Below are positions 1 through 64,000 of a stretch of 64,000 nt of DNA, in pieces. The stretch comes from Chaetoceros tenuissimus (lineage: Eukaryota; Bacillariophyta; Thalassiosirophyceae; Chaetocerotales; Chaetocerotaceae): contig BLLK01000022.1 of NCBI GenBank assembly GCA_021927905.1, positions 1,302,001-1,366,000 of the forward strand. Direction: 5' to 3'. The translations under genes were made by a program, and so were the position numbers. The notes under the pieces were generated by a model. The model saw only the letters and a list, made by a program, of their open reading frames with translations, was not told where the DNA came from and did no database searches. The first letter of the stretch is position 1; every line of letters begins with the position of its first letter.

Positions 1-2
1 TG

Positions 3-86
3 GAGAACCGTCTGGGTCTGGAAACTGAAGCTATGAACAACTATGCTGAACCAGCTGAGATAGTGCAAAATTCCGCAGATGGATAG
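3..86 (+). CDS. possible 3' end of an upstream gene (partial)
   Basis: The third forward frame is open from the window edge to a TAG at 84-86, giving 27 residues ending IVQNSADG. An AT-rich stretch follows, as expected of a 3' UTR. No family can be recognised from so little sequence, and a chance open frame of this length is quite possible. Confidence 0.3.
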   Translation, partial: ENRLGLETEAMNNYAEPAEIVQNSADG

Positions 87-398
87 TATATATGCCTTCA
101 TCGACTAATGGAGTAATTCTAGTGACTTTGTAATTGATAATTCAACCTCTACTCTACTTATCTACATACAATAGTGCAGATTGAATTACAATCCGAATTC
201 ATTGTGTCTACAAGTACAAAATCTTTGAGCTCTTACAGTTAAAAGACGTTATTGAAAAGAAAAAAGAAATTGATTTCACACACCTTGTTGCACAATAGGT
301 GATCAAAATAAATCAATGAGTATGGTATTAAAAATATAGCTCGTAAAGATCAAAGTCTTAAATAATTATTTCATATCCTAATGTTGAGAATTGACTGT
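87..398. other. intergenic, AT-rich, convergent 3' ends
   Basis: This stretch lies between the possible upstream gene end and the stop codon of the first GT8-like gene. It holds A/T runs and no convincing ORF, repeat or RNA. It probably contains the 3' UTR of the minus-strand gene. Confidence 0.5.
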
Positions 399-2739
399 TT
401 ACTGTTTCATGCAATCATGATGACAGTTCGCACGACACTCTGGATCATTGATACCCTCCATACAGTTCACAAAGTCGTCGATAGTCAAAGAAGTATTCAT
501 ACAAGCTCCTGCACTACAGTTGCTCATACAGTCCTTGCATGTATCACATTTGCCCGCTGCCAAGTCAGCTGCATTACAAATGAAACACTTCTCATCACCC
601 TCTGCCCAGTCAGGATTGTAAGTACATGGTGAATCTTGCTGTGGCTTACATCCGCATCCATTTGGAACAGCAGTTCTACTGATCTCAACTCCTCCACAGA
701 CATTTCCACTACCCTCAAACGCTGGAAAGTGACTGTTCTGCATTGCACACTCTTGGTTATTACCTGGACCACTGCGACAGTTGTTCACATTATTGAACTC
801 ACAACAGTCGGTAGCTGAAGTATCACAGAAACCACAGTTACAGTCGATACACATGAGCACTGGAGAAGTCTGACAGTATGTACCCTCTGGACATGCATCG
901 CAAGGGTTCTCCGGAGTAGTACAAGTACAGTCAGACTTCATCATGGTGCCCTCTGGACAAGGCTCAGGTGGACAAATAGTCTGCCAAGTTGGCTGATCGA
1001 CAACATCTCCAGTAATTGGAAGCTGACCGTCAGTACCTGGCTCACGACAGTATCCAAGGAACTGACTCTGTTTGAAAAGTCCGATACGCTTCTGCTTGTT
1101 GTTCTTGTTGAAGTACTTCTCCTCGAACTTGTAGCGATGACCGTAGAACTCCTTGTGCATGGAATGGCAAAGTTCAAGAGTTTTAGGTGGAAGACTTGGG
1201 TTGTCATATGGACACTTCTGAGGATCTCCACAAATCTCCTGGTAGTGCATAGCATTAGTAATTACAAGAAGTGGATCTGAAATGGCATCATCACCAACTT
1301 CAGCAACGCATGCATCACCTGAGTCGAACGCATATCTACAACGATCAAGCTCCTGATATCCAGCATTGTTTGCAAAGTAATATGCAAGGAACCCACTAAT
1401 ACCCATACCTCCCTTGAAGTTGTGATATCCTTGCCCATTCCACCCAGTAGCTGGATCGAAAGGAGTATTCACATACGCATTCACAATGTTGTTAAACTCC
1501 TCCTCAGATGGCTTCACAATCAAGAAGCTAGTATCAACTCCCTGTCCTCCAGTAGATGGATCAGGTGCAGTCTTGACGTAGTACCCCTTCAATGCAGGAT
1601 CTGCAAGAAGTGTATCAATCTCGGTGGTGATTGGGTTGAGCTGAAGAGTATCAAAAGAAAACAATACCACAGCTGGATGGGTAACCATGTTCCAGATGTT
1701 CAACTTCATAGAGTCTCTGATTCCTACATCACTCTCGATGTTCTCGACGATATATGGCTGAGTATCATACAACATAGTCTCGATGATCGGATGTCCAAGA
1801 AGCTCAACATTGTAGTCCATGGACTGGAACAACTTGGTTCTATCATACATATCACCATATGTACCTTGTATAGGACAAATGTTTGCCATAGGGTGAATCA
1901 ATGCATGCCTGTACAATAGTAGGTAATGAAAGAACATCAGCAATGAATGAGAAAACAAACTCCCAAAGATATCTCACGTCAAACACATACACTTACATTT
2001 GATATCCAAGATCAGTCGCTAGCTTTCTCTGAGTATCGGAAGCATTTTTGTTCTCCTTCAATGCTCTTGCTACAGCGTACTCATGTTTCTCACAGATATT
2101 AGTCTTCAATACTGCAGCTTGCTCATACAAAACTGCTCCCATATCAGGAGCCATACCGTTGTTTGGATACCACTCTGCACATGCAGTCAAAGCTACAGTA
2201 TATGCAATGGTACCAGCATCCTCGGTACTAGCACTCAACAAAGCTCTCTCTTCGTCATAGCTTTCTGGAGGGAAGATATCGAGAAGTTCCTTTTGATTCC
2301 CATCCAAAGGTTTTTCGTCAAGGCCATCTGGACGTGGAGGAACAATCTCAAAGTTTCCATCCACTCCAATGGGAGGGATTGGGGTAAGATCTGTGATAAT
2401 GTAAGCAGGTTCCTTGTTAGCCTCTACAGAGTCACTAGGATATGCAACATCATCAGGAGCAGCTGGAGGGTAATCAGTGTAGCAAGGGTCATCGACAGCA
2501 GATGCAAGAAGACGCATCATGTAGTCGGTGAAGGAAGAATCCTTCTCAGTCTTTTCAATGTTAGTGCCTGCAAGCTTTCTCCCTGGCTGCTCGCATTTCA
2601 GCATTCTCTCGGTTCTAGCTGTCTGATGCTGATAAGCGAGAAATGCACATCCAAGGAGACTGATGGTTGCAGCACGTTTGACCTTTCTTGATCCCCTTTT
2701 CGGAGACTGATCGTCAGCGTTTCTACGTAGGAGAATCAT
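399..2739 (-). CDS. GT8-like glycosyltransferase with Cys-rich tail, copy 1
   Basis: Two exons, 2739-1997 and 1908-399, are joined across an 88-nt intron (donor GTAAGT, acceptor TTGTACAG), giving about 750 residues. The first ATG is at 2739; the open frame further upstream has no ATG. Residues 20-40 are basic then hydrophobic (SLLGCAFLAY), which suggests a type II signal anchor. The middle resembles nucleotide-diphospho-sugar transferases of the GT8/glycogenin type: AYTVALTACAEWYPNN, DYNVELLGHP, VVLFSFDTLQLNPI, GYYVKTAPDPSTGGQGVDTS and GWNGQGYHNF. The usual DxD metal motif is SFD here, so the first Asp is missing. The last 200 residues are Cys-rich (NPCDACPEGTYC, DCCEFNNVNNC, CHHDCMKQ). A Golgi or ER lumenal sugar transferase is inferred; donor and acceptor are unknown. 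Copy 2 lies 4,456 bp away. Confidence 0.72.
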
Positions 2740-2838
2740 TTGATAATCTTTCAAAAATGCACCAAAGTGATTTTATGTCGACTCTGAAGTCTGAACATTG
2801 TGTTATTCACATGCTCGTTCCTGTTTATTTCCGCATGC

Positions 2839-2930
2839 ATTCGTTATTGATTTATCATATTTGTATTTGTGATCATAGTATCACATTCGTTATTGATTTA
2901 TCATATTTGTATTTGTGATCATAGTATCAC
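2839..2930. repeat. 46-bp direct tandem repeat, 2 copies
   Basis: Units at 2839-2884 and 2885-2930 are identical. Each ends with the inverted repeat GTGATCATAGTATCAC (2869-2884 and 2915-2930; 5-bp arms GTGAT/ATCAC). The array lies 100-191 bp upstream of the ATG of GT8 copy 1, so it may be a duplicated promoter element. Copy 2 has no equivalent upstream. A regulatory role is inference. Confidence 0.85.
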
Positions 2931-3018
2931 TTTGTTTGTTTTTTGTAAGAAAGATAGTGGAAGGACAGTCATAAATACACTATTTTTATTAACGCTATAA
3001 GTCATTTTCAGATTTATT

Positions 3019-3225
3019 TTAGGACAAATCCGGCTTCATAGGGCGGAACCCCTTCCCACCCTTCTCACCTTGTAAGCCCATCTGAGTCACGACGGTGTTT
3101 TTATTTGTGCGAAGGGATTTGAAAGTCATGGTCGCGGTGAAAAGGTGAGCACCTTTGTCGCTTTCACGATAACCTCTCAGACTTGGCACTCTCAGTATGA
3201 AAGATTGTGTTTGGACAGACGGCAT
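3019..3225 (-). CDS. doubtful small ORF or 3' exon
   Basis: An open frame of 68 residues ends LQGEKGGKGFRPMKPDLS. The C-terminal half looks coding-like and a possible upstream start (MAKTRSKAVPY) lies near 3310. No pair of splice sites joins the two cleanly, because the best acceptor (ATTTCAG) enters the wrong frame. No family is recognised. It sits between the GT8 promoter and the 3' end of the pseudouridine synthase, all on the minus strand. Confidence 0.2.
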   Translation of the reverse strand: MPSVQTQSFILRVPSLRGYRESDKGAHLFTATMTFKSLRTNKNTVVTQMGLQGEKGGKGFRPMKPDLS

Positions 3226-3443
3226 TCAACTGAAATCTCTTGATGATGCTCTCATACTGCCAGCAATCATTTACGTACATATGGTACAGCTTTGCTTCTT
3301 GTTTTGGCCATCTATTTGATTTCTATCTCATACTTTGAAATATATGCGTTGTAATCGATTTAAAATTCAATGATATGATCAAGCGCTATCGTGGCATTCA
3401 AGTTCATTTCTATGTTCATGATTTTGCAACAATACAAATCCAT

Positions 3444-4511
3444 TCAATTCAATTCAATGGAATCATATTGTACATGCTCTAAACACAATCCATTCGGTGG
3501 TGCAGTTTGAAGTAAGCCATCAGGGATTTGTAACTTGTCTTGATTTTGTTTGTCTGTGGATCGTTCGCTGTGAACACAATCTTGCTCTTGGATACAGGTT
3601 TCTAAAGCAGCTAAGTCAACTTTCCCTTGCCCAACTTCAAGGGAACAGAATGAGTGCATATTGTCATGAGGAAGAGAAATAATTGAATGACAGCTCGTTG
3701 CTCACTTACTTGAGACTAATACACCTACAATACGTCTGACCATTTTGTACAGAAAAAAATCACATGTAGCTGAAATTTTTAAAATCTTTGATTTTCCAAA
3801 TAGTGATGAGTGCTCTTCTTCTTTCACACTCAAATGCAATTTTCGTATAGATGATCTCTCCTCCCCTACTTCGAATATTGAAAGCCATTGAAAATCATGC
3901 TCACCTTCCAATAATTTTGAAGCATGTATCATATCAGCAGTATTCAAATCGTCTTCTAATTGCCAAGCGTACCGTACAAGGAAAGGTGATCGCCCGCAAA
4001 TTGCACCATTGTATGAAATAGTATAAACATATCTTTTCCATACACATGAATACCGTGGGTCAAAATCGTGTGGAACAGGAGTTACAGCTTGTGCTGATAT
4101 GGAACCCTTGAGTTGATTGCATTCAAATAATCTTAAGGCGCTTGATAGAATCTTTGCCATGGTATTGAGGTCAGTTTGGGATACAATTTTATTTTCATCA
4201 TTTTCATGATTTTTTTGCTTAGACCTTGTAAACCGTAAAATTTCATTTTCTGCAAGGTCCACTGTGATTATTTGACCCATGGCATGAACTCCAGCATCAG
4301 TTCTTCCCGCAGCAAATATTCTAACACGTCTTCGAACCATGCTTCCCAATCGCTTCTCGATATCATCTTGAATTGTATTACCATGTGGCTGACTTTGAAA
4401 TCCTTTGTACCCAGAACCATCATAAGAGATTCGAATTGCAAATCTATGACATCCTTCCATTACACACCTAGATTCACATCGCACTGCATTTCGCTCTCTC
4501 TGGTGTGGCAT
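3444..4511 (-). CDS. tRNA pseudouridine synthase, TruA family
   Basis: TruA/Pus1/Pus3 enzymes convert uridine to pseudouridine in the tRNA anticodon arm. Two exons, 4511-3710 and 3634-3444, are joined across a 75-nt intron (GTAAGT...TTGAAG). The join restores the family sequence VRRIVGVLVSIGQGKVDL and gives about 330 residues. Diagnostic motifs are RISYDGSGYKGFQSQP near the start, the catalytic loop AAGRTDAGVHAMGQ (Asp in GRTDAG), a YVYTI strand, and APPNGLCLEHVQYD at the end. The first 17 or so residues before MEGCHRFAIRI are not family-like, so translation may begin at that inner Met. It cannot be assigned to Pus1, Pus3 or an organellar TruA by eye. It lies between the two GT8 copies and is not duplicated with them. 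Confidence 0.9.
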
Positions 4512-4854
4512 ATCTCCACTGAGAAGATATATGGATCAGTAATAGAAATAATTAGCTTTAGTTACCAAGTTAGAATCTAGTTAGAAGACTCCAAAGCAAA
4601 ATTAGACAACAAGATGAACATAAGTAATATGTGCAAAACATTAGGTAAAAGTGAAGAGATAATGATTTATTGACTGGCTGAGAGAAAGAAAGTTCATCTG
4701 GGACTGACTCATCTAACTCAATATCAAAAACTTCAAAAAAAGAATACAATTAAGTGTCTTCAGCTAGTAACAAGATAAAAGTTACAAAAAAGACTACTCC
4801 AAAAACAAAATAAGTATTAAATGTAAATATATCTAGCTAGAATTACAACTGAGA
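4512..4854. other. intergenic between TruA gene and GT8 copy 2
   Basis: This AT-rich stretch holds the presumptive promoter of the pseudouridine synthase gene and the 3' UTR of GT8 copy 2. No ORF, repeat or RNA structure is evident. It has no similarity to the sequence downstream of GT8 copy 1. Confidence 0.5.
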
Positions 4855-7180
4855 TTATTGCTTCATGCAATCATGATGACAGTTCGCACGACACTCTGGA
4901 TCATTGATACCCTCCATACAGTTCACAAAGTCGTCGATAGTCAAAGAAGTATTCATACAAGCTCCTGCACTACAGTTGCTCATACAGTCCTTGCATGTAT
5001 CACATTTGCCCGCTGCCAAGTCAGCTGCATTACAAATGAAACACTTCTCATCACCCTCTGCCCAGTCAGGATTGTAAGTACATGGTGAATCTTGCTGTGG
5101 CTTACATCCGCATCCATTTGGAACAGCAGTTCTACTGATCTCAACTCCTCCACAGACATTTCCACTACCCTCAAACGCTGGAAAGTGACTGTTCTGCATT
5201 GCACACTCTTGGTTATTACCTGGACCACTGCGACAGTTGTTCACATTATTGAACTCACAACAGTCGGTAGCTGAAGTATCACAGAAACCACAGTTACAGT
5301 CGATACACATGAGCACTGGAGAAGTCTGACAGTATGTACCCTCTGGACATGCATCGCAAGGGTTCTCCGGAGTAGTACAAGTACAGTCAGACTTCATCAT
5401 GGTGCCCTCTGGACAAGGCTCAGGTGGACAAATAGTCTGCCAAGTTGGCTGATCGACAACATCTCCAGTAATTGGAAGCTGACCGTCAGTACCTGGCTCA
5501 CGACAGTATCCAAGGAACTGACTCTGTTTGAAAAGTCCGATACGCTTCTGCTTGTTGTTCTTGTTGAAGTACTTCTCCTCGAACTTGTAGCGATGACCGT
5601 AGAACTCCTTGTGCATGGAATGGCAAAGTTCAAGAGTTTTAGGTGGAAGACTTGGGTTGTCATATGGACACTTCTGAGGATCTCCACAAATCTCCTGGTA
5701 GTGCATAGCATTAGTAATTACAAGAAGTGGATCTGAAATGGCATCATCACCAACTTCAGCAACGCATGCATCACCTGAGTCGAACGCATATCTACAACGA
5801 TCAAGCTCCTGATATCCAGCATTGTTTGCAAAGTAATATGCAAGGAACCCACTAATACCCATACCTCCCTTGAAGTTGTGATATCCTTGCCCATTCCACC
5901 CAGTAGCTGGATCGAAAGGAGTATTCACATACGCATTCACAATGTTGTTAAACTCCTCCTCAGATGGCTTCACAATCAAGAAGCTAGTATCAACTCCCTG
6001 TCCTCCAGTGGATGGATCAGGTGCAGTCTTGACGTAGTACCCCTTCAATGCAGGATCTGCAAGAAGCGTATCAATCTCGGTGGTGATTGGATTGAGCTGA
6101 AGAGTATCAAAAGAAAACAACACCACAGCTGGATGGGTAACCATGTTCCAGATGTTCAACTTCATAGAGTCTCTGATTCCTACATCACTCTCGATGTTCT
6201 CGACGATATATGGCTGAGTATCATACAACATAGTCTCGATGATCGGATGTCCAAGAAGCTCAACATTGTAGTCCATGGACTGGAACAACTTGGTTCTATC
6301 ATACATATCACCATATGTACCTTGTATAGGACAAATGTTTGCCATAGGGTGAATCAATGCATGCCTGTACAATAGTAGGTAATGAAAGAACATCAGCAAT
6401 GAATGAGAAAACAAACTCCCAAAGATATCTCACGTCAAACACATACACTTACATTTGATATCCAAGATCAGTCGCTAGCTTTCTCTGAGTATCGGAAGCA
6501 TTCTTGTTCTCCTTCAATGCTCTTGCTACAGCGTACTCATGTTTCTCACAGATATTAGTCTTCAATACTGCAGCTTGCTCATACAAAACTGCTCCCATAT
6601 CAGGAGCCATACCGTTGTTTGGATACCACTCTGCACATGCAGTCAAAGCTACAGTATATGCAATGGTACCAGCATCCTCGGTACTAACACTCAACAAAGC
6701 TCTCTCTTCGTCATAGCTTTCTGGAGGGAAGATATCGAGAAGTTCCTTTTGATTCCCATCCAAAGGTTTTTCGTCAAGGCCATCTGGACGTGGAGGAACA
6801 ATCTCAAAGTTTCCATCCACTCCAATGGGAGGGATTGGGGTAAGATCTGTGATAATGTAAGCAGGTTCCTTGTTAGCCTCTACAGAGTCACTAGGATATG
6901 CAACATCATCAGGAGCAGCTGGAGGGTAATCAGTGTAGCAAGGGTCATCGACAGCAGATGCAAGAAGACGCATCATGTAGTCGGTGAAGGAAGAATCTTT
7001 GTTATTACTTTCAACATCTGCAGCGAGTCTTCTTCCTTGCTGCTCACATTTCAAGCTTCTCTGTGCAGTAATGCTCAAGGAGTTGTTGTATGCAAGGAAT
7101 GCACATCCAAGGAGACCTATTGCAGCAACACGTTTGCCCTTGGAGCTAGTAGAGCCTTCTTTTGTTCGACGAGATAACAT
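4855..7180 (-). CDS. GT8-like glycosyltransferase with Cys-rich tail, copy 2
   Basis: Exons 7180-6453 and 6364-4855 are joined by an 88-nt intron in the same place as copy 1, giving about 745 residues. Exon 2 encodes a protein identical to copy 1. In the conserved part of exon 1 the only residue change seen is Ala to Val in LLS-A/V-STEDAG. The first 60 residues differ (start MLSRRTKEGS, hydrophobic stretch AAIGLLGCAFLAY), but the same basic-plus-hydrophobic anchor pattern is kept. The SFD variant of the DxD motif and the Cys-rich tail are as in copy 1. The last codons differ only synonymously (AAG CAA against AAA CAG). UTR and upstream sequences are unrelated. Recent gene conversion or strong homogenisation of an older duplicate is inferred. 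Confidence 0.72.
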
Positions 7181-7778
7181 ATCTTATTCCAGTTTGAGTG
7201 ATTATGAGTAAAGGAATGTGAATGAAGTTGGTTCCTCTACAACAAAAAGGAAGGAATGCAGCTCCGAAGCTCGATTGAATTATCTTTTTTGGGTTTTCTC
7301 GATGACTTCTTGTGCCAAAAATGGGACCAAAGTATCATCTTCTCGTTGTCTTGCCTAGGATCTAGTATATTTACTACGTACGTATAGATGGAGTCATTTA
7401 TCACTTTTTCAAGCAACTATGGATTGTAATTAAATGTGTACCTGAAAATAGTTTATCCTTCGCGATTCAAACTCTAAATGACAAAAGTTTCACTGGTAAC
7501 TAATACTTGGTATTAATCCGCGATTATATTCACATCTTGTAGTTGGAAGGCAATTCCCAAAAGCCAAAAGATGTACAATTCCATTCTTTACGGAGTTTTC
7601 CACATTGTGAACAAATGGTCATTTCGGAGTCATTCTGATCGGCAGCTGGCATGACAACCCTTTTAGGCTATTTCTTTCTCATCGTTTGAGGTGTGGATAA
7701 ACAAGAGACCAGAAATTCCACATGGAGATTGCGTGGAGTTACAGCTTTTTTATAAAAAACATTGTTTTCATTATATAC
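7181..7778. other. intergenic, promoter side of GT8 copy 2
   Basis: About 600 bp without a plausible gene. It should contain the copy 2 promoter and the 3' UTR of the FAD oxidoreductase gene. The 46-bp repeat found upstream of copy 1 is absent. Confidence 0.5.
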
Positions 7779-9225
7779 TTATTTCCACCATGATATGTCT
7801 GGATAATCTTCTAGAACAGATGTCTCGTCATTCTCAACGACCATTCTAGAAAGAATTTGGCCATATATTCCATGGTAAATCAGTCCTCTGGCACTTAATC
7901 CAGTGAATAGAAAAGAATTTGGATGCACATCATTGTGTTTTGACTTTCCGATGATCGGTATCCTTCCAAACTTTCCTCTCCTGCTTTGTACACGATATCC
8001 AATTGTTACCCTATCTAGTTTTCCTTCTTCCCAAACAAATGGTGAAATATCATACGATCGTTTCTTCAACTCATCAAGAACACCAAGCTCGTCCAACGGC
8101 TCAGATTTATATTCATGCGTAGCACCTATGAGAACTTTATTTGGATCGGGGAGGGGTGTCATATATTTTCCACATAATATTGCTTCATTTGGATAGGAAG
8201 CATCACTCTCAAGATGCATTTCTGCTGATTGCCCTCTCACTAGTTCAACTGGAAAATCTTGTGCATCTTTTTGGAAAATCTCATCGTGGAAGAGGCCTGA
8301 ACCAGCTGAAAAGATGGCAGTATCAAAGCTTGCAAGTGTTTCCTTCCAGTCGGTATCTGGATCTACAATTTGCCAAGTTGACTTTTCAGGCGACATCGTA
8401 CGAACTGCTTCCCAAAGTCCTTGTAAGTAGGAAGTTACATGAATCACATAGCATCCATTCTCTAGTGCAATACCTCCAAGCGCTGAAGTTCCGCATGCTT
8501 TCTCAAGATCATCTGGTTCCAACCAAGTCGCGTATTCAGGATGAAGTTCAGCAGTCAGTTTCAGTTGATCTACATTCTTTTCAGACAAGGCTATTCTAAA
8601 GAGACGATCTCTGAGAATACAATCAGGATTATGTTTCTTTGCTGCTTCAAGTAGGTTATTGGTAGACTCCAAGCCTTCCAACCCTAAATTGATGAGCTTT
8701 CCTTTTGGTGAAAAGGGATGTAACAAACTGTAAAGAAAGAAAAAAGTCAGAAAGCTGTCCAAAATATATGAACAAGAATGAATACACTCATAGAAGAAGG
8801 TAAAAGTCTCAGCGATCTTGGTGATAAAGTTTGTCGTCATAAGGGTACTAATCTTAATCAAGAGTAGCAAATATAAATTGATCTTCATTGACTTTGACCT
8901 CGTCTACTATATTCAAACAAGTAAACAGTACGGACCAAAAGACTCACCCTCCTGCAACAGAGCTTGCACCTCCTTCTCCAACATTACATTTGTCAAATAT
9001 AGTTATATGAACATCTTGGCCTAAAGCTTGCCGAAGATGATAGGCTGTGCTTAATCCACCAAGACCTCCTCCTACAATAGCAATATTTTCTGGCTTCGTG
9101 GAAAAGAGTTTGACGGGTGTTCGACTCGCTGGAGAGGAGGGAGAGTGAAAGCTCCTCGCCAGACCCAATACCCTCATTACAACGAGAGAGACAAAGATAT
9201 TCTGTACACCAGACCAGTATTTCAT
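7779..9225 (-). CDS. FAD-dependent oxidoreductase, DAO family
   Basis: This is a D-amino-acid-oxidase-type flavoprotein (DAO fold), which oxidises amine or amino-acid-like substrates with FAD. Exons 9225-8948 and 8727-7779 are joined across a 220-nt intron (GTGAGT...TTTACAG). The join gives the family string SVAGGLLHPFSPKGKL and about 408 residues. The FAD Rossmann motif IAIVGGGLGGLSTAYHLR (GxGxxG) lies at about residues 48-65. Later parts include PLPDPNKVLIGATHEY and LFTGLSARGLIYHGIYG, the C-terminal FAD-contact region. Residues 1-45 form a hydrophobic then Ser/Arg-rich leader (VMRVLGLARSFHSPSS, then KLFSTKPEN), probably for an organelle. The substrate is not identifiable; related bacterial proteins act in thiamine or tRNA modification. 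Confidence 0.82.
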
Positions 9226-9530
9226 CGGTGCTTACTTCCAGGCGTTCTTTTATTTGAAGTAACCTTCATTGTTTTGTCGATGTTTCCTAAAAAATGAGTG
9301 GATCGATGAAGGATGAAAAGGAAAGATATCCATTGATGTTGTGTGGTTCTAGAGTCGTTCCCGAGTCCGACATGGATAAGAAAATGAAACACACCACACG
9401 ACAAGCCAAGCTGAACGCTGAACATCATCTTGCATGTAACTAATTACCTGCTCGAAATAAAAGCTGTTGCTTGTATCAACCGTACCAATCAAAGAGAGAC
9501 ATACTTTTATTATACATTCCTAACTTGAAA
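9226..9530. other. divergent promoter region
   Basis: The roughly 305 bp between the FAD oxidoreductase gene (minus) and the bS6 gene (plus) is a likely shared or back-to-back promoter. No clear motif could be picked out and no ORF is convincing. Confidence 0.5.
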
Positions 9531-10017
9531 ATGGTCTTTTACGAATGTGTCGTGACTGCTAGAAATACTGCTCGTAAGTTCATTTTCGTTGAACCAGAAA
9601 ATCTACCCTTTTCCTCATCAGACACTCATGACCTCCTTATTTCTCTCTGAAGACTTTAATCAGCTGAATGATCTTGTAAAGAAAATATCGCACAAGGTTG
9701 TTTCATCTGGTGGAATTGTACGCTCTGTTCAAAATCATGGAATTAGAGATTTACCACATCGTTTCAAAGCAAAATACGCAGATCGGGAAGGAAATAGATA
9801 TTACAAAAAGGGTCGTTTCTTCTCCATCTATTATGATTCCAACCCAGTGACACAAAAAGAAGTAGATGGGATTTTAAAAATGGATGAACAAGTGCTGAGA
9901 AATACGCATTTGAAGGCGAGGAATAAGCTTTGGTATGTCAATATTACACGAGAAGAAAAGAATCCATATATTCAGAAAGTAAAGGAAATGGAAAAGGCTG
10001 AAAAGGGCGATTTGTAG
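9531..10017 (+). CDS. ribosomal protein bS6, probably mitochondrial
   Basis: bS6 binds 16S-type rRNA with bS18 in the platform of bacterial-type small subunits. A 43-nt first exon (9531-9573) encodes MVFYECVVTARNTA. It joins 9653-10017 across a 79-nt intron (GTAAGT...CTGAAG), giving 135 residues. The MxFYE start, the GG-turn in VVSSGGIVRSVQNHGIRDLP, the basic RFKAKYAD and the strand FFSIYYD followed by DEQVLRNT match the bS6 fold in order and size. There is no bipartite plastid presequence, so mitochondrial use is inferred, although diatom bS6 could also serve other compartments. The 3' end faces the next minus-strand gene 222 bp away. Confidence 0.85.
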
Positions 10018-10239
10018 ATTTTACGTAGAGAGATATTCAGAACAATGATAGTGAATTGAGAAAGAAACAATATGAAATATGAATATATATTGAATTGGAG
10101 TGAAAAGAGCTACCGTTTCAGATATTAAATAGGAAAGGAAATACTTCATATAAAAACGATACTATTATATTCATTCATTATTGCATTAACTTGGTATTCA
10201 ATAAATGTCAGAATCAGCAAGTTGCTGAAAAATCCATTA

Positions 10240-10561
10240 CTACTTCAACTCAGTGAAGAGAAATGGCTTTTCAGAACACAAGTCATACTTCAAAAGCATG
10301 TAAAAGTATTGTTGCATTCGAGATTCTCGAAAATTTTGGGCCATGACTAACCAGTGCTCCCAATCGTAATTTCTAAGTTTTGAAGAAATAATGTATTCAT
10401 GTTGCATTTGCATCGCGTGCAAACGCTTAGTCCAATCTGGTCCCTGGAAAGGTGTCTCAATTTTGTTCCACTTACTGTTCCATAGCATCATTAGATTCAT
10501 GAAATGCTCGTACTCGAGTCTTTGTTAAACGAACTCCAAAGCCAATAATCGCTTTGGCCAT
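10240..10561 (-). CDS. small unrecognised protein, frame break near 10515
   Basis: The long frame (YEHFMNLMMLW, WNKIETPFQGPDW, YDWEHWLVMAQNF, SEKPFLFTELK) is rich in Trp and clearly looks coding; it ends at 10240. A good start, MAKAIIGFGVRLTKTR from ATG 10561, is in the neighbouring frame, which reads into a stop after 29 codons. The two frames meet at CGAG/TACGAG near 10513-10516, where a single extra or missing base would join them into a protein of about 106 residues. Alternatively this is the last exon of the gene at 10625-10896, using an unusual donor (GTAACA, 10633) and acceptor (CGAG, 10513), in phase. Family unknown; a small mitochondrial protein is possible. Confidence 0.5.
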
Positions 10562-10624
10562 ATGACTTTTCCCACATCATTCAAGGCGCAGTTGTATAAG
10601 GCCTGTACATATTGCAGTCTCCAA

Positions 10625-10896
10625 TTATGTTACTTCCTCTGCTTGTCTTTCAGCAGCTGCTTTCAATTCCTCTATTGGAATTTCCCATTTTTCTTTTTTT
10701 TTCTTCTTGATCATTGCATCCAAGAAGTCATTGTAAACTTGGACTCGGTTACAACTAGGTCCATATGTAAACTCCATATATCTTGGATGATTTCCAAGAT
10801 TGTATGCTAGACGGAAATGATCCATTAAGTAGTTGACACTCTCTTTCTCACCCAAGAGCATCTTTGGTGCTAGGCAGATTGTCAACATGGTGCAAT
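10625..10896 (-). CDS. small unrecognised protein with Lys-rich C-terminus
   Basis: The open frame has a strong acceptor at its start (TATTGTGCTTTAG, exon from 10896), so an undetected 5' exon is possible; otherwise the start is ATG 10888. It encodes APKMLLGEKESVNYLMDHF, YMEFTYGPSCNRVQVYND, IKKKKKEKW and a predicted helical tail (IEELKAAAERQAEE), ending in a TAA at 10625. No family is recognised. It may form one gene with 10240-10512; see that entry. The 121-nt gap between the two has splice sites much weaker than every other intron in the window. Confidence 0.45.
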
Positions 10897-11595
10897 CTAA
10901 AGCACAATAAAACAATGATGTTGAACGCAATCACTTTATTCCTATGACTGCAGCTACTTCAACTTTTTATGATGATTAGATCAAAAGTTCCTATTTCATG
11001 AATGTGATTTCGAGCAATGATTACTCGGAATTCTTTTGAATTGCAATAAAGACCAGAGTTCTCATTTTGTGATTGCATCACGACATTGCACGACCTATGC
11101 TAGTACGTCCATTGTTGTATGCAATGAGAAATGCCTTTATCTGCACAGAAACACTTACCAAGAATATTCAACTAGCCAACATTCTAATTCTAATCATTCA
11201 TTTGCTACTAGGCTATGAATGCTGTGGTTTGAAACAGTCAGTCTGAAATCTACAACATTTTCAGAAAAATGAAGGCAATCAATTTTTTTCCGTGAACGCA
11301 ATAACCTGTCAACTGTTGGTGGCAAATTTCAAATCAACTGGAACAAGAGAATGCATGAGGCATGAGGTGATTGCATGAAGCCATGAACAGACGACACAAA
11401 TGGAAAACAAAGGAATTGAAAGGAAGAATTATCAACACTACAGACAGATCTCACTCTCAGCACATAACTCATGCAATCTAGGAACTGCATACAACGAAGC
11501 AATTAGAATCGAATCTTTACTGCAAGTCTATTTCAAATAGAACCAAAAGCTCTTACTACTACTAGTGACCAAAGGAATCGAAATCTTCAGCCATC
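10897..11595. other. intergenic between small gene and ankyrin gene
   Basis: About 700 bp with no supported gene. It may hold a missed 5' exon of the minus-strand gene; a GTAAGT lies near 11155 on the minus strand but no clear coding exon precedes it. It also holds the promoter and 5' UTR of the ankyrin gene. Confidence 0.4.
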
Positions 11596-14133
11596 ATGCT
11601 CTTCTTCAATAGACGCAAGAGATCCTCTCCATCATCATCATCCACTTCGGACGAAGCCTCTATTGATGGCCAATCACCTCCAAAGCAGAGAAGAATCGAG
11701 CCACGGGATCAAGCTGCTACTTCGACTCTTTCCAATCAAGAGAATGAATCGTCCCCTGTCATCGCTGCTCCTGTGCCCCCATTCAACATTGAAGATATGT
11801 CTTTACTAGACCTGCTTCAAGGCATTGTCGATCCTGCCAAAGCGAAATTCATTACCGACCAGATTCTCATTGATAGAATACAAGCACCCGAGCATAAACG
11901 AGAAGTGACACCTCGAGCTTTCTTTACAGCACTCATGACTACTCCTCTCATTTCTCCTAGTGTCATTCAAGCCTTTTTGAGAACGAAAGATGTCTTGACC
12001 AAGGATTCCTTTTTATTTCTAATGAGGTCTCCATGGATGACTTTAGATCATGTCAATATGATGCTGGACACGGAACAGGAACAGATTTACAAATTGGCAA
12101 ATCAATCTCTACACGATCGATTGACCATGGACCGTAGAAGAGAACGTGCCAATGGCAATTTGCAAGAGGGACAAGAGGAAGAAGAGCCAATTCCTACTGA
12201 ATTTCCACAAGATGATGCGCGTATTGTACAAATTATTGAATCCTTCACTTCCATTGCTGGAAAGAGAAGAATGAAACTTGTCGAAGCTTCTGTCACTCTT
12301 TTGAAAGATTTAGAATCCACGAAAAAGGAAATACCGCCTAAACTCAACGTAGTCAAAAGTTTACTCCGTCCTTTTCTTGCAAGAAGTATTTTGAGACATG
12401 GAATGGTTCCTAGATCGGAACAAGTCTTGCATAAAGTCTGTTCTCGTTCGGATAATATTGAATATGTCAAGCTGTTTATTACTGTCATCAAAGAGGTTGC
12501 TCAACAGGAACAAGATGCATTGCAGAGGCAGAGAGATGCTGGTGAGGTTGTGGAGGAGAATGATCATGATTCTATCCTAAAGGTGCTATTTCAACAGAAA
12601 CAAGGATATCCAGGCAATAGACCTACCCCACTCTGTATGGTTGCGCGAGACTGGGATAAAAGCAAGGCTGCAGAAATCATTACACTGTGTTTGAATGAAT
12701 TGGAATTTACCGAAGATTCATTTCCTGAAAGTATTCTTCCAAGTGCTGTAGAAGCCAACAACGTGGATTTGGTAAAGTCGATTCTCAATAAAATGCCTTC
12801 ACTTGTCTTTAAAAGACGAGCCTTTAACAAATATCCAGCTCTCAGATGTTTGCCATCGCCATATAGTGGAACTCCCAAGGCTTGGATAAGTTTGATCATG
12901 CGAGGTATTCGGTATTCCCGTCGATTGGAAGAAGGCCATCAGCTCAAGTATGTATGTGGACTGCTTGCTGTTCCATCCGAGCGTGGAGTAATAGGGCCTA
13001 TACAGCATCTAGGGTGGAGGTCACTGCTTGTCACAGTGTGTAATCCAATTGTCAAATATCTCATGGAAACCATTGATAAATCCAGCAAGGAGACAAGGAA
13101 AGCACATTGTATCAAGAACCTCATGGTTCTGATTCACCAACTGGCCAAGGAAAATAAATGGTTTCTCATTCAAGAATGGATTTCTAAATACCCTTCCATC
13201 GTCGAATGGAAAGATCTTGAAGGTAACTTGCTTGCTCATTTAGTTGCAAAATATGATGCTCCGATCTCTATCTTCAAAAGCGTTGTCAACTCTGGATTCG
13301 AGAAAAATGTTGGTGGTACAAAGGGAAGGGGTGGTTTGAATGTTCCAAATGCAGATGGTAAAACTGCAATCGTCTATGTAAGCATGAAGAAGCAAGGTCC
13401 TGCAAAAGAAATTTACAAGTTTCTCTCTCAATCAAAAAGCCAAAAGGGGAAAAAGCTACTGCACAAGAGCGATTATAAAAAACTGAATTTGCTTCACAAT
13501 GTTGCAGCTTCTGGAAAAGTTCATATTGCAAAGAAGTACCTTGAGGACAGTCCTGATCGCTTACTTGTTTGCTGTGATGAAAAGGGGAGACTGCCTCTTC
13601 ATTACGTTTGCGAACGCGAGCCAAGCGTTGAACAATTCAAAATGTTCAAATTGATTTTTGAAAAGGGACGGAGTCAGCTAGAAGGAATGGGAGGACTACT
13701 TTTAGTTGATGATGAAGGTAAAAGCCCGCTCTCCCTGCTCATCAAAAATCTACATTGGAATCAAAAGAAGTGGAAGTCCATCAATTATCTATACGCAAAG
13801 TATAAGAAGAAGCTACCTATCCTTCAATCCGCTGCAGATAGCAAGATTTATGGTGGTGATTTTCTTCGCCTCATCAAGAACTTTCCATTGTCTCACAATG
13901 TGAAGGATGAATATGGACGTTTGCCTCTTCATGCTCTTCTTGACGTTGAAGATTTTGACAATTTCAACGTCCGTGTGGTGAATGAGCTCTTGAAACTGAC
14001 TCCAAACGCAGTGTCGGTCCGCTGCGGGTGCACAGGGTTGTATCCATTTCAATCTGCTATTGCCAATACCAAAGTGAGTAAATCCACCGCGTATGAGATT
14101 CTTAGAATGGACCCTACTGTTCTAGAAAAATAA
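11596..14133 (+). CDS. ankyrin-repeat protein, 845 residues
   Basis: A single-exon gene. Residues 1-60 are Ser-rich, basic and probably disordered (RRKRSSPSSSSTSDE, PKQRRIEPRD), with a possible nuclear localisation signal. The remainder is helical. Recognisable ankyrin units occur in the C-terminal third: KLNLLHNVAASGKVHIAKKY and EKGRLPLHYVCE at about 630-680, and DEYGRLPLHALLDVE at about 775-790, each with the TPLH-like PLH core. Large families of divergent ankyrin proteins like this are typical of diatoms; their partners are mostly unknown. No catalytic domain is visible. The first half could be further degenerate repeats. Confidence 0.75.
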   Translation: MLFFNRRKRSSPSSSSTSDEASIDGQSPPKQRRIEPRDQAATSTLSNQENESSPVIAAPVPPFNIEDMSLLDLLQGIVDPAKAKFITDQILIDRIQAPEHKREVTPRAFFTALMTTPLISPSVIQAFLRTKDVLTKDSFLFLMRSPWMTLDHVNMMLDTEQEQIYKLANQSLHDRLTMDRRRERANGNLQEGQEEEEPIPTEFPQDDARIVQIIESFTSIAGKRRMKLVEASVTLLKDLESTKKEIPPKLNVVKSLLRPFLARSILRHGMVPRSEQVLHKVCSRSDNIEYVKLFITVIKEVAQQEQDALQRQRDAGEVVEENDHDSILKVLFQQKQGYPGNRPTPLCMVARDWDKSKAAEIITLCLNELEFTEDSFPESILPSAVEANNVDLVKSILNKMPSLVFKRRAFNKYPALRCLPSPYSGTPKAWISLIMRGIRYSRRLEEGHQLKYVCGLLAVPSERGVIGPIQHLGWRSLLVTVCNPIVKYLMETIDKSSKETRKAHCIKNLMVLIHQLAKENKWFLIQEWISKYPSIVEWKDLEGNLLAHLVAKYDAPISIFKSVVNSGFEKNVGGTKGRGGLNVPNADGKTAIVYVSMKKQGPAKEIYKFLSQSKSQKGKKLLHKSDYKKLNLLHNVAASGKVHIAKKYLEDSPDRLLVCCDEKGRLPLHYVCEREPSVEQFKMFKLIFEKGRSQLEGMGGLLLVDDEGKSPLSLLIKNLHWNQKKWKSINYLYAKYKKKLPILQSAADSKIYGGDFLRLIKNFPLSHNVKDEYGRLPLHALLDVEDFDNFNVRVVNELLKLTPNAVSVRCGCTGLYPFQSAIANTKVSKSTAYEILRMDPTVLEK

Positions 14134-14364
14134 ATGGGATGAAAGTCTTGAAGGGAGTGGCTAGATAGCCTTTCTTTCCTTTTACAATTCATATAAATGT
14201 CATGGATTAGGTATGCGATATGATACCTTTGCACATATTCCAATGACTGTAACATACTACATATATAATACATCTAAGCCAAATTTGCTATATCTAAATA
14301 AAATATCTCAAATTGTACAACTTGGTTACTTGTTAAAGACAGTAGAGGTAGAAAAAATCCTCCT

Positions 14365-15339
14365 TTAGAATCCATTTGTTTTGATCAACTGATACATGAC
14401 AGCTCCAAGTCCCGCCATCAAAACAATACACATAATATCGACACAAATTTTGTCTCCGCCACGAACAGCATCAAGTGTCTCCTTCATCTTTGCATTCACA
14501 TTAGTAATGTGCTCCTGTGCATTATCAATTCTATTCCCTACATTTTCAAGCATAACATTTTGTCTCTGCACTTCCTCTTGTTGCATCTGTGCAATTTCTG
14601 CAAGATCTGTAATCCCTTCTCCAATCAAGTCAAGAGTCTTGTCAAATTCTTGATCTCTCGATTCAATCTGCTGCAATTGAAGGTGTTGTTCCTGAGTCAA
14701 CTCGACTCCTCCTCCGCCACCGCCGTGACCTCCTCCATTTCCAGCCCAAGAAGGTCCAGAGTTGTCATTCAAGTCGTAGACATTCAAAGCCTGATTATTC
14801 AACCCAATAGCAACATCATCACGACTATTCATACCAGCACCGCCCTTTGCATAATTTGTACTGGACAAGGCTTTCATTTTCTCAATTTCCGCATATAATC
14901 TCTGTACGAGCGCCTGTTGTGTATCTAATTCTTCAGGAGTAAATTTTGATTTCCTCTTTCTAGCTTCATTTTTATAAATATTATTCATTTCACTCCATTC
15001 ATCGGTAGCCTGTTTAATCTCTTCACGAATCTGTGCTTGACGTTGGATAATTTCTTTCGGGTTGTTGCCAGCTACTACAGACATGGTCTTGCGTTGTTGT
15101 TCTTCTTGTAAGAGAGCATGAGTGGCTTTGAGACGGGATACGATGGATGATTTGAGTTCGATGAATCTTCCACCGCGTTGGGCTGCCTTTTTACCGCGGC
15201 CCATTGTAGCTGCTGTAGTAGAGATTGCCTTGTTGCGTTTGTCTTCGAGGGTAGATTTTGGTTTGGCTCCGACGTTTTCTTGCATCTCGTACAGTTTCGT
15301 GAGGAGCTCAAGAAGCTCCTTGTCGTCTTTGGAAGTCAT
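14365..15339 (-). CDS. Qc-SNARE, SYP7-like syntaxin
   Basis: This membrane-fusion protein of the ER/secretory or plasma-membrane route is 324 residues, single exon. The first half is helical and charged (DEWSEMNNIYKNEARKRKSK is a stretch shared with plant SYP7 proteins). A Gly-rich linker (GGGHGGGGGG) precedes the SNARE motif at about 232-295 (SRDQEFDKTLDLIGEGITDL ... NVMLENVGNRIDNAQEHI). The zero-layer residue is expected to be Gln; the Gln in IAQMQQEEVQRQNVM fits. A C-terminal anchor follows (CVDIMCIVLMAGLGAVMYQL), then a short tail, as in tail-anchored syntaxins. Assignment to SYP7 rests on the tail and SNARE heptads. Confidence 0.85.
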   Translation of the reverse strand: MTSKDDKELLELLTKLYEMQENVGAKPKSTLEDKRNKAISTTAATMGRGKKAAQRGGRFIELKSSIVSRLKATHALLQEEQQRKTMSVVAGNNPKEIIQRQAQIREEIKQATDEWSEMNNIYKNEARKRKSKFTPEELDTQQALVQRLYAEIEKMKALSSTNYAKGGAGMNSRDDVAIGLNNQALNVYDLNDNSGPSWAGNGGGHGGGGGGVELTQEQHLQLQQIESRDQEFDKTLDLIGEGITDLAEIAQMQQEEVQRQNVMLENVGNRIDNAQEHITNVNAKMKETLDAVRGGDKICVDIMCIVLMAGLGAVMYQLIKTNGF

Positions 15340-16918
15340 GCTGCTAGTTCAAGAGGTAATAAGAGTAGTGGTGTAATTGAATCTAAATGTTGAACGAAGG
15401 GTTAGAGAGACTATCTCATGTAAGTACGTACAACAGAAGAAAAGTGGAATCATCAGTTTAGTTCGTGCTTCGAGCTCTCTGCTTTCTCTACCTTGCAAAT
15501 GGAGAAGAGAAGCGTTGAGATATCGGGGTAGGCTAAGGTCGGACAATCACTGTCAGCGAGCTAACTGCTTCTCATTGACAGAACAATGCTAATGGAAAAT
15601 ATGTGAAATAGGTGTCCAGTACTAAGTTGGAAGTTTTGGTGCAATTCTCAATGAAGTATTACTAAAAGATGGATCTATAAATTTTTAGAATAATTAAGTC
15701 AGTCAACATACCGTAGCATCAGCAAAAGGTATTTTACTGTAAATGTAACCATGGCTATTTCATTATTTTTCAAAGTTAGAAATTCAGTAAAAAATGAAGG
15801 TAATTTTTTTCTTATTTGAAAAAGAGACGTGAATTGCTGATAATTTCCCTTCCTTTATTTTGAAGAAAATTTCTCTTTTCACCATCATGGAAACCGATCT
15901 CCTCCAGCTAGTACCAGCCAATAAAGAGCGGTTCGCATTTCGCAGTTCTCTAGCTAGCAGAAGTAGTGGTTTCTTGTACTAGCTAACAGCAGCTGTGATT
16001 TGTTCAGTCCAGTCGTCGGATATTGCCTCGATATCATCTATCAGTAGACTAGGTAGACTGCCTAACACCTCATTCTGTATGTTTCATCGGTCTTTGAGTA
16101 CGAAAAAAGATCATGAGGATGGCTTCTCAAGGTTATTCGTACTGTTGATGATGGTACTAGCACTAGAAGATACACCAGCTAGTAATCCTCTCAAATAATC
16201 TCAAGTCAGCTAGCTAGCAGGTAGGAGGCAGAAGGGATTCTTGTTTGTCAAGAACTCATCATAACAGACAGGGAGTTCATGAAAGTAAATCGTAAGGTGC
16301 CATCAATTCAACAATATGAGGAGCAAGCTAGTCGTCGTTATTAGCTGCTCGCTCCTATTGGCTAGCTACCTAGTGCAAGCCATTCCCTTCTTTGTTTCTA
16401 TTGAATAGAATTGCTTCTTGTGGTACTAGTTGTAAAAGTGGAGGATGGAGATAAACAAGGATCTAGCTAAAGTGCTACTCTTGCAATATGTAGTAGTAAT
16501 AACTTCAACTCGCTCCACTACTATCTCAAACCAGACCGACAGGAGATGAGTACCGACTTATGGACTTCTTTTATCATGATCAAAGTGCAACCGCAGCTGA
16601 TGACTCGACTTAGACACAGACTCAAAAAGCACATGAACCAGATAGAACAGTTAGAAATAAACACCCATGATTCGTTAGACCTACGAGTACAAACATACTG
16701 CGGTTCACACTCAGAAACCAGTCTACTCTGGAGTATGGCTCATCTTACCAACTCGAGCACTCAAATCACGAAATGACTAAACAGAAATTTTTCCAAAGTC
16801 TAAATTAGCAAAGGAGAATTTAAATAGTGTCCAAAAGGGATTTTTAGATGGAAATCAAATGGGAAATGGTGGAAACTTAGCCATTTGACGTTCCTCAAAC
16901 GGCCAAAACTGTATCAGA
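15340..16918. other. gene-poor stretch with CTAG-rich sequence
   Basis: No convincing gene. Several ORFs of 60-76 codons (for example 15995-16198 and 16546-16776) have no coding character. The region 15900-16480 is unusually rich in GCTAGC/CTAGCTAG tetramers and weak direct repeats, a texture not seen elsewhere in the window. It may be decayed mobile DNA or a regulatory region for the neighbouring genes. Confidence 0.4.
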
Positions 16919-18110
16919 ATGGTACACATCCAGGACCGATCACATACAAATGTGGTTTCGTCAAGTGATATACTTATTGTACCTTCTATTTCATTCCAGT
17001 TGTCATTGATAACAAAGAAAAGAGATAGACATAAAAAGTTATCAGAAACCAAATCCTGGCATAGTAGATTTGATTGTAACTTGCAAGCACAAAACTACAA
17101 AGACCAGAAAGACCTAGCCAAGATGATTCTTCAACTGAAACACATCATGTTGGCACATAACGATATGCTCGCTTTTCGCAGCAATGAAGGTTCAGCACCA
17201 GTAGGCAACTCGCTTCGTGTAGTCCATTCAGAACATGAGCAACTTGCTACTTTTGATACCAAGGAAGCATGTGATGCTTCAAGGAAGGAAGTTGTACACG
17301 ACAAGAAGGTATGTACTACATTTAGGATGAGGAGGAATATCGTGCCCAAAGTATTATTTCAATTTTTGTGCTCTAAACACATTCTTTTTTATTATATACT
17401 CGTAGGATAATTTTGACCACTCGAGTGCTCCAAAAGTGGTTATTCTCCCTGAAACAGATAATATGAAAAAACTAAAAAAAGAAACCAAAAAAGATCTGTT
17501 GAATTGTGGAGGAACTGGAAGCTACCATGGTGATTTTATGTCTCATATTATGCATTTCCATGCCGATGTAGAGAAAGGGAAAAGACTTCGAAAGAACTTG
17601 GAACTTGTTGAAGCTGGTGCAATTGCCGTATGGTTGCCGTTCAGATACTACTTCAAAAAGACCAAAGACGAAGATGGTAGAGGAGGTACAAGTGTAGAAG
17701 ACGTTCATGTTGCTACTGCTTTTGTAGATTGGACTATGTCTGGAATGCAGTCTACGATTGAAAGCAATCAGGATGCACTTCAATCTCTTGCGCTTGATAA
17801 ATGCACTACTAGTCTCCTACAGCATCATCGCCTTGTCGAGAAATTTTGGATTGAATCAAAGAACTCTATTCCGTCTGAAATAAGAGGATTTGCACAGGAG
17901 TACAACTCTTCCTATCCAGTGCTTACCGATGCTCGTAAGAGCGGTTGTCCTCATCGTACTATCTCCTCCTTCAATCAGAAGATGAAGCCCTCTGTTTCTA
18001 AAAGCATTGATACTGCTACAACTATCCAGTGCTTACCGATGCTCGTAAGAGCGGTTGTCCTCATCGTACTATCTCTCCTTCAATCAGAAGATGAAGCCCT
18101 CTGTTTCTAA
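16919..18110 (+). CDS. unrecognised two-exon protein with altered C-terminus
   Basis: Exon 16919-17308 joins 17406-18110 through a phase-0 intron (GTATGT...CTCGTAG), giving up to 364 residues. Translation may instead begin at an inner Met (AKMILQLKHIMLAHND), because a possible acceptor lies at about 17008. The protein is charged and mostly helical: KKLKKETKKDLLNCGG, FHADVEKGKRLRKNLELVEAG, AIAVWLPFRYYFKK. It is faintly like membrane-curvature (BAR-type) helices, but no motif proves this. The last 28 codons come from the second copy of a 110-bp tandem duplication read in another frame. With one copy the protein would end IDTALTKI. No function is assigned. Confidence 0.5.
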
Positions 18111-18131
18111 AAGCATTGATACTGCTTTGAC
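17913..18131. repeat. 110-bp tandem duplication at a gene's 3' end
   Basis: Copy 1 (17913-18022) and copy 2 (18023-18131) are near-identical; copy 2 lacks one C (ATCTCCTCC becomes ATCTCTCC) and the last bases differ. The unit length is not a multiple of three, so the second copy is read out of frame. That gives the upstream gene a new stop codon at 18108-18110. Confidence 0.9.
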
Positions 18132-18523
18132 CAAAATTTGATAGAAAGCAGTGAGATTACTTCTGTTAATTGGACGTGGGAAGCAAAAGTATTGAAGATG
18201 AGAATACAATGATGAATCGCAAAATTTCTATCACTGATAATTTGAAAGCTGATTCTTCTACAGATTTTGGCTCTTGTACCAGGATTAAGTATTGGAAAGG
18301 ACATGATACTTCTGACCTCGTCAATTGTCCACGGCAGTGCGCTAGTGTCAAAGAAGGTGGTCGTGATTTTACCACATCTGCGAAAGCCAAGGAAAGACTC
18401 TTTGTCATGGAAAAGTTGTGGAGTTGCTTGAGTAAAGTGCCCCTCAGATCGGGGGGTGAGGAGATTGTTTTTGATGTTTCTTCTAGGGGAAATATTACTG
18501 CAAACTCTTTGACTCAGGGGAAC

Positions 18524-21500
18524 ATGCCTCTTCGTCGTAGTGGCAGTAGAATTTTCTCTTTATTCCCTCAAAATCTTTCAAAGCTTTTGGTTTTGACATT
18601 GTGCTTTTCTCTTTTGTTGAGTCCAACGTGTGAGGCTTCGTTTGTCGACAGAAAAGGTTCTATTTTGGAAAAAGTGGATGTCGACAGATCTTCCAATTTG
18701 AAAGAAATGAACGTGAAAGCAGAAAAGGTATGATACTTAGTTGTAGAAGCGACTCTTCATTCATTTGATATTGCTGTCAATATATTTATCCTCAACCATG
18801 TGTCCTCATTTATTTTTAGGAAAAGCTTGGTAGTGGAATTGCGGGAGAAAAGGGTGACATGCTGTTTGATCCTCTTCGTCCAGGCTCTTCTCTGTCAGGC
18901 CTTGGAAGTCACGACCTAGATTTCTATGCCGAGAAGGATATGATGGACTACACCTTTTTTACTCCAGCTCTTTGTTTTGATACCAATCATCCTAAAAGTG
19001 AAGACAAGATCTTAAAAAAAATCAAGTCACTCTCCCTTTTAGGATGCAGATATTCCTGCTCTAATCAGAACTTCTGCTCTGCTTTTCAGTGGGACGGGAA
19101 TCACTGTCTTCTGCTTCGTGAAACAACTTCTAATGATGTCGTGAAGCTTGGAGAAGACGTTGAAATTCACACTACATGTGCTATCAGAAACCACCACGCA
19201 GGAGATGATACACTTGTATTTCGAGGAAATGTTTCTGGTGCTCTTTGCTCTGAAGCCATCACTGTGAAAGAGAAGAGGGCTATTCTACGTAAATTGGAAG
19301 ATGCTTTGTCTAGAGAAGTTGGTAATTCTATTACTGTAAAGCCTAAAAGTCCTCAAATGGAATGCGAGCTGGATTCAAAGCAAGGAATGTTTCTGTCGCT
19401 TCTTCTCCAAATGCCAATTCATGGTAACTTTGCATGGGTCGCAAGTCTGCATTCGGCATTGGCGGTGCTGCAAAATCTTCAACTCGACGACAAAGGTCCT
19501 GAGGGAGATATTAGTTTTTCCGATGTAGATTTTGTCAATAAGGAAAGATACGGAGGCTCTTCCCCGATCTTGAACAGTGACGTTATGCAAGATGAAAGTA
19601 GTATGAATAGTATCCCTTCCGTTTTGCTACAAATTGTACATCCTTTTGACAGCTCGAATCGAAAGTTGTGTGCCAAATCAAGTAGCATGCAATCTCGTTC
19701 CACTTTGATGGTGAAACCTTGTGCTGACCTTGAGAACGAACAATTGCATTGGTTCTTCTTTGATGGTATGGGTCATCTGAAACTCAGTGTGAAGCCTGAA
19801 TTTTGTCTACTTTGGCAGAGTCCTGACGGACCGCCGTTCTTTGACATCTGTAGTGAAGACCTGGGTACATCGCTGAAATTTGATATCAATAATGGAAGAC
19901 TTGAAGTAGATGCTTTTGGTTCAACATGGCTCCTAGGTATCAAGCACGAAGACAAAGGGAAATTTGCTCGCGTTCATCTCTTTCACTCAGAGAATCGAGT
20001 CGAAAGTAGAGAGCTACTTACCGAGTGGAAACTAATCCAACTGGATGGAATTTTTACGGAATCTATGGATTCGCTGTCATCCACTTCTCTTCACGAAGAC
20101 ACAGAGACTAGTCTCGATTTAGAGCAAAGCACTCATGCTTCCGATCTGGATGCACAGAACCTTAACAATGATGACGACACCAATCAGTCTTTTCAGGACG
20201 CATCTGTTATTAGTAGTCAAGAGAGAAGATTGCTTCTTGAGGATCCTGATTTTTCCTCTGGGGATATCCAGCTTGGTGTCGAGTCCTTCAACTTACTTTC
20301 TAGTTCCAAATTTGATGACTCGAAAAGAGATTGGTGTTTCAAACCAGAAAATCTCAATAGGGGATCCCGAGTACTCATGAGACCATGTGAGAGCATTAGT
20401 GTTGAGATGAAGTGGTTCTTTTTTGACTCTAATAGCCGTCTACGTCTCAGTTTCAAACCATTGCATTGTCTCCGTTACAATAATACCAAGCTCATTTTTG
20501 ACGAATGTGAAAATGATGACCTAATCCGCAACATTTTTGCCCTGGAAGGAGGAAAGATTCAAGCTGTCACATTTGCTTCGAGTAGCAAATGGCTTGTCGG
20601 TGTGAAAGAAGGAGAGAAAAAGTATAGCTATCTTCGCCTGTTCAACAAAGATAACCATAGCGATAATCAGTCCTTGGATAAATGGTTTACAATTCACGCT
20701 AGTGAGAGTCCGTCTACAGTACCATCGTTGCAACCATCATTTCTACCAAGTTCTAGTCCGTCTACCATGCCCTCGGTGTCTCCATCCAAAAGGCCTAGTC
20801 CTCAGCCTTCGCCCAGTCCCACTCATAGTCCAACTGTGATCCCAAGTCTTTCATCTGCACCGAGTGAAGTTCCATCGATTTCGCTTCTTCCTACTTTGTC
20901 CTACTTTACCCAGGCTATAATGATTTTAGAGTTGACAGGAATTACCGAGTTGACTCAGGATATCGAAGATGCCATCAAAGCAGGTATCAGGAATGCTTAT
21001 GCACCTATCGGAATAAGCGAGATTGTACTAACTGTTGTCTCTTCCTCATCAAGATTTCTATCTACAAAGAGAAAAAGAGAACTTGTTTCTCATTTAAAAG
21101 TTTCAGCTGCAATAAATTTAAAACTTGATGGAGAAAGTGCAACAGGTGCGGACAAATTGGATGATGTAGCTGATGGGGTTCTTCAAGAATTGAAGGAGAA
21201 TGGAATTGATGCAGAGGTGACAGTAAAGGTTGTACCAAGTGAAGCACCATCGGATTTCCCGTCAGATGTGCCCAGTTCAAACCCATCTTCGGAGCCGTCA
21301 TTACTTCCGTCAAGTATTCCAAGTGACATTCCTTCAGACATTCCATCTGGTAAGTGCTATCATGACTGATAATTTCCCTTTGATAATCATCTTTCATTTG
21401 ACTGAAGTAATTCTAATACTTCATATTCCAACTAAATAGACGTGCCTTCAGACGTTCCAAGCGATATTCCTTCAGACGTACCATCTGATCAACCGAGTTC

Positions 21501-24500
21501 TGTTCCGTCATCAATGCCATCAGATATTCCTTCAGACCAACCGTCAGATATTCCATCTGATCAACCGAGTTCTGTTCCGTCATCGATGCCATCAGATACT
21601 CCTTCAGACGTACCATCTGATCAACCGAGTTCTGTTCCGTCATCAATGCCATCAGATATTCCTTCAGACGTACCATCTGATCAACCGAGTTCTGTTCCGT
21701 CATCAATGCCATCAGATATTCCTTCAGACCAACCGTCAGATATTCCATCTGATCAACCGAGTTCTGTTCCGTCATCGATGCCATCAGATACTCCTTCAGA
21801 CGTACCATCTGATCAACCGAGTTCTGTTCCGTCATCAATGCCATCAGATATTCCTTCAGACGTACCATCTGATCAACCGAGTTCTGTTCCGTCATCAATG
21901 CCATCAGATATTCCTTCAGACCAACCGTCAGATATTCCATCTGATCAACCGAGTTCTGTTCCGTCATCGATGCCATCCGATATTCCTTCAGACGTTCCAT
22001 CTGATCAACCAAGTGTACTTCCGTCATCTATACCAAGTGACATTCCTTCAGACGTTCCATCTGATCAGCCCAGTTTATTACCGTCATCTGAGCCCTCAGA
22101 TATTCCGTCCAGCGAGCCATCATTGCTTCCTTCTTCAGAACCTTCTTCAATGCCTTCTTCTGAACCAAGTCTTTTGCCGTCCAGCGAGCCTTCGAGCGAA
22201 CCATCTGTATGCATTGATGAAGAAGGATGGGTTGTTGGTGGAAATTTGACCGACTCTGTGAATCAGCCATATGCAGGAATGACATGCGCCCAACTTAGTA
22301 ACTATACGAATCCTGAGCCATGGTGTAAAGCTATTATGAATCAACCTAATTCCACATATCTTGGAAAAGCCGTTGATGAAGCCTGCTGTGCATGTCATGG
22401 AAGTACTTTCAAGACAAACTTTCCATCTGGATCACCTACAGATCAACCATCTATCTCTAGTTATCCGTCAGTTGTACCAGTAGCTTCAGCTCAGCCAAGT
22501 TCTTGTGTTGATGAGCCAAATTGGTCATTCTTTGATAAAGAAGGCCACAGTCTTGGATGTGACAATATTGCTGAAAGTATCGGAAATTTAGAAGATGCAT
22601 GTAAGCAGTTTGAAGACCTTTATTTTGATGATAAAAATGTGAATTCGGCGTGCTGTGTTTGCGGAGGAGGAATGCACCAATCACGAGAGCCGAGTTCTGT
22701 ACCCACATTATCTGCGATGCCATCTTTTAATTCTTCCGCACCTAGTGTATGTGTAAATGAAGAAGATTGGGCTGTTGGAGGAAATTCAACTTATACAGGT
22801 ATGACATGTGCCGACATAAGTTCCACAAACAATATAGAGTCATGGTGTGATGCAATTCTACAGCAGTCAAATTCAACCTATAACGGAAAAGCCGTCAATG
22901 AGGCTTGTTGTGCATGTGGTGGGAGCAAATTCCAAACTATTTCTCCGTCAAGTGTACCTTCCGTAAAGCCTTCCGTCTCAAATTTTCCATCAATGGAAAA
23001 TTTTCCTTCGTCTGTGCCTTCGAGCCAACCAACTGAATGTGTTGATGAACCTAATTGGTATTTCTTCAATACTACTGGTCATCAACTTGGATGTGAAGAT
23101 TTGATTGTGAATTATACATCTGGAGTTGATATGTGTCAACGGTTCCAAGATGTTGACTCAGATGGTAAAACTGTTACAACAGCATGTTGCCTCTGTGGAG
23201 GCGGAATACATCAGTCTCGAGAGCCTAGTTTGGTTCCGACTGTATCCCAGAAACCTTCATCGGTTCCTTCTATATCAATAGAACCAACCTCGAAGCCAAG
23301 TGTATTGCCATCTATCAACCCAACATCATCAGCTCAACCTTCAAGTAGGCCATCTAGTTCTATTCCTACAATATATGATGGTAAAGCGTGTAAGTATGAT
23401 ATCGAATGCTTATCTGGTACATGTGATGTTGAACAGGGTGAGAATGTTGGAGTTTGTCAGCGTGGTGTAAGTCGATTTTACTCATTATTTTTGAACATCG
23501 TCACGCATGAAATTTAATCTCACTTTACATTTGTATCAAGATATTGACACGACCAGTGCCAACATCAGATTTTGAATTGGAACCTGGTGTCAAATATTTC
23601 TCTGAAGATAGTTCCTTTTACTTAATGTTTGAAACTGGAGGCAATCTTTTCTTAAGAAATGCCAATGACGATGACAAAATTGTATGGCAAGCTCTGGATA
23701 CAAATATTGCGTATGTTGACAACACAGCATTTTTGCAATCGAATGGAAATCTCGTCATTTATGATAGTAATCGAAATTCACTTTGGACTAGTGTGCAGGA
23801 TTTGCTCCAAGTGTGTCAAGGGAATTGTCAGGGCGATGAAAATTGCGGTCCTGGATTAATTTGTCATCAACAATCTCTTCGAAGACGGCTATCTGAAGTA
23901 AGTAAAATGACATTCACATATTTTTAGAAACAATGCCTCTTGATTAAATCCTATTTTCCAATTATAAAGACGAATAGTCCAAGTCCTTCGATGATACCAA
24001 GTGAAATGCCTTCGGATCTTCCATCGGACATACCCAGTATTCTTCCCTCGCTCATGCCTTCAGACATTCCATCAGACGTACCCAGTATTCTTCCCTCGCT
24101 CATGCCTTCAGACATTCCATCAGACGTACCCAGTAATCTTCCCTCGCTCATGCCTTCAGATCTTCCATCAGACGTACCCAGTAATCTTCCGTCTTTGCAA
24201 CCTTCACATCTCCCCTCGGACATACCTTCCTTGGAACCAAGTTTTATACCATCTACCAGCTTATCACCTTCTACTAGTTATGCGCCAACAGAAAGTAATC
24301 GCCCATCGGAAAGTATATTTCCATCAACATCACCAAGTCATTCCGTACTACCAAGTTCCAAACCCTCTTCATATCCATCTGCATCAAGTTTTCCATCCCA
24401 AATGCCATCTTTAACAAGTATTCCTGGATGCTCTGGTCTCAATGATGGTGAAACTAATTATTGTGTAGATCCTGTCTTTACCGATCAATCTCCAAGAAAC

Positions 24501-27500
24501 GAACCCTTCACAAACCTCGCTAACAAGAATGACTATCTAAACCTTAGCAGACGATTGACACTTTGTGAAGGGCATTGTGCGGACGATTCAAATTGTGATA
24601 CAGGACTCATCTGTAAGGAACAAGATCATATGGTAAAGTTGAGGGATGCTCTGGAACTAATTCTAAAGAAGGTTGGCAATATTGTACTTATCCATCCTTG
24701 GAAACAATCAATGGCGGGGATTCGGGTTTAGAAATAAGCGATATCGAGGATAGTTTTTTGAGAATTGATAATACAGGTGTGCTTAAAGTTTATAGTAAGA
24801 ACGATGGACTCATCTGGGATTCAAGCAATGGTGCAGCAAGTCAATTAAATGCCTGTGAAAGTAGTCAATGTGGGTTTGATCCACTCGTCGATATTTCAAT
24901 TACAACTGCAAGAGATATTATTTTCGCAGGAAGTTACAGTCATGTTGATTATGCTATTGATGTGGAACAGTCAGATGATTCTGGTCTTTCTGTCAAAAGC
25001 AACTGCATCAAAGTGAAAGGAACCATTTCTGAAGCATACGAGTTTGTCAGCCCTCTGCACATTAATTCAACGATGTTCATGTCATTTAAGTACGAAATCT
25101 CGTATGGTGTTAAAGCCTTTGCTTTGTGTGTCGACGATGGTGTAACAAAAAGAGTAGAAAATGATGGAAGAGTATTGTCCCATTGTCTTGCTTTGGGTGG
25201 ATCTAGTGTTTCTGAGGTTCTCACAACACATGTAACAGTAGAAGAAATAGGAGGCACCATTCTGTCGATAGATCAAAACTCCACTGAAGTAGAGTTTGAA
25301 TTATCTGGCCTCTTTCCATCTCAAGTTGGAAGGGTCAAGTACCTTGGCATTCTTCAAGTCATGAACGAAAATGTCTTCACTGATTCATATTCATTGATCG
25401 AAAATCCTTTGTTTTTTGACAAACAAGTCTCCAACAGAAGGCTTATTCAAGTCTCGAACAATTTCTGTGTTTGCAAATCAGACGAGCTTGCTTCTACCCT
25501 TGTACCCGGTCTTCATCATACCTGCAAAGCAGCTGGAGATTTTTGTACTTCTGCAAAAAATATACTTAGTGAAATTACCAAGAATGAGAACGAGCCGTGT
25601 TCAACTGCTTTAGAATGCAGATCTGGAATTTGCGGAGATGGAACTAATAAAGTGTGCTTGTCAGAGGTGAGGGTATAATTCACTACATTTATATTTCTTA
25701 TGATATCATTCTCATTACTTTTTTGTCAGGATATGACAATCAGAGAAAAGGATTTCCCAATGAGAGATCTTGAGACACCAAGTTTTATTTGTTTGCAGAA
25801 GGTACCTATGTCTTGGTCAGCTAGCAAAGCAATAGCTCAAAGTATGGGTGGAAATCTTGTATCTATCCATTGTGAACAGCAAAATACTCAAGTGAAGAAT
25901 ATGATAACTTCGAATTCATTCATCGGAGGGACTGACACTGTTAGTGAAGGTCAATGGAAATGGACTGATAATACAGAAATGGAATTTACGAATTGGAATT
26001 CTGGTGAACCAAATAATTCTTCTAACGAAGATTGTGCGATGATACTTAGTGCTACTGGAAAATGGAACGATGTGAGGTGTGGGACTGCAATTGGTAGATC
26101 AGTTTACCAATCTGATGCTCCAATTGATTTTCTTACCTGTGAACCATACTACCGTGAGTCATTTTGTATTGAATTATCTGATCTGCTTACTAGAATTCAT
26201 CCTTCTCAAATATGATATTGACTTGTTTCTATTTAGCATGTCCGTTATCAAACAACGAAAAAAAGAAAATTTGCGAGTGGGGCTGTCAAAGTGATGACGA
26301 CTGTGAGGGAGAATTAAAGTGCGATACGAATTTCGACAATACTGAGGTGGAGGGTTGTCTCGGGATTCGTCTACCAAGAGTCAGCTATTGTTATGAGGAA
26401 CCCAAAACTTCTGATATAACTTGGGAAGGTTCATATGGAGATAGAAACACGTTTGTTGGGACACAAGGCGGATCTATTGTTTCATCAAGGACTAGAATTC
26501 ATTTGTATGGAAATGTTTGGAAAGCTTACAGACTGATGGAGCCATATTCCGTGACTGGTAATACCCATGTATCATTCAAATTCAAACTAACCAAGGAGGC
26601 TGAAGGACATGCCATTTGCTTTGACGACGATTCAGAACCTGACACTTATGGAGGTTTCCAAAAGAGGTGTATTACAGTAGCAGGCACTGAATACAATGAA
26701 TGGAGTAATAATCACGTCTTCAAAACAGAAAAACTGAACACTACTAATATTGATGAGGAACCAGTTGAAGTAATCCGTCAAGTCAAAATTGGTCATTTCT
26801 TCACTCGAAAGGGAAGTAAAATCAATTTTATTGGATTCATTCAAGATAATGATGCTGATCCATATGAAGGAATTTCCAGCTTTTGGGATATCCAGTTCTA
26901 TGAAGAAATACCAGTAAGTTTTTATTGCTAAATCGTTTGTTTTAAATTATTAAACACCTGTATCTGACTCTAGTTTCGATAGAACTCATCATGGACTCTG
27001 TTTCAGATACCGCCATCCGAGAAAGATTTCAAGACACTAGAAACCACCATGACAATATTGAGCACAGCTGTTTCATATGACAAGGAACTAGAGGCTGCTC
27101 TTGTGAAGGAGTGCTTGGAATCTGATCGTAGTGGGAATTTGAAACAAAGTCTACAGCTAATTACTCCCTCTGATGTTGGAGATGCCAACACACCTCTAAG
27201 AAAAGTCAAGTGTATACGAAAAAGTCAATGTAAAGAATTTGAGCTCTATACGGATTTGAAGAAAACTGAATCTTTAATGAATACAGGAACAACTTTAACT
27301 AGAAACCAATCAAATGGCAGTTCCAATCAAAGTAGTGGTATAAGTCTATACAGAGGCCGTGTCATACGTTTTTCTAGAGATCTTGAAGTAAAATGCCCCC
27401 ACAACTACCTTGCAACTAAGTTGAAGTTAGGTGATCACCAAGATTACTTTATGATCCAGAACGACAAATGGAAAGATAAGTACATGACTGTCTGGAGGTG

Positions 27501-30500
27501 TTCCCGAGAAACTAGAATCGAATATTCAAAAGAAAACGAAGGGAACTCTATACATAGGTACTTTTATAGGAAAGATGGCCGAATTCATTCGGCATATTGT
27601 GGAGATAACATGGCTCTTGACCTTCAATCTAATAATTGTAGAAACAGGCAAAAGCTTTGGTTATGGCCAAGTCATAGCGGTCCAGCTCAACAGTTCACTT
27701 TTTTGACAAGCAAGAAGATTGAGGTAAATGGCTGTATGCTTGATGGTGGTAGCAAGTCTAGTCATTCTGAGGTTTTCGTGTGGAAAGATGAAAACAACAA
27801 TCCATGGATGTATTGGAACCAAATTCCTGTGGATAATACGAAAACAAGAGAGATATGGTGTAGTAGGCCAGATTCATCTGCTGGATTATTCATAGACAAT
27901 TACGACATCAAGGAAACGGGCCAAATCGAAAATATATCAGATGAGGCTAATTGTAATGAAGGGTATTACATTTCAGGATACAAATGTAGAGACAATCTTT
28001 GCAACAGCTTCAGTCTGATTTGTAGAAAAGTTGAGGTATGTTTTTGCATACAATTTATTTGCTCGTACATGCATCTCTTTTAAGATCTCTTTTCTACATT
28101 GATAGTTTATACCTAATTATCAAGCCAAGACGTCATTGAAAATGTACTCCAAGGCCAATGATTGGGGTGAACCTATATCAGATAATCAACTCGAGATTTA
28201 TAGTCATGCTGTCACTAATGCGTACAAGACAAAAAATGTTTGTATCAACACCGCAAACCTTGCCATTGATGGCGACGGACTTGGGTTTTCGATTGCAAAC
28301 GAAAACATTTTCTTCTACGATGCTGGTGAGTTTAAGCAGTATGCAATCAACGCCAATGGATCGATCAAGGAAGAGACTCCGCTGCCTTTTGATAGTAGCT
28401 GTGACAACGCTTCTAGTTTGAATTCTGCGTCGCAGAAACCGTCCAATTTTGGTAGCTCCAAGTGCACTGATTCCTATGGTAATGTGGGAGCCATTAGTGC
28501 CCCTTCGACTTCCGTTGACGGTATACCAAATCATGGTGCAATTGCATTTTATTATCGGGTGGATAGTTCGTCCACATGGCAACTTCGAGGAGAAATATAT
28601 GGCGAGACAGACGAGACAAAATTAGGTGAATATTCTGTGGAATTTGAAGATGAACATGATTTAAAAGCAATTTCGAGTAATTATCACATCAACTATATTA
28701 GCGATGTTTTGGTGAGTACCAGATGTTAAAGATGGGCAATTCTTTTTAATTCAGTTTATTTACCAAAACAATTGCACTCTATTTTTATATCTCCCTATAG
28801 AATGAGTGCCCTTTCCACGCGAAAAAGAATGGCACAGATTGTTACTGTCTTGATGGATACATTGCCGTCAATGCTGATAACTCATTGACCAGAAGAGTAA
28901 AAGGAAGTGATTATTGCGCACTTGCTTTTTTCTCTAGTCTTGTAATCAATAAAGTACAAGATGATAAGAGTTACATCGACATTTTGATTACAAATGATGA
29001 ACGTGGTTTTCCCATAGATGAAAATGACTCAGATTACCTTGACGATTTAAGAAATATGATACACCTACAACAGTTTAGTGAAGGATCAAATAATCCAGAA
29101 GATATTGTTCTAACCTTGAATGAGAACTTCAAAGTCTATGAAGATCCAAGTGGATCAAATACTACTGTTACTTTCATAGGTTTAAACCCAGGTAGAAAGT
29201 ACCTTGTAAACTTTGCAATTGATGAATTTGTGACTTTTCCAATCGTTCCCAGCTGTTCTTGCGAAGCGATTACTGGTCAAGATCAAACCGGCAGACCCAA
29301 AGATCTCACGATAACTCAAAGCAGAGGTCATGTACTTTTCGACTTTATTGATAATTCAAAGTGTGAAAGCGGCTTTAGTTTCTCTCGTTTTGAGGGATAT
29401 GCTGAGTTTGTTGACGATAGTAGACGTGCAACTAGTTTCACCAATGACTTCTCTTATCAAGCTCCAAAGCAATGTACATCTAGAATTACCCCCGAGATTG
29501 AGGCGAGTGACGATTTGACGGTATCCAGATTGATTGTTGGGAGTGTTTACTCTTACTGCGTCAGATCAATTCGTGAGGGCAACTACATGGATGTGACAGT
29601 TAATGCAAAAGAAATGAGAGCACTCGCATCCTCATCGGCAACGTGTAGTGTCCATAGAATTAATTGGGAATCGTCCATGATTGGTATTGTCACAACTGAT
29701 CCAGACGCTGGATCCATTGCAATTCGAGATGTTGAAGTTCGTTGGCAGCTTCTATCCGAGGAAGGAAAGGACTTGTCATGTGCAAATTGTTCTGGCATCA
29801 CAAAAACAAACAAAGGAGGTGTATTTGAAATTTATATGAAGATTGAAGACGAGCCTCTACTTTATGGCAAAAATGATCAAGATATACCAATCAAACTGTT
29901 TTTTTCAAAAACAACAAAGAGTAATGAGAATGATATCAATCATAGATTTCTATGTAACGATGGGCAAGATGTCTGTGATGAAGGTACAGGATTTGTAACG
30001 TATCTGAAACACCTCCATTTTGATACGCCATTCCATGCCTATGACGACACAAGTGTTCCTTTCACGGGGAAATTGATAGTTCATGGAACACAGTGTCCAA
30101 TTGTAGGAGCTAATGTATGTCCCCAGCATCATTCCGTAGCAGCTAGAAATAATGAGCAAAATGTCGGGAACTTATGCGTTAAAACAGATTCGAATGGAGA
30201 GTACATCGCTCCTGTTGTAATCGGCAGTGTCATCTACGGAGTTCGGATTGAATACGAAGAACATGAATTTGAGAGAACTTTTCATAATAAGTGGAATTAC
30301 GAGGCAGGGGTTCACATCACAGAGACGGGATTCTACGCAAGTAATGACTTTTATGACATGTCAAAAGCTCGCCTATTCGTCCAAGGTAAGTGCCGATTCT
30401 TTTGCATATTTATCGAAACTATTTTGATCCCTAGCTCATTATTTTATCTCAATTATTCAGTTGCTGGAGGAGATTGCAACTTGCCTCTAGGAACAGCCTT

Positions 30501-33500
30501 TCTGAAAGTTAGAGTCAAAGGTTGCGACGATGATTTACATAGTGGGGGATACTTAGAAGAGCCATTGGAACAAAACGGTTATGAACAGGTTTACAACAAT
30601 GTACCTGCTCAATTTCTAGAAGTCAACGTAGAAACTATTAAGGACGATGACGGTGATATTTCTCACCTAAAGGAATTTTTCAACGGAGAAGATCCAGTTG
30701 TGAGGTCCATCAATTTACTTTCTACTGCAGAGGAAGATGAATTGGAGGACAAACTTATAGCAGAGGAGAATGGCGGAGATACAGGAAAAGAGACCAGTGA
30801 AGTCAAAGACAAAGAGGATTACAAAGCCACCGAAGATGTTAAGGAGACTATAAGGTTCCAATACAATGGACTTTTGGAAATGGAAGTAGAAGTTCTTGGT
30901 GATGATCTCGAATGCAACGATTACCCTTCTGGCGATTTCGATTCTTTTCATGTGGTTGAATACATGTCTCTCATTGACATCAAGATCGATCTTCGTTTCA
31001 AACTCGACGATGACTTATACTGCAACATTGTTGATCCTGGTCAACACAAGCTATCCATTGTAAGCAATTTGGGTATGGATAGCAATGCCGGCTTCGATGA
31101 TTTCTATAATAGTCTCCCAAGTGATCAACAGAAAGAGTTAATTTCTGCTTGTTCGACAATTGCTCCGCCCTCCGGGAAGGCTTCTGGGCCATGCCTCTTA
31201 GACATTTATAGTGGTGAGTCAGGTTCAGGAAAAGATATAAAGTTAACTGTTGGCAGACCAAACATCAATGATCCTTATACGAAAAATGTGGATATACGTG
31301 TGATTGGTGCTGCAAATAATGTACAGCATAGAGCAGACTTTTTTATTGAAGGGCAATTCTCATTAGGAGCTGGAGACTCCTTCGCATTACCAACCCATCA
31401 ACCAATTATGGTTTTGAGAGATCCTCCTGTAAGTATTAGTTCATGTGTGTATCTTATTTTTAATAAGGGATTTATCTAAACTATTTTCTACAGGGTGGAG
31501 GTTCTTATGCTTCCTACGAAAACATTAGAACTAGTGTAAGAATTTATAAAAATCACGATAAGACAGCCAATGAAGGAAAAATGGCAATGAAGCTTGGTGT
31601 AAAATTCGAAGCAGACAGCGATTTTTGTACAGGTGGTGGTTTGGGAGCTATAGTTATTGGCTGTAAAGAAGCTGTAGGAGGTGACAATGATACTGATGGT
31701 AAAAGCTATCAGGACATTAAATCAACCAATGCCGATTCAACAAAAACCATAACAAATTCATTTTCTACAACTTGGAGTTACAAAACAAGTGATAGCCCTG
31801 ACATTGCAGGTGAAGAAAGCGATGTTTTCGTAGGTGAGTTATCTTTTATTCAAATATTTACGTAGTTTACAACTTTTTTCTGAACTCTACATTCAATTCC
31901 TTCAGTCCCAAATTTGAATGTCTTCTTTATTGAGGTATACGTTGTCAGATGGAATAATGAAACTTGCGCTGCCAAATTAGACGGGGATGAATTCCCCTCG
32001 ACAACTATTTTTGATATTAATGCAGAAACAAACAAACCAGCCTTTTCCTTCTATTCACGTCATCACATTGTAAATACAAAAATGCCTGAAATAGAGAATG
32101 CTATCGACGGCGAAGTAGACAAAGTGATGCAAGTTAGATCATCGATAGAGGATGGTGAAACAAAAGTTTGCTGTGATAAAGGTGACTTGAAAGGTTTCTG
32201 CTTTCCGACAGAAGGGACTCTACGAGTATGTAATGAAGATGATCTTGATCAAGCTATCTTCAATGCTGGTGAGCTACTTGAAGCTCTTGTGCACTGGCAA
32301 ACAATCTTAAATAGTGCTGATGACACAAAAGCACTTGCAGTCTCGGATAGTAGTTACGGTAATATTTTGAACTGGTTTGAACAGCAAGAAATGTACCAAT
32401 ATATTGAGACCACAGACTTTGAGGATGATGAAAAGAAACATATTCGTATGGAAAAGGCAATAACTGATTACTCACAACTTGCCCCAGAAAGCTTGACTGA
32501 TATGATGAACCCCTTAACTGATGCATCAAACCCATTCATCGACCCAATAGAATCCAGTGAAGAAAGCAAAAGTGCAAATAGAATACAATTCAGCGGTAGC
32601 ACTGGCAGCTATACTCTTAAGCTTGACAGATCATCTTCATCAGAGATGACGACCATGACATGCAGCGACAGTGGCTTGATGAAAGCGATGGCAATATGGC
32701 AAAAGGTAGTTAATTTTGACCCTACAGAATTTGCAAAGGAAAAGTTTACAGAAGAAACAGGAATACCACTCAAATTACAACCAATCGCAAAAAAGATTGT
32801 TAAGAAATTGAACGAAAAAATTGACAGCTACAACCAAGTGAAGAAAGATGAAGCTTTTCAGAAGGAATTGAAAGAAGAGGTGAAGAAACAGGATGAAAAA
32901 CGTGTTGACCGAATGGAGGCGATCAAGCAATTAGAAGACGAGAAAAAGCAGAAATTAGAGGATGCCACAAAGGAGAATGCAAGAATCCAAAAGGAAATTG
33001 ACGAAGCACCAGACGTAAAGACAAAGAAAGAACTAATTATTAAGAAGTTTGAGGCTGAAGCGGCCCAGCAAAAAGCACAAAATGATTTGGAGGAGGAAAG
33101 AGCTAAAAAGAAAAGAGAAAATCTAGCTAAACAATTGGCAGACGAGGAAAAAAAGGAGAAGCAAAAGAAACAACTATCCTCTACTGAAAAAGCGAAACTA
33201 CAAGATCAAATTGATAATGAAACAGACCCCAAAAAGAAGCAAGCTTTAGTAAAGAAACAATTGGAGGACTCTGGGAATACTCCACGGAATGATAAAGAGG
33301 CTAGGACTCAAAAGGAAGCAATGAAACAGAAAAGAAATGAAGAAAGAAGCAACAAAGAACTGAAAGATAGGACCCAGACTGAAATTGCCGAAGATACTGG
33401 GAAGAAAAGCAAGTGGGATTCAGGGTCATTTCTTAAAAATGCTTTGAAAAAGTTTGAGTTTGCATTTTCGGCTGGACCTATGGTTATTGCTTCAATGCAG

Positions 33501-35924
33501 GCTGGATGTAATTCAGAAACGAAGTCTGCAGCCTCTCCGGCAGATTTGGATCTTTCATTTTCAGTTTGGGGGCTTGGTTTTGATGCATATTTCAATGGAG
33601 GTAAGCATGTGATACATTAGTTTTTATGTATACATTCATTTTTATCCAACCATAATTCTATCTTAGAATTCCAAGCTGTAATCACGCATGAGTCCTTCGT
33701 AACTGATAGCGAAGGAGAAGAATCAAGCGTATCTTTCACTTTATCTGACCCAGATATAGATGACGAATTCGTCGTTGATATTTACTACGATGAGTACTAC
33801 GGAACCTTTATCTTCAACACTGTTGCTGGTAGAAGCAAGTGTGTGTGGGAAGAAGGGACTGGGAGAAGTGAAGATCCATCACTGATTTCAGTCAACTCCG
33901 CTTCCTCCTTCATCTACCCAGACGAAAAGATGGTTTTTGAGGTTGAAATGAAGAACATAGGACGAACAAGTGACAGCTTCTTCTATGTAGCACAAGAAGC
34001 AACAGGCAGGAACTTGGATGTCAAACTTGGTGGTACCGGTATCGTAAATGAAAATGGTATTGTCATTCAACTATACAAAGATAAGCCCGTTATGAAGCAA
34101 ATTATAATATCTCGAGGTCTACTTGCCAAAGGAGTAGAAGGATATGAGTTTCCTGCACTCCAATTAACATTGAAAAGTAAATGTGAAGCTGACATGAATA
34201 CACGACAAAATACAAAGAATGGAATGTACCGGACAATTCCCCTATTCAATCATGTCAATGAAGCTGGAGAAGAAGTTTTAAGATGGATCAAACCTTGCCC
34301 AAAGATATATTGGAGCGGAGACTTGAAGCGTGAAAGGACATTTCTCATAAATAAGAACACCAAGGATGAACATCCTGAGGGACTCTCAATTTTAAGAGTT
34401 CAGATTTTTAATCCTCTCGCAAGTCAAGGGCAAAAAATTGCAGATATTGCAGCAGAGGGAAACTTGGAAAACATCTTCCTGCGTTTTAGAAAGAAAGGTG
34501 ATGTTGTCTGGGAAAAAGCTCAAGCAGCTACTCCTTCAGGTGATTTACTAGAAATGGACTACTTGGATCCTGATTTGGCGGCAGAGGAAGATAACTATGG
34601 CTTTGCACCTCTCTTGTGGAGATTAGATAACGTACAGCAAGGTCATCTTGAAATAATGATTGAAACAAAATGTGAAGCCCCCGATGGAGCTCCTGAAGAG
34701 GTGGAAAAATTCCGTGAAGAAATCATATCTGGTGTGTATGATTTTGTTCCACCAGAACAATATGGAAGAAGAGCTTTGCCTCTCAGGCATGATGTAATCT
34801 TTGGCGAGGAAATGCAAGTTCTATTTACTGAGAGTCTCTGGTGCGAAAAGCCACAATTATTTACAATTGAGATCACGTTGGTTGGGACAGATATTACACT
34901 GTCGAATAAAAATGGTCGTCTTCAGGTCAATTGTCGCGAGAATATACTTGGCTTTCATTTGAAAAACATGCTTCCCGAAGATGTTGCTGGTAAAGAATTT
35001 AGAGTCGTCATTGATGGAGTTCAAGACAAGGCTCGCAATGAAGTTGAAAATTCCATTATCTTTAAAAAGAGATTTGCTAATCTTGACTTAGATGGAGCTT
35101 CAACCACATTTAAATTCACTATTACAAATACAACCTGTACAGAAGAGGGTGTTGAAGCACAATCCGAGGGAGTTAGAAGTGAAATTGCATCTCGAATTGG
35201 GTTGGAATCAGCTGAAAGGATTCAGATTCATAATTTACTCTGCCTCGATGGCTCAACTATTATTGCCGATGCAGAAATTGTCCCCGAGGAGCAAGAAACG
35301 AGTCGCAGAAAGCTCAGTAACCTCATCTCACAGGAATCCAGCAAGAATACGTATGGGCTTGTGGTTGATTTGAAGAATCATGTAGAGAACAGGCCTGGTT
35401 TGGATACTGGATCAAGAGTTCTAAAGGAATCATCAGACATTAAATCTTTTTCTGTTAGTGCCATTGGAATCAAACCATCAGAGAAAGACAAGTTGAAATT
35501 TAGTAGCAGCAAGGATGAGCTACTAGAAGAAAATGCAATGAGATCATATAATCCCCAAGAGCAGCTTGTGAGTAACATAGAAGCAAAACATGAAAAAGAT
35601 TGGAGAGATGATAAAGAAGAGGTGGTTTCGAAACTAGCTCATCTGGAGGCAAGACTCTTACAAGAAAAGACAAACGAAGAAAACAAATTGGAATTGAAAC
35701 TTGCTCAAATGCAAGATAGACTCTTAAAGGAAAAGGAAAGTGAAAAAGAAGCAATGAAGGAAATGTTTTTCTTCAAGGAAAAGGAAGGTGAAGAAGAAAA
35801 ATTAGATAGAATCTTGAGGGAAAAAGAAGAAATGAAGGACATGCTCCTTGCACAAGGGTTGATTATGTTGGTCATTGGCTCCCTAGCAGCCTTCGCAGTC
35901 AATCATATTAATAGTAGAAAATAA
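18524..35924 (+). CDS. giant multi-lectin surface protein, 14 exons, about 5,465 residues
   Basis: Exons: 18524-18727, 18820-21349, 21440-23466, 23541-23897, 23970-25666, 25730-26153, 26237-26913, 27007-28035, 28106-28711, 28801-30385, 30461-31428, 31494-31833, 31906-33600, 33667-35924; introns are 63-93 nt. ATG 18524 starts a signal peptide ([18 protein letters not shown]); the frame is open back to ATG 18209. Modules by approximate residue: PAN/apple-like 113-191; two beta-trefoil (ricin-B-like, [12 protein letters not shown] and [12 protein letters not shown]) 333-695; an alpha/beta domain 762-873; PSD repeats to 1165; four Cys-rich modules to 1510; B-lectin (SNGNLVIYD) in exon 4; C-type lectin in exon 6 with EPN and WND; a third trefoil-like stretch in exon 8; FN3-like and prealbumin-like ([14 protein letters not shown]) in exon 10; coiled coil 4448-4640; C-terminal anchor [15 protein letters not shown] 1-nt frame break lies near 24630. 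A cell-wall or adhesion role is inferred. Confidence 0.8.
21440..22206 (+). repeat. PSD/PSS coding repeat with 192-bp higher-order period
   Basis: The 4-codon unit PSxx (mostly [20 protein letters not shown]) is arranged in a 64-codon super-unit. The marker CCTTCAGACCAACC recurs at 21529, 21721 and 21913, exactly 192 bp apart. Two super-units appear essentially perfect. The array lies in exon 3 of the giant gene and encodes an extended Ser/Pro/Asp stalk that is a likely O-glycosylation or phosphorylation target (inference). Confidence 0.9.
22207..23220 (+). repeat. four alternating Cys-rich modules (A-B-A-B)
   Basis: Within exon 3 of the giant gene, modules of about 60 residues alternate. 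Type A (from about 22209 and 22750) begins C-V/I-x-E-E-x-W and ends CCACxG. Type B (from about 22503 and 23038) begins CVDEPNW, has LGC inside, and ends CCVCGG or CCLCGG. PS-rich linkers of 15-30 residues separate them. The ordered A-B-A-B layout points to duplication of an A-B pair. Confidence 0.8.
24005..24200 (+). repeat. 48-bp coding repeat (PSDxPSDVPSxLPSLM)
   Basis: Four 48-bp units in exon 5 of the giant gene encode a 16-residue unit, [16 protein letters not shown], with small changes (ILPS/NLPS, DIPS/DLPS). This is a second, independently amplified PSD array, different in period from the 192-bp array in exon 3. Confidence 0.85.
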
Positions 35925-36365
35925 ATACATAAAATTAAGAGGATTTTAGCTAATGTTCAGGCAGAGGATTGTTTAATTCTTTACTACTTATTTGTGTATT
36001 ATAAAGTACCTCTATACTCATCTATTACTTTCTCTGTAACCTTCATTGGTCGCCGCTAAAAATGTTTTTTGAAAAGACAATGACATCAAATTTTTGGTCG
36101 GATCAGTGTGGAGTTTGGTAGGATATTATGCAAATGACAGCTAAAAATGTACATTTTCCAACAATGACAAGCCATTTTTGAAAAGTACGTAGCAGCACTA
36201 CTTCAACATGTGATGTGTACTAATAGAATTACTCATAGGTAGTTAGGCACTGACCATCTGTGCTCAAACTTCACTTGCTATTTGAATTATCTGCATTATT
36301 CCTTGCTTTTTTGCAACGTAGATTATATCTTACTAGTCATATCATAACTATATCACGTCAACAAA
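35925..36365. other. intergenic between giant gene and UXT gene
   Basis: AT-rich 3' UTR of the giant gene followed by the presumptive UXT promoter. No ORF, repeat or RNA is supported. Confidence 0.5.
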
Positions 36366-36848
36366 ATGAGCACCATTGAAAGGAATAATGAGGAACCGAC
36401 AGAACAAGAATTACGTGGGAAGATAAAGGAATATCTGGCGTTTGTAGACAACACACTTCAACCCCAATTGACGAATGCATTGACAAAACGAGAAGAGATT
36501 GAGTCTGAAATTAGAGAATACCGAGAACTATCGCAAAATCTAAAACAATTTCAAGCCAAAACACTCAAGACTTCTACAATAGTTGATCTAGGTCATGAAA
36601 TACTCTATTGCCATGCAAAAATCATCAACCCTGATCATGTTTTCGTTTCTATTGGTATGGGTTTTCATGCAGAATTGACAATACAAGAAGCTATACTGTT
36701 TATTACTCGTCGCATAGAATATTTGCAAAGGGTGAAATTGTCTCCGAGAGTAGATCATGCACGAGAAATGGCAAATCATATGCAAACGTGTCTGGAAATA
36801 TTAGATTCGCTCGGACAAGAAATGAAACAGATGAATACTGTAAATTGA
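36366..36848 (+). CDS. UXT-type alpha prefoldin
   Basis: UXT (ART-27) is a prefoldin-alpha-like subunit of the URI/R2TP chaperone complex that helps assemble RNA polymerases and PIKK kinases. The single exon encodes 160 residues, the usual size. The layout is helix-strands-helix: an N-terminal coiled coil (GKIKEYLAFVDNTLQPQL to FQAKTLKTS), a beta-hairpin zone (TIVDLGHEILYCHAKIINPD then VFVSIGMGFHAELTIQEA), and a C-terminal coiled coil (FITRRIEYLQRVK to EILDSLGQEMKQM). The GMGFHAELT string matches the GYGFFLELT of UXT better than that of prefoldin 3 or 5. Cytosol/nucleus is expected. Confidence 0.82.
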   Translation: MSTIERNNEEPTEQELRGKIKEYLAFVDNTLQPQLTNALTKREEIESEIREYRELSQNLKQFQAKTLKTSTIVDLGHEILYCHAKIINPDHVFVSIGMGFHAELTIQEAILFITRRIEYLQRVKLSPRVDHAREMANHMQTCLEILDSLGQEMKQMNTVN

Positions 36849-37063
36849 AATTTCACATTTGTATATTGAATACTTTTAAATTTAGAAATATGTTCAGTAC
36901 TAGTAGGAATAGTAGTGTAGAATACAAGTAATACATTCACGTTGGGGATAGAAATCTCGGGCAATAATACAATGGCAAACTTTTCTCGTGAGATTTCCAT
37001 ATGATCTAAACCAACAAAAGGAATATGTATGACAAATATATTGTTGTTTTTCCGTCTTCAGGT

Positions 37064-38506
37064 CTAATCAAGCGACCACTTCTCAACGCCATAGCCTACA
37101 AACTTTTCAGAGGTACGCTTGAATCCCGCACCTTCAAAGCCAATGTTTTGTGCAAGCTCTTCCAATTTCTCAATTTCTGATTTAGATAATCTCCAGCCCA
37201 TTGCTCCAATATTATCCTTGAGTTGAGAAACATTTCTGGCACCTAGGAGGATTGTTAGTTTTTAAAAGTGGTCAATTATTTCATTTGCGCCGTGGATATA
37301 GACTTACCGGGAATCGGGATTGCTCCCTTGGATATAATGTAATTCAAAGCTACCTGACTAATTGTCTTTTTTCTTCGTTTTGCAATGGATTCCATTTCAG
37401 CCAATAGTGGAATAAGATCATCGGAATATTGGAGCAAATCTTTGATTTCCAACGATGTTTTTGAACTAGTGGTCAAGGAATCATCCAATGTGGCAAGAGA
37501 TTGTTTCGAGTATTTACCAGTCAGTAATCCCATGGCAAATGGATAATATGCAAGGACTTTGACACCGAGTTCATTGCATTTATCAAGCGTTTCTTGTGCT
37601 CCATTATGTCGACCAATAAGTGAGTATGCAATTTGATTTGATGCAAGTGGTACATCATGTTTAGCGAATGCATCTTGGCATTGCATGAGTAGAGTAGGAC
37701 CATAGTTACATACCCCTACATTTTTTACCAAACCACGTTTGTAGCATTCTGCCAGTCCTTCCCAGTAAATTTCATTTTTGTTGGAACCTATTCCAAAACG
37801 TTTCAGCGGCTGCACAATGTCTGGCATATGTAACTGATACAAATCTATTTGATCAACTCCAAGTCTTTCTCTTGATTGTTCACAAGCTTTGACCACACTC
37901 TCAACTGTGGTTCTGAAAGGGGTTGGTGTAAATTTTGTAGCTATAATAGGTCTCAGAATATTTTCATCATCTGCTTTGCTTTTCGTCGCATCTCTGATAT
38001 ATTTGTTCAGGATTGTTTCTGTTTCTCCATATCCCATTCCCAGTGCAGTTTTCCAATTTGATCCATAACGCTCTGCCGTATCAAAGAAAGCTGCGTTGTT
38101 GTTATATGCTTCTTTGACAAGGGATCTCAATTCAATATTTTCAAGTGTCGTCACTGTTTTATTTTGAATGGCATGAGAATATGTATAATGTATAAACTGA
38201 GAAAAAGGAAGCGGAATGCAACTTACATGAATTGGAACTCCAAGCGATGGTACCCACTCCCACAGTTGGAACTTCCAGATTGCCAACTTTGGTAGTATCT
38301 ACTTGTTCTGTCTTTTTGCTTTTGAAACTATCAAGAAACATGTTCATATTGGATATTGTAGATCTCTCATTTTTCAAAAGGGTTCTCGTTGACGAAACAA
38401 ACTTGGACGATGAAGATTGCAATGTAGACAAGGAAAATGCATCTGCTTCTAGATCCAGTACAGTGAAAAGGGCTACAAGAGTAGCAACTGCCTTAGATGT
38501 CTTCAT
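37064..38506 (-). CDS. aldo/keto reductase, probably plastid-targeted
   Basis: NAD(P)H-dependent carbonyl reductase of the AKR superfamily. Three exons, 38506-38227, 38153-37308 and 37242-37064, are joined in phase through introns of 73 and 65 nt (GTAAGT...AACAG and GTAAGT...CCTAG), giving 434 residues. The catalytic tetrad is visible: Asp and Tyr in FFDTAERYG, Lys in IIATKFTP, His in LYQLHMPD. Cofactor-binding parts are VALNYIISKGAIPIPGARN and GWRLSKSEIEKLEELA. The first 25 residues look like a signal peptide ending EADAF-SLS, resembling the diatom plastid motif with Phe at +1, so plastid import is inferred. The substrate is unknown; it resembles plant-type AKRs near the pyridoxal reductase and Tas groups. 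Confidence 0.87.
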
Positions 38507-39006
38507 ATTTGTATGTAATTATTTATAAAGTGTTATTTTTCTTATTTTCGTTAGACTTGTGTTTTGGTTTGAATTCTGAGGTGGTCTGCATGTAATGATT
38601 CACTTAGTTTGTATTGAAAAAGAACACCACAGAGCGAGCACAGAGACCAACCAATTTGTGACTGAAAGAATTCTTTCTCGTTTCTAGGCCATTTAAAATG
38701 GCCTGTTGGTATTTTTTCTACTTTTAGAAATGATTACCTTTGTCAGCTGCAATGAAAATGATGAGCTTCTGTATGCCTAAACTTCATTATTATATATTTA
38801 TGTATATTGAAATGTAATAAGTTAACTGTATTTTATACATTCAGATGGAGAAATGTATACAGAAAATAAATATCGGTTGATGACGGAAAATGACGATGTT
38901 TCGATCAACTGACGTCATTTGCCTCCATTGCCACGTAAAATTGGCATTGGACGGGAATTTTGAAGATATTATTGTACTGGTATATTTGGGAAAGTATGAC
39001 TTAAAG
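38507..39006. other. intergenic, promoter of aldo/keto reductase
   Basis: About 500 bp between the AKR start and the 3' end of the tRNase Z gene. It is AT-rich, with no ORF supported. It contains a perfect TGACGTCA palindrome, listed separately. Confidence 0.5.
38910..38917. promoter_or_regulatory. CRE-like palindrome TGACGTCA
   Basis: A perfect 8-bp bZIP/CRE site lies 404 bp upstream of the AKR start codon. TGACGT-type CO2/cAMP-responsive elements are established for light- and CO2-regulated diatom genes such as pyrenoidal carbonic anhydrase. One 8-mer is weak evidence; a second half-site was not searched for systematically. Confidence 0.3.
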
Positions 39007-41228
39007 TTAGTTTTGTGGAACTGGCATAATCATAAAATCCCAAGCAGCGACCACTTTATCCTCCGATAAACCACTAGCTTTAATAGCTTCTTGCTCAATA
39101 CGTGTCATGATGGACATGCTCTCCAAGGATTGATCTCCTTTGTATCTTGAACTGAAGTGATTCATAACGAGTCTCTTTGCTCCAATTTCCTTGGCAAATT
39201 CTCCAGCAATGGACGGTGTCGAGTGTCCATGGATTTGAGCATCTCTTCTAGTTTCTGCCTTACTTGTATCTTTATCAATACCGCTTAAAAATGCATTAGT
39301 TGCTTCGTGAACTAGAACATCTGCACCTTGCGCTAAACCTGCTATTGCACGTGAATCGGCTGTGTCTCCACAAATGACTACTTTTCTTCCTTTACGAGGG
39401 GGTTCAACAACTTCTTCTTGCTTTACAACTGTTCCATCGGGGAAAGTGTATGATCCTCCTTTCGGAAGGTCCTTTATTGTTGCCATGATTTTCATGGGAG
39501 TTTTCATTCCACTTTCTTTCAAAGCTTTGATGTTCTTCTTTGCAATAGGTTCTACAAGATCACTGCGGAGTCTTCCAGGCTTATTTTGTTCATCGACAAC
39601 ATACCCAACGCAAGGTACTCCGTGGGACATTGGTGCAGCGTAAACTCTTACATCGCCTTCATCTTCGATCTCCCAGATTGGTGCTCCGTCAACACATTTT
39701 GGATGATTGTATACAGGATAGATATCTCGGCCTCCGTCAATTTCTCCAAACTGCTCTGAACGCTCTAGATTTATCATCGGAGCGCGACTAATCCAGCTCA
39801 CTGGATCTTCTCCGGCTAATCCCTGAGTTCCCCAAACCTTTCTCCTATTTTGCTGTTGCTTATTTCTAAAGTCAGTCTGATAGTAATAACGCCCATTTCT
39901 CATTCTTCCTTGTCCCCATTCAGGAGCCATTGGTATATCCATAATTTCGTGAACTCTATATGGAGGTACTATTCTGGAAACAGAATATCTTATGCATGTA
40001 CGAAGCCATGTTCGTAAACCTTCAGGTCCATAGATTTCAAGTGGAGGGCCATCTCTATCACGATCTTGTCCCATAATACACATTAAACCAGGTAATCCAA
40101 ATGAATGGTCGCCATGAGCATGAGTTACAAATATCTTTGAAATCTTCCCTGGTCTTATACTTCCAGTCCTTTGGATTTGTAACTTTTTTGAAAGAATTGC
40201 TATGAGCACTATTTCACGACGAGAGATAAAATAGTAATATAGTAACATGGAGCACATACCTGAGTAGATTCACCACAGTCAAAGATCCAAATTCCACCTG
40301 TAACAGGATCATTTCCCTTATTCCCCTTTTGCTGTTTCATATTATTGTTTCTGCGCCATTGGAGACGAAGTGCTGTACAACTCACACCTCGCGTAACTCC
40401 AGGTACACAACTAGCTGTACCTACAGTTATAAGATCTAAATCGGAAGATGTCATATCTTTGAGCATAGGATGATATTTTTGCCTTACGTCCATCTCTCCC
40501 AAACCAGAAAATGACTTGTAGACACTTGGATGCATGTGAGGAGCAAGTTCGTCATCATTTAATAATTCCTCACTTTTAGCTCCACCTTCTAATACATTCT
40601 GCAACGAACGAACTGGCGGATAGCGTTGAAATACTTCTTCAAAAATAATATCCTTTGGTGAAGTCAATATAGGTTTTTCTTCATTGATCGATGTACCAAC
40701 ATTTACTGAACTTTCAAGTGGGGGCATCCCTCTCGATTTTCTTTTCACAGGTTCTTTTGATATACTGGAGCTTGCCATATTTCCATCACTGGTATCGGAT
40801 ATATCTGCATTATTTTCTTGATAGTAATTATATAAATAATCCACACAGTCTGCTTTCAGTTTTAACTGCGATATTTTCACATCTGTATTCAATGCCTTGA
40901 TTTTATCTTTCAGTTCCTTCACTTTTAAACTCGTAAGAAACTCTCGAGTCATTTCTTGTGGATCATTTGGAAGATTTGCATATAACCTACTGAATTGGCG
41001 ATGTTCTAACCGTCTATGAAGAGTATTTATTTGTGAAACATGACTTTGCCTGGAAAATTGCTGAAATGTCGAGAAAGCTTTAGTTTGGTCTAACAGAAGT
41101 GTAGCAGACAGTGATAGCAGTGACAGTCCCTTCGCACGTCTGTAAGTAGATTTCATTCTAGAGGAGTTATTAGCAAGTTTAGATGATTGAAATTTCATTA
41201 CAGTCTCTCTCTCATTGTAACTATGCAT
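39007..41228 (-). CDS. tRNase Z (metallo-beta-lactamase), organelle-targeted
   Basis: tRNase Z cuts the 3' trailer from precursor tRNA. Exons 41228-40260 and 40182-39007 are joined in phase 0 across a 77-nt intron (GTATGT...AAAAAG), restoring WIFDCGESTQLQIQRTG and giving up to 714 residues. The zinc motif is THAHGDHSFGLPG. Further metal ligands are in VVICGDTADS, in VLVHEATNAF and in the His motif QIHGHSTPSIAGEFAKEIGA. The start, through KGLSLLSLSATLLLDQTKAF-STF, looks like a signal peptide plus plastid motif. Residues 100-240 form a long non-conserved insert with a SAP-like helix pair (LTSLKVKELKDKIKALNTD, LKADCVDYLYNYY). The catalytic domain resembles the short bacterial-type enzyme, so a plastid tRNase Z is inferred. 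Confidence 0.88.
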
Positions 41229-41473
41229 TCAATTGAACTTGTTCTGTGATAGGAGAGGTTTTGTGTGGATGGCATCAGCTGAGTGAGCCCTTCTCCTATC
41301 CCTCTTCGTCTGGGTCGTGGTTTGAAGCTAATACGTAGCACAATGACGGTCGTCAAAATTACATGTTTTTCCTACATAACAAAGTAAGCTATTCTACAAA
41401 CAAATTCTTCACAACATCGAATCATGGCAAATGTTTCTAAAATTCATTTTCTTTATTTTTCTTTATAACAATC

Positions 41474-42488
41474 CTATGCCTCTTGATCAAGAACTTCATT
41501 CAATTTTTCGGAAATGGTGAGCTGTGTCTTTGTGATGTTACTCAAATAACTAACCATCAAAAGATCCTGCATAGAATCACTAAACATTTTATCGAAAGCT
41601 TCAGGTCTAATTCTTGGAACACTTGACAAAGTATCTGCAATTTGGTTACCAATAGTATCATCTGCTTCCAATTTTCCATCTACAACCTTTCCAACGTATT
41701 CCGACGCGGTTTCAAGCATTTCCAACAATTTCTCCAAAGATACCTGAAGAGAATTGACAGGTTCTTCCTTCTTTTCTTCTGCGGTCTCGCCTCCGATTGA
41801 TCGGATCATTTCATTCACAACAATTCTCTCACTTTCACTACTCTTAAGCAAAAGTCTAACTTCATGGAACATGTTTGAAAGTGGTTCCCCATCAAGAGTT
41901 ACAGTTGAACTAATGTATCCCTTCAATGCCAAAGTATCATTTACCAAACTTGTATCTACAACAAGGTGAACTGGAGAATCCATGACAGAATCTTCGCACT
42001 CTCCAGTATAAAATTCATGAATAAGGGATGAAGTGTTTGCCAAGCAATTACTGGAAGCTTGTTCTCCGTCACCAGGGAACGCAGTTGCATACCACCCTAC
42101 AACAGTTTCATTGCGGTTAGCACGAAGATGCAATGCAAGCATTTGACGATTAAAGTCTTTTCCAATTGCGACTTCTTCGTCTCTCTCTGCATGAGGTACT
42201 GCAAAACAGTTTGTAACTTCCACCTAGAAAAATGATGTAAATTATGAGATACCGTCGACACATCTTTAGTATATTGCTTCTATATTTTCAACGTACCTTA
42301 TCGCCATCTCTACGGCCTAAAAGAGTTCCAATCACACGTCCAGCGCCATCTTGACGTCTTGTATGGTGATCCAAGATACTGAGCAAAACGAGTGGGTGCA
42401 CAACTACAGAGTTGACTTCCTGAGAATCATTTAGCCCAGTATTTGTAATTTCATTATTGAGAAGAAGAGCTGGAGATGAGTTCACCAT
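41474..42488 (-). CDS. translation initiation factor eIF3 subunit F (MPN domain)
   Basis: eIF3f is a core MPN-domain subunit of eIF3. Exons 42488-42297 and 42223-41474 are joined in phase 0 across a 73-nt intron (GTACGT...TTCTAG), giving 313 residues. The upstream open frame has no ATG, so MVNSSPALLL is the start. The MPN domain is at about 25-155: VVVHPLVLLSILDHHTRR, GRVIGTLLGRRDGDKVEVTN, VVGWYATAF. The JAMM zinc motif is not intact (no HxH-x7-SxxD), as expected for the non-catalytic eIF3f. The C-terminus has the eIF3f/CSN6-type helices (NSLQVSLEKLLEMLETASEY, DLLMVSYLSNITKTQLTISE). Confidence 0.92.
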
Positions 42489-43470
42489 TTTGTTATGTAT
42501 ATATGTCTTTGGTATATGCAAATAGATATCAGTGTATAGGTATTGGTGCTGAAAGCTGCAACTAACTCAAATATTTCTTTCATCTAAGTACAAGTACTGC
42601 TTTTCGCTTACTCTATCCTCGTACTTACCGTACCATCGCTCCCTTTACTCTCGTACTCTCGTCTCATCAGTTGCTGTTCAACAAGCCAGCTCCTTCCACC
42701 ACCATTGATGTGATGGGGTGAAGAACCTATTTCGTTGGGTAATGAGCCCCTGAACTTTTTACATCTTTACATTCTCAACCAGTTCTGATGAAAGAAATCT
42801 ATTTAACAGCTAAAAGTCATAAAAGATCGTCATGAAGACAAATTTGTACTGAGTGTACATAAAAATAGAGATCTGAATCTTGTAATGCCGGCAATTGTTC
42901 AATTTTGCAAGCGTCATGCTTTTGATTTTACCTTCAGCCGCTGTTCACCAACCAAATTATTTCCCTTGTATTTGTGTGTCACGAAGTACTATTGTCACAC
43001 ACAAAGAAGTGATGGATTGGTAAAAGCCATACAGTGCTCACTCGGGATTAACTGGTGAAACTTCTCGACAAGCTACAGAAGTTGAAACAATAATTGCGCT
43101 CCAATATTACTACATTGCTACCATAACTAGCAAAAGAATCGAAACATAAGCCTCCGTACAGAGTTCCCTTTTCTGCTTCCCATTAAGGATTGTATTTGTG
43201 ATATTTGACGCATAAGGAAGAGGGGAAGATAGTTGCCTGACATCACCTGACGAGAAAATTTTCTACAAAAGACGAGGTTCTGGTTCTTGAAAACTGACGT
43301 TGAAAATCTCAACAACATTCATATCCACCCATCGCAAGAAAGATTACAGTACATACTTGCACCCGCCCTTGAGGAAAATAAATTATCTAGCTGGTTCGTG
43401 AAGTATCAAAGCGACACTTGGATCATTCATCACTACTACGACAAACAATCATACATTCTTGAGGAAAGCT
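42489..43470. other. intergenic, divergent promoter of eIF3f and nitrate transporter
   Basis: About 980 bp with no supported gene. ORFs at 43127-43318 (minus) and 43287-43499 (plus) lack coding character; the latter overlaps the transporter start and is 5' UTR. Pyrimidine-rich stretches near 42600-42660 may be core-promoter sequence of eIF3f. Nitrogen regulation of the transporter is likely, but no site could be named. Confidence 0.45.
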
Positions 43471-46082
43471 ATGAATCCAAATCAAGACGACCTACATAGT
43501 AGCAATGGCTATGATGAGCCCATTGACAATTTTACCGATGTGGATGGCTCACACTACGAGGACGAAGAGGATCAGTCAGTTTCAGACATATCTAGTTCTT
43601 CCATCAGTGAAGATGAAGACCTTGCAGCTGGAAACGATATGGAAGATGATATGGATCTTGATATACTATCTGGGAATGGAACAGAAACTGCAATTACTGG
43701 ATCAAACTTGCTTTCCAACAGAACATTTATCTCTGCTGAAAAGTCAGGCGATGCAGAGACGGGTGCCAAATTTTTATTGCGGTCAAGCTCTAGAACAGCT
43801 ATTGGCAGTACTAGCATACATGAGAAAAACAAAAAGAGTTTTCGTGATTTTTATGAAGAAACAATGAATGATCGAAGGAATGGTAATATCCGCGTTCCTT
43901 CTCCAAACTCTAGTGGCTACAACAGAGACAATAGTTCCTCACGTCGTCAAAAGAGGGAAAGCTTAGCTTCACGAGGTTCTAGGCAATCATCTCGTGGTAC
44001 AGATAATACCCCACCCGTTTATTATGAATATACTGGAGGTTGGCTGAGACTTCGTCCGCAAAATCAAGGTTCTGAGTCGAGTCGACAATACATGGGCAAT
44101 AATTCTTCGAATAACGATTATCCTCCAATGAACTCTTCGAGTCATAACCGTGGTTCCTCTCAATATGCACCTTATTACAGTCAATTGCGAAATAGACAGT
44201 CTGCTTCTTTTATCAACTTTGATATTGAAGAAGGACAGGAAGAAGAAGGGAAAAGCTCAATTGATGATCACGATCGAAGGAGCTCTTTCCCTAGTGCAGT
44301 CACTTCTGAAGGTAAAGCGAGCGCTGATAAAACTGAGACCAGGCCTGTCACCGCTGATACTGCACCATCTTTAGAAACTTCTAACTATCATCAAACTTCT
44401 GATGATAATCATGTTGTTCAAGAACATGAAATCCAAGAAGAGCAACATGAAAAAGGAGAGGACGATGTTGCCGGAAATATTGTAACTCTTCACGGAGCTG
44501 AAATTCCACCTCCTAGTTCACCTCAGAGAAGCTTGAACAACGAAGCATCGCGTCACAGCTCAGTCATTGACACACAGTGGGCATCCACTGATTCAAAATA
44601 TGAGCGATATGCTTGTCGCGTCGACCAGAATCAAGGTGATAAATCTGTCGAGATTCCACTTTTTTTATTCCAAAGACCTCATATGCGAGCTTTTCACTTT
44701 GCATGGATGTCATTTTTTACCGCTTTCTTTGCTTGGTTTGCAATTGCACCTTTACTGCCTGAAATTAAGAAGACTCTGGAACTAAGCCATGGAGAAATCT
44801 GGCTCAGTAATGTCTTTAGTTCTGCAGGTACTGTAATTTGTCGCATCATTATTGGTCCTTTAAACGATAGGTTTGGTGCCAGATGGATGATGGCCACCAC
44901 ATTGATTATCGCATCGATACCAGTCATGATGACAGGTCTTGTTCATAACGCTGTCGAATTGTACATATTGCGTTTGGTAACTGGAATTGCCGGTTCAAGT
45001 TTTGTTACATGTCAATATTGGACATCTTCCATGTTCACCCGTGAAATCGCAGGTACAGCCAACTCTCTCGCAGCAGGGTGGGGTAACCTTGGTGGAGGTA
45101 TCACCCAAATTGTGATGGGTAGTGCTCTCTTCCCTCTTTTTAAACTTATGTATGGGGGAAGTTCCAACGACATTGAAAAGGAAGAAACTGCTGCACAAAG
45201 TGCTTGGAGAACTGTTTGTGTTGTCCCAGCCATTTCATCATTCATAATGGCATATGTCATTTTGAAGTACTCAGACGACTGTCCAAAAGGAAACTACCGA
45301 AAGCTGAAGAGGCTTGGACTTATGCCACGACTTGAAGCAAAGGCAGCATTAAAAGAAGCAGCTTCTGACTATAATACGTGGCTCATGGCTATTCACTACG
45401 GGTGTTGTTTCGGCGCAGAAGTAACGTTCACCGCAGGTGCCGCACTATACTTCAATGAAAGATTCAATCAAAGGACTGAGGTTGCTGCTGCACTCGCTTC
45501 TATTTTTGGATGGATGAATCTTTTTGCAAGAGGTCTAGGGGGCTTTGTCAGTGATATTTTGAATGTTAAACACGGAATGAGGGGTCGACTTTGCTGGCAA
45601 TTTATAACTATAGCACTAGAAGGCATTTTTCTCATAGCCTTTGGTCATGCAGCAACTCTCGGTGCCGCAGTCGGTCTCTTGGTCCTATTTAGTCTATTTG
45701 TGCAACTTGCTGAGGTAAGTTCGTATCATATTACACCTTATCAGTGCATTTCACCGCCACTTTGAACTCAAATTTCAATACTTCTCAACAGGGTTCAACA
45801 TATAGTATAGTGCCTTATATATGTCCAAATACAACTGGTTCAGTAGCAGGTCTAGTTGGAGCAGGTGGAAATCTTGGGGGAGTAATATTCCTTCTTTATA
45901 TATCTGAAATGGACTACAAAACTGCCTTCACTACTATGGGATACTGCATCATGTCATGTTCTGTTCTTGTATTTTTTGTGTCAATAAAAGGACATGCTGG
46001 TTTCATCTTCGGTTCAGATTCACCTGAAGTTTTGGTAAGAAGGGATTCAGCAAGTCAACGAAGTTCTCAATTGACAACGTAA
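43471..46082 (+). CDS. NRT2/NNP-type nitrate transporter with long acidic N-extension
   Basis: High-affinity nitrate/nitrite importer of the MFS nitrate-nitrite porter family. Exons 43471-45714 and 45792-46082 are joined in phase 0 (GTAAGT...TCAACAG), giving 844 residues. Translation should start at ATG 43471 (MNPNQDDLHSS). The transporter begins at about residue 405: MRAFHFAWMSFFTAFFAWFA, GPLNDRFGARWMM and the NNP signature AGWGNLGGGITQIVMGSALF; a second signature, GLVGAGGNLGGVIFLL, is in exon 2. Residues 1-400 are acidic and Ser-rich (EDEEDQSVSDISSSSISEDE, RQKRESLASRGSRQSSRGT) and predicted disordered. NRT2 proteins are normally about 450-550 residues, so this extension is unusual; a regulatory cytosolic tail is inferred. 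Plasma membrane is expected, though a vacuolar location is possible. Confidence 0.88.
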
Positions 46083-46249
46083 TGTTTATTATTAGTCGAT
46101 GAACAAAATGAATACTGAAGTAAGAGTTACGCGTAATTTAAATATTGTATAAATGCTTTTGCTATTCAACTTTCTTTTTATTTACAATTATTTTCATCAT
46201 CAAGTAAATTTTTTGACATGATGTCTTAGCACCCAATTCCACTCATGAT

Positions 46250-47116
46250 TTATGGCCACTTGGTGAGCTGTACCACTTTTTGAAGGATTGGCCATCCAGT
46301 AAGAATCTGCCATGCGAAAAGTCCCATACCGCTTACGTTTGCTGCAATATGAATTGATCTTGCAGTATCATTTCCCTTTGACATTGCAGGAACACATGCA
46401 GCTGCAAGAGACCAAAGTACAACCAGTCCTGCTCCAGCGTAAAGATGTGGTCCTGGGAAAAGCTTTCCAGCTCTTGCATAAGTGTTAAGTGGTCCTTCAA
46501 TTGCGAATGCAGTTCCAAGGAAAGCAAGAAGAGCTCCCTGTGAAAAGTGAGAATCTCTTAATCCCTTACTGGATAAATCCTTTCTCTCTGCCACCAAAGT
46601 ATCAACCTCAGCCTGGATTGGAAGTGCAGCCTTAAGCTTTGCTGCCAATGCAGTATCTGGTTCTTCTCCACCCTCTGCGTTAGCGATAGCTGCAGACAAA
46701 GAAGCTGCACCACCAAGATCTGGAAGAGTCTTTTTCAAAGCAGAAATTTCATCTCCAAGAGTACGCTGACGTCTGTATTGGAATCCCTTTACTGCCGCAG
46801 AGCATGAAAGAAGAAATGTTCCTCCCATGATTACTGGATGCAAAAGACTTCCAGTTCTTCCCTCAAAAATTCCCCAATCTGGTCCTGCTGCATTTGCTTC
46901 AGGTGCAAGTGCTGCAAGAGCAATCATAGATGCCATAGCTGGCTTCATATCGAAATCTGCTGCATCATTTTCAGATGCAAGGTTGAGAGGATCAAAAGAA
47001 GCAATTTCCTCATTCTCCATAAACAAAGGAGCTGGAGCGCGTGCCTTACTGGAGATAGGCGCAAATGCAGCAGAAGTGCATACAATAGAAGCAAGAATAC
47101 AAGCAGTAAGTTTCAT
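46250..47116 (-). CDS. plastid DUF4079 membrane protein
   Basis: A single exon of 288 residues from MKLTACILA (ATG 47116); the longer open frame upstream has no ATG. The leader is a classical diatom bipartite presequence: signal peptide CILASIVCTSA, then the ASAFAP-type motif AFAPISSKARAPAP. A second hydrophobic stretch ending PEANA-AGPDW resembles a thylakoid lumen-type transfer signal. The mature part has DUF4079 features: LLHPVIMGGTFLLSCSAAVK, GFQYRRQRT, HFSQGALLAFLGTAFAIEGP, LYAGAGLVVLWSLAAACVP, HIAANVSGMGLFAWQILTGW, forming about four membrane spans with conserved His. DUF4079 proteins are found in cyanobacteria and plastids; their function is not established. Confidence 0.87.
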   Translation of the reverse strand: MKLTACILASIVCTSAAFAPISSKARAPAPLFMENEEIASFDPLNLASENDAADFDMKPAMASMIALAALAPEANAAGPDWGIFEGRTGSLLHPVIMGGTFLLSCSAAVKGFQYRRQRTLGDEISALKKTLPDLGGAASLSAAIANAEGGEEPDTALAAKLKAALPIQAEVDTLVAERKDLSSKGLRDSHFSQGALLAFLGTAFAIEGPLNTYARAGKLFPGPHLYAGAGLVVLWSLAAACVPAMSKGNDTARSIHIAANVSGMGLFAWQILTGWPILQKVVQLTKWP

Positions 47117-47380
47117 CTTTTTGATTTTTATGAAACAAGGTTCTGATCTTCCGGTACAGTTTAAAGTATCCAATTAGATTCTGATGTGTGAGAAAAAGTG
47201 AGTTTCAGAACACCTCATTGATGGACTGCATACTTCCTCTTTTGGCTTGGGAGTTGGTCATCAATTGAGTTTTTGAAAATAGGTTTTGAGATTATCTTTT
47301 GATAACGAATTGGTGCACTGGAATAAAACATCTCTTTTTCCAATCTCATTTTTACTTTACATAGTCTATATAATATCAAA

Positions 47381-48617
47381 TCACATGGTTCCCCGAATCC
47401 CAAACTCTGTGATACTGAACAGGGCTGTACCGCTTGGTTTATGCGGTGATTTGACCAACTTACACATTCGTCTTTTATGACGGTCATTGCTGAAAGAATT
47501 TCCTAAACTTCCATTATCTGGTAGCAACAGTAATCTTGTCGTTACTGCATGAGACCATGATTCTCCTAGTGCAGGTACCAAAGACGAAGTTCCATCTGTG
47601 ATACTTTTGCCGCCATTTTCATCATTTGAACGATTGTAAATCTTTGTTGTCATTTGATTGATGACAACCACTGCAATGTCATACTTTGAAGCTATATCGG
47701 ATAGCATTGATGCTGTTCTAGCCAGATTTTTTGATCTTGATTTATAGTCTGTTGTAGATGCCTACTCGTTATTATTCAAAATCACAGTGTTAGATTGAGA
47801 ATCACAGCCAATGTCGCAAACGCAAAATACTTACTCTATAATGAAAAGCAATAGAATCAATTGCCAACAATTTAATAAATCTCCCTTTGCTCTTCATATT
47901 TTCAATAAATGTGGACAAAGTCCTAATGGTTGCAGTTTGAGTAGTCTCATCAAAGATTCTATAAACATGAATGGAATCTAAAATTTTTTCAGCACAATAG
48001 TCGGCAGGAAGAGATTTTTTCCCATTTGATCGTTGTACAGATCCCTGCAAATGCTCATATAAAGCAGATGCCATATCCATACATCGATCTGGAGCAAAGC
48101 TACCTTCTGTATCTATAAATATAGCTTCACCTTCTACACCTCCAAATTGTTTCGGTAATGTCGTATCTACACATAATTGCATTGCTAATTGCGTTTTCCC
48201 TGATGATGGCGCTCCTACAATTTCAGTAACTTCATTAGGTTGAAATCCACCTCCTAGTAATGAATCAATAGATTGTGCAAAAGAAATGATGGGTCTTGAA
48301 ACAATTCCTGATTGATTAGAGTACTGAGCTGTCAATATAGATGCAGCAGTTTTGGGAGTCTCATTATTCTCTTCTTGTGAGTGATTGGAAAGAGCTTTGA
48401 CTGCCTTTTCTACTTCTCTATATATAGATGATGCTTCTACTAATGAGAGACCTACTTCTGTCGCAAATGTTGATAGACCCCCAGTCTGTTTGGAAGCAAA
48501 GACATCAGCCGATGTGATGAATCCTCGTCTTTGGAGTTTGGAAATTGTGGATGGTCTCAGTGACAAATGAGCAATTTGATGAGATACCTGTGAGCGTGGA
48601 TCAAATCTTCGTTTCAT
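47381..48617 (-). CDS. RAD51C: RAD51C-type recombinase paralogue
   Basis: RAD51 paralogue that supports homologous recombination and Holliday-junction processing. Exons 48617-47835 and 47761-47381 are joined in phase 0 across a 73-nt intron (GTAAGT...GAGTAG), giving 387 residues. The N-terminal helix-hairpin-helix part is SLRPSTISKLQRRGFITSAD. Walker A is GAPSSGKTQLAMQLC, Walker B is IKLLAIDSIAFHYR, and IAVVVINQMTTKIY is the polymerisation/L2-side strand with the NQMTTK string typical of RAD51C. The remaining L2 region holds a low-complexity insert (NRSNDENGGKSITDGT). RAD51C is favoured over XRCC3 or DMC1 by SIDSLLGGG and NQMTTK. The divergent neighbour starts 371 bp away. Confidence 0.82.
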
Positions 48618-48988
48618 TTTGAAAGAGGAGAGTATATGGGCGTATTGTGATAGTTTTGGTTATGTAGTGAAGTAAATTAATGAACAGTGTGAATGGAGCA
48701 TAGAATACATCATCATGCATAAAAACAAAAATTGGAGGAGAAGGAGCTCATTGTTTTTTCTCTAAAATAGCTAAGGTCCTACTTTTAGGGTAGAATCCTA
48801 CCTATTCGACATCTCGCATCAGCCACAAAAATGAAGAAAATGAATTGAATGAATGAATAACTTGCTCCCATTTTCATTTTGTAGTCCTATTCCTTTCTTA
48901 AGTACCTTTGCTACAGATTCTTTTCAACAAGTAAAAGGGTGGAGGCGACTTGGATCGAGCAAGACGGCACAGAAAGATATCGGACCAC
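48618..48988. other. divergent promoter, RAD51C and A-T-ankyrin gene
   Basis: A 371-bp AT-rich spacer between two outward-facing genes, probably a bidirectional promoter. No clear element was identified. Confidence 0.5.
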
Positions 48989-51985
48989 ATGACTTTTCTC
49001 GATAAATTTGCCCAAGAGAAATTTGACAGAATATTGAAAATTCTTTGTAAACAAGATGAAACATTTGATTATCAAAAGGCATCTATAAAATGGCAAAATA
49101 TTTCTTCAGATTGTATTTACTGGGATGCAAAGAATTGGTCTAGAAACAATGAAGGAAATGAGACAATCATTACATATGAGACTTTGGTGGATATGATTCA
49201 CACTGTAAGAAATGTATTGCAGGGAACATTGAGTGACTGGTCGAGTACTTCACAGCCCGTCATCTCTATATCTATCCCAGAAGGTTGTTATCTTCCTATC
49301 GCTACATTGTCAATATTGGCTACAGATATGCTACAAACAGATTCAGATAAAGCTGCAGTCATGTTGCCATTGGACCCAGACGAGGGAAAAGATAGATTGG
49401 TACATATGATTATTGATGCAAAACCGAGTATCATTTTATGTGCTCGTGAATTGGATGAAGAAAAGCTAAAAGATGCCGTCAAATCTGCTCAAGCGAAAGA
49501 TGTAGACTATCAACCCATTGTATATAATTTGCAAGAAATATTGTCCGAAGGCATGAATTCACCAGCTTCCACTTCAAACTTGGATTCGAAAACTACAAAG
49601 AATAGAATATCGCACATTGTGTACACGTCTGGAACGACAGGTAATCCAAAAGGATGCATATCATCATTATCATCTCTTTTATATTATATCCATGCGAAAA
49701 ATAAGGCTTATGGAATCACTGAGACAAGCAATGTATTCTTAGCTAGCGCGTTGCCTTTTGATCCATGTTTGAGTGATGTTATAGCGACGTTCTCTGCAAA
49801 TGCAACGCTGTGTATAAGTTCAAGACAAGCTATGCAAAATTCTCTTGCTTCAATTTTGATAAATCTTGAAGCAACACATATATTATGCACACCAAGTTTG
49901 TGGAGTGGAGTGGAAGGCGAGACTAAAGGGGTACTGGGGAAATTGAAAGTTGTAGCATTAGGAGGCGAAATGATTCCAGCAAGGATAAGACGATTTTGGG
50001 GAAGGCAACGAGCATCACTCGAGGATAGATCTTGTCAAAATATGAAACTATTCTGTACCTATGGTGTCACTGAAGCATGTGTTTATCAAACAATTACAGA
50101 GGTATTTTGTGATGATCCCGTGCCAGCAAAAGGACAAGAAATTGGTCTTCCATTAGATGGTATAAATGTAGAAATATGGCGAGAGCGAGAGGATGGTTCA
50201 AAATTTTCTCCTGAAGTATTGCCACCAATGATGCTTGGAGAAATTGTTTTAGTTGGTACACAACTTGATTGTTATAGTGGTTATTTGAATCTGCCCAAGA
50301 TTACACAGGAGAGGTTTGTAGAAATAGATGGAAAAATTTATTATCGAACTGGTGATCAAGGACAATTATCAACTTGTGGGCGGTTGGATATACTTGGCCG
50401 TATTTGCGGCGAAGAAGGACAGATCAAGATAAACGGTATTCGAGTGGAACTGGGTGAAATTGAACATGCCATTGTCGAACAAAGTGTTGAAGATTTTGAG
50501 ATTGTGAAAAGCTGTGTTGTTCAAGTTGAAACTTTTGATGAAGGAGAACGAAAAAAGTTGATTGCATATTGCGTATTATCTACCAAGTGCAATATGGAGT
50601 TAGGTTTGAAATCATTTCCTAAAGAAGGGTTGATTGTTGGGCCTTCTCCTCTTCTTTCCTATTTGAGAGCAAAAGCCACGAAAAGAGTAAGGAAAGCTTG
50701 CATTCCTTCAACATTTATTTTGATCGAAAAAGTACCCTTGACAAGGACAGGGAAAATAGCTCGAAATACATTACCTCCCGTTGAAGAATGTTCAACACTA
50801 CAAGATGCCTTGGTGTCTACTGACGAGGAAACCATTCATCTTTCCTCCTACAAAAGGTGTGGAAAATTCGTTGCTCGTGAAATTGCTGAATGCCTAAATT
50901 TGCAACCAAGTCAGATAAAAATGATCACCACCACATCTAGTTTTGCAATGCTGGGGGGCGATTCATTAGCAGCTACTCGAATTGTTAGAGCTTTGTATGC
51001 ACTTCACCACAATCTCAACAACTCTAGACAACTAGGGGGCGAATTCGGATCACTAGGTGGAGCGTTTGATGCTCTTTATCTCATTCGTTCTACAAATTTG
51101 GGAGAATATGTTGACTTTTTAGATTCATCAGGTGTGCTGGACGAATCCCAAGAGCAAATCAAAGATTTTGAGAATATTGTAGAGAAACCAGATTTTACCA
51201 ATGATGCCGCAAAGGAATTATATGATGCTCTAGTTCAAGCGGTCACTATGGATCAGACCATGATTGCAATAGGACTCTTACAAGAAGGGGCCGACCCCAA
51301 TCATAACCAGAACAACAAAAGACTTGGAAAGACCAAGGGTGGTAGGACCGAAGTGAAAGAATCATTTTCTTCAAGTCCAATACATTTGGCATGTTTAAAA
51401 GGAAATCTTGAGCTAGTTGAAGCTCTCATCAAGATCGGCAAATGCAACGTCAAAAGACCTGATGCTGCAGGAAGCTATCCACTGCATTTAGCTTGCTCCG
51501 GCCTTGGACAAGGGATTCAATCCAACACTCATTATGACGAAGCCGAGGATAAGAACAGATTAGAAATTGTCAAAATTTTATTGAGAGAAAATGTTCCTCT
51601 TGCCATGAAAAATAGTACCAAACAAAATTGTCTCCACTGTGCAACAAGAGGAGGCTATATACTTTTACTGCAATTCCTCTTAGATCAATGGAAGAACGAT
51701 GATAGAATTAAAGCTGTGAAGCAATGGGGAGCAAAAGTAGATTGGCAAGACAGATGGTTTAGATCACCCGTCCATTGGGCAGTGTTGCATGGAAATGTCA
51801 AAGTTTTGGAAATACTTTTGAAAGCCGGTTGTTCTCCTAATCCTCCAAAACCTCGGCGTAGCCCTGATAGCCGAACAAGTGGCAAAGTTGAATTTCCTAT
51901 TGAAACATGCCAACGACTGTACGAGGGGACCGAGATAGGAGATCAAATAAAGTCACTTTTGAATAGATTTATGGACTGTAGTTAA
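48989..51985 (+). CDS. NRPS-like adenylation-carrier protein fused to ankyrin repeats
   Basis: A single exon of 998 residues; ATG 48989 is the first in frame. Adenylation domain at about 1-610: A3 loop HIVYTSGTTGNPKG (about 210), A4 LPFDPCLSD with the Asp that usually binds an amino group, A5 CTYGVTEAC, A7 YRTGDQG, A8 GRICGEEGQIKINGIRVELG, and A10 PLTRTGKIARN with the catalytic Lys. Carrier domain at about 625-700, with the phosphopantetheine Ser in MLGGDSLAATRI. From about 750 onward are ankyrin repeats: SPIHLACLKGNLELVEALI, SYPLHLACSG, NCLHCATRGGYILLLQFLL, SPVHWAVLHGNVKVLEILLK. The A-T part resembles AASDH/ACSF4, which carries a beta-propeller instead. It probably activates an amino acid and tethers it; no condensation, reductase or thioesterase domain is present, so the final acceptor is unknown. 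Confidence 0.87.
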   Translation: MTFLDKFAQEKFDRILKILCKQDETFDYQKASIKWQNISSDCIYWDAKNWSRNNEGNETIITYETLVDMIHTVRNVLQGTLSDWSSTSQPVISISIPEGCYLPIATLSILATDMLQTDSDKAAVMLPLDPDEGKDRLVHMIIDAKPSIILCARELDEEKLKDAVKSAQAKDVDYQPIVYNLQEILSEGMNSPASTSNLDSKTTKNRISHIVYTSGTTGNPKGCISSLSSLLYYIHAKNKAYGITETSNVFLASALPFDPCLSDVIATFSANATLCISSRQAMQNSLASILINLEATHILCTPSLWSGVEGETKGVLGKLKVVALGGEMIPARIRRFWGRQRASLEDRSCQNMKLFCTYGVTEACVYQTITEVFCDDPVPAKGQEIGLPLDGINVEIWREREDGSKFSPEVLPPMMLGEIVLVGTQLDCYSGYLNLPKITQERFVEIDGKIYYRTGDQGQLSTCGRLDILGRICGEEGQIKINGIRVELGEIEHAIVEQSVEDFEIVKSCVVQVETFDEGERKKLIAYCVLSTKCNMELGLKSFPKEGLIVGPSPLLSYLRAKATKRVRKACIPSTFILIEKVPLTRTGKIARNTLPPVEECSTLQDALVSTDEETIHLSSYKRCGKFVAREIAECLNLQPSQIKMITTTSSFAMLGGDSLAATRIVRALYALHHNLNNSRQLGGEFGSLGGAFDALYLIRSTNLGEYVDFLDSSGVLDESQEQIKDFENIVEKPDFTNDAAKELYDALVQAVTMDQTMIAIGLLQEGADPNHNQNNKRLGKTKGGRTEVKESFSSSPIHLACLKGNLELVEALIKIGKCNVKRPDAAGSYPLHLACSGLGQGIQSNTHYDEAEDKNRLEIVKILLRENVPLAMKNSTKQNCLHCATRGGYILLLQFLLDQWKNDDRIKAVKQWGAKVDWQDRWFRSPVHWAVLHGNVKVLEILLKAGCSPNPPKPRRSPDSRTSGKVEFPIETCQRLYEGTEIGDQIKSLLNRFMDCS

Positions 51986-52173
51986 AGTAAATACTTCAAA
52001 TAGAAATTGTGAGGTACTAATGAGCGGGTAAATACAGTTATTTTTGTATGCCCTCCTCCTAGCCAATCATCCAGTCCCATCTTTGGTCCGAATCAACAAC
52101 TGAAATTAGAGAAGAAAATTCGAGAAGGTCTCTATGAATAAAAGAAAGATTGCAAGACTTTAATTTCTGCAAA

Positions 52174-53262
52174 ATGGGCAAGAAAGGAGGCGACTTCCAA
52201 GGTAGAAAGGGCAAAAATAAGGGAGGCTCGAAGTTCGCTGCCAACGGCAGTGCTGGAAACCATAGAGGGAACGGCAAGAGCAGAAATTACTCGAAAAAGG
52301 GATATCATGATAACTTCATTGAACAAACGCAGTTGACTGAACAAGATGGTATTCTTTGTCAAGAAGTTGATCCAAATAATGTTGCTCAAAACGAAGCTCT
52401 GAAAGGACTAAGATTAATGATGTGGGACTTTGCTCAATGTGATCCAAAAAGATGTACAGGAGCAAGACTAGCAAGAAAAGGTATTTTTAGATCTATGCCT
52501 CTGAGACAACCTTTTAGAGGGTTAGTATTGAGTCCGAATGGGTCTGAACCTGTCGCACCTACAGACATAGATATTTTAGAAGAGCATGGTTTGAGTGTCA
52601 TTGATTGTTCATGGGCTAGACTGTCTGAGATTCCATTCAAGCAGATGCGAGCAGGACATCATCGCCTCTTACCATTTTTGGTGGCAGCTAATACAGTTAA
52701 CTATGGGAAGCCAAGTAAATTATCATGTGCGGAGGCAGCAGCAGCTACCCTTTATATATGTGGAAAGGTCGATGCGGCAAAGGCTGTCTTGGATGAATTT
52801 GGTTGGGGCAGAGAGTTTTTCAAATTGAATTCAGAATTATTAGAATTATATCGCACAGCTGAGGATGCAGCGGATGTGATCAAGAGACAAAACGAATGGC
52901 TAGAAAAGGCTGAAAACGACACGCAAAAGTTTGCAATCTTTCAAAAGAGAAAAAAGAAGTATTGGGAAGAAGATAGTAGCGACGATGACGAAGAAGATGA
53001 AGATATTGCTCCACAAGAAGATATGGGTGAGTTACCTCCAAGCGACGATGAGTACTATTATCAATCCGAAGAGGAGGTAAAGTTGGATAGTTTCGGCAAT
53101 ATTATAAATACACAAGACTTGCCTCCTAGTGATGATGAATATGATTACTATGAATCGGAAGAGGAGTTAAAGCTTGATAAATTTGGCAATATAATAGAGG
53201 ACAAATTAGACGACGAAGATAATGACATTCAAGAAATTGAGAATGGTGTAAAGAATCTTTAG
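52174..53262 (+). CDS. TSR3: Tsr3, 18S rRNA aminocarboxypropyltransferase
   Basis: Tsr3 adds the acp group from S-adenosylmethionine to the hypermodified pseudouridine of 18S rRNA late in small-subunit maturation. A single exon of 362 residues starts MGKKGGDFQG (ATG 52174; no earlier ATG). A basic Gly-rich head of about 50 residues precedes the core. Diagnostic strings are LMMWDFAQCDPKRCTGARLA, VLSPNGSEPVAPTDIDI, GLSVIDCSWARL, RLLPFLVAANTVNYGKPSKL and SCAEAAAATLYICG. The tail is acidic and contains two copies of a 35-residue unit (LPPSDDEYYYQSEEEVKLD and LPPSDDEYDYYESEEELKLD, each followed by FGNII). Nuclear or cytoplasmic action is expected. Confidence 0.93.
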   Translation: MGKKGGDFQGRKGKNKGGSKFAANGSAGNHRGNGKSRNYSKKGYHDNFIEQTQLTEQDGILCQEVDPNNVAQNEALKGLRLMMWDFAQCDPKRCTGARLARKGIFRSMPLRQPFRGLVLSPNGSEPVAPTDIDILEEHGLSVIDCSWARLSEIPFKQMRAGHHRLLPFLVAANTVNYGKPSKLSCAEAAAATLYICGKVDAAKAVLDEFGWGREFFKLNSELLELYRTAEDAADVIKRQNEWLEKAENDTQKFAIFQKRKKKYWEEDSSDDDEEDEDIAPQEDMGELPPSDDEYYYQSEEEVKLDSFGNIINTQDLPPSDDEYDYYESEEELKLDKFGNIIEDKLDDEDNDIQEIENGVKNL

Positions 53263-53372
53263 ATTAATAGTAAATACCAACAATGATACACAGAATACTA
53301 TACATTGTAATATTTTCGTTTGTCTCATTCATCAATTTCTTTACATTAATAATACAACTATATTATGACCAT

Positions 53373-54296
53373 CTACGTATTACGATGACCATTGATCAAT
53401 TGCACCCCTGTAACTTGTATACAACGACATTGCCATTCATTGTTGATTTGAGTATGCTCCCAATCGCTTTCAATTTCTACTCTGTAAACTTCACAATTAT
53501 ATACTCTTTTACCACCTTGCAATATATTTGGAAAATATCTGCGGAACAAGCATTCCATCCAGACACCATGGCTTGTAACTAGACATAGACTTTCCTTGCG
53601 CAAATCAGTATTACTTCTGTTTGTATCTATATTCCGCAATAATTGATTCCAGCACATGAAAAGTAGAAATTTATCAATTCTCTGATTGATATCGTCTATG
53701 GATTCCCTCTTGTCTGCTTTCCAATAAATATCTTCATCACTTTGTAAATGTTGAAAATCAACATGACTATCCCATTCTTTCAAAAGGTGAGATTTACTAC
53801 TCCTCTTATCGGAATAATGAATTCCATATGCTTCTCTCAGCTCTTCTCTTGCGATCCATTGCCGTGGTACTTGAATCTTTGGTTGCTGTCGATCATCATA
53901 ATTTGCAATCTGTTTCATCATTCCTTGTGTTGTTTGCAGACAACGTGTCAAGGGACTGACAATGACACCATCTATAACTATAGGTTGTTGATACACCTCT
54001 AGAATATGATTACGAAGAACTTCACCTGCTTTCAAAGGTTGCTCATGACCTTGTGGAGTCAATGGTGAATCTGTAAATCTTGGATCTTTGAGATTAGGTT
54101 TTACATAAGAGCCATTGACAACTTGTTCCAAGCAGTTATGACGTGCGACTCCATGTCTTGTGAGATAAATGATTTGCTTTGTGTGTACAGATTTTTGACT
54201 GGGATTTGTATTCGCCATGACTATTTTGATTTGTTGAAAGTCAAGTAAAAACAGGAACACTAGTGAAGCCTTCAATGAGTGATGCAAGTATGGCAT
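53373..54296 (-). CDS. histidine phosphatase (phosphoglycerate mutase-like)
   Basis: Branch of the histidine phosphatase superfamily. The nucleophile is in the RHG motif YLTRHGVARHN. Other active-site parts are VSPLTRCLQTTQ, REELREAYGIHYSDKR and the second His in LVTSHGVWMECLF. Starting at ATG 54296 gives 307 residues with a hydrophobic leader (SLKASLVFLFLLDF). Starting at MANTNPSQ (54218) gives 281 residues without it; both are possible. Its 3' end lies 110 bp from that of the converging Tsr3 gene. The substrate cannot be read from sequence; it resembles broad-specificity phosphatases more than glycolytic mutases. Confidence 0.82.
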   Translation of the reverse strand: MPYLHHSLKASLVFLFLLDFQQIKIVMANTNPSQKSVHTKQIIYLTRHGVARHNCLEQVVNGSYVKPNLKDPRFTDSPLTPQGHEQPLKAGEVLRNHILEVYQQPIVIDGVIVSPLTRCLQTTQGMMKQIANYDDRQQPKIQVPRQWIAREELREAYGIHYSDKRSSKSHLLKEWDSHVDFQHLQSDEDIYWKADKRESIDDINQRIDKFLLFMCWNQLLRNIDTNRSNTDLRKESLCLVTSHGVWMECLFRRYFPNILQGGKRVYNCEVYRVEIESDWEHTQINNEWQCRCIQVTGVQLINGHRNT

Positions 54297-54767
54297 GAAT
54301 TTGTCACGTATATATCTTTCTTCTCGTCGCCTGACGGAAAGACACTCGAATCTATCTTTATACTTTTTCAAAAGAGGAGAGCACCGGGCTTGAGACCTAA
54401 CCTTGCTTCACTTTCAGTTCTTTTGTAACTTGAATTACTAATTACAGAAGATATAATCAAAAGCATAACAAGAAGAAATAGTACTTGCATTTGCTACAAT
54501 TGAAATTGCTATGAAGGATGAACGAAGGTATGTCTCGAGGATTGCGTAACCTTGAACCGCTATCGCTTGCTTGAACCCTACTACAACAATAGGTACTTGC
54601 CAAAAATGAATGAAAATTGATGCCGAGCTCTTGGCTCATGACCTATGCTGCGTCCATTGGTTGTGCTCGCGACGAAAATGAAAACAGTATTTGCATCACC
54701 ATACATTCAATATGTAAACAATAGACTATCATATTTTTCTGGAATCTGATTCATATATTTTAGAAAG
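54297..54767. other. divergent promoter region
   Basis: About 470 bp between the histidine phosphatase and LYAR-like genes, which point outward. No ORF or repeat is supported. Confidence 0.5.
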
Positions 54768-55766
54768 ATGGTGTTTTTTTCATGTGATAAATGTGCTGAA
54801 ATGCTAAAGAAGTCAAAGGTGGACTCTCACGCATATCGATGTGGATGTGATAGTGTTAGTTGCGTAGATTGTTCAGTTTCTTTCTGGGGAGGTGAGTTTG
54901 ATAGCAAGTATATCCTTGGACGATTGGCCGGATCCAATGATTTCAAAACACCTGTTCTTGACGGAATTAAATCACAACCCGATGGAAGCAACAAATGTTT
55001 TAATTAAACTATGAAGGATTCAAGGCTTTTGTTCTTTATTTTATTGTCCATCTTATTGACACTTTCTAAACTTTTCTCTCCTTTTTCAGATGACTACAAA
55101 CTTCATACTTCATGCGTGACAGAGGCAGAGCGATACGAAAAGACTGTGTACAAAGGACCGAAAAAGAATGATACAAAGGGTAGAAAGATGACTCCTCAAG
55201 AAAGTTGGATGGAGACCATTGCAGAAGCTATGGAGAACTGCCCTCCTGCTCTATCTTCGTATTTACAAACCTTGTCTTCATATGATAATGTACCACGAAA
55301 GGAAAAGGCATTTCGTAACTTTTCTGCAAATAGTTTAAATCTTCGCGGTAAACACGGAGATGATACGATATCTTCTATTTGGAAACATTTGTCCTCTTTG
55401 CGAGAGGCGAAAATGAAACAGCAAGAAGAAGCCAAGAAAGCTGAACAAAAGGCTACTGAAGAGAAGAAAGTAGAAGAGAAGGCTGAGGAAAAGGTTGAAG
55501 AACCGAAGAAATCAAATGAAAGTAAATCGTCGTCCAAAGAAGGGAAAAAATCAACGAAAAAGGTGGTGAAAGCAATGAAGAAAGCTCTGAAGAAGGCTCC
55601 AAGTAAGCAAATGAAAATAAAGGAATTGAGAAAAATAATAGAAAAGAAACTTGACGATGAGCTTAAGAATATGAGTAAGGATGATATCAAGAAAACAATG
55701 AAGTTAGCAATAGAACAAGAAACATCAATTGCACTTGACGACAAGATTGTCAAAATTGTACAATAA
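54768..55766 (+). CDS. LYAR-type nucleolar zinc-finger protein
   Basis: LYAR is a nucleolar factor in pre-rRNA processing and growth control. Exons 54768-54891 and 55090-55766 are joined across a 198-nt intron (GTGAGT...TTTTCAG), restoring SFWGDDYKLHTSCVTEAERY and giving 266 residues. Two zinc fingers are at the N-terminus: VFFSCDKCAEMLKKSKVDSH and CDSVSCVDCSVSFWG ... HTSC. The middle is Lys/Glu-rich coiled coil (KAEQKATEEKKVEEKAEEK). The C-terminus matches the LYAR winged-helix-like tail (KKALKKAPSKQMKIKELRK ... DDKIVKIVQ). The intron contains a readable frame, so unspliced mRNA would give a short 79-residue protein. Confidence 0.87.
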
Positions 55767-55936
55767 AATTCAAACTATGTAGTATTAGTATAATATGCTA
55801 TAAATCTGATTAGACACATGGATTAGAGTGGATAAAGTGCATTCAAATGCCATTCGACATCATAATATATCGAATCGAAATGTAGAAAGTATGTAGGTCG
55901 GTAAGTATAGAAACTGCAAAGATCTCAGGACTACTC

Positions 55937-57055
55937 CTAGGCCTGTGGAGACCAAAGAAAATTAGTCTTTGGCCCGGAACTACCACGGCGTCGTTTGTAT
56001 GCAGCAATGTAGTTTTCACTCGTCATTGTTGATTCATAAGAGTTAGAAGGTGATGTTTCTTTCACATGGTCCTTCGTGATCCAAACTGGCTTGATCGCTC
56101 TTCGTAGTCCTTTGTCCGGATCTGCTAATTCACTTGATGTAATAATTTCATACATGTAATCTCCATATAGAGCCAAAGCTGCTTCGTGGGGCTCTGGAAC
56201 GTAAAATGAGAAGAACAAGATCTGTGTAATCATGAATAAGAGAGACTTTTGAAATAACAGGAACCTTACCTTTGACCCTGTCACAACAAGCATCTTTAAC
56301 TACAAGAGTGCGGAATCCAGCCTCAAATATTCCAAATGCACTCTTTTGCACAGATGTTGATGTATTGAGCCCACAAACCAAGACAGTATCGATACCATGA
56401 AGTCGAAGAAAGTGCAACAATGGAGTATTAAAAGTAGATGACCATGATATTTTCGCGAGTATTGTTTCTCCTCCTTGAGGTATTGCAAAGGTTTCCCATG
56501 TGGCACTCTCTGGCTCACATGGCAATGTATCAGTAGCATCAACAGTTTCTTCTACAAGTCTCCCAAATTGTTTCAGCCAAGGACTTTGATGTCTTCTAAA
56601 GTCTGCTCGTGCCCATGTGATTTTTGCCTTCCTCTCCCTTGCAAGTTGAACTGTCCTTTCCAAATTCTGCTCGAAGTCTGGAAAATCTTTCTCAATGGAT
56701 GGGCAATGCGTCCAAAACTCTGATTTATGAAAATGATTGTAAGAAGAACGAAATAAGAGTCTGAAGAGGAATGACAATCTGTTCTGCAACTTTCAAAACG
56801 AGAACCCTCTACAATCTTACCTGGTTGAACATCGACAATGAGTAAAGCTGTGGATTCAGCTGCTAAAGAGGGTCGACCCATAACAACTTTCTTCTTCACA
56901 TTTGTATCATTACAAATATCCTTTCCTCTCGGAGTTGCATTTGCATCCTTTGCAGCCTTAATTTGAATATCTTCTTGTGATCTATTACAATCGAACAGAA
57001 GACGCATGATTGTAAGATAGTTATTCGGTTCATAAACATTAAAGCTTCTTACCAT
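55937..57055 (-). CDS. isochorismatase-like cysteine hydrolase
   Basis: Three exons, 57055-56821, 56719-56270 and 56193-55937, are joined by introns of 101 and 76 nt (GTAAGA...AATCAG and GTAAGG...TTCCAG) in matching phases, giving 313 residues. The family core is ALLIVDVQP (catalytic Asp), ITWARADFRR, ILAKISWSSTFNTPLLHFLR (the Lys region; KxxxSAF-like KISWSSTF), and the catalytic Cys in VLVCGLNTSTSVQKSAF; in family members this site is usually GxxTxxCV. Here it reads VCGLNTSTSVQKSA, with Ser at the usual Cys position. The nearest Cys is VCGL, five residues earlier, so hydrolase activity is uncertain. GFRTLVVKDACCD and PHEAALALYGDYMYEI complete the fold. The substrate is unknown. Confidence 0.8.
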
Positions 57056-57624
57056 TTCCTATTTTTCAGAATTGGCAGGTTCAAACTCTTGCTTCGAGAC
57101 GAGTTGGTTGTTCTAAGTAGTTCTTGACTGTGATTTGCTCAATACGGTAGATAGGTCGTTCTGACTTACTTCAATTCACTGGCATGTTGGATGTTATGAA
57201 ATAGAATCAGAACTCCACTGAATTATTATCAGATTTGAGAACCCTAAAGAGGCCATGCGCATGCAGACCCCGGAAAGCGTGAATCACTATGAAAATTGTA
57301 TGATACCAAATGATACCAGACTAAAATCTTGATTTGGGAAGTGAATTTTTTTTTCTTCTTTTGAGAGAGAAGTCCTGGATAAAGTTCAATGTGTTCGGTT
57401 CCAAGATCCAACGTTCATAATGGTTTCATTTCATTTGATCCATTTGGAAAGGGGAGTAATGGGCTTCAAAATACGCATCCTTGTATTTATAACTACCAAA
57501 GGTACTACATTCTTATTCAAATGTGCTCAAGGTCTAAATAGGTGATAGTTTTTTATAAATAAGTAATTTACGTATGATGAAATATTTCAAAATATAATCA
57601 TGATTATCAATCTTGCTTACAATT
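57056..57624. other. intergenic before aldehyde dehydrogenase 3' end
   Basis: About 570 bp holding the isochorismatase-like gene's promoter and the 3' flank of the aldehyde dehydrogenase pseudogene. No gene, repeat or RNA is supported. Confidence 0.5.
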
Positions 57625-59101
57625 CTAATATTGATCAATAGGGAATGAAAGAGTCTTGATTTCTATGTAGTTTTCAAGAGCATACTCCGATTTGTCTCGT
57701 CCCCATCCACTTTCCTTGTATCCACCGAAAGGGAGAGCTGCATCAAAGTCGTCGTAGTAGTTGATCTGTGCAATTCCCATTGCTTTACCAATATTCTCGC
57801 TAACTATACCAACGGCAAGACCATAGCTAGTTGCATTAGCACGCTCAATAGCTTCAGGAATGGTGGTATATTTCATCAATTGCATCACAGGTCCAAAAAT
57901 TTCCTCACGAGCAATCTTCATATCATCTTTCACATCAGTAAAGATGGTTGGTTCAATGTAATATCCTTTTTGGCCGTGGCGTTTACCTCCAAGCACACAT
58001 GTTGCACCTTCCTTCATTCCACTTTTGATGTATCCAAGAATCTTATTGAACTGAATAGCATCCACTTGAGGACCTTGGAACTTTCCTTCTTCTGTTCCTA
58101 GAGCAATGCTCTTGGCTTTCTCTACCATTCTTTCCGCAAACTTGTCATGAATCTTGGCATCAACATAAATGCGACTACTTGCGCAGCAACACTGTCCATG
58201 ATTCAAAAATAGACCAACAAAAGCTGCATCGACGGCTTTGTTAAGATCCACATCATCACAAATAATAAGAGGACTCTTTCCTCCCAGCTCCAAAGTACAT
58301 TTCTTGAGGTTTGACTCTCCAGAATACTTGACAATCTCATGTCCAACTTTGGAAGATCCTGTGAACGCAACTTTATCCACGTCCGGATGAAGTGCAAGAA
58401 ACTTGCCACAATCTGGTCCAAATCCTGATACAATGTTGACAACACCAGGTGGAAATCCAGCATCCTTAATCAACTGTGCACATAAAAGTGCAGTCAATGG
58501 AGTCTTCTCACTCGTCTTGATGACACAAGTACAGCCACACGCAAGAAGTGGTGCCAATTTCCAAGTAAGCATAAGGATAGGAAAGTTCCAAGGAATGATT
58601 CCTCCTACAACCCCAATAGGTTCGTGAACAGTCATACTCATGACAGAAGTGTTTTCAGTTTGAACAATTTTTCCAGCAGGCAATTTGTCCGCCCATCCTG
58701 CAAAATAACGATAGTGTTTGATTGCTAGGGCGCTAGGGCAATATCCACATCACGAGCAGTGGATATAGGTTTACCATTATCAAGGCTCTCAATTTCAGCA
58801 AGATACTGTTGATTTTCTTCCATGAGATTTGCAAAGTTGAGAAGCAAATCACGTCTTTCTGCTCCTGCAACATCTATATCTTGTTTGTCTCCTCTTGCTA
58901 CAGATGTGATCTATTGGTGATGTAGATGGATGTAAGATATTGAGACACGAATCATTTTCAGATGCGAACACTTTTCCATATCAATTAGTACTTACAACTT
59001 CTTCTGTTGCAGGATTTCAAAAGTCTGCTTCGAGACAGAATCGAATCAACAAATTCATTGTTGATAAAGTGCTGGGTGATGAGTTGTTTGGTGAGTGGCA
59101 T
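57625..59101 (-). pseudogene. aldehyde dehydrogenase, multiply frameshifted
   Basis: An NAD(P)-dependent class 1/2 ALDH. Exon 1 (59101-58996, start MPLTKQLITQHFINNEFVDS) and exon 2 (58910-57625) are joined by an 85-nt intron (GTAAGT...CCAATAG) that fits the family EEV-ITSVARGD. The catalytic parts are intact in one long frame: GGIIPWNFPILM, FTGSSKVGHEI, LELGGKSP (Glu), GQCCCASSR (Cys), EEIFGPV, PFGGYKESGWGRD. Upstream the frame is broken. GATTC is doubled at 59038-59047, a few bases are lost near 59010-59020 before NPATEEV, the segment between DID and AGAERRDLL is short by roughly 15-20 residues, and GCCCTAGC is doubled at 58724-58739, creating a stop after DIALA. Removing the doubled units would restore family-like reading. 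A new pseudogene, a broken allele or assembly errors are the options. Confidence 0.82.
58724..58739. repeat. 8-bp tandem duplication disrupting ALDH
   Basis: GCTAGGGC occurs twice in direct tandem on the plus strand, exactly where the ALDH frame breaks. The length equals the target-site duplication of hAT-type transposons, so an excision footprint is one possible origin; replication slippage is another. Confidence 0.85.
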
Positions 59102-59475
59102 TTTTCTCCTTGTAAGTTAGAGTTCGGTACTACTATACTTTTTTGTATGTGATTGAATGTCTGTATCTTTTGACTATGATGATTCAATCATAACAGAAGA
59201 GGTGTACCTTTTTTCAAAAGAACCCCAAGAACCGTTATTTATTTACATTCAAAATCGTGTCAATAACGGTCTGCATAGCTAAATTTCCTTACGAGCACAA
59301 AAGCTCGGGCGGCACACAAGAACATGCAAAACTTTTATGTTATGAACTTGGAACTTTCCATTTCACTCTGGTATTTTGAATCCTTTCACCAGTCTGTAAT
59401 ACAAATACTTCAAGTGAAACCTCTTTGAAGCTTGGGTCCAAAGGGAGAGAGTGAATTTGGCTTTGAAACGAGAAA
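59102..59475. other. divergent promoter region
   Basis: About 370 bp between the ALDH pseudogene start and the disordered-protein start. No ORF is supported; the region should contain the 5' UTR and promoter of the latter gene. Confidence 0.5.
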
Positions 59476-62400
59476 ATGATGTCAAGAGGCAGACCAATGC
59501 CAGATGGTGCATCTCCTTCACCTAGGAAAACAAACAACATGATGAATACGAGTAGTAGATCTTCTATAAAACCAGAATGGAATGCTTCACCATCGATGAA
59601 TTTGAAAAGTCCAATGTCGAATAGATCCATGGGAACTCCTGAAGGTGGTTCAGTCAGTAGTAGTCATCGGGGTAGAAGACCAAGTCCAGGTGATTTATCG
59701 TCGAGTCCTTCCAATTTTTCTTTCTCTTCTTCTCAAAGTAATTCAAGAAGAGCACCGTCACCCAGTAGAAGAGCACCATCGCCTGGGAGAAATGCATCAC
59801 CTAGTAGAAGTGCACCATCACCTGGAATGACAAACAATAAATCAACGACACCTAGAAGACCACCAAGTCCAGGAATGGGAATGATGATGCAAAAACCAAG
59901 CACGCCAAGATCTCGACCCTCTCCTGGTATTCCTGGAGGAGCACCCCCTTCTAATAATAATCTATCTGTACATACTACACCATCACCAGCACGTCAACGA
60001 TCGGTAAGATTTGATGAATCACCACCAAGACAACGATTCATATTTAGCAAAAGTCCATCGGGTACACCACCAGCTAAATTGAATGTAAGTTCCAACAGTA
60101 GCAGAAGAATTCTACCAGAATCAAACTTAAATGATCAAGGTTCCAAGAAAAAGGAACCGCTGGTATCTTCCTTGAAAAAGAATAAAAAGCAGGATAATAA
60201 TCCATTAAGGAATAACCCGCTGTTTTTGAAACAGTTGGCTGATATTTCAGATTCAGAGTCTGATGAAGATGATAAATCACGTGCTCAGTCTAGAAGTAAA
60301 TTGTTTCAAAGTATTAAATCTATGAATGATAAAATGCCAAAGGAAGAAGAGGAAAAGAAACAAGAATCTGTAGAGGAAGAACATGTACAAGAAACAGTGG
60401 TGGTGGAAGATGTGGAGAGTGAAGAGGAGGAGGAGCAACAGGAGGAGGAGCAAGTCTCGAATTCCAGAGAGGAACAAGTTGTGACTCCTACGAATATCCA
60501 GGACGATGAAGAAGATGATTACGAATCAATGGAGCAGGAATCGTCACCTGTTACAGCCCCTGCATCGCCTCCTGTCAAAAGAATTGCACAGAATTTTGAA
60601 CCTACACAAGAGAAAGAAGTAGCACTACTAGCGAACCCAAAAATTACATCTCCATTGAGAAAAAAGAATGATAATCCTTTGAGAAAGAATCCAATGTTTT
60701 TAAAAGATATGGACATCGGTTCGGATTCAGATTCAGATGATGAATTGAAAACTATCAATGCGAGGGAAAGAAGTGTCTCACCAAAAAAATCAGCTGGAAT
60801 GGAGAAAATGAAAAAACTTGCAGCATTGTCCTCTTTAAAAGATGAGGAAATGAAACATGATGATGAGAAGGAAGAAATTGTTGAAGAAGTCCCGGCAACT
60901 AGAGTTGTAAAGGCACCTTCCAAACACTTTTTACCATCGTCCAAGAGCAAACAGAAGTTGATTGCAAATCTGAAGAATCGTGGATCAACTACTCCTCAGA
61001 GGCCAAATAAAGGCAAATCTGAGAGTGAAAGAATTATAGAAGAAAAAGAAATCAAGGTGGAGAATGCTGATATTGATGACGAAATAGAAGAGGTAAAAAA
61101 AGCTCCAATCTCAACTACCAGAAGTAGAAGAAGTCTGACTATTTCACAAAAATTGGAGAAGAAAAGACTTGAAGCACATATGCGGGAAGAATCCAGCGCA
61201 TCAATGATTTCTTCAAGTGACCATAGCGTGACCTCTAATACCAGTTCACGATCTGGAAGGAGTAAGAAACAGATTTTGGATCAAGTCAAGGGGAGACTTG
61301 CAAAGAGAGGTGTTTCTCCATCGCCAAATCTTATAAAGCATATTCCAGTGGAGAAACCAGTCCAACCTAGGCCTAACTCAGCTATGCAGAAATTATTGCA
61401 GGCTCGTCAATTGAAGAAATCATCGTCGGAAGAAGAACCAGTAAAAAGCAAATCACCAGTAAAGAAGGAGCAAAAGATATCACCTGTGAAGAAAGTATCA
61501 CCGGTGAAGGCACAAACGAAGCCTAACACGCCTTTGAAGGACAAAAGAACCATTCAGCAGTCACCTTCTTTGCTTTCAGCACCGAGTGATGAAAATGAAC
61601 TCAAAATCAATGAAAGTATGATGAGTGATACTAGCGAGCATCTGTCAGTGGAGCAAGGGCTCAATTTGTTGAGACAACAAAGTGCAATGGTTAGAGAGAT
61701 GAGAAATCCAACCTCGGCGAAAGAAAAATATGAACCAGTCAAGTTAAAAAATAGTATTCATAGCAGTGAGAAATTAACAAGCAACATGGCGAGGATCAAG
61801 CAGTTGAAGGAAAAGAAAGAAAAGCGAGGATTGTCGAAGAAAAGCGGTGCAGACCTAGCAATGTCACCACCACCATCGTTTGAAAGCGTATCACCAACTG
61901 AAAAGAAGGATTCACCTTCTCGATCTCCTCCATCTTCACCCATAATCGAGCTTTCTCCGCAATCGTCTCCCGACGAAATCAAATCCCCTCCATCTTCCCC
62001 CGATGAAAGCCAAATTGCTCCAATAAAGAAAAACAAACCTGTACCACGTTCACCAAAAAAGACTCCTAAAAGACAGTCCGCCAAGAAGCATGACGAAGAT
62101 GACATTGTAAGTTACGAGGAAAGTGCAAAACCTGTGGAAGAAGAAGATGACTTCTCAATCGATAATTTTCAGGAAGACTCTCCCCCTTCTAGAATCAATC
62201 TACTTCCACCGAAACCTGTAGCTAAAAGCGACGAGAAGAACAAGTCATCCAGACGAAAGGAAAGACCATCACATTTTCATTTTGAAGAGGGATATGGAAG
62301 TGATAGTAGCTGGTCATCTCATGATCAAGTGTTTGATCAATATCCAAATCCTTTTCATGAACATCGAATGCAAAATGAGTCAATGTTACAGCATCACGAT

Positions 62401-64000
62401 CATAATCAACAACAGAGAGATTCAGAGATAATTCTAGAGCCGCAATTTGCGACTACAGAAGAAGAAAGAAACGTTCGTGACATTATTTTTTCTGGAGCCT
62501 ACGAAGATTTGCTTCCAAGATCGACCAACAGACTACTTGTACGGGTTTGCGAACCAACATTACCCAGCAGTTTGATAACGCAAAAAGTGCCTTCAACACC
62601 ACAAGCTCAAAGACAAACTTCGGACACTAATAATGTTCAAGCTAGTAGTCTCTTTACAGCAAACAATGATAACTCTGCAAGCACGATGAAGGTACAACAA
62701 GCAAATAGAGATATACTGTCAGGCAACTTAGATCCAGTCTTTAGTAGTCGAGATGGACCAAGCAACGAACAAAATGGTCCTAATTTTGTTGAAAAGTCTC
62801 CCGAAAGAAAGGCTTCAAATGACAATGGTCAACATACCTTTTCTCTTTCTAACTCCGGAGAAAATTACTATTCTCCTCCTCATAATCTTGTCGATGGTAT
62901 ATCAAAGGAGGACTTAATTGCAAGACATTTATCCACATCAGATGAGATTGGGGAGCCACCTCAACACGAAGAGGATTCTCTCCTTGACTCTACATTAATT
63001 GGCCAAGATCATGTAAGCTCAAATGAGGATGATAAAGGCGCTGTTGCGGAATGGTGGGATAAATCATATGCCCATTCCCAATCTGATAATGTGAACACAA
63101 GCATCAGAGATACTTTGTCAAACAGTCAGGATACTGCCAGCCCTACCAAGATGAATAATTACGAGTCTGACGACGATGTCTTCTTTGGCTTGGATGACGA
63201 AAGTCCCACGAAGGCTTCATCGCCAATCTCTAAAAAGGGGTTGAATAAAGTCGATGGTCATAGGAAAAACTCTTTTAGCTCTGCTCCTAGTGAAGACGAC
63301 TCCGATTTTGACAAAATCATGAAAGGAAGCCCTTCACCAGAAAAGAAGATGAAACGAAATATACCTCCACCACCCCCACCACCTGCATCAACCCCTCCCA
63401 ATAGGGCTCGTCAAATGCACGCAAGGAGAGCTGGAGACAAGTACACTATTGATGGAATGTCGACAAATGATCAAAGTACTCTACGAGAAGCAAGCACTGG
63501 AACTGGTACCTATGATGAAGACACTTACGCTGATAGTCGCTACGAGTCAGGAACTCTGGATGATAATACAGATAGTCGTTACGAGTCTGGGACATTGGAT
63601 GATAATAATACATACGATGAGAAGTCTTACTCGAGTACTAGTTCAAGAAGCGATGGTAGTTACACTTATGGTTCTGCTACTCTTGAAAGTATGGCTCTCA
63701 ACAAGAGGGAAAGGAAGAGATGGAATGATTGGGATCGTAAAGACCAAGATGCATATTCTGAATACACCGATGATTACACTGATGACGATACTTATGATAG
63801 TAGAGAAATGGAGCGAGTTATGGAGCGAAGAGCTCGAGCTCATGAACAGCTTTTGATGCATGCCTATAATGCTCTTTCAAAACCTCCTCCAACTCTTTCA
63901 AAGGATCAAATTGAAATAAAGCAATCTACAAGTGAAAGTAATCAATCTGACCGAGAGAACCAGAATCCAAGTAGTATCACATCCCATCACTTCAAGCAAA
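59476..64000 (+). CDS. very long disordered protein, 3' end outside window
   Basis: One frame is open without a stop from ATG 59476 to the window edge: 1,508 codons and no intron. Composition is extreme: Ser, Lys, Glu, Pro and Asp dominate. Early on is an SP/RSP-rich stretch (RRAPSPSRRAPSPGRNASPS). A paired motif, DNNPLRNNPLFLKQLADISD and DNPLRKNPMFLKDMDIGSD, each followed by an acidic Ser tract, lies at about residues 240 and 400. SPVKK/SPVKA repeats and PPSSPDE repeats sit in the middle. A short ordered-looking segment, ERNVRDIIFSGAYEDLLPRS, is at about residue 1000. IPPPPPPPAS is near 1297 and a DSRYESGTLDDN tandem pair near 1360. Many CDK/MAPK-like SP and TP sites are present. No catalytic domain is seen; nuclear, cytoskeletal or scaffold roles are all possible. 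Confidence 0.75.
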   Translation, partial: MMSRGRPMPDGASPSPRKTNNMMNTSSRSSIKPEWNASPSMNLKSPMSNRSMGTPEGGSVSSSHRGRRPSPGDLSSSPSNFSFSSSQSNSRRAPSPSRRAPSPGRNASPSRSAPSPGMTNNKSTTPRRPPSPGMGMMMQKPSTPRSRPSPGIPGGAPPSNNNLSVHTTPSPARQRSVRFDESPPRQRFIFSKSPSGTPPAKLNVSSNSSRRILPESNLNDQGSKKKEPLVSSLKKNKKQDNNPLRNNPLFLKQLADISDSESDEDDKSRAQSRSKLFQSIKSMNDKMPKEEEEKKQESVEEEHVQETVVVEDVESEEEEEQQEEEQVSNSREEQVVTPTNIQDDEEDDYESMEQESSPVTAPASPPVKRIAQNFEPTQEKEVALLANPKITSPLRKKNDNPLRKNPMFLKDMDIGSDSDSDDELKTINARERSVSPKKSAGMEKMKKLAALSSLKDEEMKHDDEKEEIVEEVPATRVVKAPSKHFLPSSKSKQKLIANLKNRGSTTPQRPNKGKSESERIIEEKEIKVENADIDDEIEEVKKAPISTTRSRRSLTISQKLEKKRLEAHMREESSASMISSSDHSVTSNTSSRSGRSKKQILDQVKGRLAKRGVSPSPNLIKHIPVEKPVQPRPNSAMQKLLQARQLKKSSSEEEPVKSKSPVKKEQKISPVKKVSPVKAQTKPNTPLKDKRTIQQSPSLLSAPSDENELKINESMMSDTSEHLSVEQGLNLLRQQSAMVREMRNPTSAKEKYEPVKLKNSIHSSEKLTSNMARIKQLKEKKEKRGLSKKSGADLAMSPPPSFESVSPTEKKDSPSRSPPSSPIIELSPQSSPDEIKSPPSSPDESQIAPIKKNKPVPRSPKKTPKRQSAKKHDEDDIVSYEESAKPVEEEDDFSIDNFQEDSPPSRINLLPPKPVAKSDEKNKSSRRKERPSHFHFEEGYGSDSSWSSHDQVFDQYPNPFHEHRMQNESMLQHHDHNQQQRDSEIILEPQFATTEEERNVRDIIFSGAYEDLLPRSTNRLLVRVCEPTLPSSLITQKVPSTPQAQRQTSDTNNVQASSLFTANNDNSASTMKVQQANRDILSGNLDPVFSSRDGPSNEQNGPNFVEKSPERKASNDNGQHTFSLSNSGENYYSPPHNLVDGISKEDLIARHLSTSDEIGEPPQHEEDSLLDSTLIGQDHVSSNEDDKGAVAEWWDKSYAHSQSDNVNTSIRDTLSNSQDTASPTKMNNYESDDDVFFGLDDESPTKASSPISKKGLNKVDGHRKNSFSSAPSEDDSDFDKIMKGSPSPEKKMKRNIPPPPPPPASTPPNRARQMHARRAGDKYTIDGMSTNDQSTLREASTGTGTYDEDTYADSRYESGTLDDNTDSRYESGTLDDNNTYDEKSYSSTSSRSDGSYTYGSATLESMALNKRERKRWNDWDRKDQDAYSEYTDDYTDDDTYDSREMERVMERRARAHEQLLMHAYNALSKPPPTLSKDQIEIKQSTSESNQSDRENQNPSSITSHHFKQ

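What the first reader, a model, noticed from the sequence alone, without database searches (positions are those of the whole stretch)
18524..35924. Giant membrane-anchored protein combining at least four lectin-type folds
Fourteen exons splice in phase into one protein of about 5,465 residues with a signal peptide, PAN-like, beta-trefoil, B-lectin and C-type lectin modules, two different PSD-repeat stalks, a coiled coil and a C-terminal membrane anchor. This is seen in the sequence. PSD/PSS-rich secreted proteins and adhesins are known in diatoms, but this combination is not one I recognise. A role in cell-cell recognition, adhesion or wall organisation is inference.
Basis: partly seen in the sequence, partly recalled or inferred. 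Interest (0 to 1): 0.8.

Follow-up and report, generated by a model that had tools for sequence, protein, structure and literature searches.

The report
Giant diatom lectin-adhesin gene family
A diatom gene encodes a roughly 5,500-residue protein predicted to be surface-anchored and to carry several sugar-binding modules; it is one of about 25 related giant genes that share a conserved base and carry different sugar-binding heads, which suggests a system for sticking to or recognising sugar-coated surfaces.

Summary
One collinear gene at 18,212/18,524-35,924 encodes about 5,470-5,570 residues: hydrophobic N-terminus, PAN-like and trefoil-like modules, two PS(D)-repeat stalks, a B-lectin domain, a C-type lectin domain with intact EPN and WND motifs, a large conserved beta-rich core, a coiled-coil-like segment and a C-terminal membrane helix. 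Module order is conserved in six other copies, which supports a single gene.

The start codon at 18,524 is not shared by the nearest copy. PAN and trefoil support is weak.

The main new finding is that this is one of about 25 copies in the same genome (very likely Chaetoceros tenuissimus). The C-terminal chassis is conserved and has no Pfam, PDB, prokaryotic or viral relative that I could find. The heads differ: B-lectin; C-type lectins with EPN, NPD or QPD motifs; F5/8C; Kringle; ricin-B. Neighbouring copies are mosaics.

Best reading: a family of membrane-tethered glycan-binding adhesins with diversified specificity. Adhesion or recognition is inferred. Partners, expression and presence in other diatoms are untested.

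The parts
18212..18727 (+). Exon 1: hydrophobic N-terminal segment ([19 protein letters not shown]; signal peptide or signal anchor).
   Evidence: Frame shared with the paralogue at C16:1.236M, including a 12-nt in-frame indel; ATG 18,524 is Val there
18820..21349 (+). Exon 2: PAN-like module (about 18,919-19,152), two trefoil-like modules (19,618-20,058; 20,284-20,703), PS-rich linker, further unnamed domain
   Evidence: PAN_1 E 0.02-0.06 and Ricin_B E 0.002 in the window; sisters PAN 2.4e-4, Ricin_B 5.5e-7
21440..23466 (+). Exon 3: PSD-repeat stalk (TRF array 21,463-22,106) followed by four Cys-rich domains (..ACCxCGGG..) separated by PS linkers
   Evidence: TRF; PT repeat E 1.2e-30; Cys domain aligned in 12 segments (A6), no Pfam or PDB match
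23541..23897 (+). Exon 4: B-lectin domain (QSNGNLVIY close to QxDxNxVxY)
   Evidence: Pfam B_lectin E 9e-7, 29.8 bits vs cut-off 32.4; PDB garlic agglutinin and pyocin L1
23970..25666 (+). Exon 5: second PSD stalk (24,006-24,190), CxxxC...CxxGLxC motif, B-lectin-like strand, and a beta-rich domain homologous to the exon 7 domain. One-base frameshift near 24,631; no intron at 24,613-24,671
   Evidence: Paralogues read straight through; TRF; homology to the exon 7 domain
25730..26153 (+). Exon 6: C-type lectin domain with EPN and WND motifs (predicted Ca2+-dependent, Man/GlcNAc-type)
   Evidence: Pfam Lectin_C E 6e-16; PDB mannose receptors and LY75; motif read directly
26237..26913 (+). Exon 7: WAP-like Cys motif plus 'GNxWKAY...AEGHAIC' beta-rich domain (second copy of the domain in exon 5)
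   Evidence: A5/A7 alignments of paralogues; no Pfam, PDB or GTDB relative
27007..28035 (+). Exon 8: fast-diverging domain, family-specific
   Evidence: 23-48% identity among copies; pS 0.58 between the two nearest copies, against 0.25-0.30 in the flanking exons
28106..30385 (+). Exons 9-10 (28,106-28,711; 28,801-30,385): start of the conserved chassis
   Evidence: About 24 homologous loci in the genome; A1 alignment
30386..30460 (+).
   Evidence: GTAAGT...TTATTCAG; paralogues show gaps of about 67-78 nt here, some not multiples of 3
30461..33600 (+). Exons 11-13 (30,461-31,428; 31,494-31,833; 31,906-33,600): chassis, including the [10 protein letters not shown] block and a charged helical segment
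   Evidence: About 24 homologous loci
33667..35924 (+). Exon 14: conserved beta-rich chassis end, coiled-coil-like segment 35,580-35,843, transmembrane helix 35,844-35,900, 7-residue tail 35,901-35,921, stop 35,922-35,924
   Evidence: A2 alignment, about 20 or more loci

Best explanation
This is one gene of a family of about 25 giant genes in the same diatom. Each encodes a secreted-side, C-terminally membrane-anchored adhesin or recognition protein. Shown by sequence: a shared chassis of roughly 2,400 residues with no nameable domain, ending in a coiled-coil-like segment, a single membrane helix and a very short tail; PS(D)-repeat linkers; and heads that differ between copies but belong mostly to carbohydrate-binding families. 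Inferred: the coiled coil oligomerises the chassis at the membrane; the stalks push the heads through the cell coat; and multivalent lectin binding holds or discriminates glycans on another cell, on the organism's own wall, or on bacteria or viruses. In this copy the C-type lectin (Ca2+-dependent, EPN type, Man/GlcNAc class) and the B-lectin are the likeliest binding sites. With only seven residues after the helix, it more likely acts as a tether than as a signalling receptor. Head diversity arises by duplication, gene conversion and module replacement.
For: Collinear modules in seven copies. About 25 loci with chassis exons. Lectin_C and B_lectin matches. Sister heads carry F5/8C up to E 2.7e-17, Kringle 1.1e-10, Lectin_C 6.8e-13 and Ricin_B 3.4e-6. 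CTL specificity motifs differ between copies: EPN (window), NPD (nearest copy), QPD (C13 copy); EPN/QPD predict mannose/galactose binding in animal lectins (PMC5379193). Most chassis exons are under purifying constraint (pN/pS about 0.2-0.3 in exons 10 and 14), while the CTL exon is looser (0.64-0.68). Mosaic ancestry: W+C33 rejected in exon 10, p 4e-53; W+C16b rejected in exon 11, p 6e-4. TM helix and short tail.
Against: No expression, localisation or binding data. Structure predictions with only two sequences failed (pLDDT 34 and 36), so trefoil and PAN folds rest on weak profile scores. The window sequence has a one-base frameshift, so this copy could be non-functional unless that is an assembly error. 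The N-terminal hydrophobic segment sits about 120 residues in if translation starts at 18,212. The chassis function is unknown.
Confidence: 0.6

Rival explanations
1. Structural cell-wall or cell-coat protein: the giant chassis and PSD stalks are a tether between plasma membrane, organic casing and silica, and the lectin heads bind the cell's own wall polysaccharides.
For: PSD/PT repeats and Cys-rich ACCxCGGG domains; short tail without a signalling domain.
Against: About 25 copies with swapped heads and three different CTL sugar motifs are more than a fixed wall linker would seem to need.
Confidence: 0.25
2. Gamete or mating recognition family: copies are switched on in the sexual phase and mediate sperm-egg or cell-cell binding.
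For: Head diversification and gene conversion. Lectin-type gamete receptors are inferred in brown algae (PMC4700764). A transmembrane lectin-like family (M2) is a sex marker in raphid diatoms (PMC12618581).
Against: M2 is reported absent from centric diatoms. No expression data here; one or a few genes, not about 25, would be the usual expectation.
Confidence: 0.15
3. This locus is a decaying pseudogene of the family: a frameshift has broken it.
For: One-base frameshift near 24,631 relative to paralogues.
Against: All other frames are open over 17 kb. Low pN/pS in several exons shows past constraint but does not date the frameshift. The assembly is a Nanopore/Illumina hybrid (PMC8613185), in which a single-base error is plausible.
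Confidence: 0.15
4. Several neighbouring genes rather than one giant gene.
For: No RNA evidence available here.
Against: Order of modules identical in seven copies on five contigs; introns in phase at every junction; no internal signal-peptide or TM segment other than the two ends.
Confidence: 0.05

Closest known systems
Animal multi-CRD mannose receptor family (MRC1, MRC2, LY75, PLA2R)
   Same: Large type I-like surface proteins with C-type lectin and ricin-type trefoil modules; the window CTL's best PDB hits are these
   Different: Here one CTL, plus B-lectin, PAN-like, PSD stalks, an unrelated chassis and a coiled coil; far longer, with almost no cytoplasmic tail; no overall homology
Diatom adhesive-trail proteins with the GDPH domain and vWD (Amphora, Seminavis)
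   Same: Large secreted diatom proteins tied to adhesion
   Different: No GDPH string and no vWD match in Pfam; lectin modules and a TM anchor instead
M2 transmembrane lectin-like sex-marker family of raphid diatoms (PMC12618581)
   Same: Transmembrane, lectin-like, diatom
   Different: Reported as restricted to raphid pennates; sequence not available here for comparison
Stramenopile/green-algal mastigoneme proteins (OCM3 in PDB 9ufe; MST1)
   Same: Profile A3 hits OCM3, but only through the PS-rich repeat
   Different: No EGF match in Pfam and no match outside the repeat; compositional resemblance only

Membership tests
C-type lectin domain (CTLD) proteins | Lectin_C profile above curated cut-off | tested here: met
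   59.5 bits vs 22.6; PDB chains to 3e-32
C-type lectin domain (CTLD) proteins | Ca2+ site 2 motifs (EPN/QPD and WND) | tested here: met
   EPN at [10 protein letters not shown] and KWNDVRC in the window
B-lectin (monocot mannose-binding) domain | B_lectin profile above curated cut-off | tested here: not met
   29.8 vs 32.4 bits, E 9e-7; PDB bulb lectins E about 1e-5: homology likely, formal cut-off missed
B-lectin (monocot mannose-binding) domain | QxDxNxVxY mannose motif | tested here: inconclusive
   One near match, QSNGNLVIY (Asn for Asp); second repeat degenerate
Ricin-type beta-trefoil | Ricin_B_lectin profile above cut-off in the window | tested here: not met
   18.7 vs 29 bits; best aligned segment E 5.5e-7; AF2 model pLDDT 34, uninformative
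PAN/Apple domain | PAN_1 profile above cut-off | tested here: not met
   13.6-15.2 vs 21.4 bits; best sister 21.3
Diatom GDPH/vWD adhesive proteins | vWD domain and GDPH motif | tested here: not met
   No vWD hit; no GDPH string
Raphid diatom M2 sex-marker family | Sequence homology to M2 | not testable with these tools
   M2 sequences not held; paper says absent in centrics
Single-pass membrane-anchored adhesin | Signal sequence and C-terminal TM helix | tested here: inconclusive
   Only two hydrophobic segments, at the two ends; the N-terminal one may lie about 120 residues in, but some sister copies begin with clear signal-peptide-like starts

The most novel reading that the evidence does not exclude
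A diatom 'conserved chassis, variable head' surface recognition repertoire: about 25 giant membrane-tethered proteins with one unnamed chassis and exchangeable glycan-binding modules, diversified by gene conversion and by changes of C-type-lectin specificity motifs. It would serve to discriminate self, mates, bacteria or viruses by glycan pattern.
Probability: 0.35. Interest if true: 0.8.

Novelty: new variant of a known kind. Interest (0 to 1): 0.6.

Why it matters
How single-celled planktonic diatoms recognise mates, bacteria and viruses at the molecular level is largely open, and few candidate surface receptors are known. A large family with a common chassis and varied sugar-binding heads gives a concrete, testable candidate set, and each head's predicted sugar class can be assayed on glycan arrays. 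The chassis is also a large conserved block with no Pfam, PDB, prokaryotic or viral relative found here.

Tried and rejected
- AlphaFold2 on the second trefoil and on the exon 7 domain, each with two window sequences: mean pLDDT 34 and 36, all-beta but not usable. No fold search was run on them because low-confidence models give meaningless matches.
- Relatives of the chassis: PDB profiles A1 and A2 (one chance-level hit, E 0.14), IMG/VR, GTDB genomes: none. These scans need short conserved peptides, so very distant relatives could be missed.
- Exon 7-type domain: PDB, Pfam, GTDB: none. Cys-rich domain: PDB, Pfam, IMG/VR: none.
- The OCM3 mastigoneme hit covers only the PS-rich repeat and was rejected as compositional.
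- A first dN/dS for the second half of exon 5 read the wrong frame (e6 row) and was redone: pN/pS 0.39. The apparent 0.9 is withdrawn.
- Literature searches found no description of this family; only open-licence papers are held.

Full report
Where it is. The window is G000:C16:1,302,001-1,366,000 of a 41,027,912-base genome in 68 contigs. Total size and the largest contig seen (C34, 4,456,483 bases) match the published assembly of the centric diatom Chaetoceros tenuissimus NIES-3715 (41.0 Mb, largest scaffold 4.46 Mb, GC 38.9%; PMC8613185). The identification is by these numbers, not by name.

Gene model. Same-strand open frames join through short GT..AG introns in matching phase. At 24,613-24,671 the nearest paralogue and five other copies read straight through ([16 protein letters not shown]... 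in the nearest copy against [15 protein letters not shown]... in the window), so there is no intron but a one-base frameshift in the window near 24,631. It may be an error of the Nanopore/Illumina hybrid assembly or a real lesion. The result is 14 exons and 5,466 residues from ATG 18,524 (the frameshifted codon read as unknown). That ATG is GTT in the nearest copy, while the frame is shared back to ATG 18,212, including a 12-nt in-frame indel, so the protein may have about 5,570 residues.

One gene? RNA is not available here. The best evidence is that six other copies, on contigs C16 (two), C44, C33, C48 and C5, keep the same modules in the same order, and that hydrophobic segments occur only at the two ends.

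Modules. The C-type lectin is secure (59.5 bits against a cut-off of 22.6; PDB mannose receptors and LY75) and has the EPN and WND calcium/sugar motifs. The B-lectin is just under the curated cut-off but matches bulb lectins and L-type pyocins in the PDB. The trefoil is weak in the window and better in sisters (8 of 12 aligned segments, best 5.5e-7). The PAN is weak. Four Cys-rich ACCxCGGG domains and two copies of a GNxWKAY...AEGHAIC beta-rich domain have no convincing match in Pfam or PDB. Two PS(D) arrays are tandem repeats. The C-terminus has an 88-residue segment with 43% E+K, a membrane helix at 35,844-35,900 and a 7-residue tail.

A family. Chassis exons match about 24 further loci in the same genome; the matches are graded, from 88% to about 30% identity. 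The counts are lower bounds and some loci may be incomplete. The heads differ. The seven-copy clade of the window has B-lectin and two GNxWKAY domains. C-type lectins occur in the window copy, the nearest copy (two stretches), the C13:31k copy and, by position, the C13:590k copy. Other copies carry F5/8C domains (up to 2.7e-17), a Kringle (1.1e-10) and ricin-B. The CTL sugar motif is EPN in the window, NPD in the nearest copy and QPD in the C13 copy. In animal lectins EPN and QPD go with mannose and galactose (PMC5379193, abstract seen), so different specificities are predicted but not shown.

Mosaic evolution. Between the window copy and the copy 84 kb away, synonymous divergence is low in exon 1, the CTL exon, its neighbours, exons 9-10 and the last part of exon 14 (dS about 0.16-0.5), but high to saturated in the Cys domains, exon 8, and exons 11 to early 14. 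Trees disagree accordingly. In exon 10 the two copies group with 100/100 support, and grouping the window copy with C33 is rejected (p 4e-53). In exon 11 grouping the two neighbours is rejected (p 6e-4), and in early exon 13 weakly (p 0.019). Gene conversion between paralogues is the simplest account. The groups were named after identities had been seen, so these p-values are somewhat favourable. Constraint is strong in exons 7 and 10 (pN/pS 0.23, 0.20) and looser in the CTL exon (0.64-0.68); no exon shows pN/pS above 1, so positive selection is not shown.

Function. With several sugar-binding heads, long stalks, a coiled-coil-like segment, a membrane anchor and almost no cytoplasmic tail, a tethered multivalent adhesin or recognition protein is the best reading (about 0.6). 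A structural wall linker, a mating protein and a decayed copy are kept as rivals. None of localisation, expression or binding was tested.

Known kinds. It works like multi-lectin surface receptors but is not shown to be a member of any of them. GDPH/vWD adhesive proteins were tested and not met. The raphid M2 family is reported absent from centrics (PMC12618581). Seminavis is reported to have tandemly duplicated ricin-B-like lectins (PMC7335047), so lectin expansion in diatoms as such is not new; the shared giant chassis with swapped heads is the part I did not find described. Eukaryote proteomes could not be searched, so the absence of relatives elsewhere is unproven.

Noticed in passing
window 24,613-24,671: Apparent intron is really a one-base frameshift relative to all compared paralogues; could be an assembly error or a real lesion.
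   Followed up: yes
window 402-2,772 and 4,858-7,183 (- strand): Two ORF pairs with near-identical starts, apparently a tandem duplication about 4.5 kb apart.
   Followed up: no
window 17,406-18,210: The gene upstream of the giant gene is partly co-duplicated with the copy at C16:1.235M, and a stretch of its 3' part is repeated in tandem.
   Followed up: partly
G000:C50:38,556-43,528 and many places on G000:C17: At least 39 C-type lectin stretches in this diatom genome, including a regularly spaced array on C50.
   Followed up: no
G000:C16:1,239,005-1,239,286: The nearest paralogue seems to carry a second, weaker C-type lectin stretch upstream of the Cys-rich domains that align to the window.
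   Followed up: no
L043 6,820-9,300: A family copy near the end of contig C13 combines a Kringle domain (E 1.1e-10) with a ricin-B trefoil, an unusual pairing for an alga.
   Followed up: no
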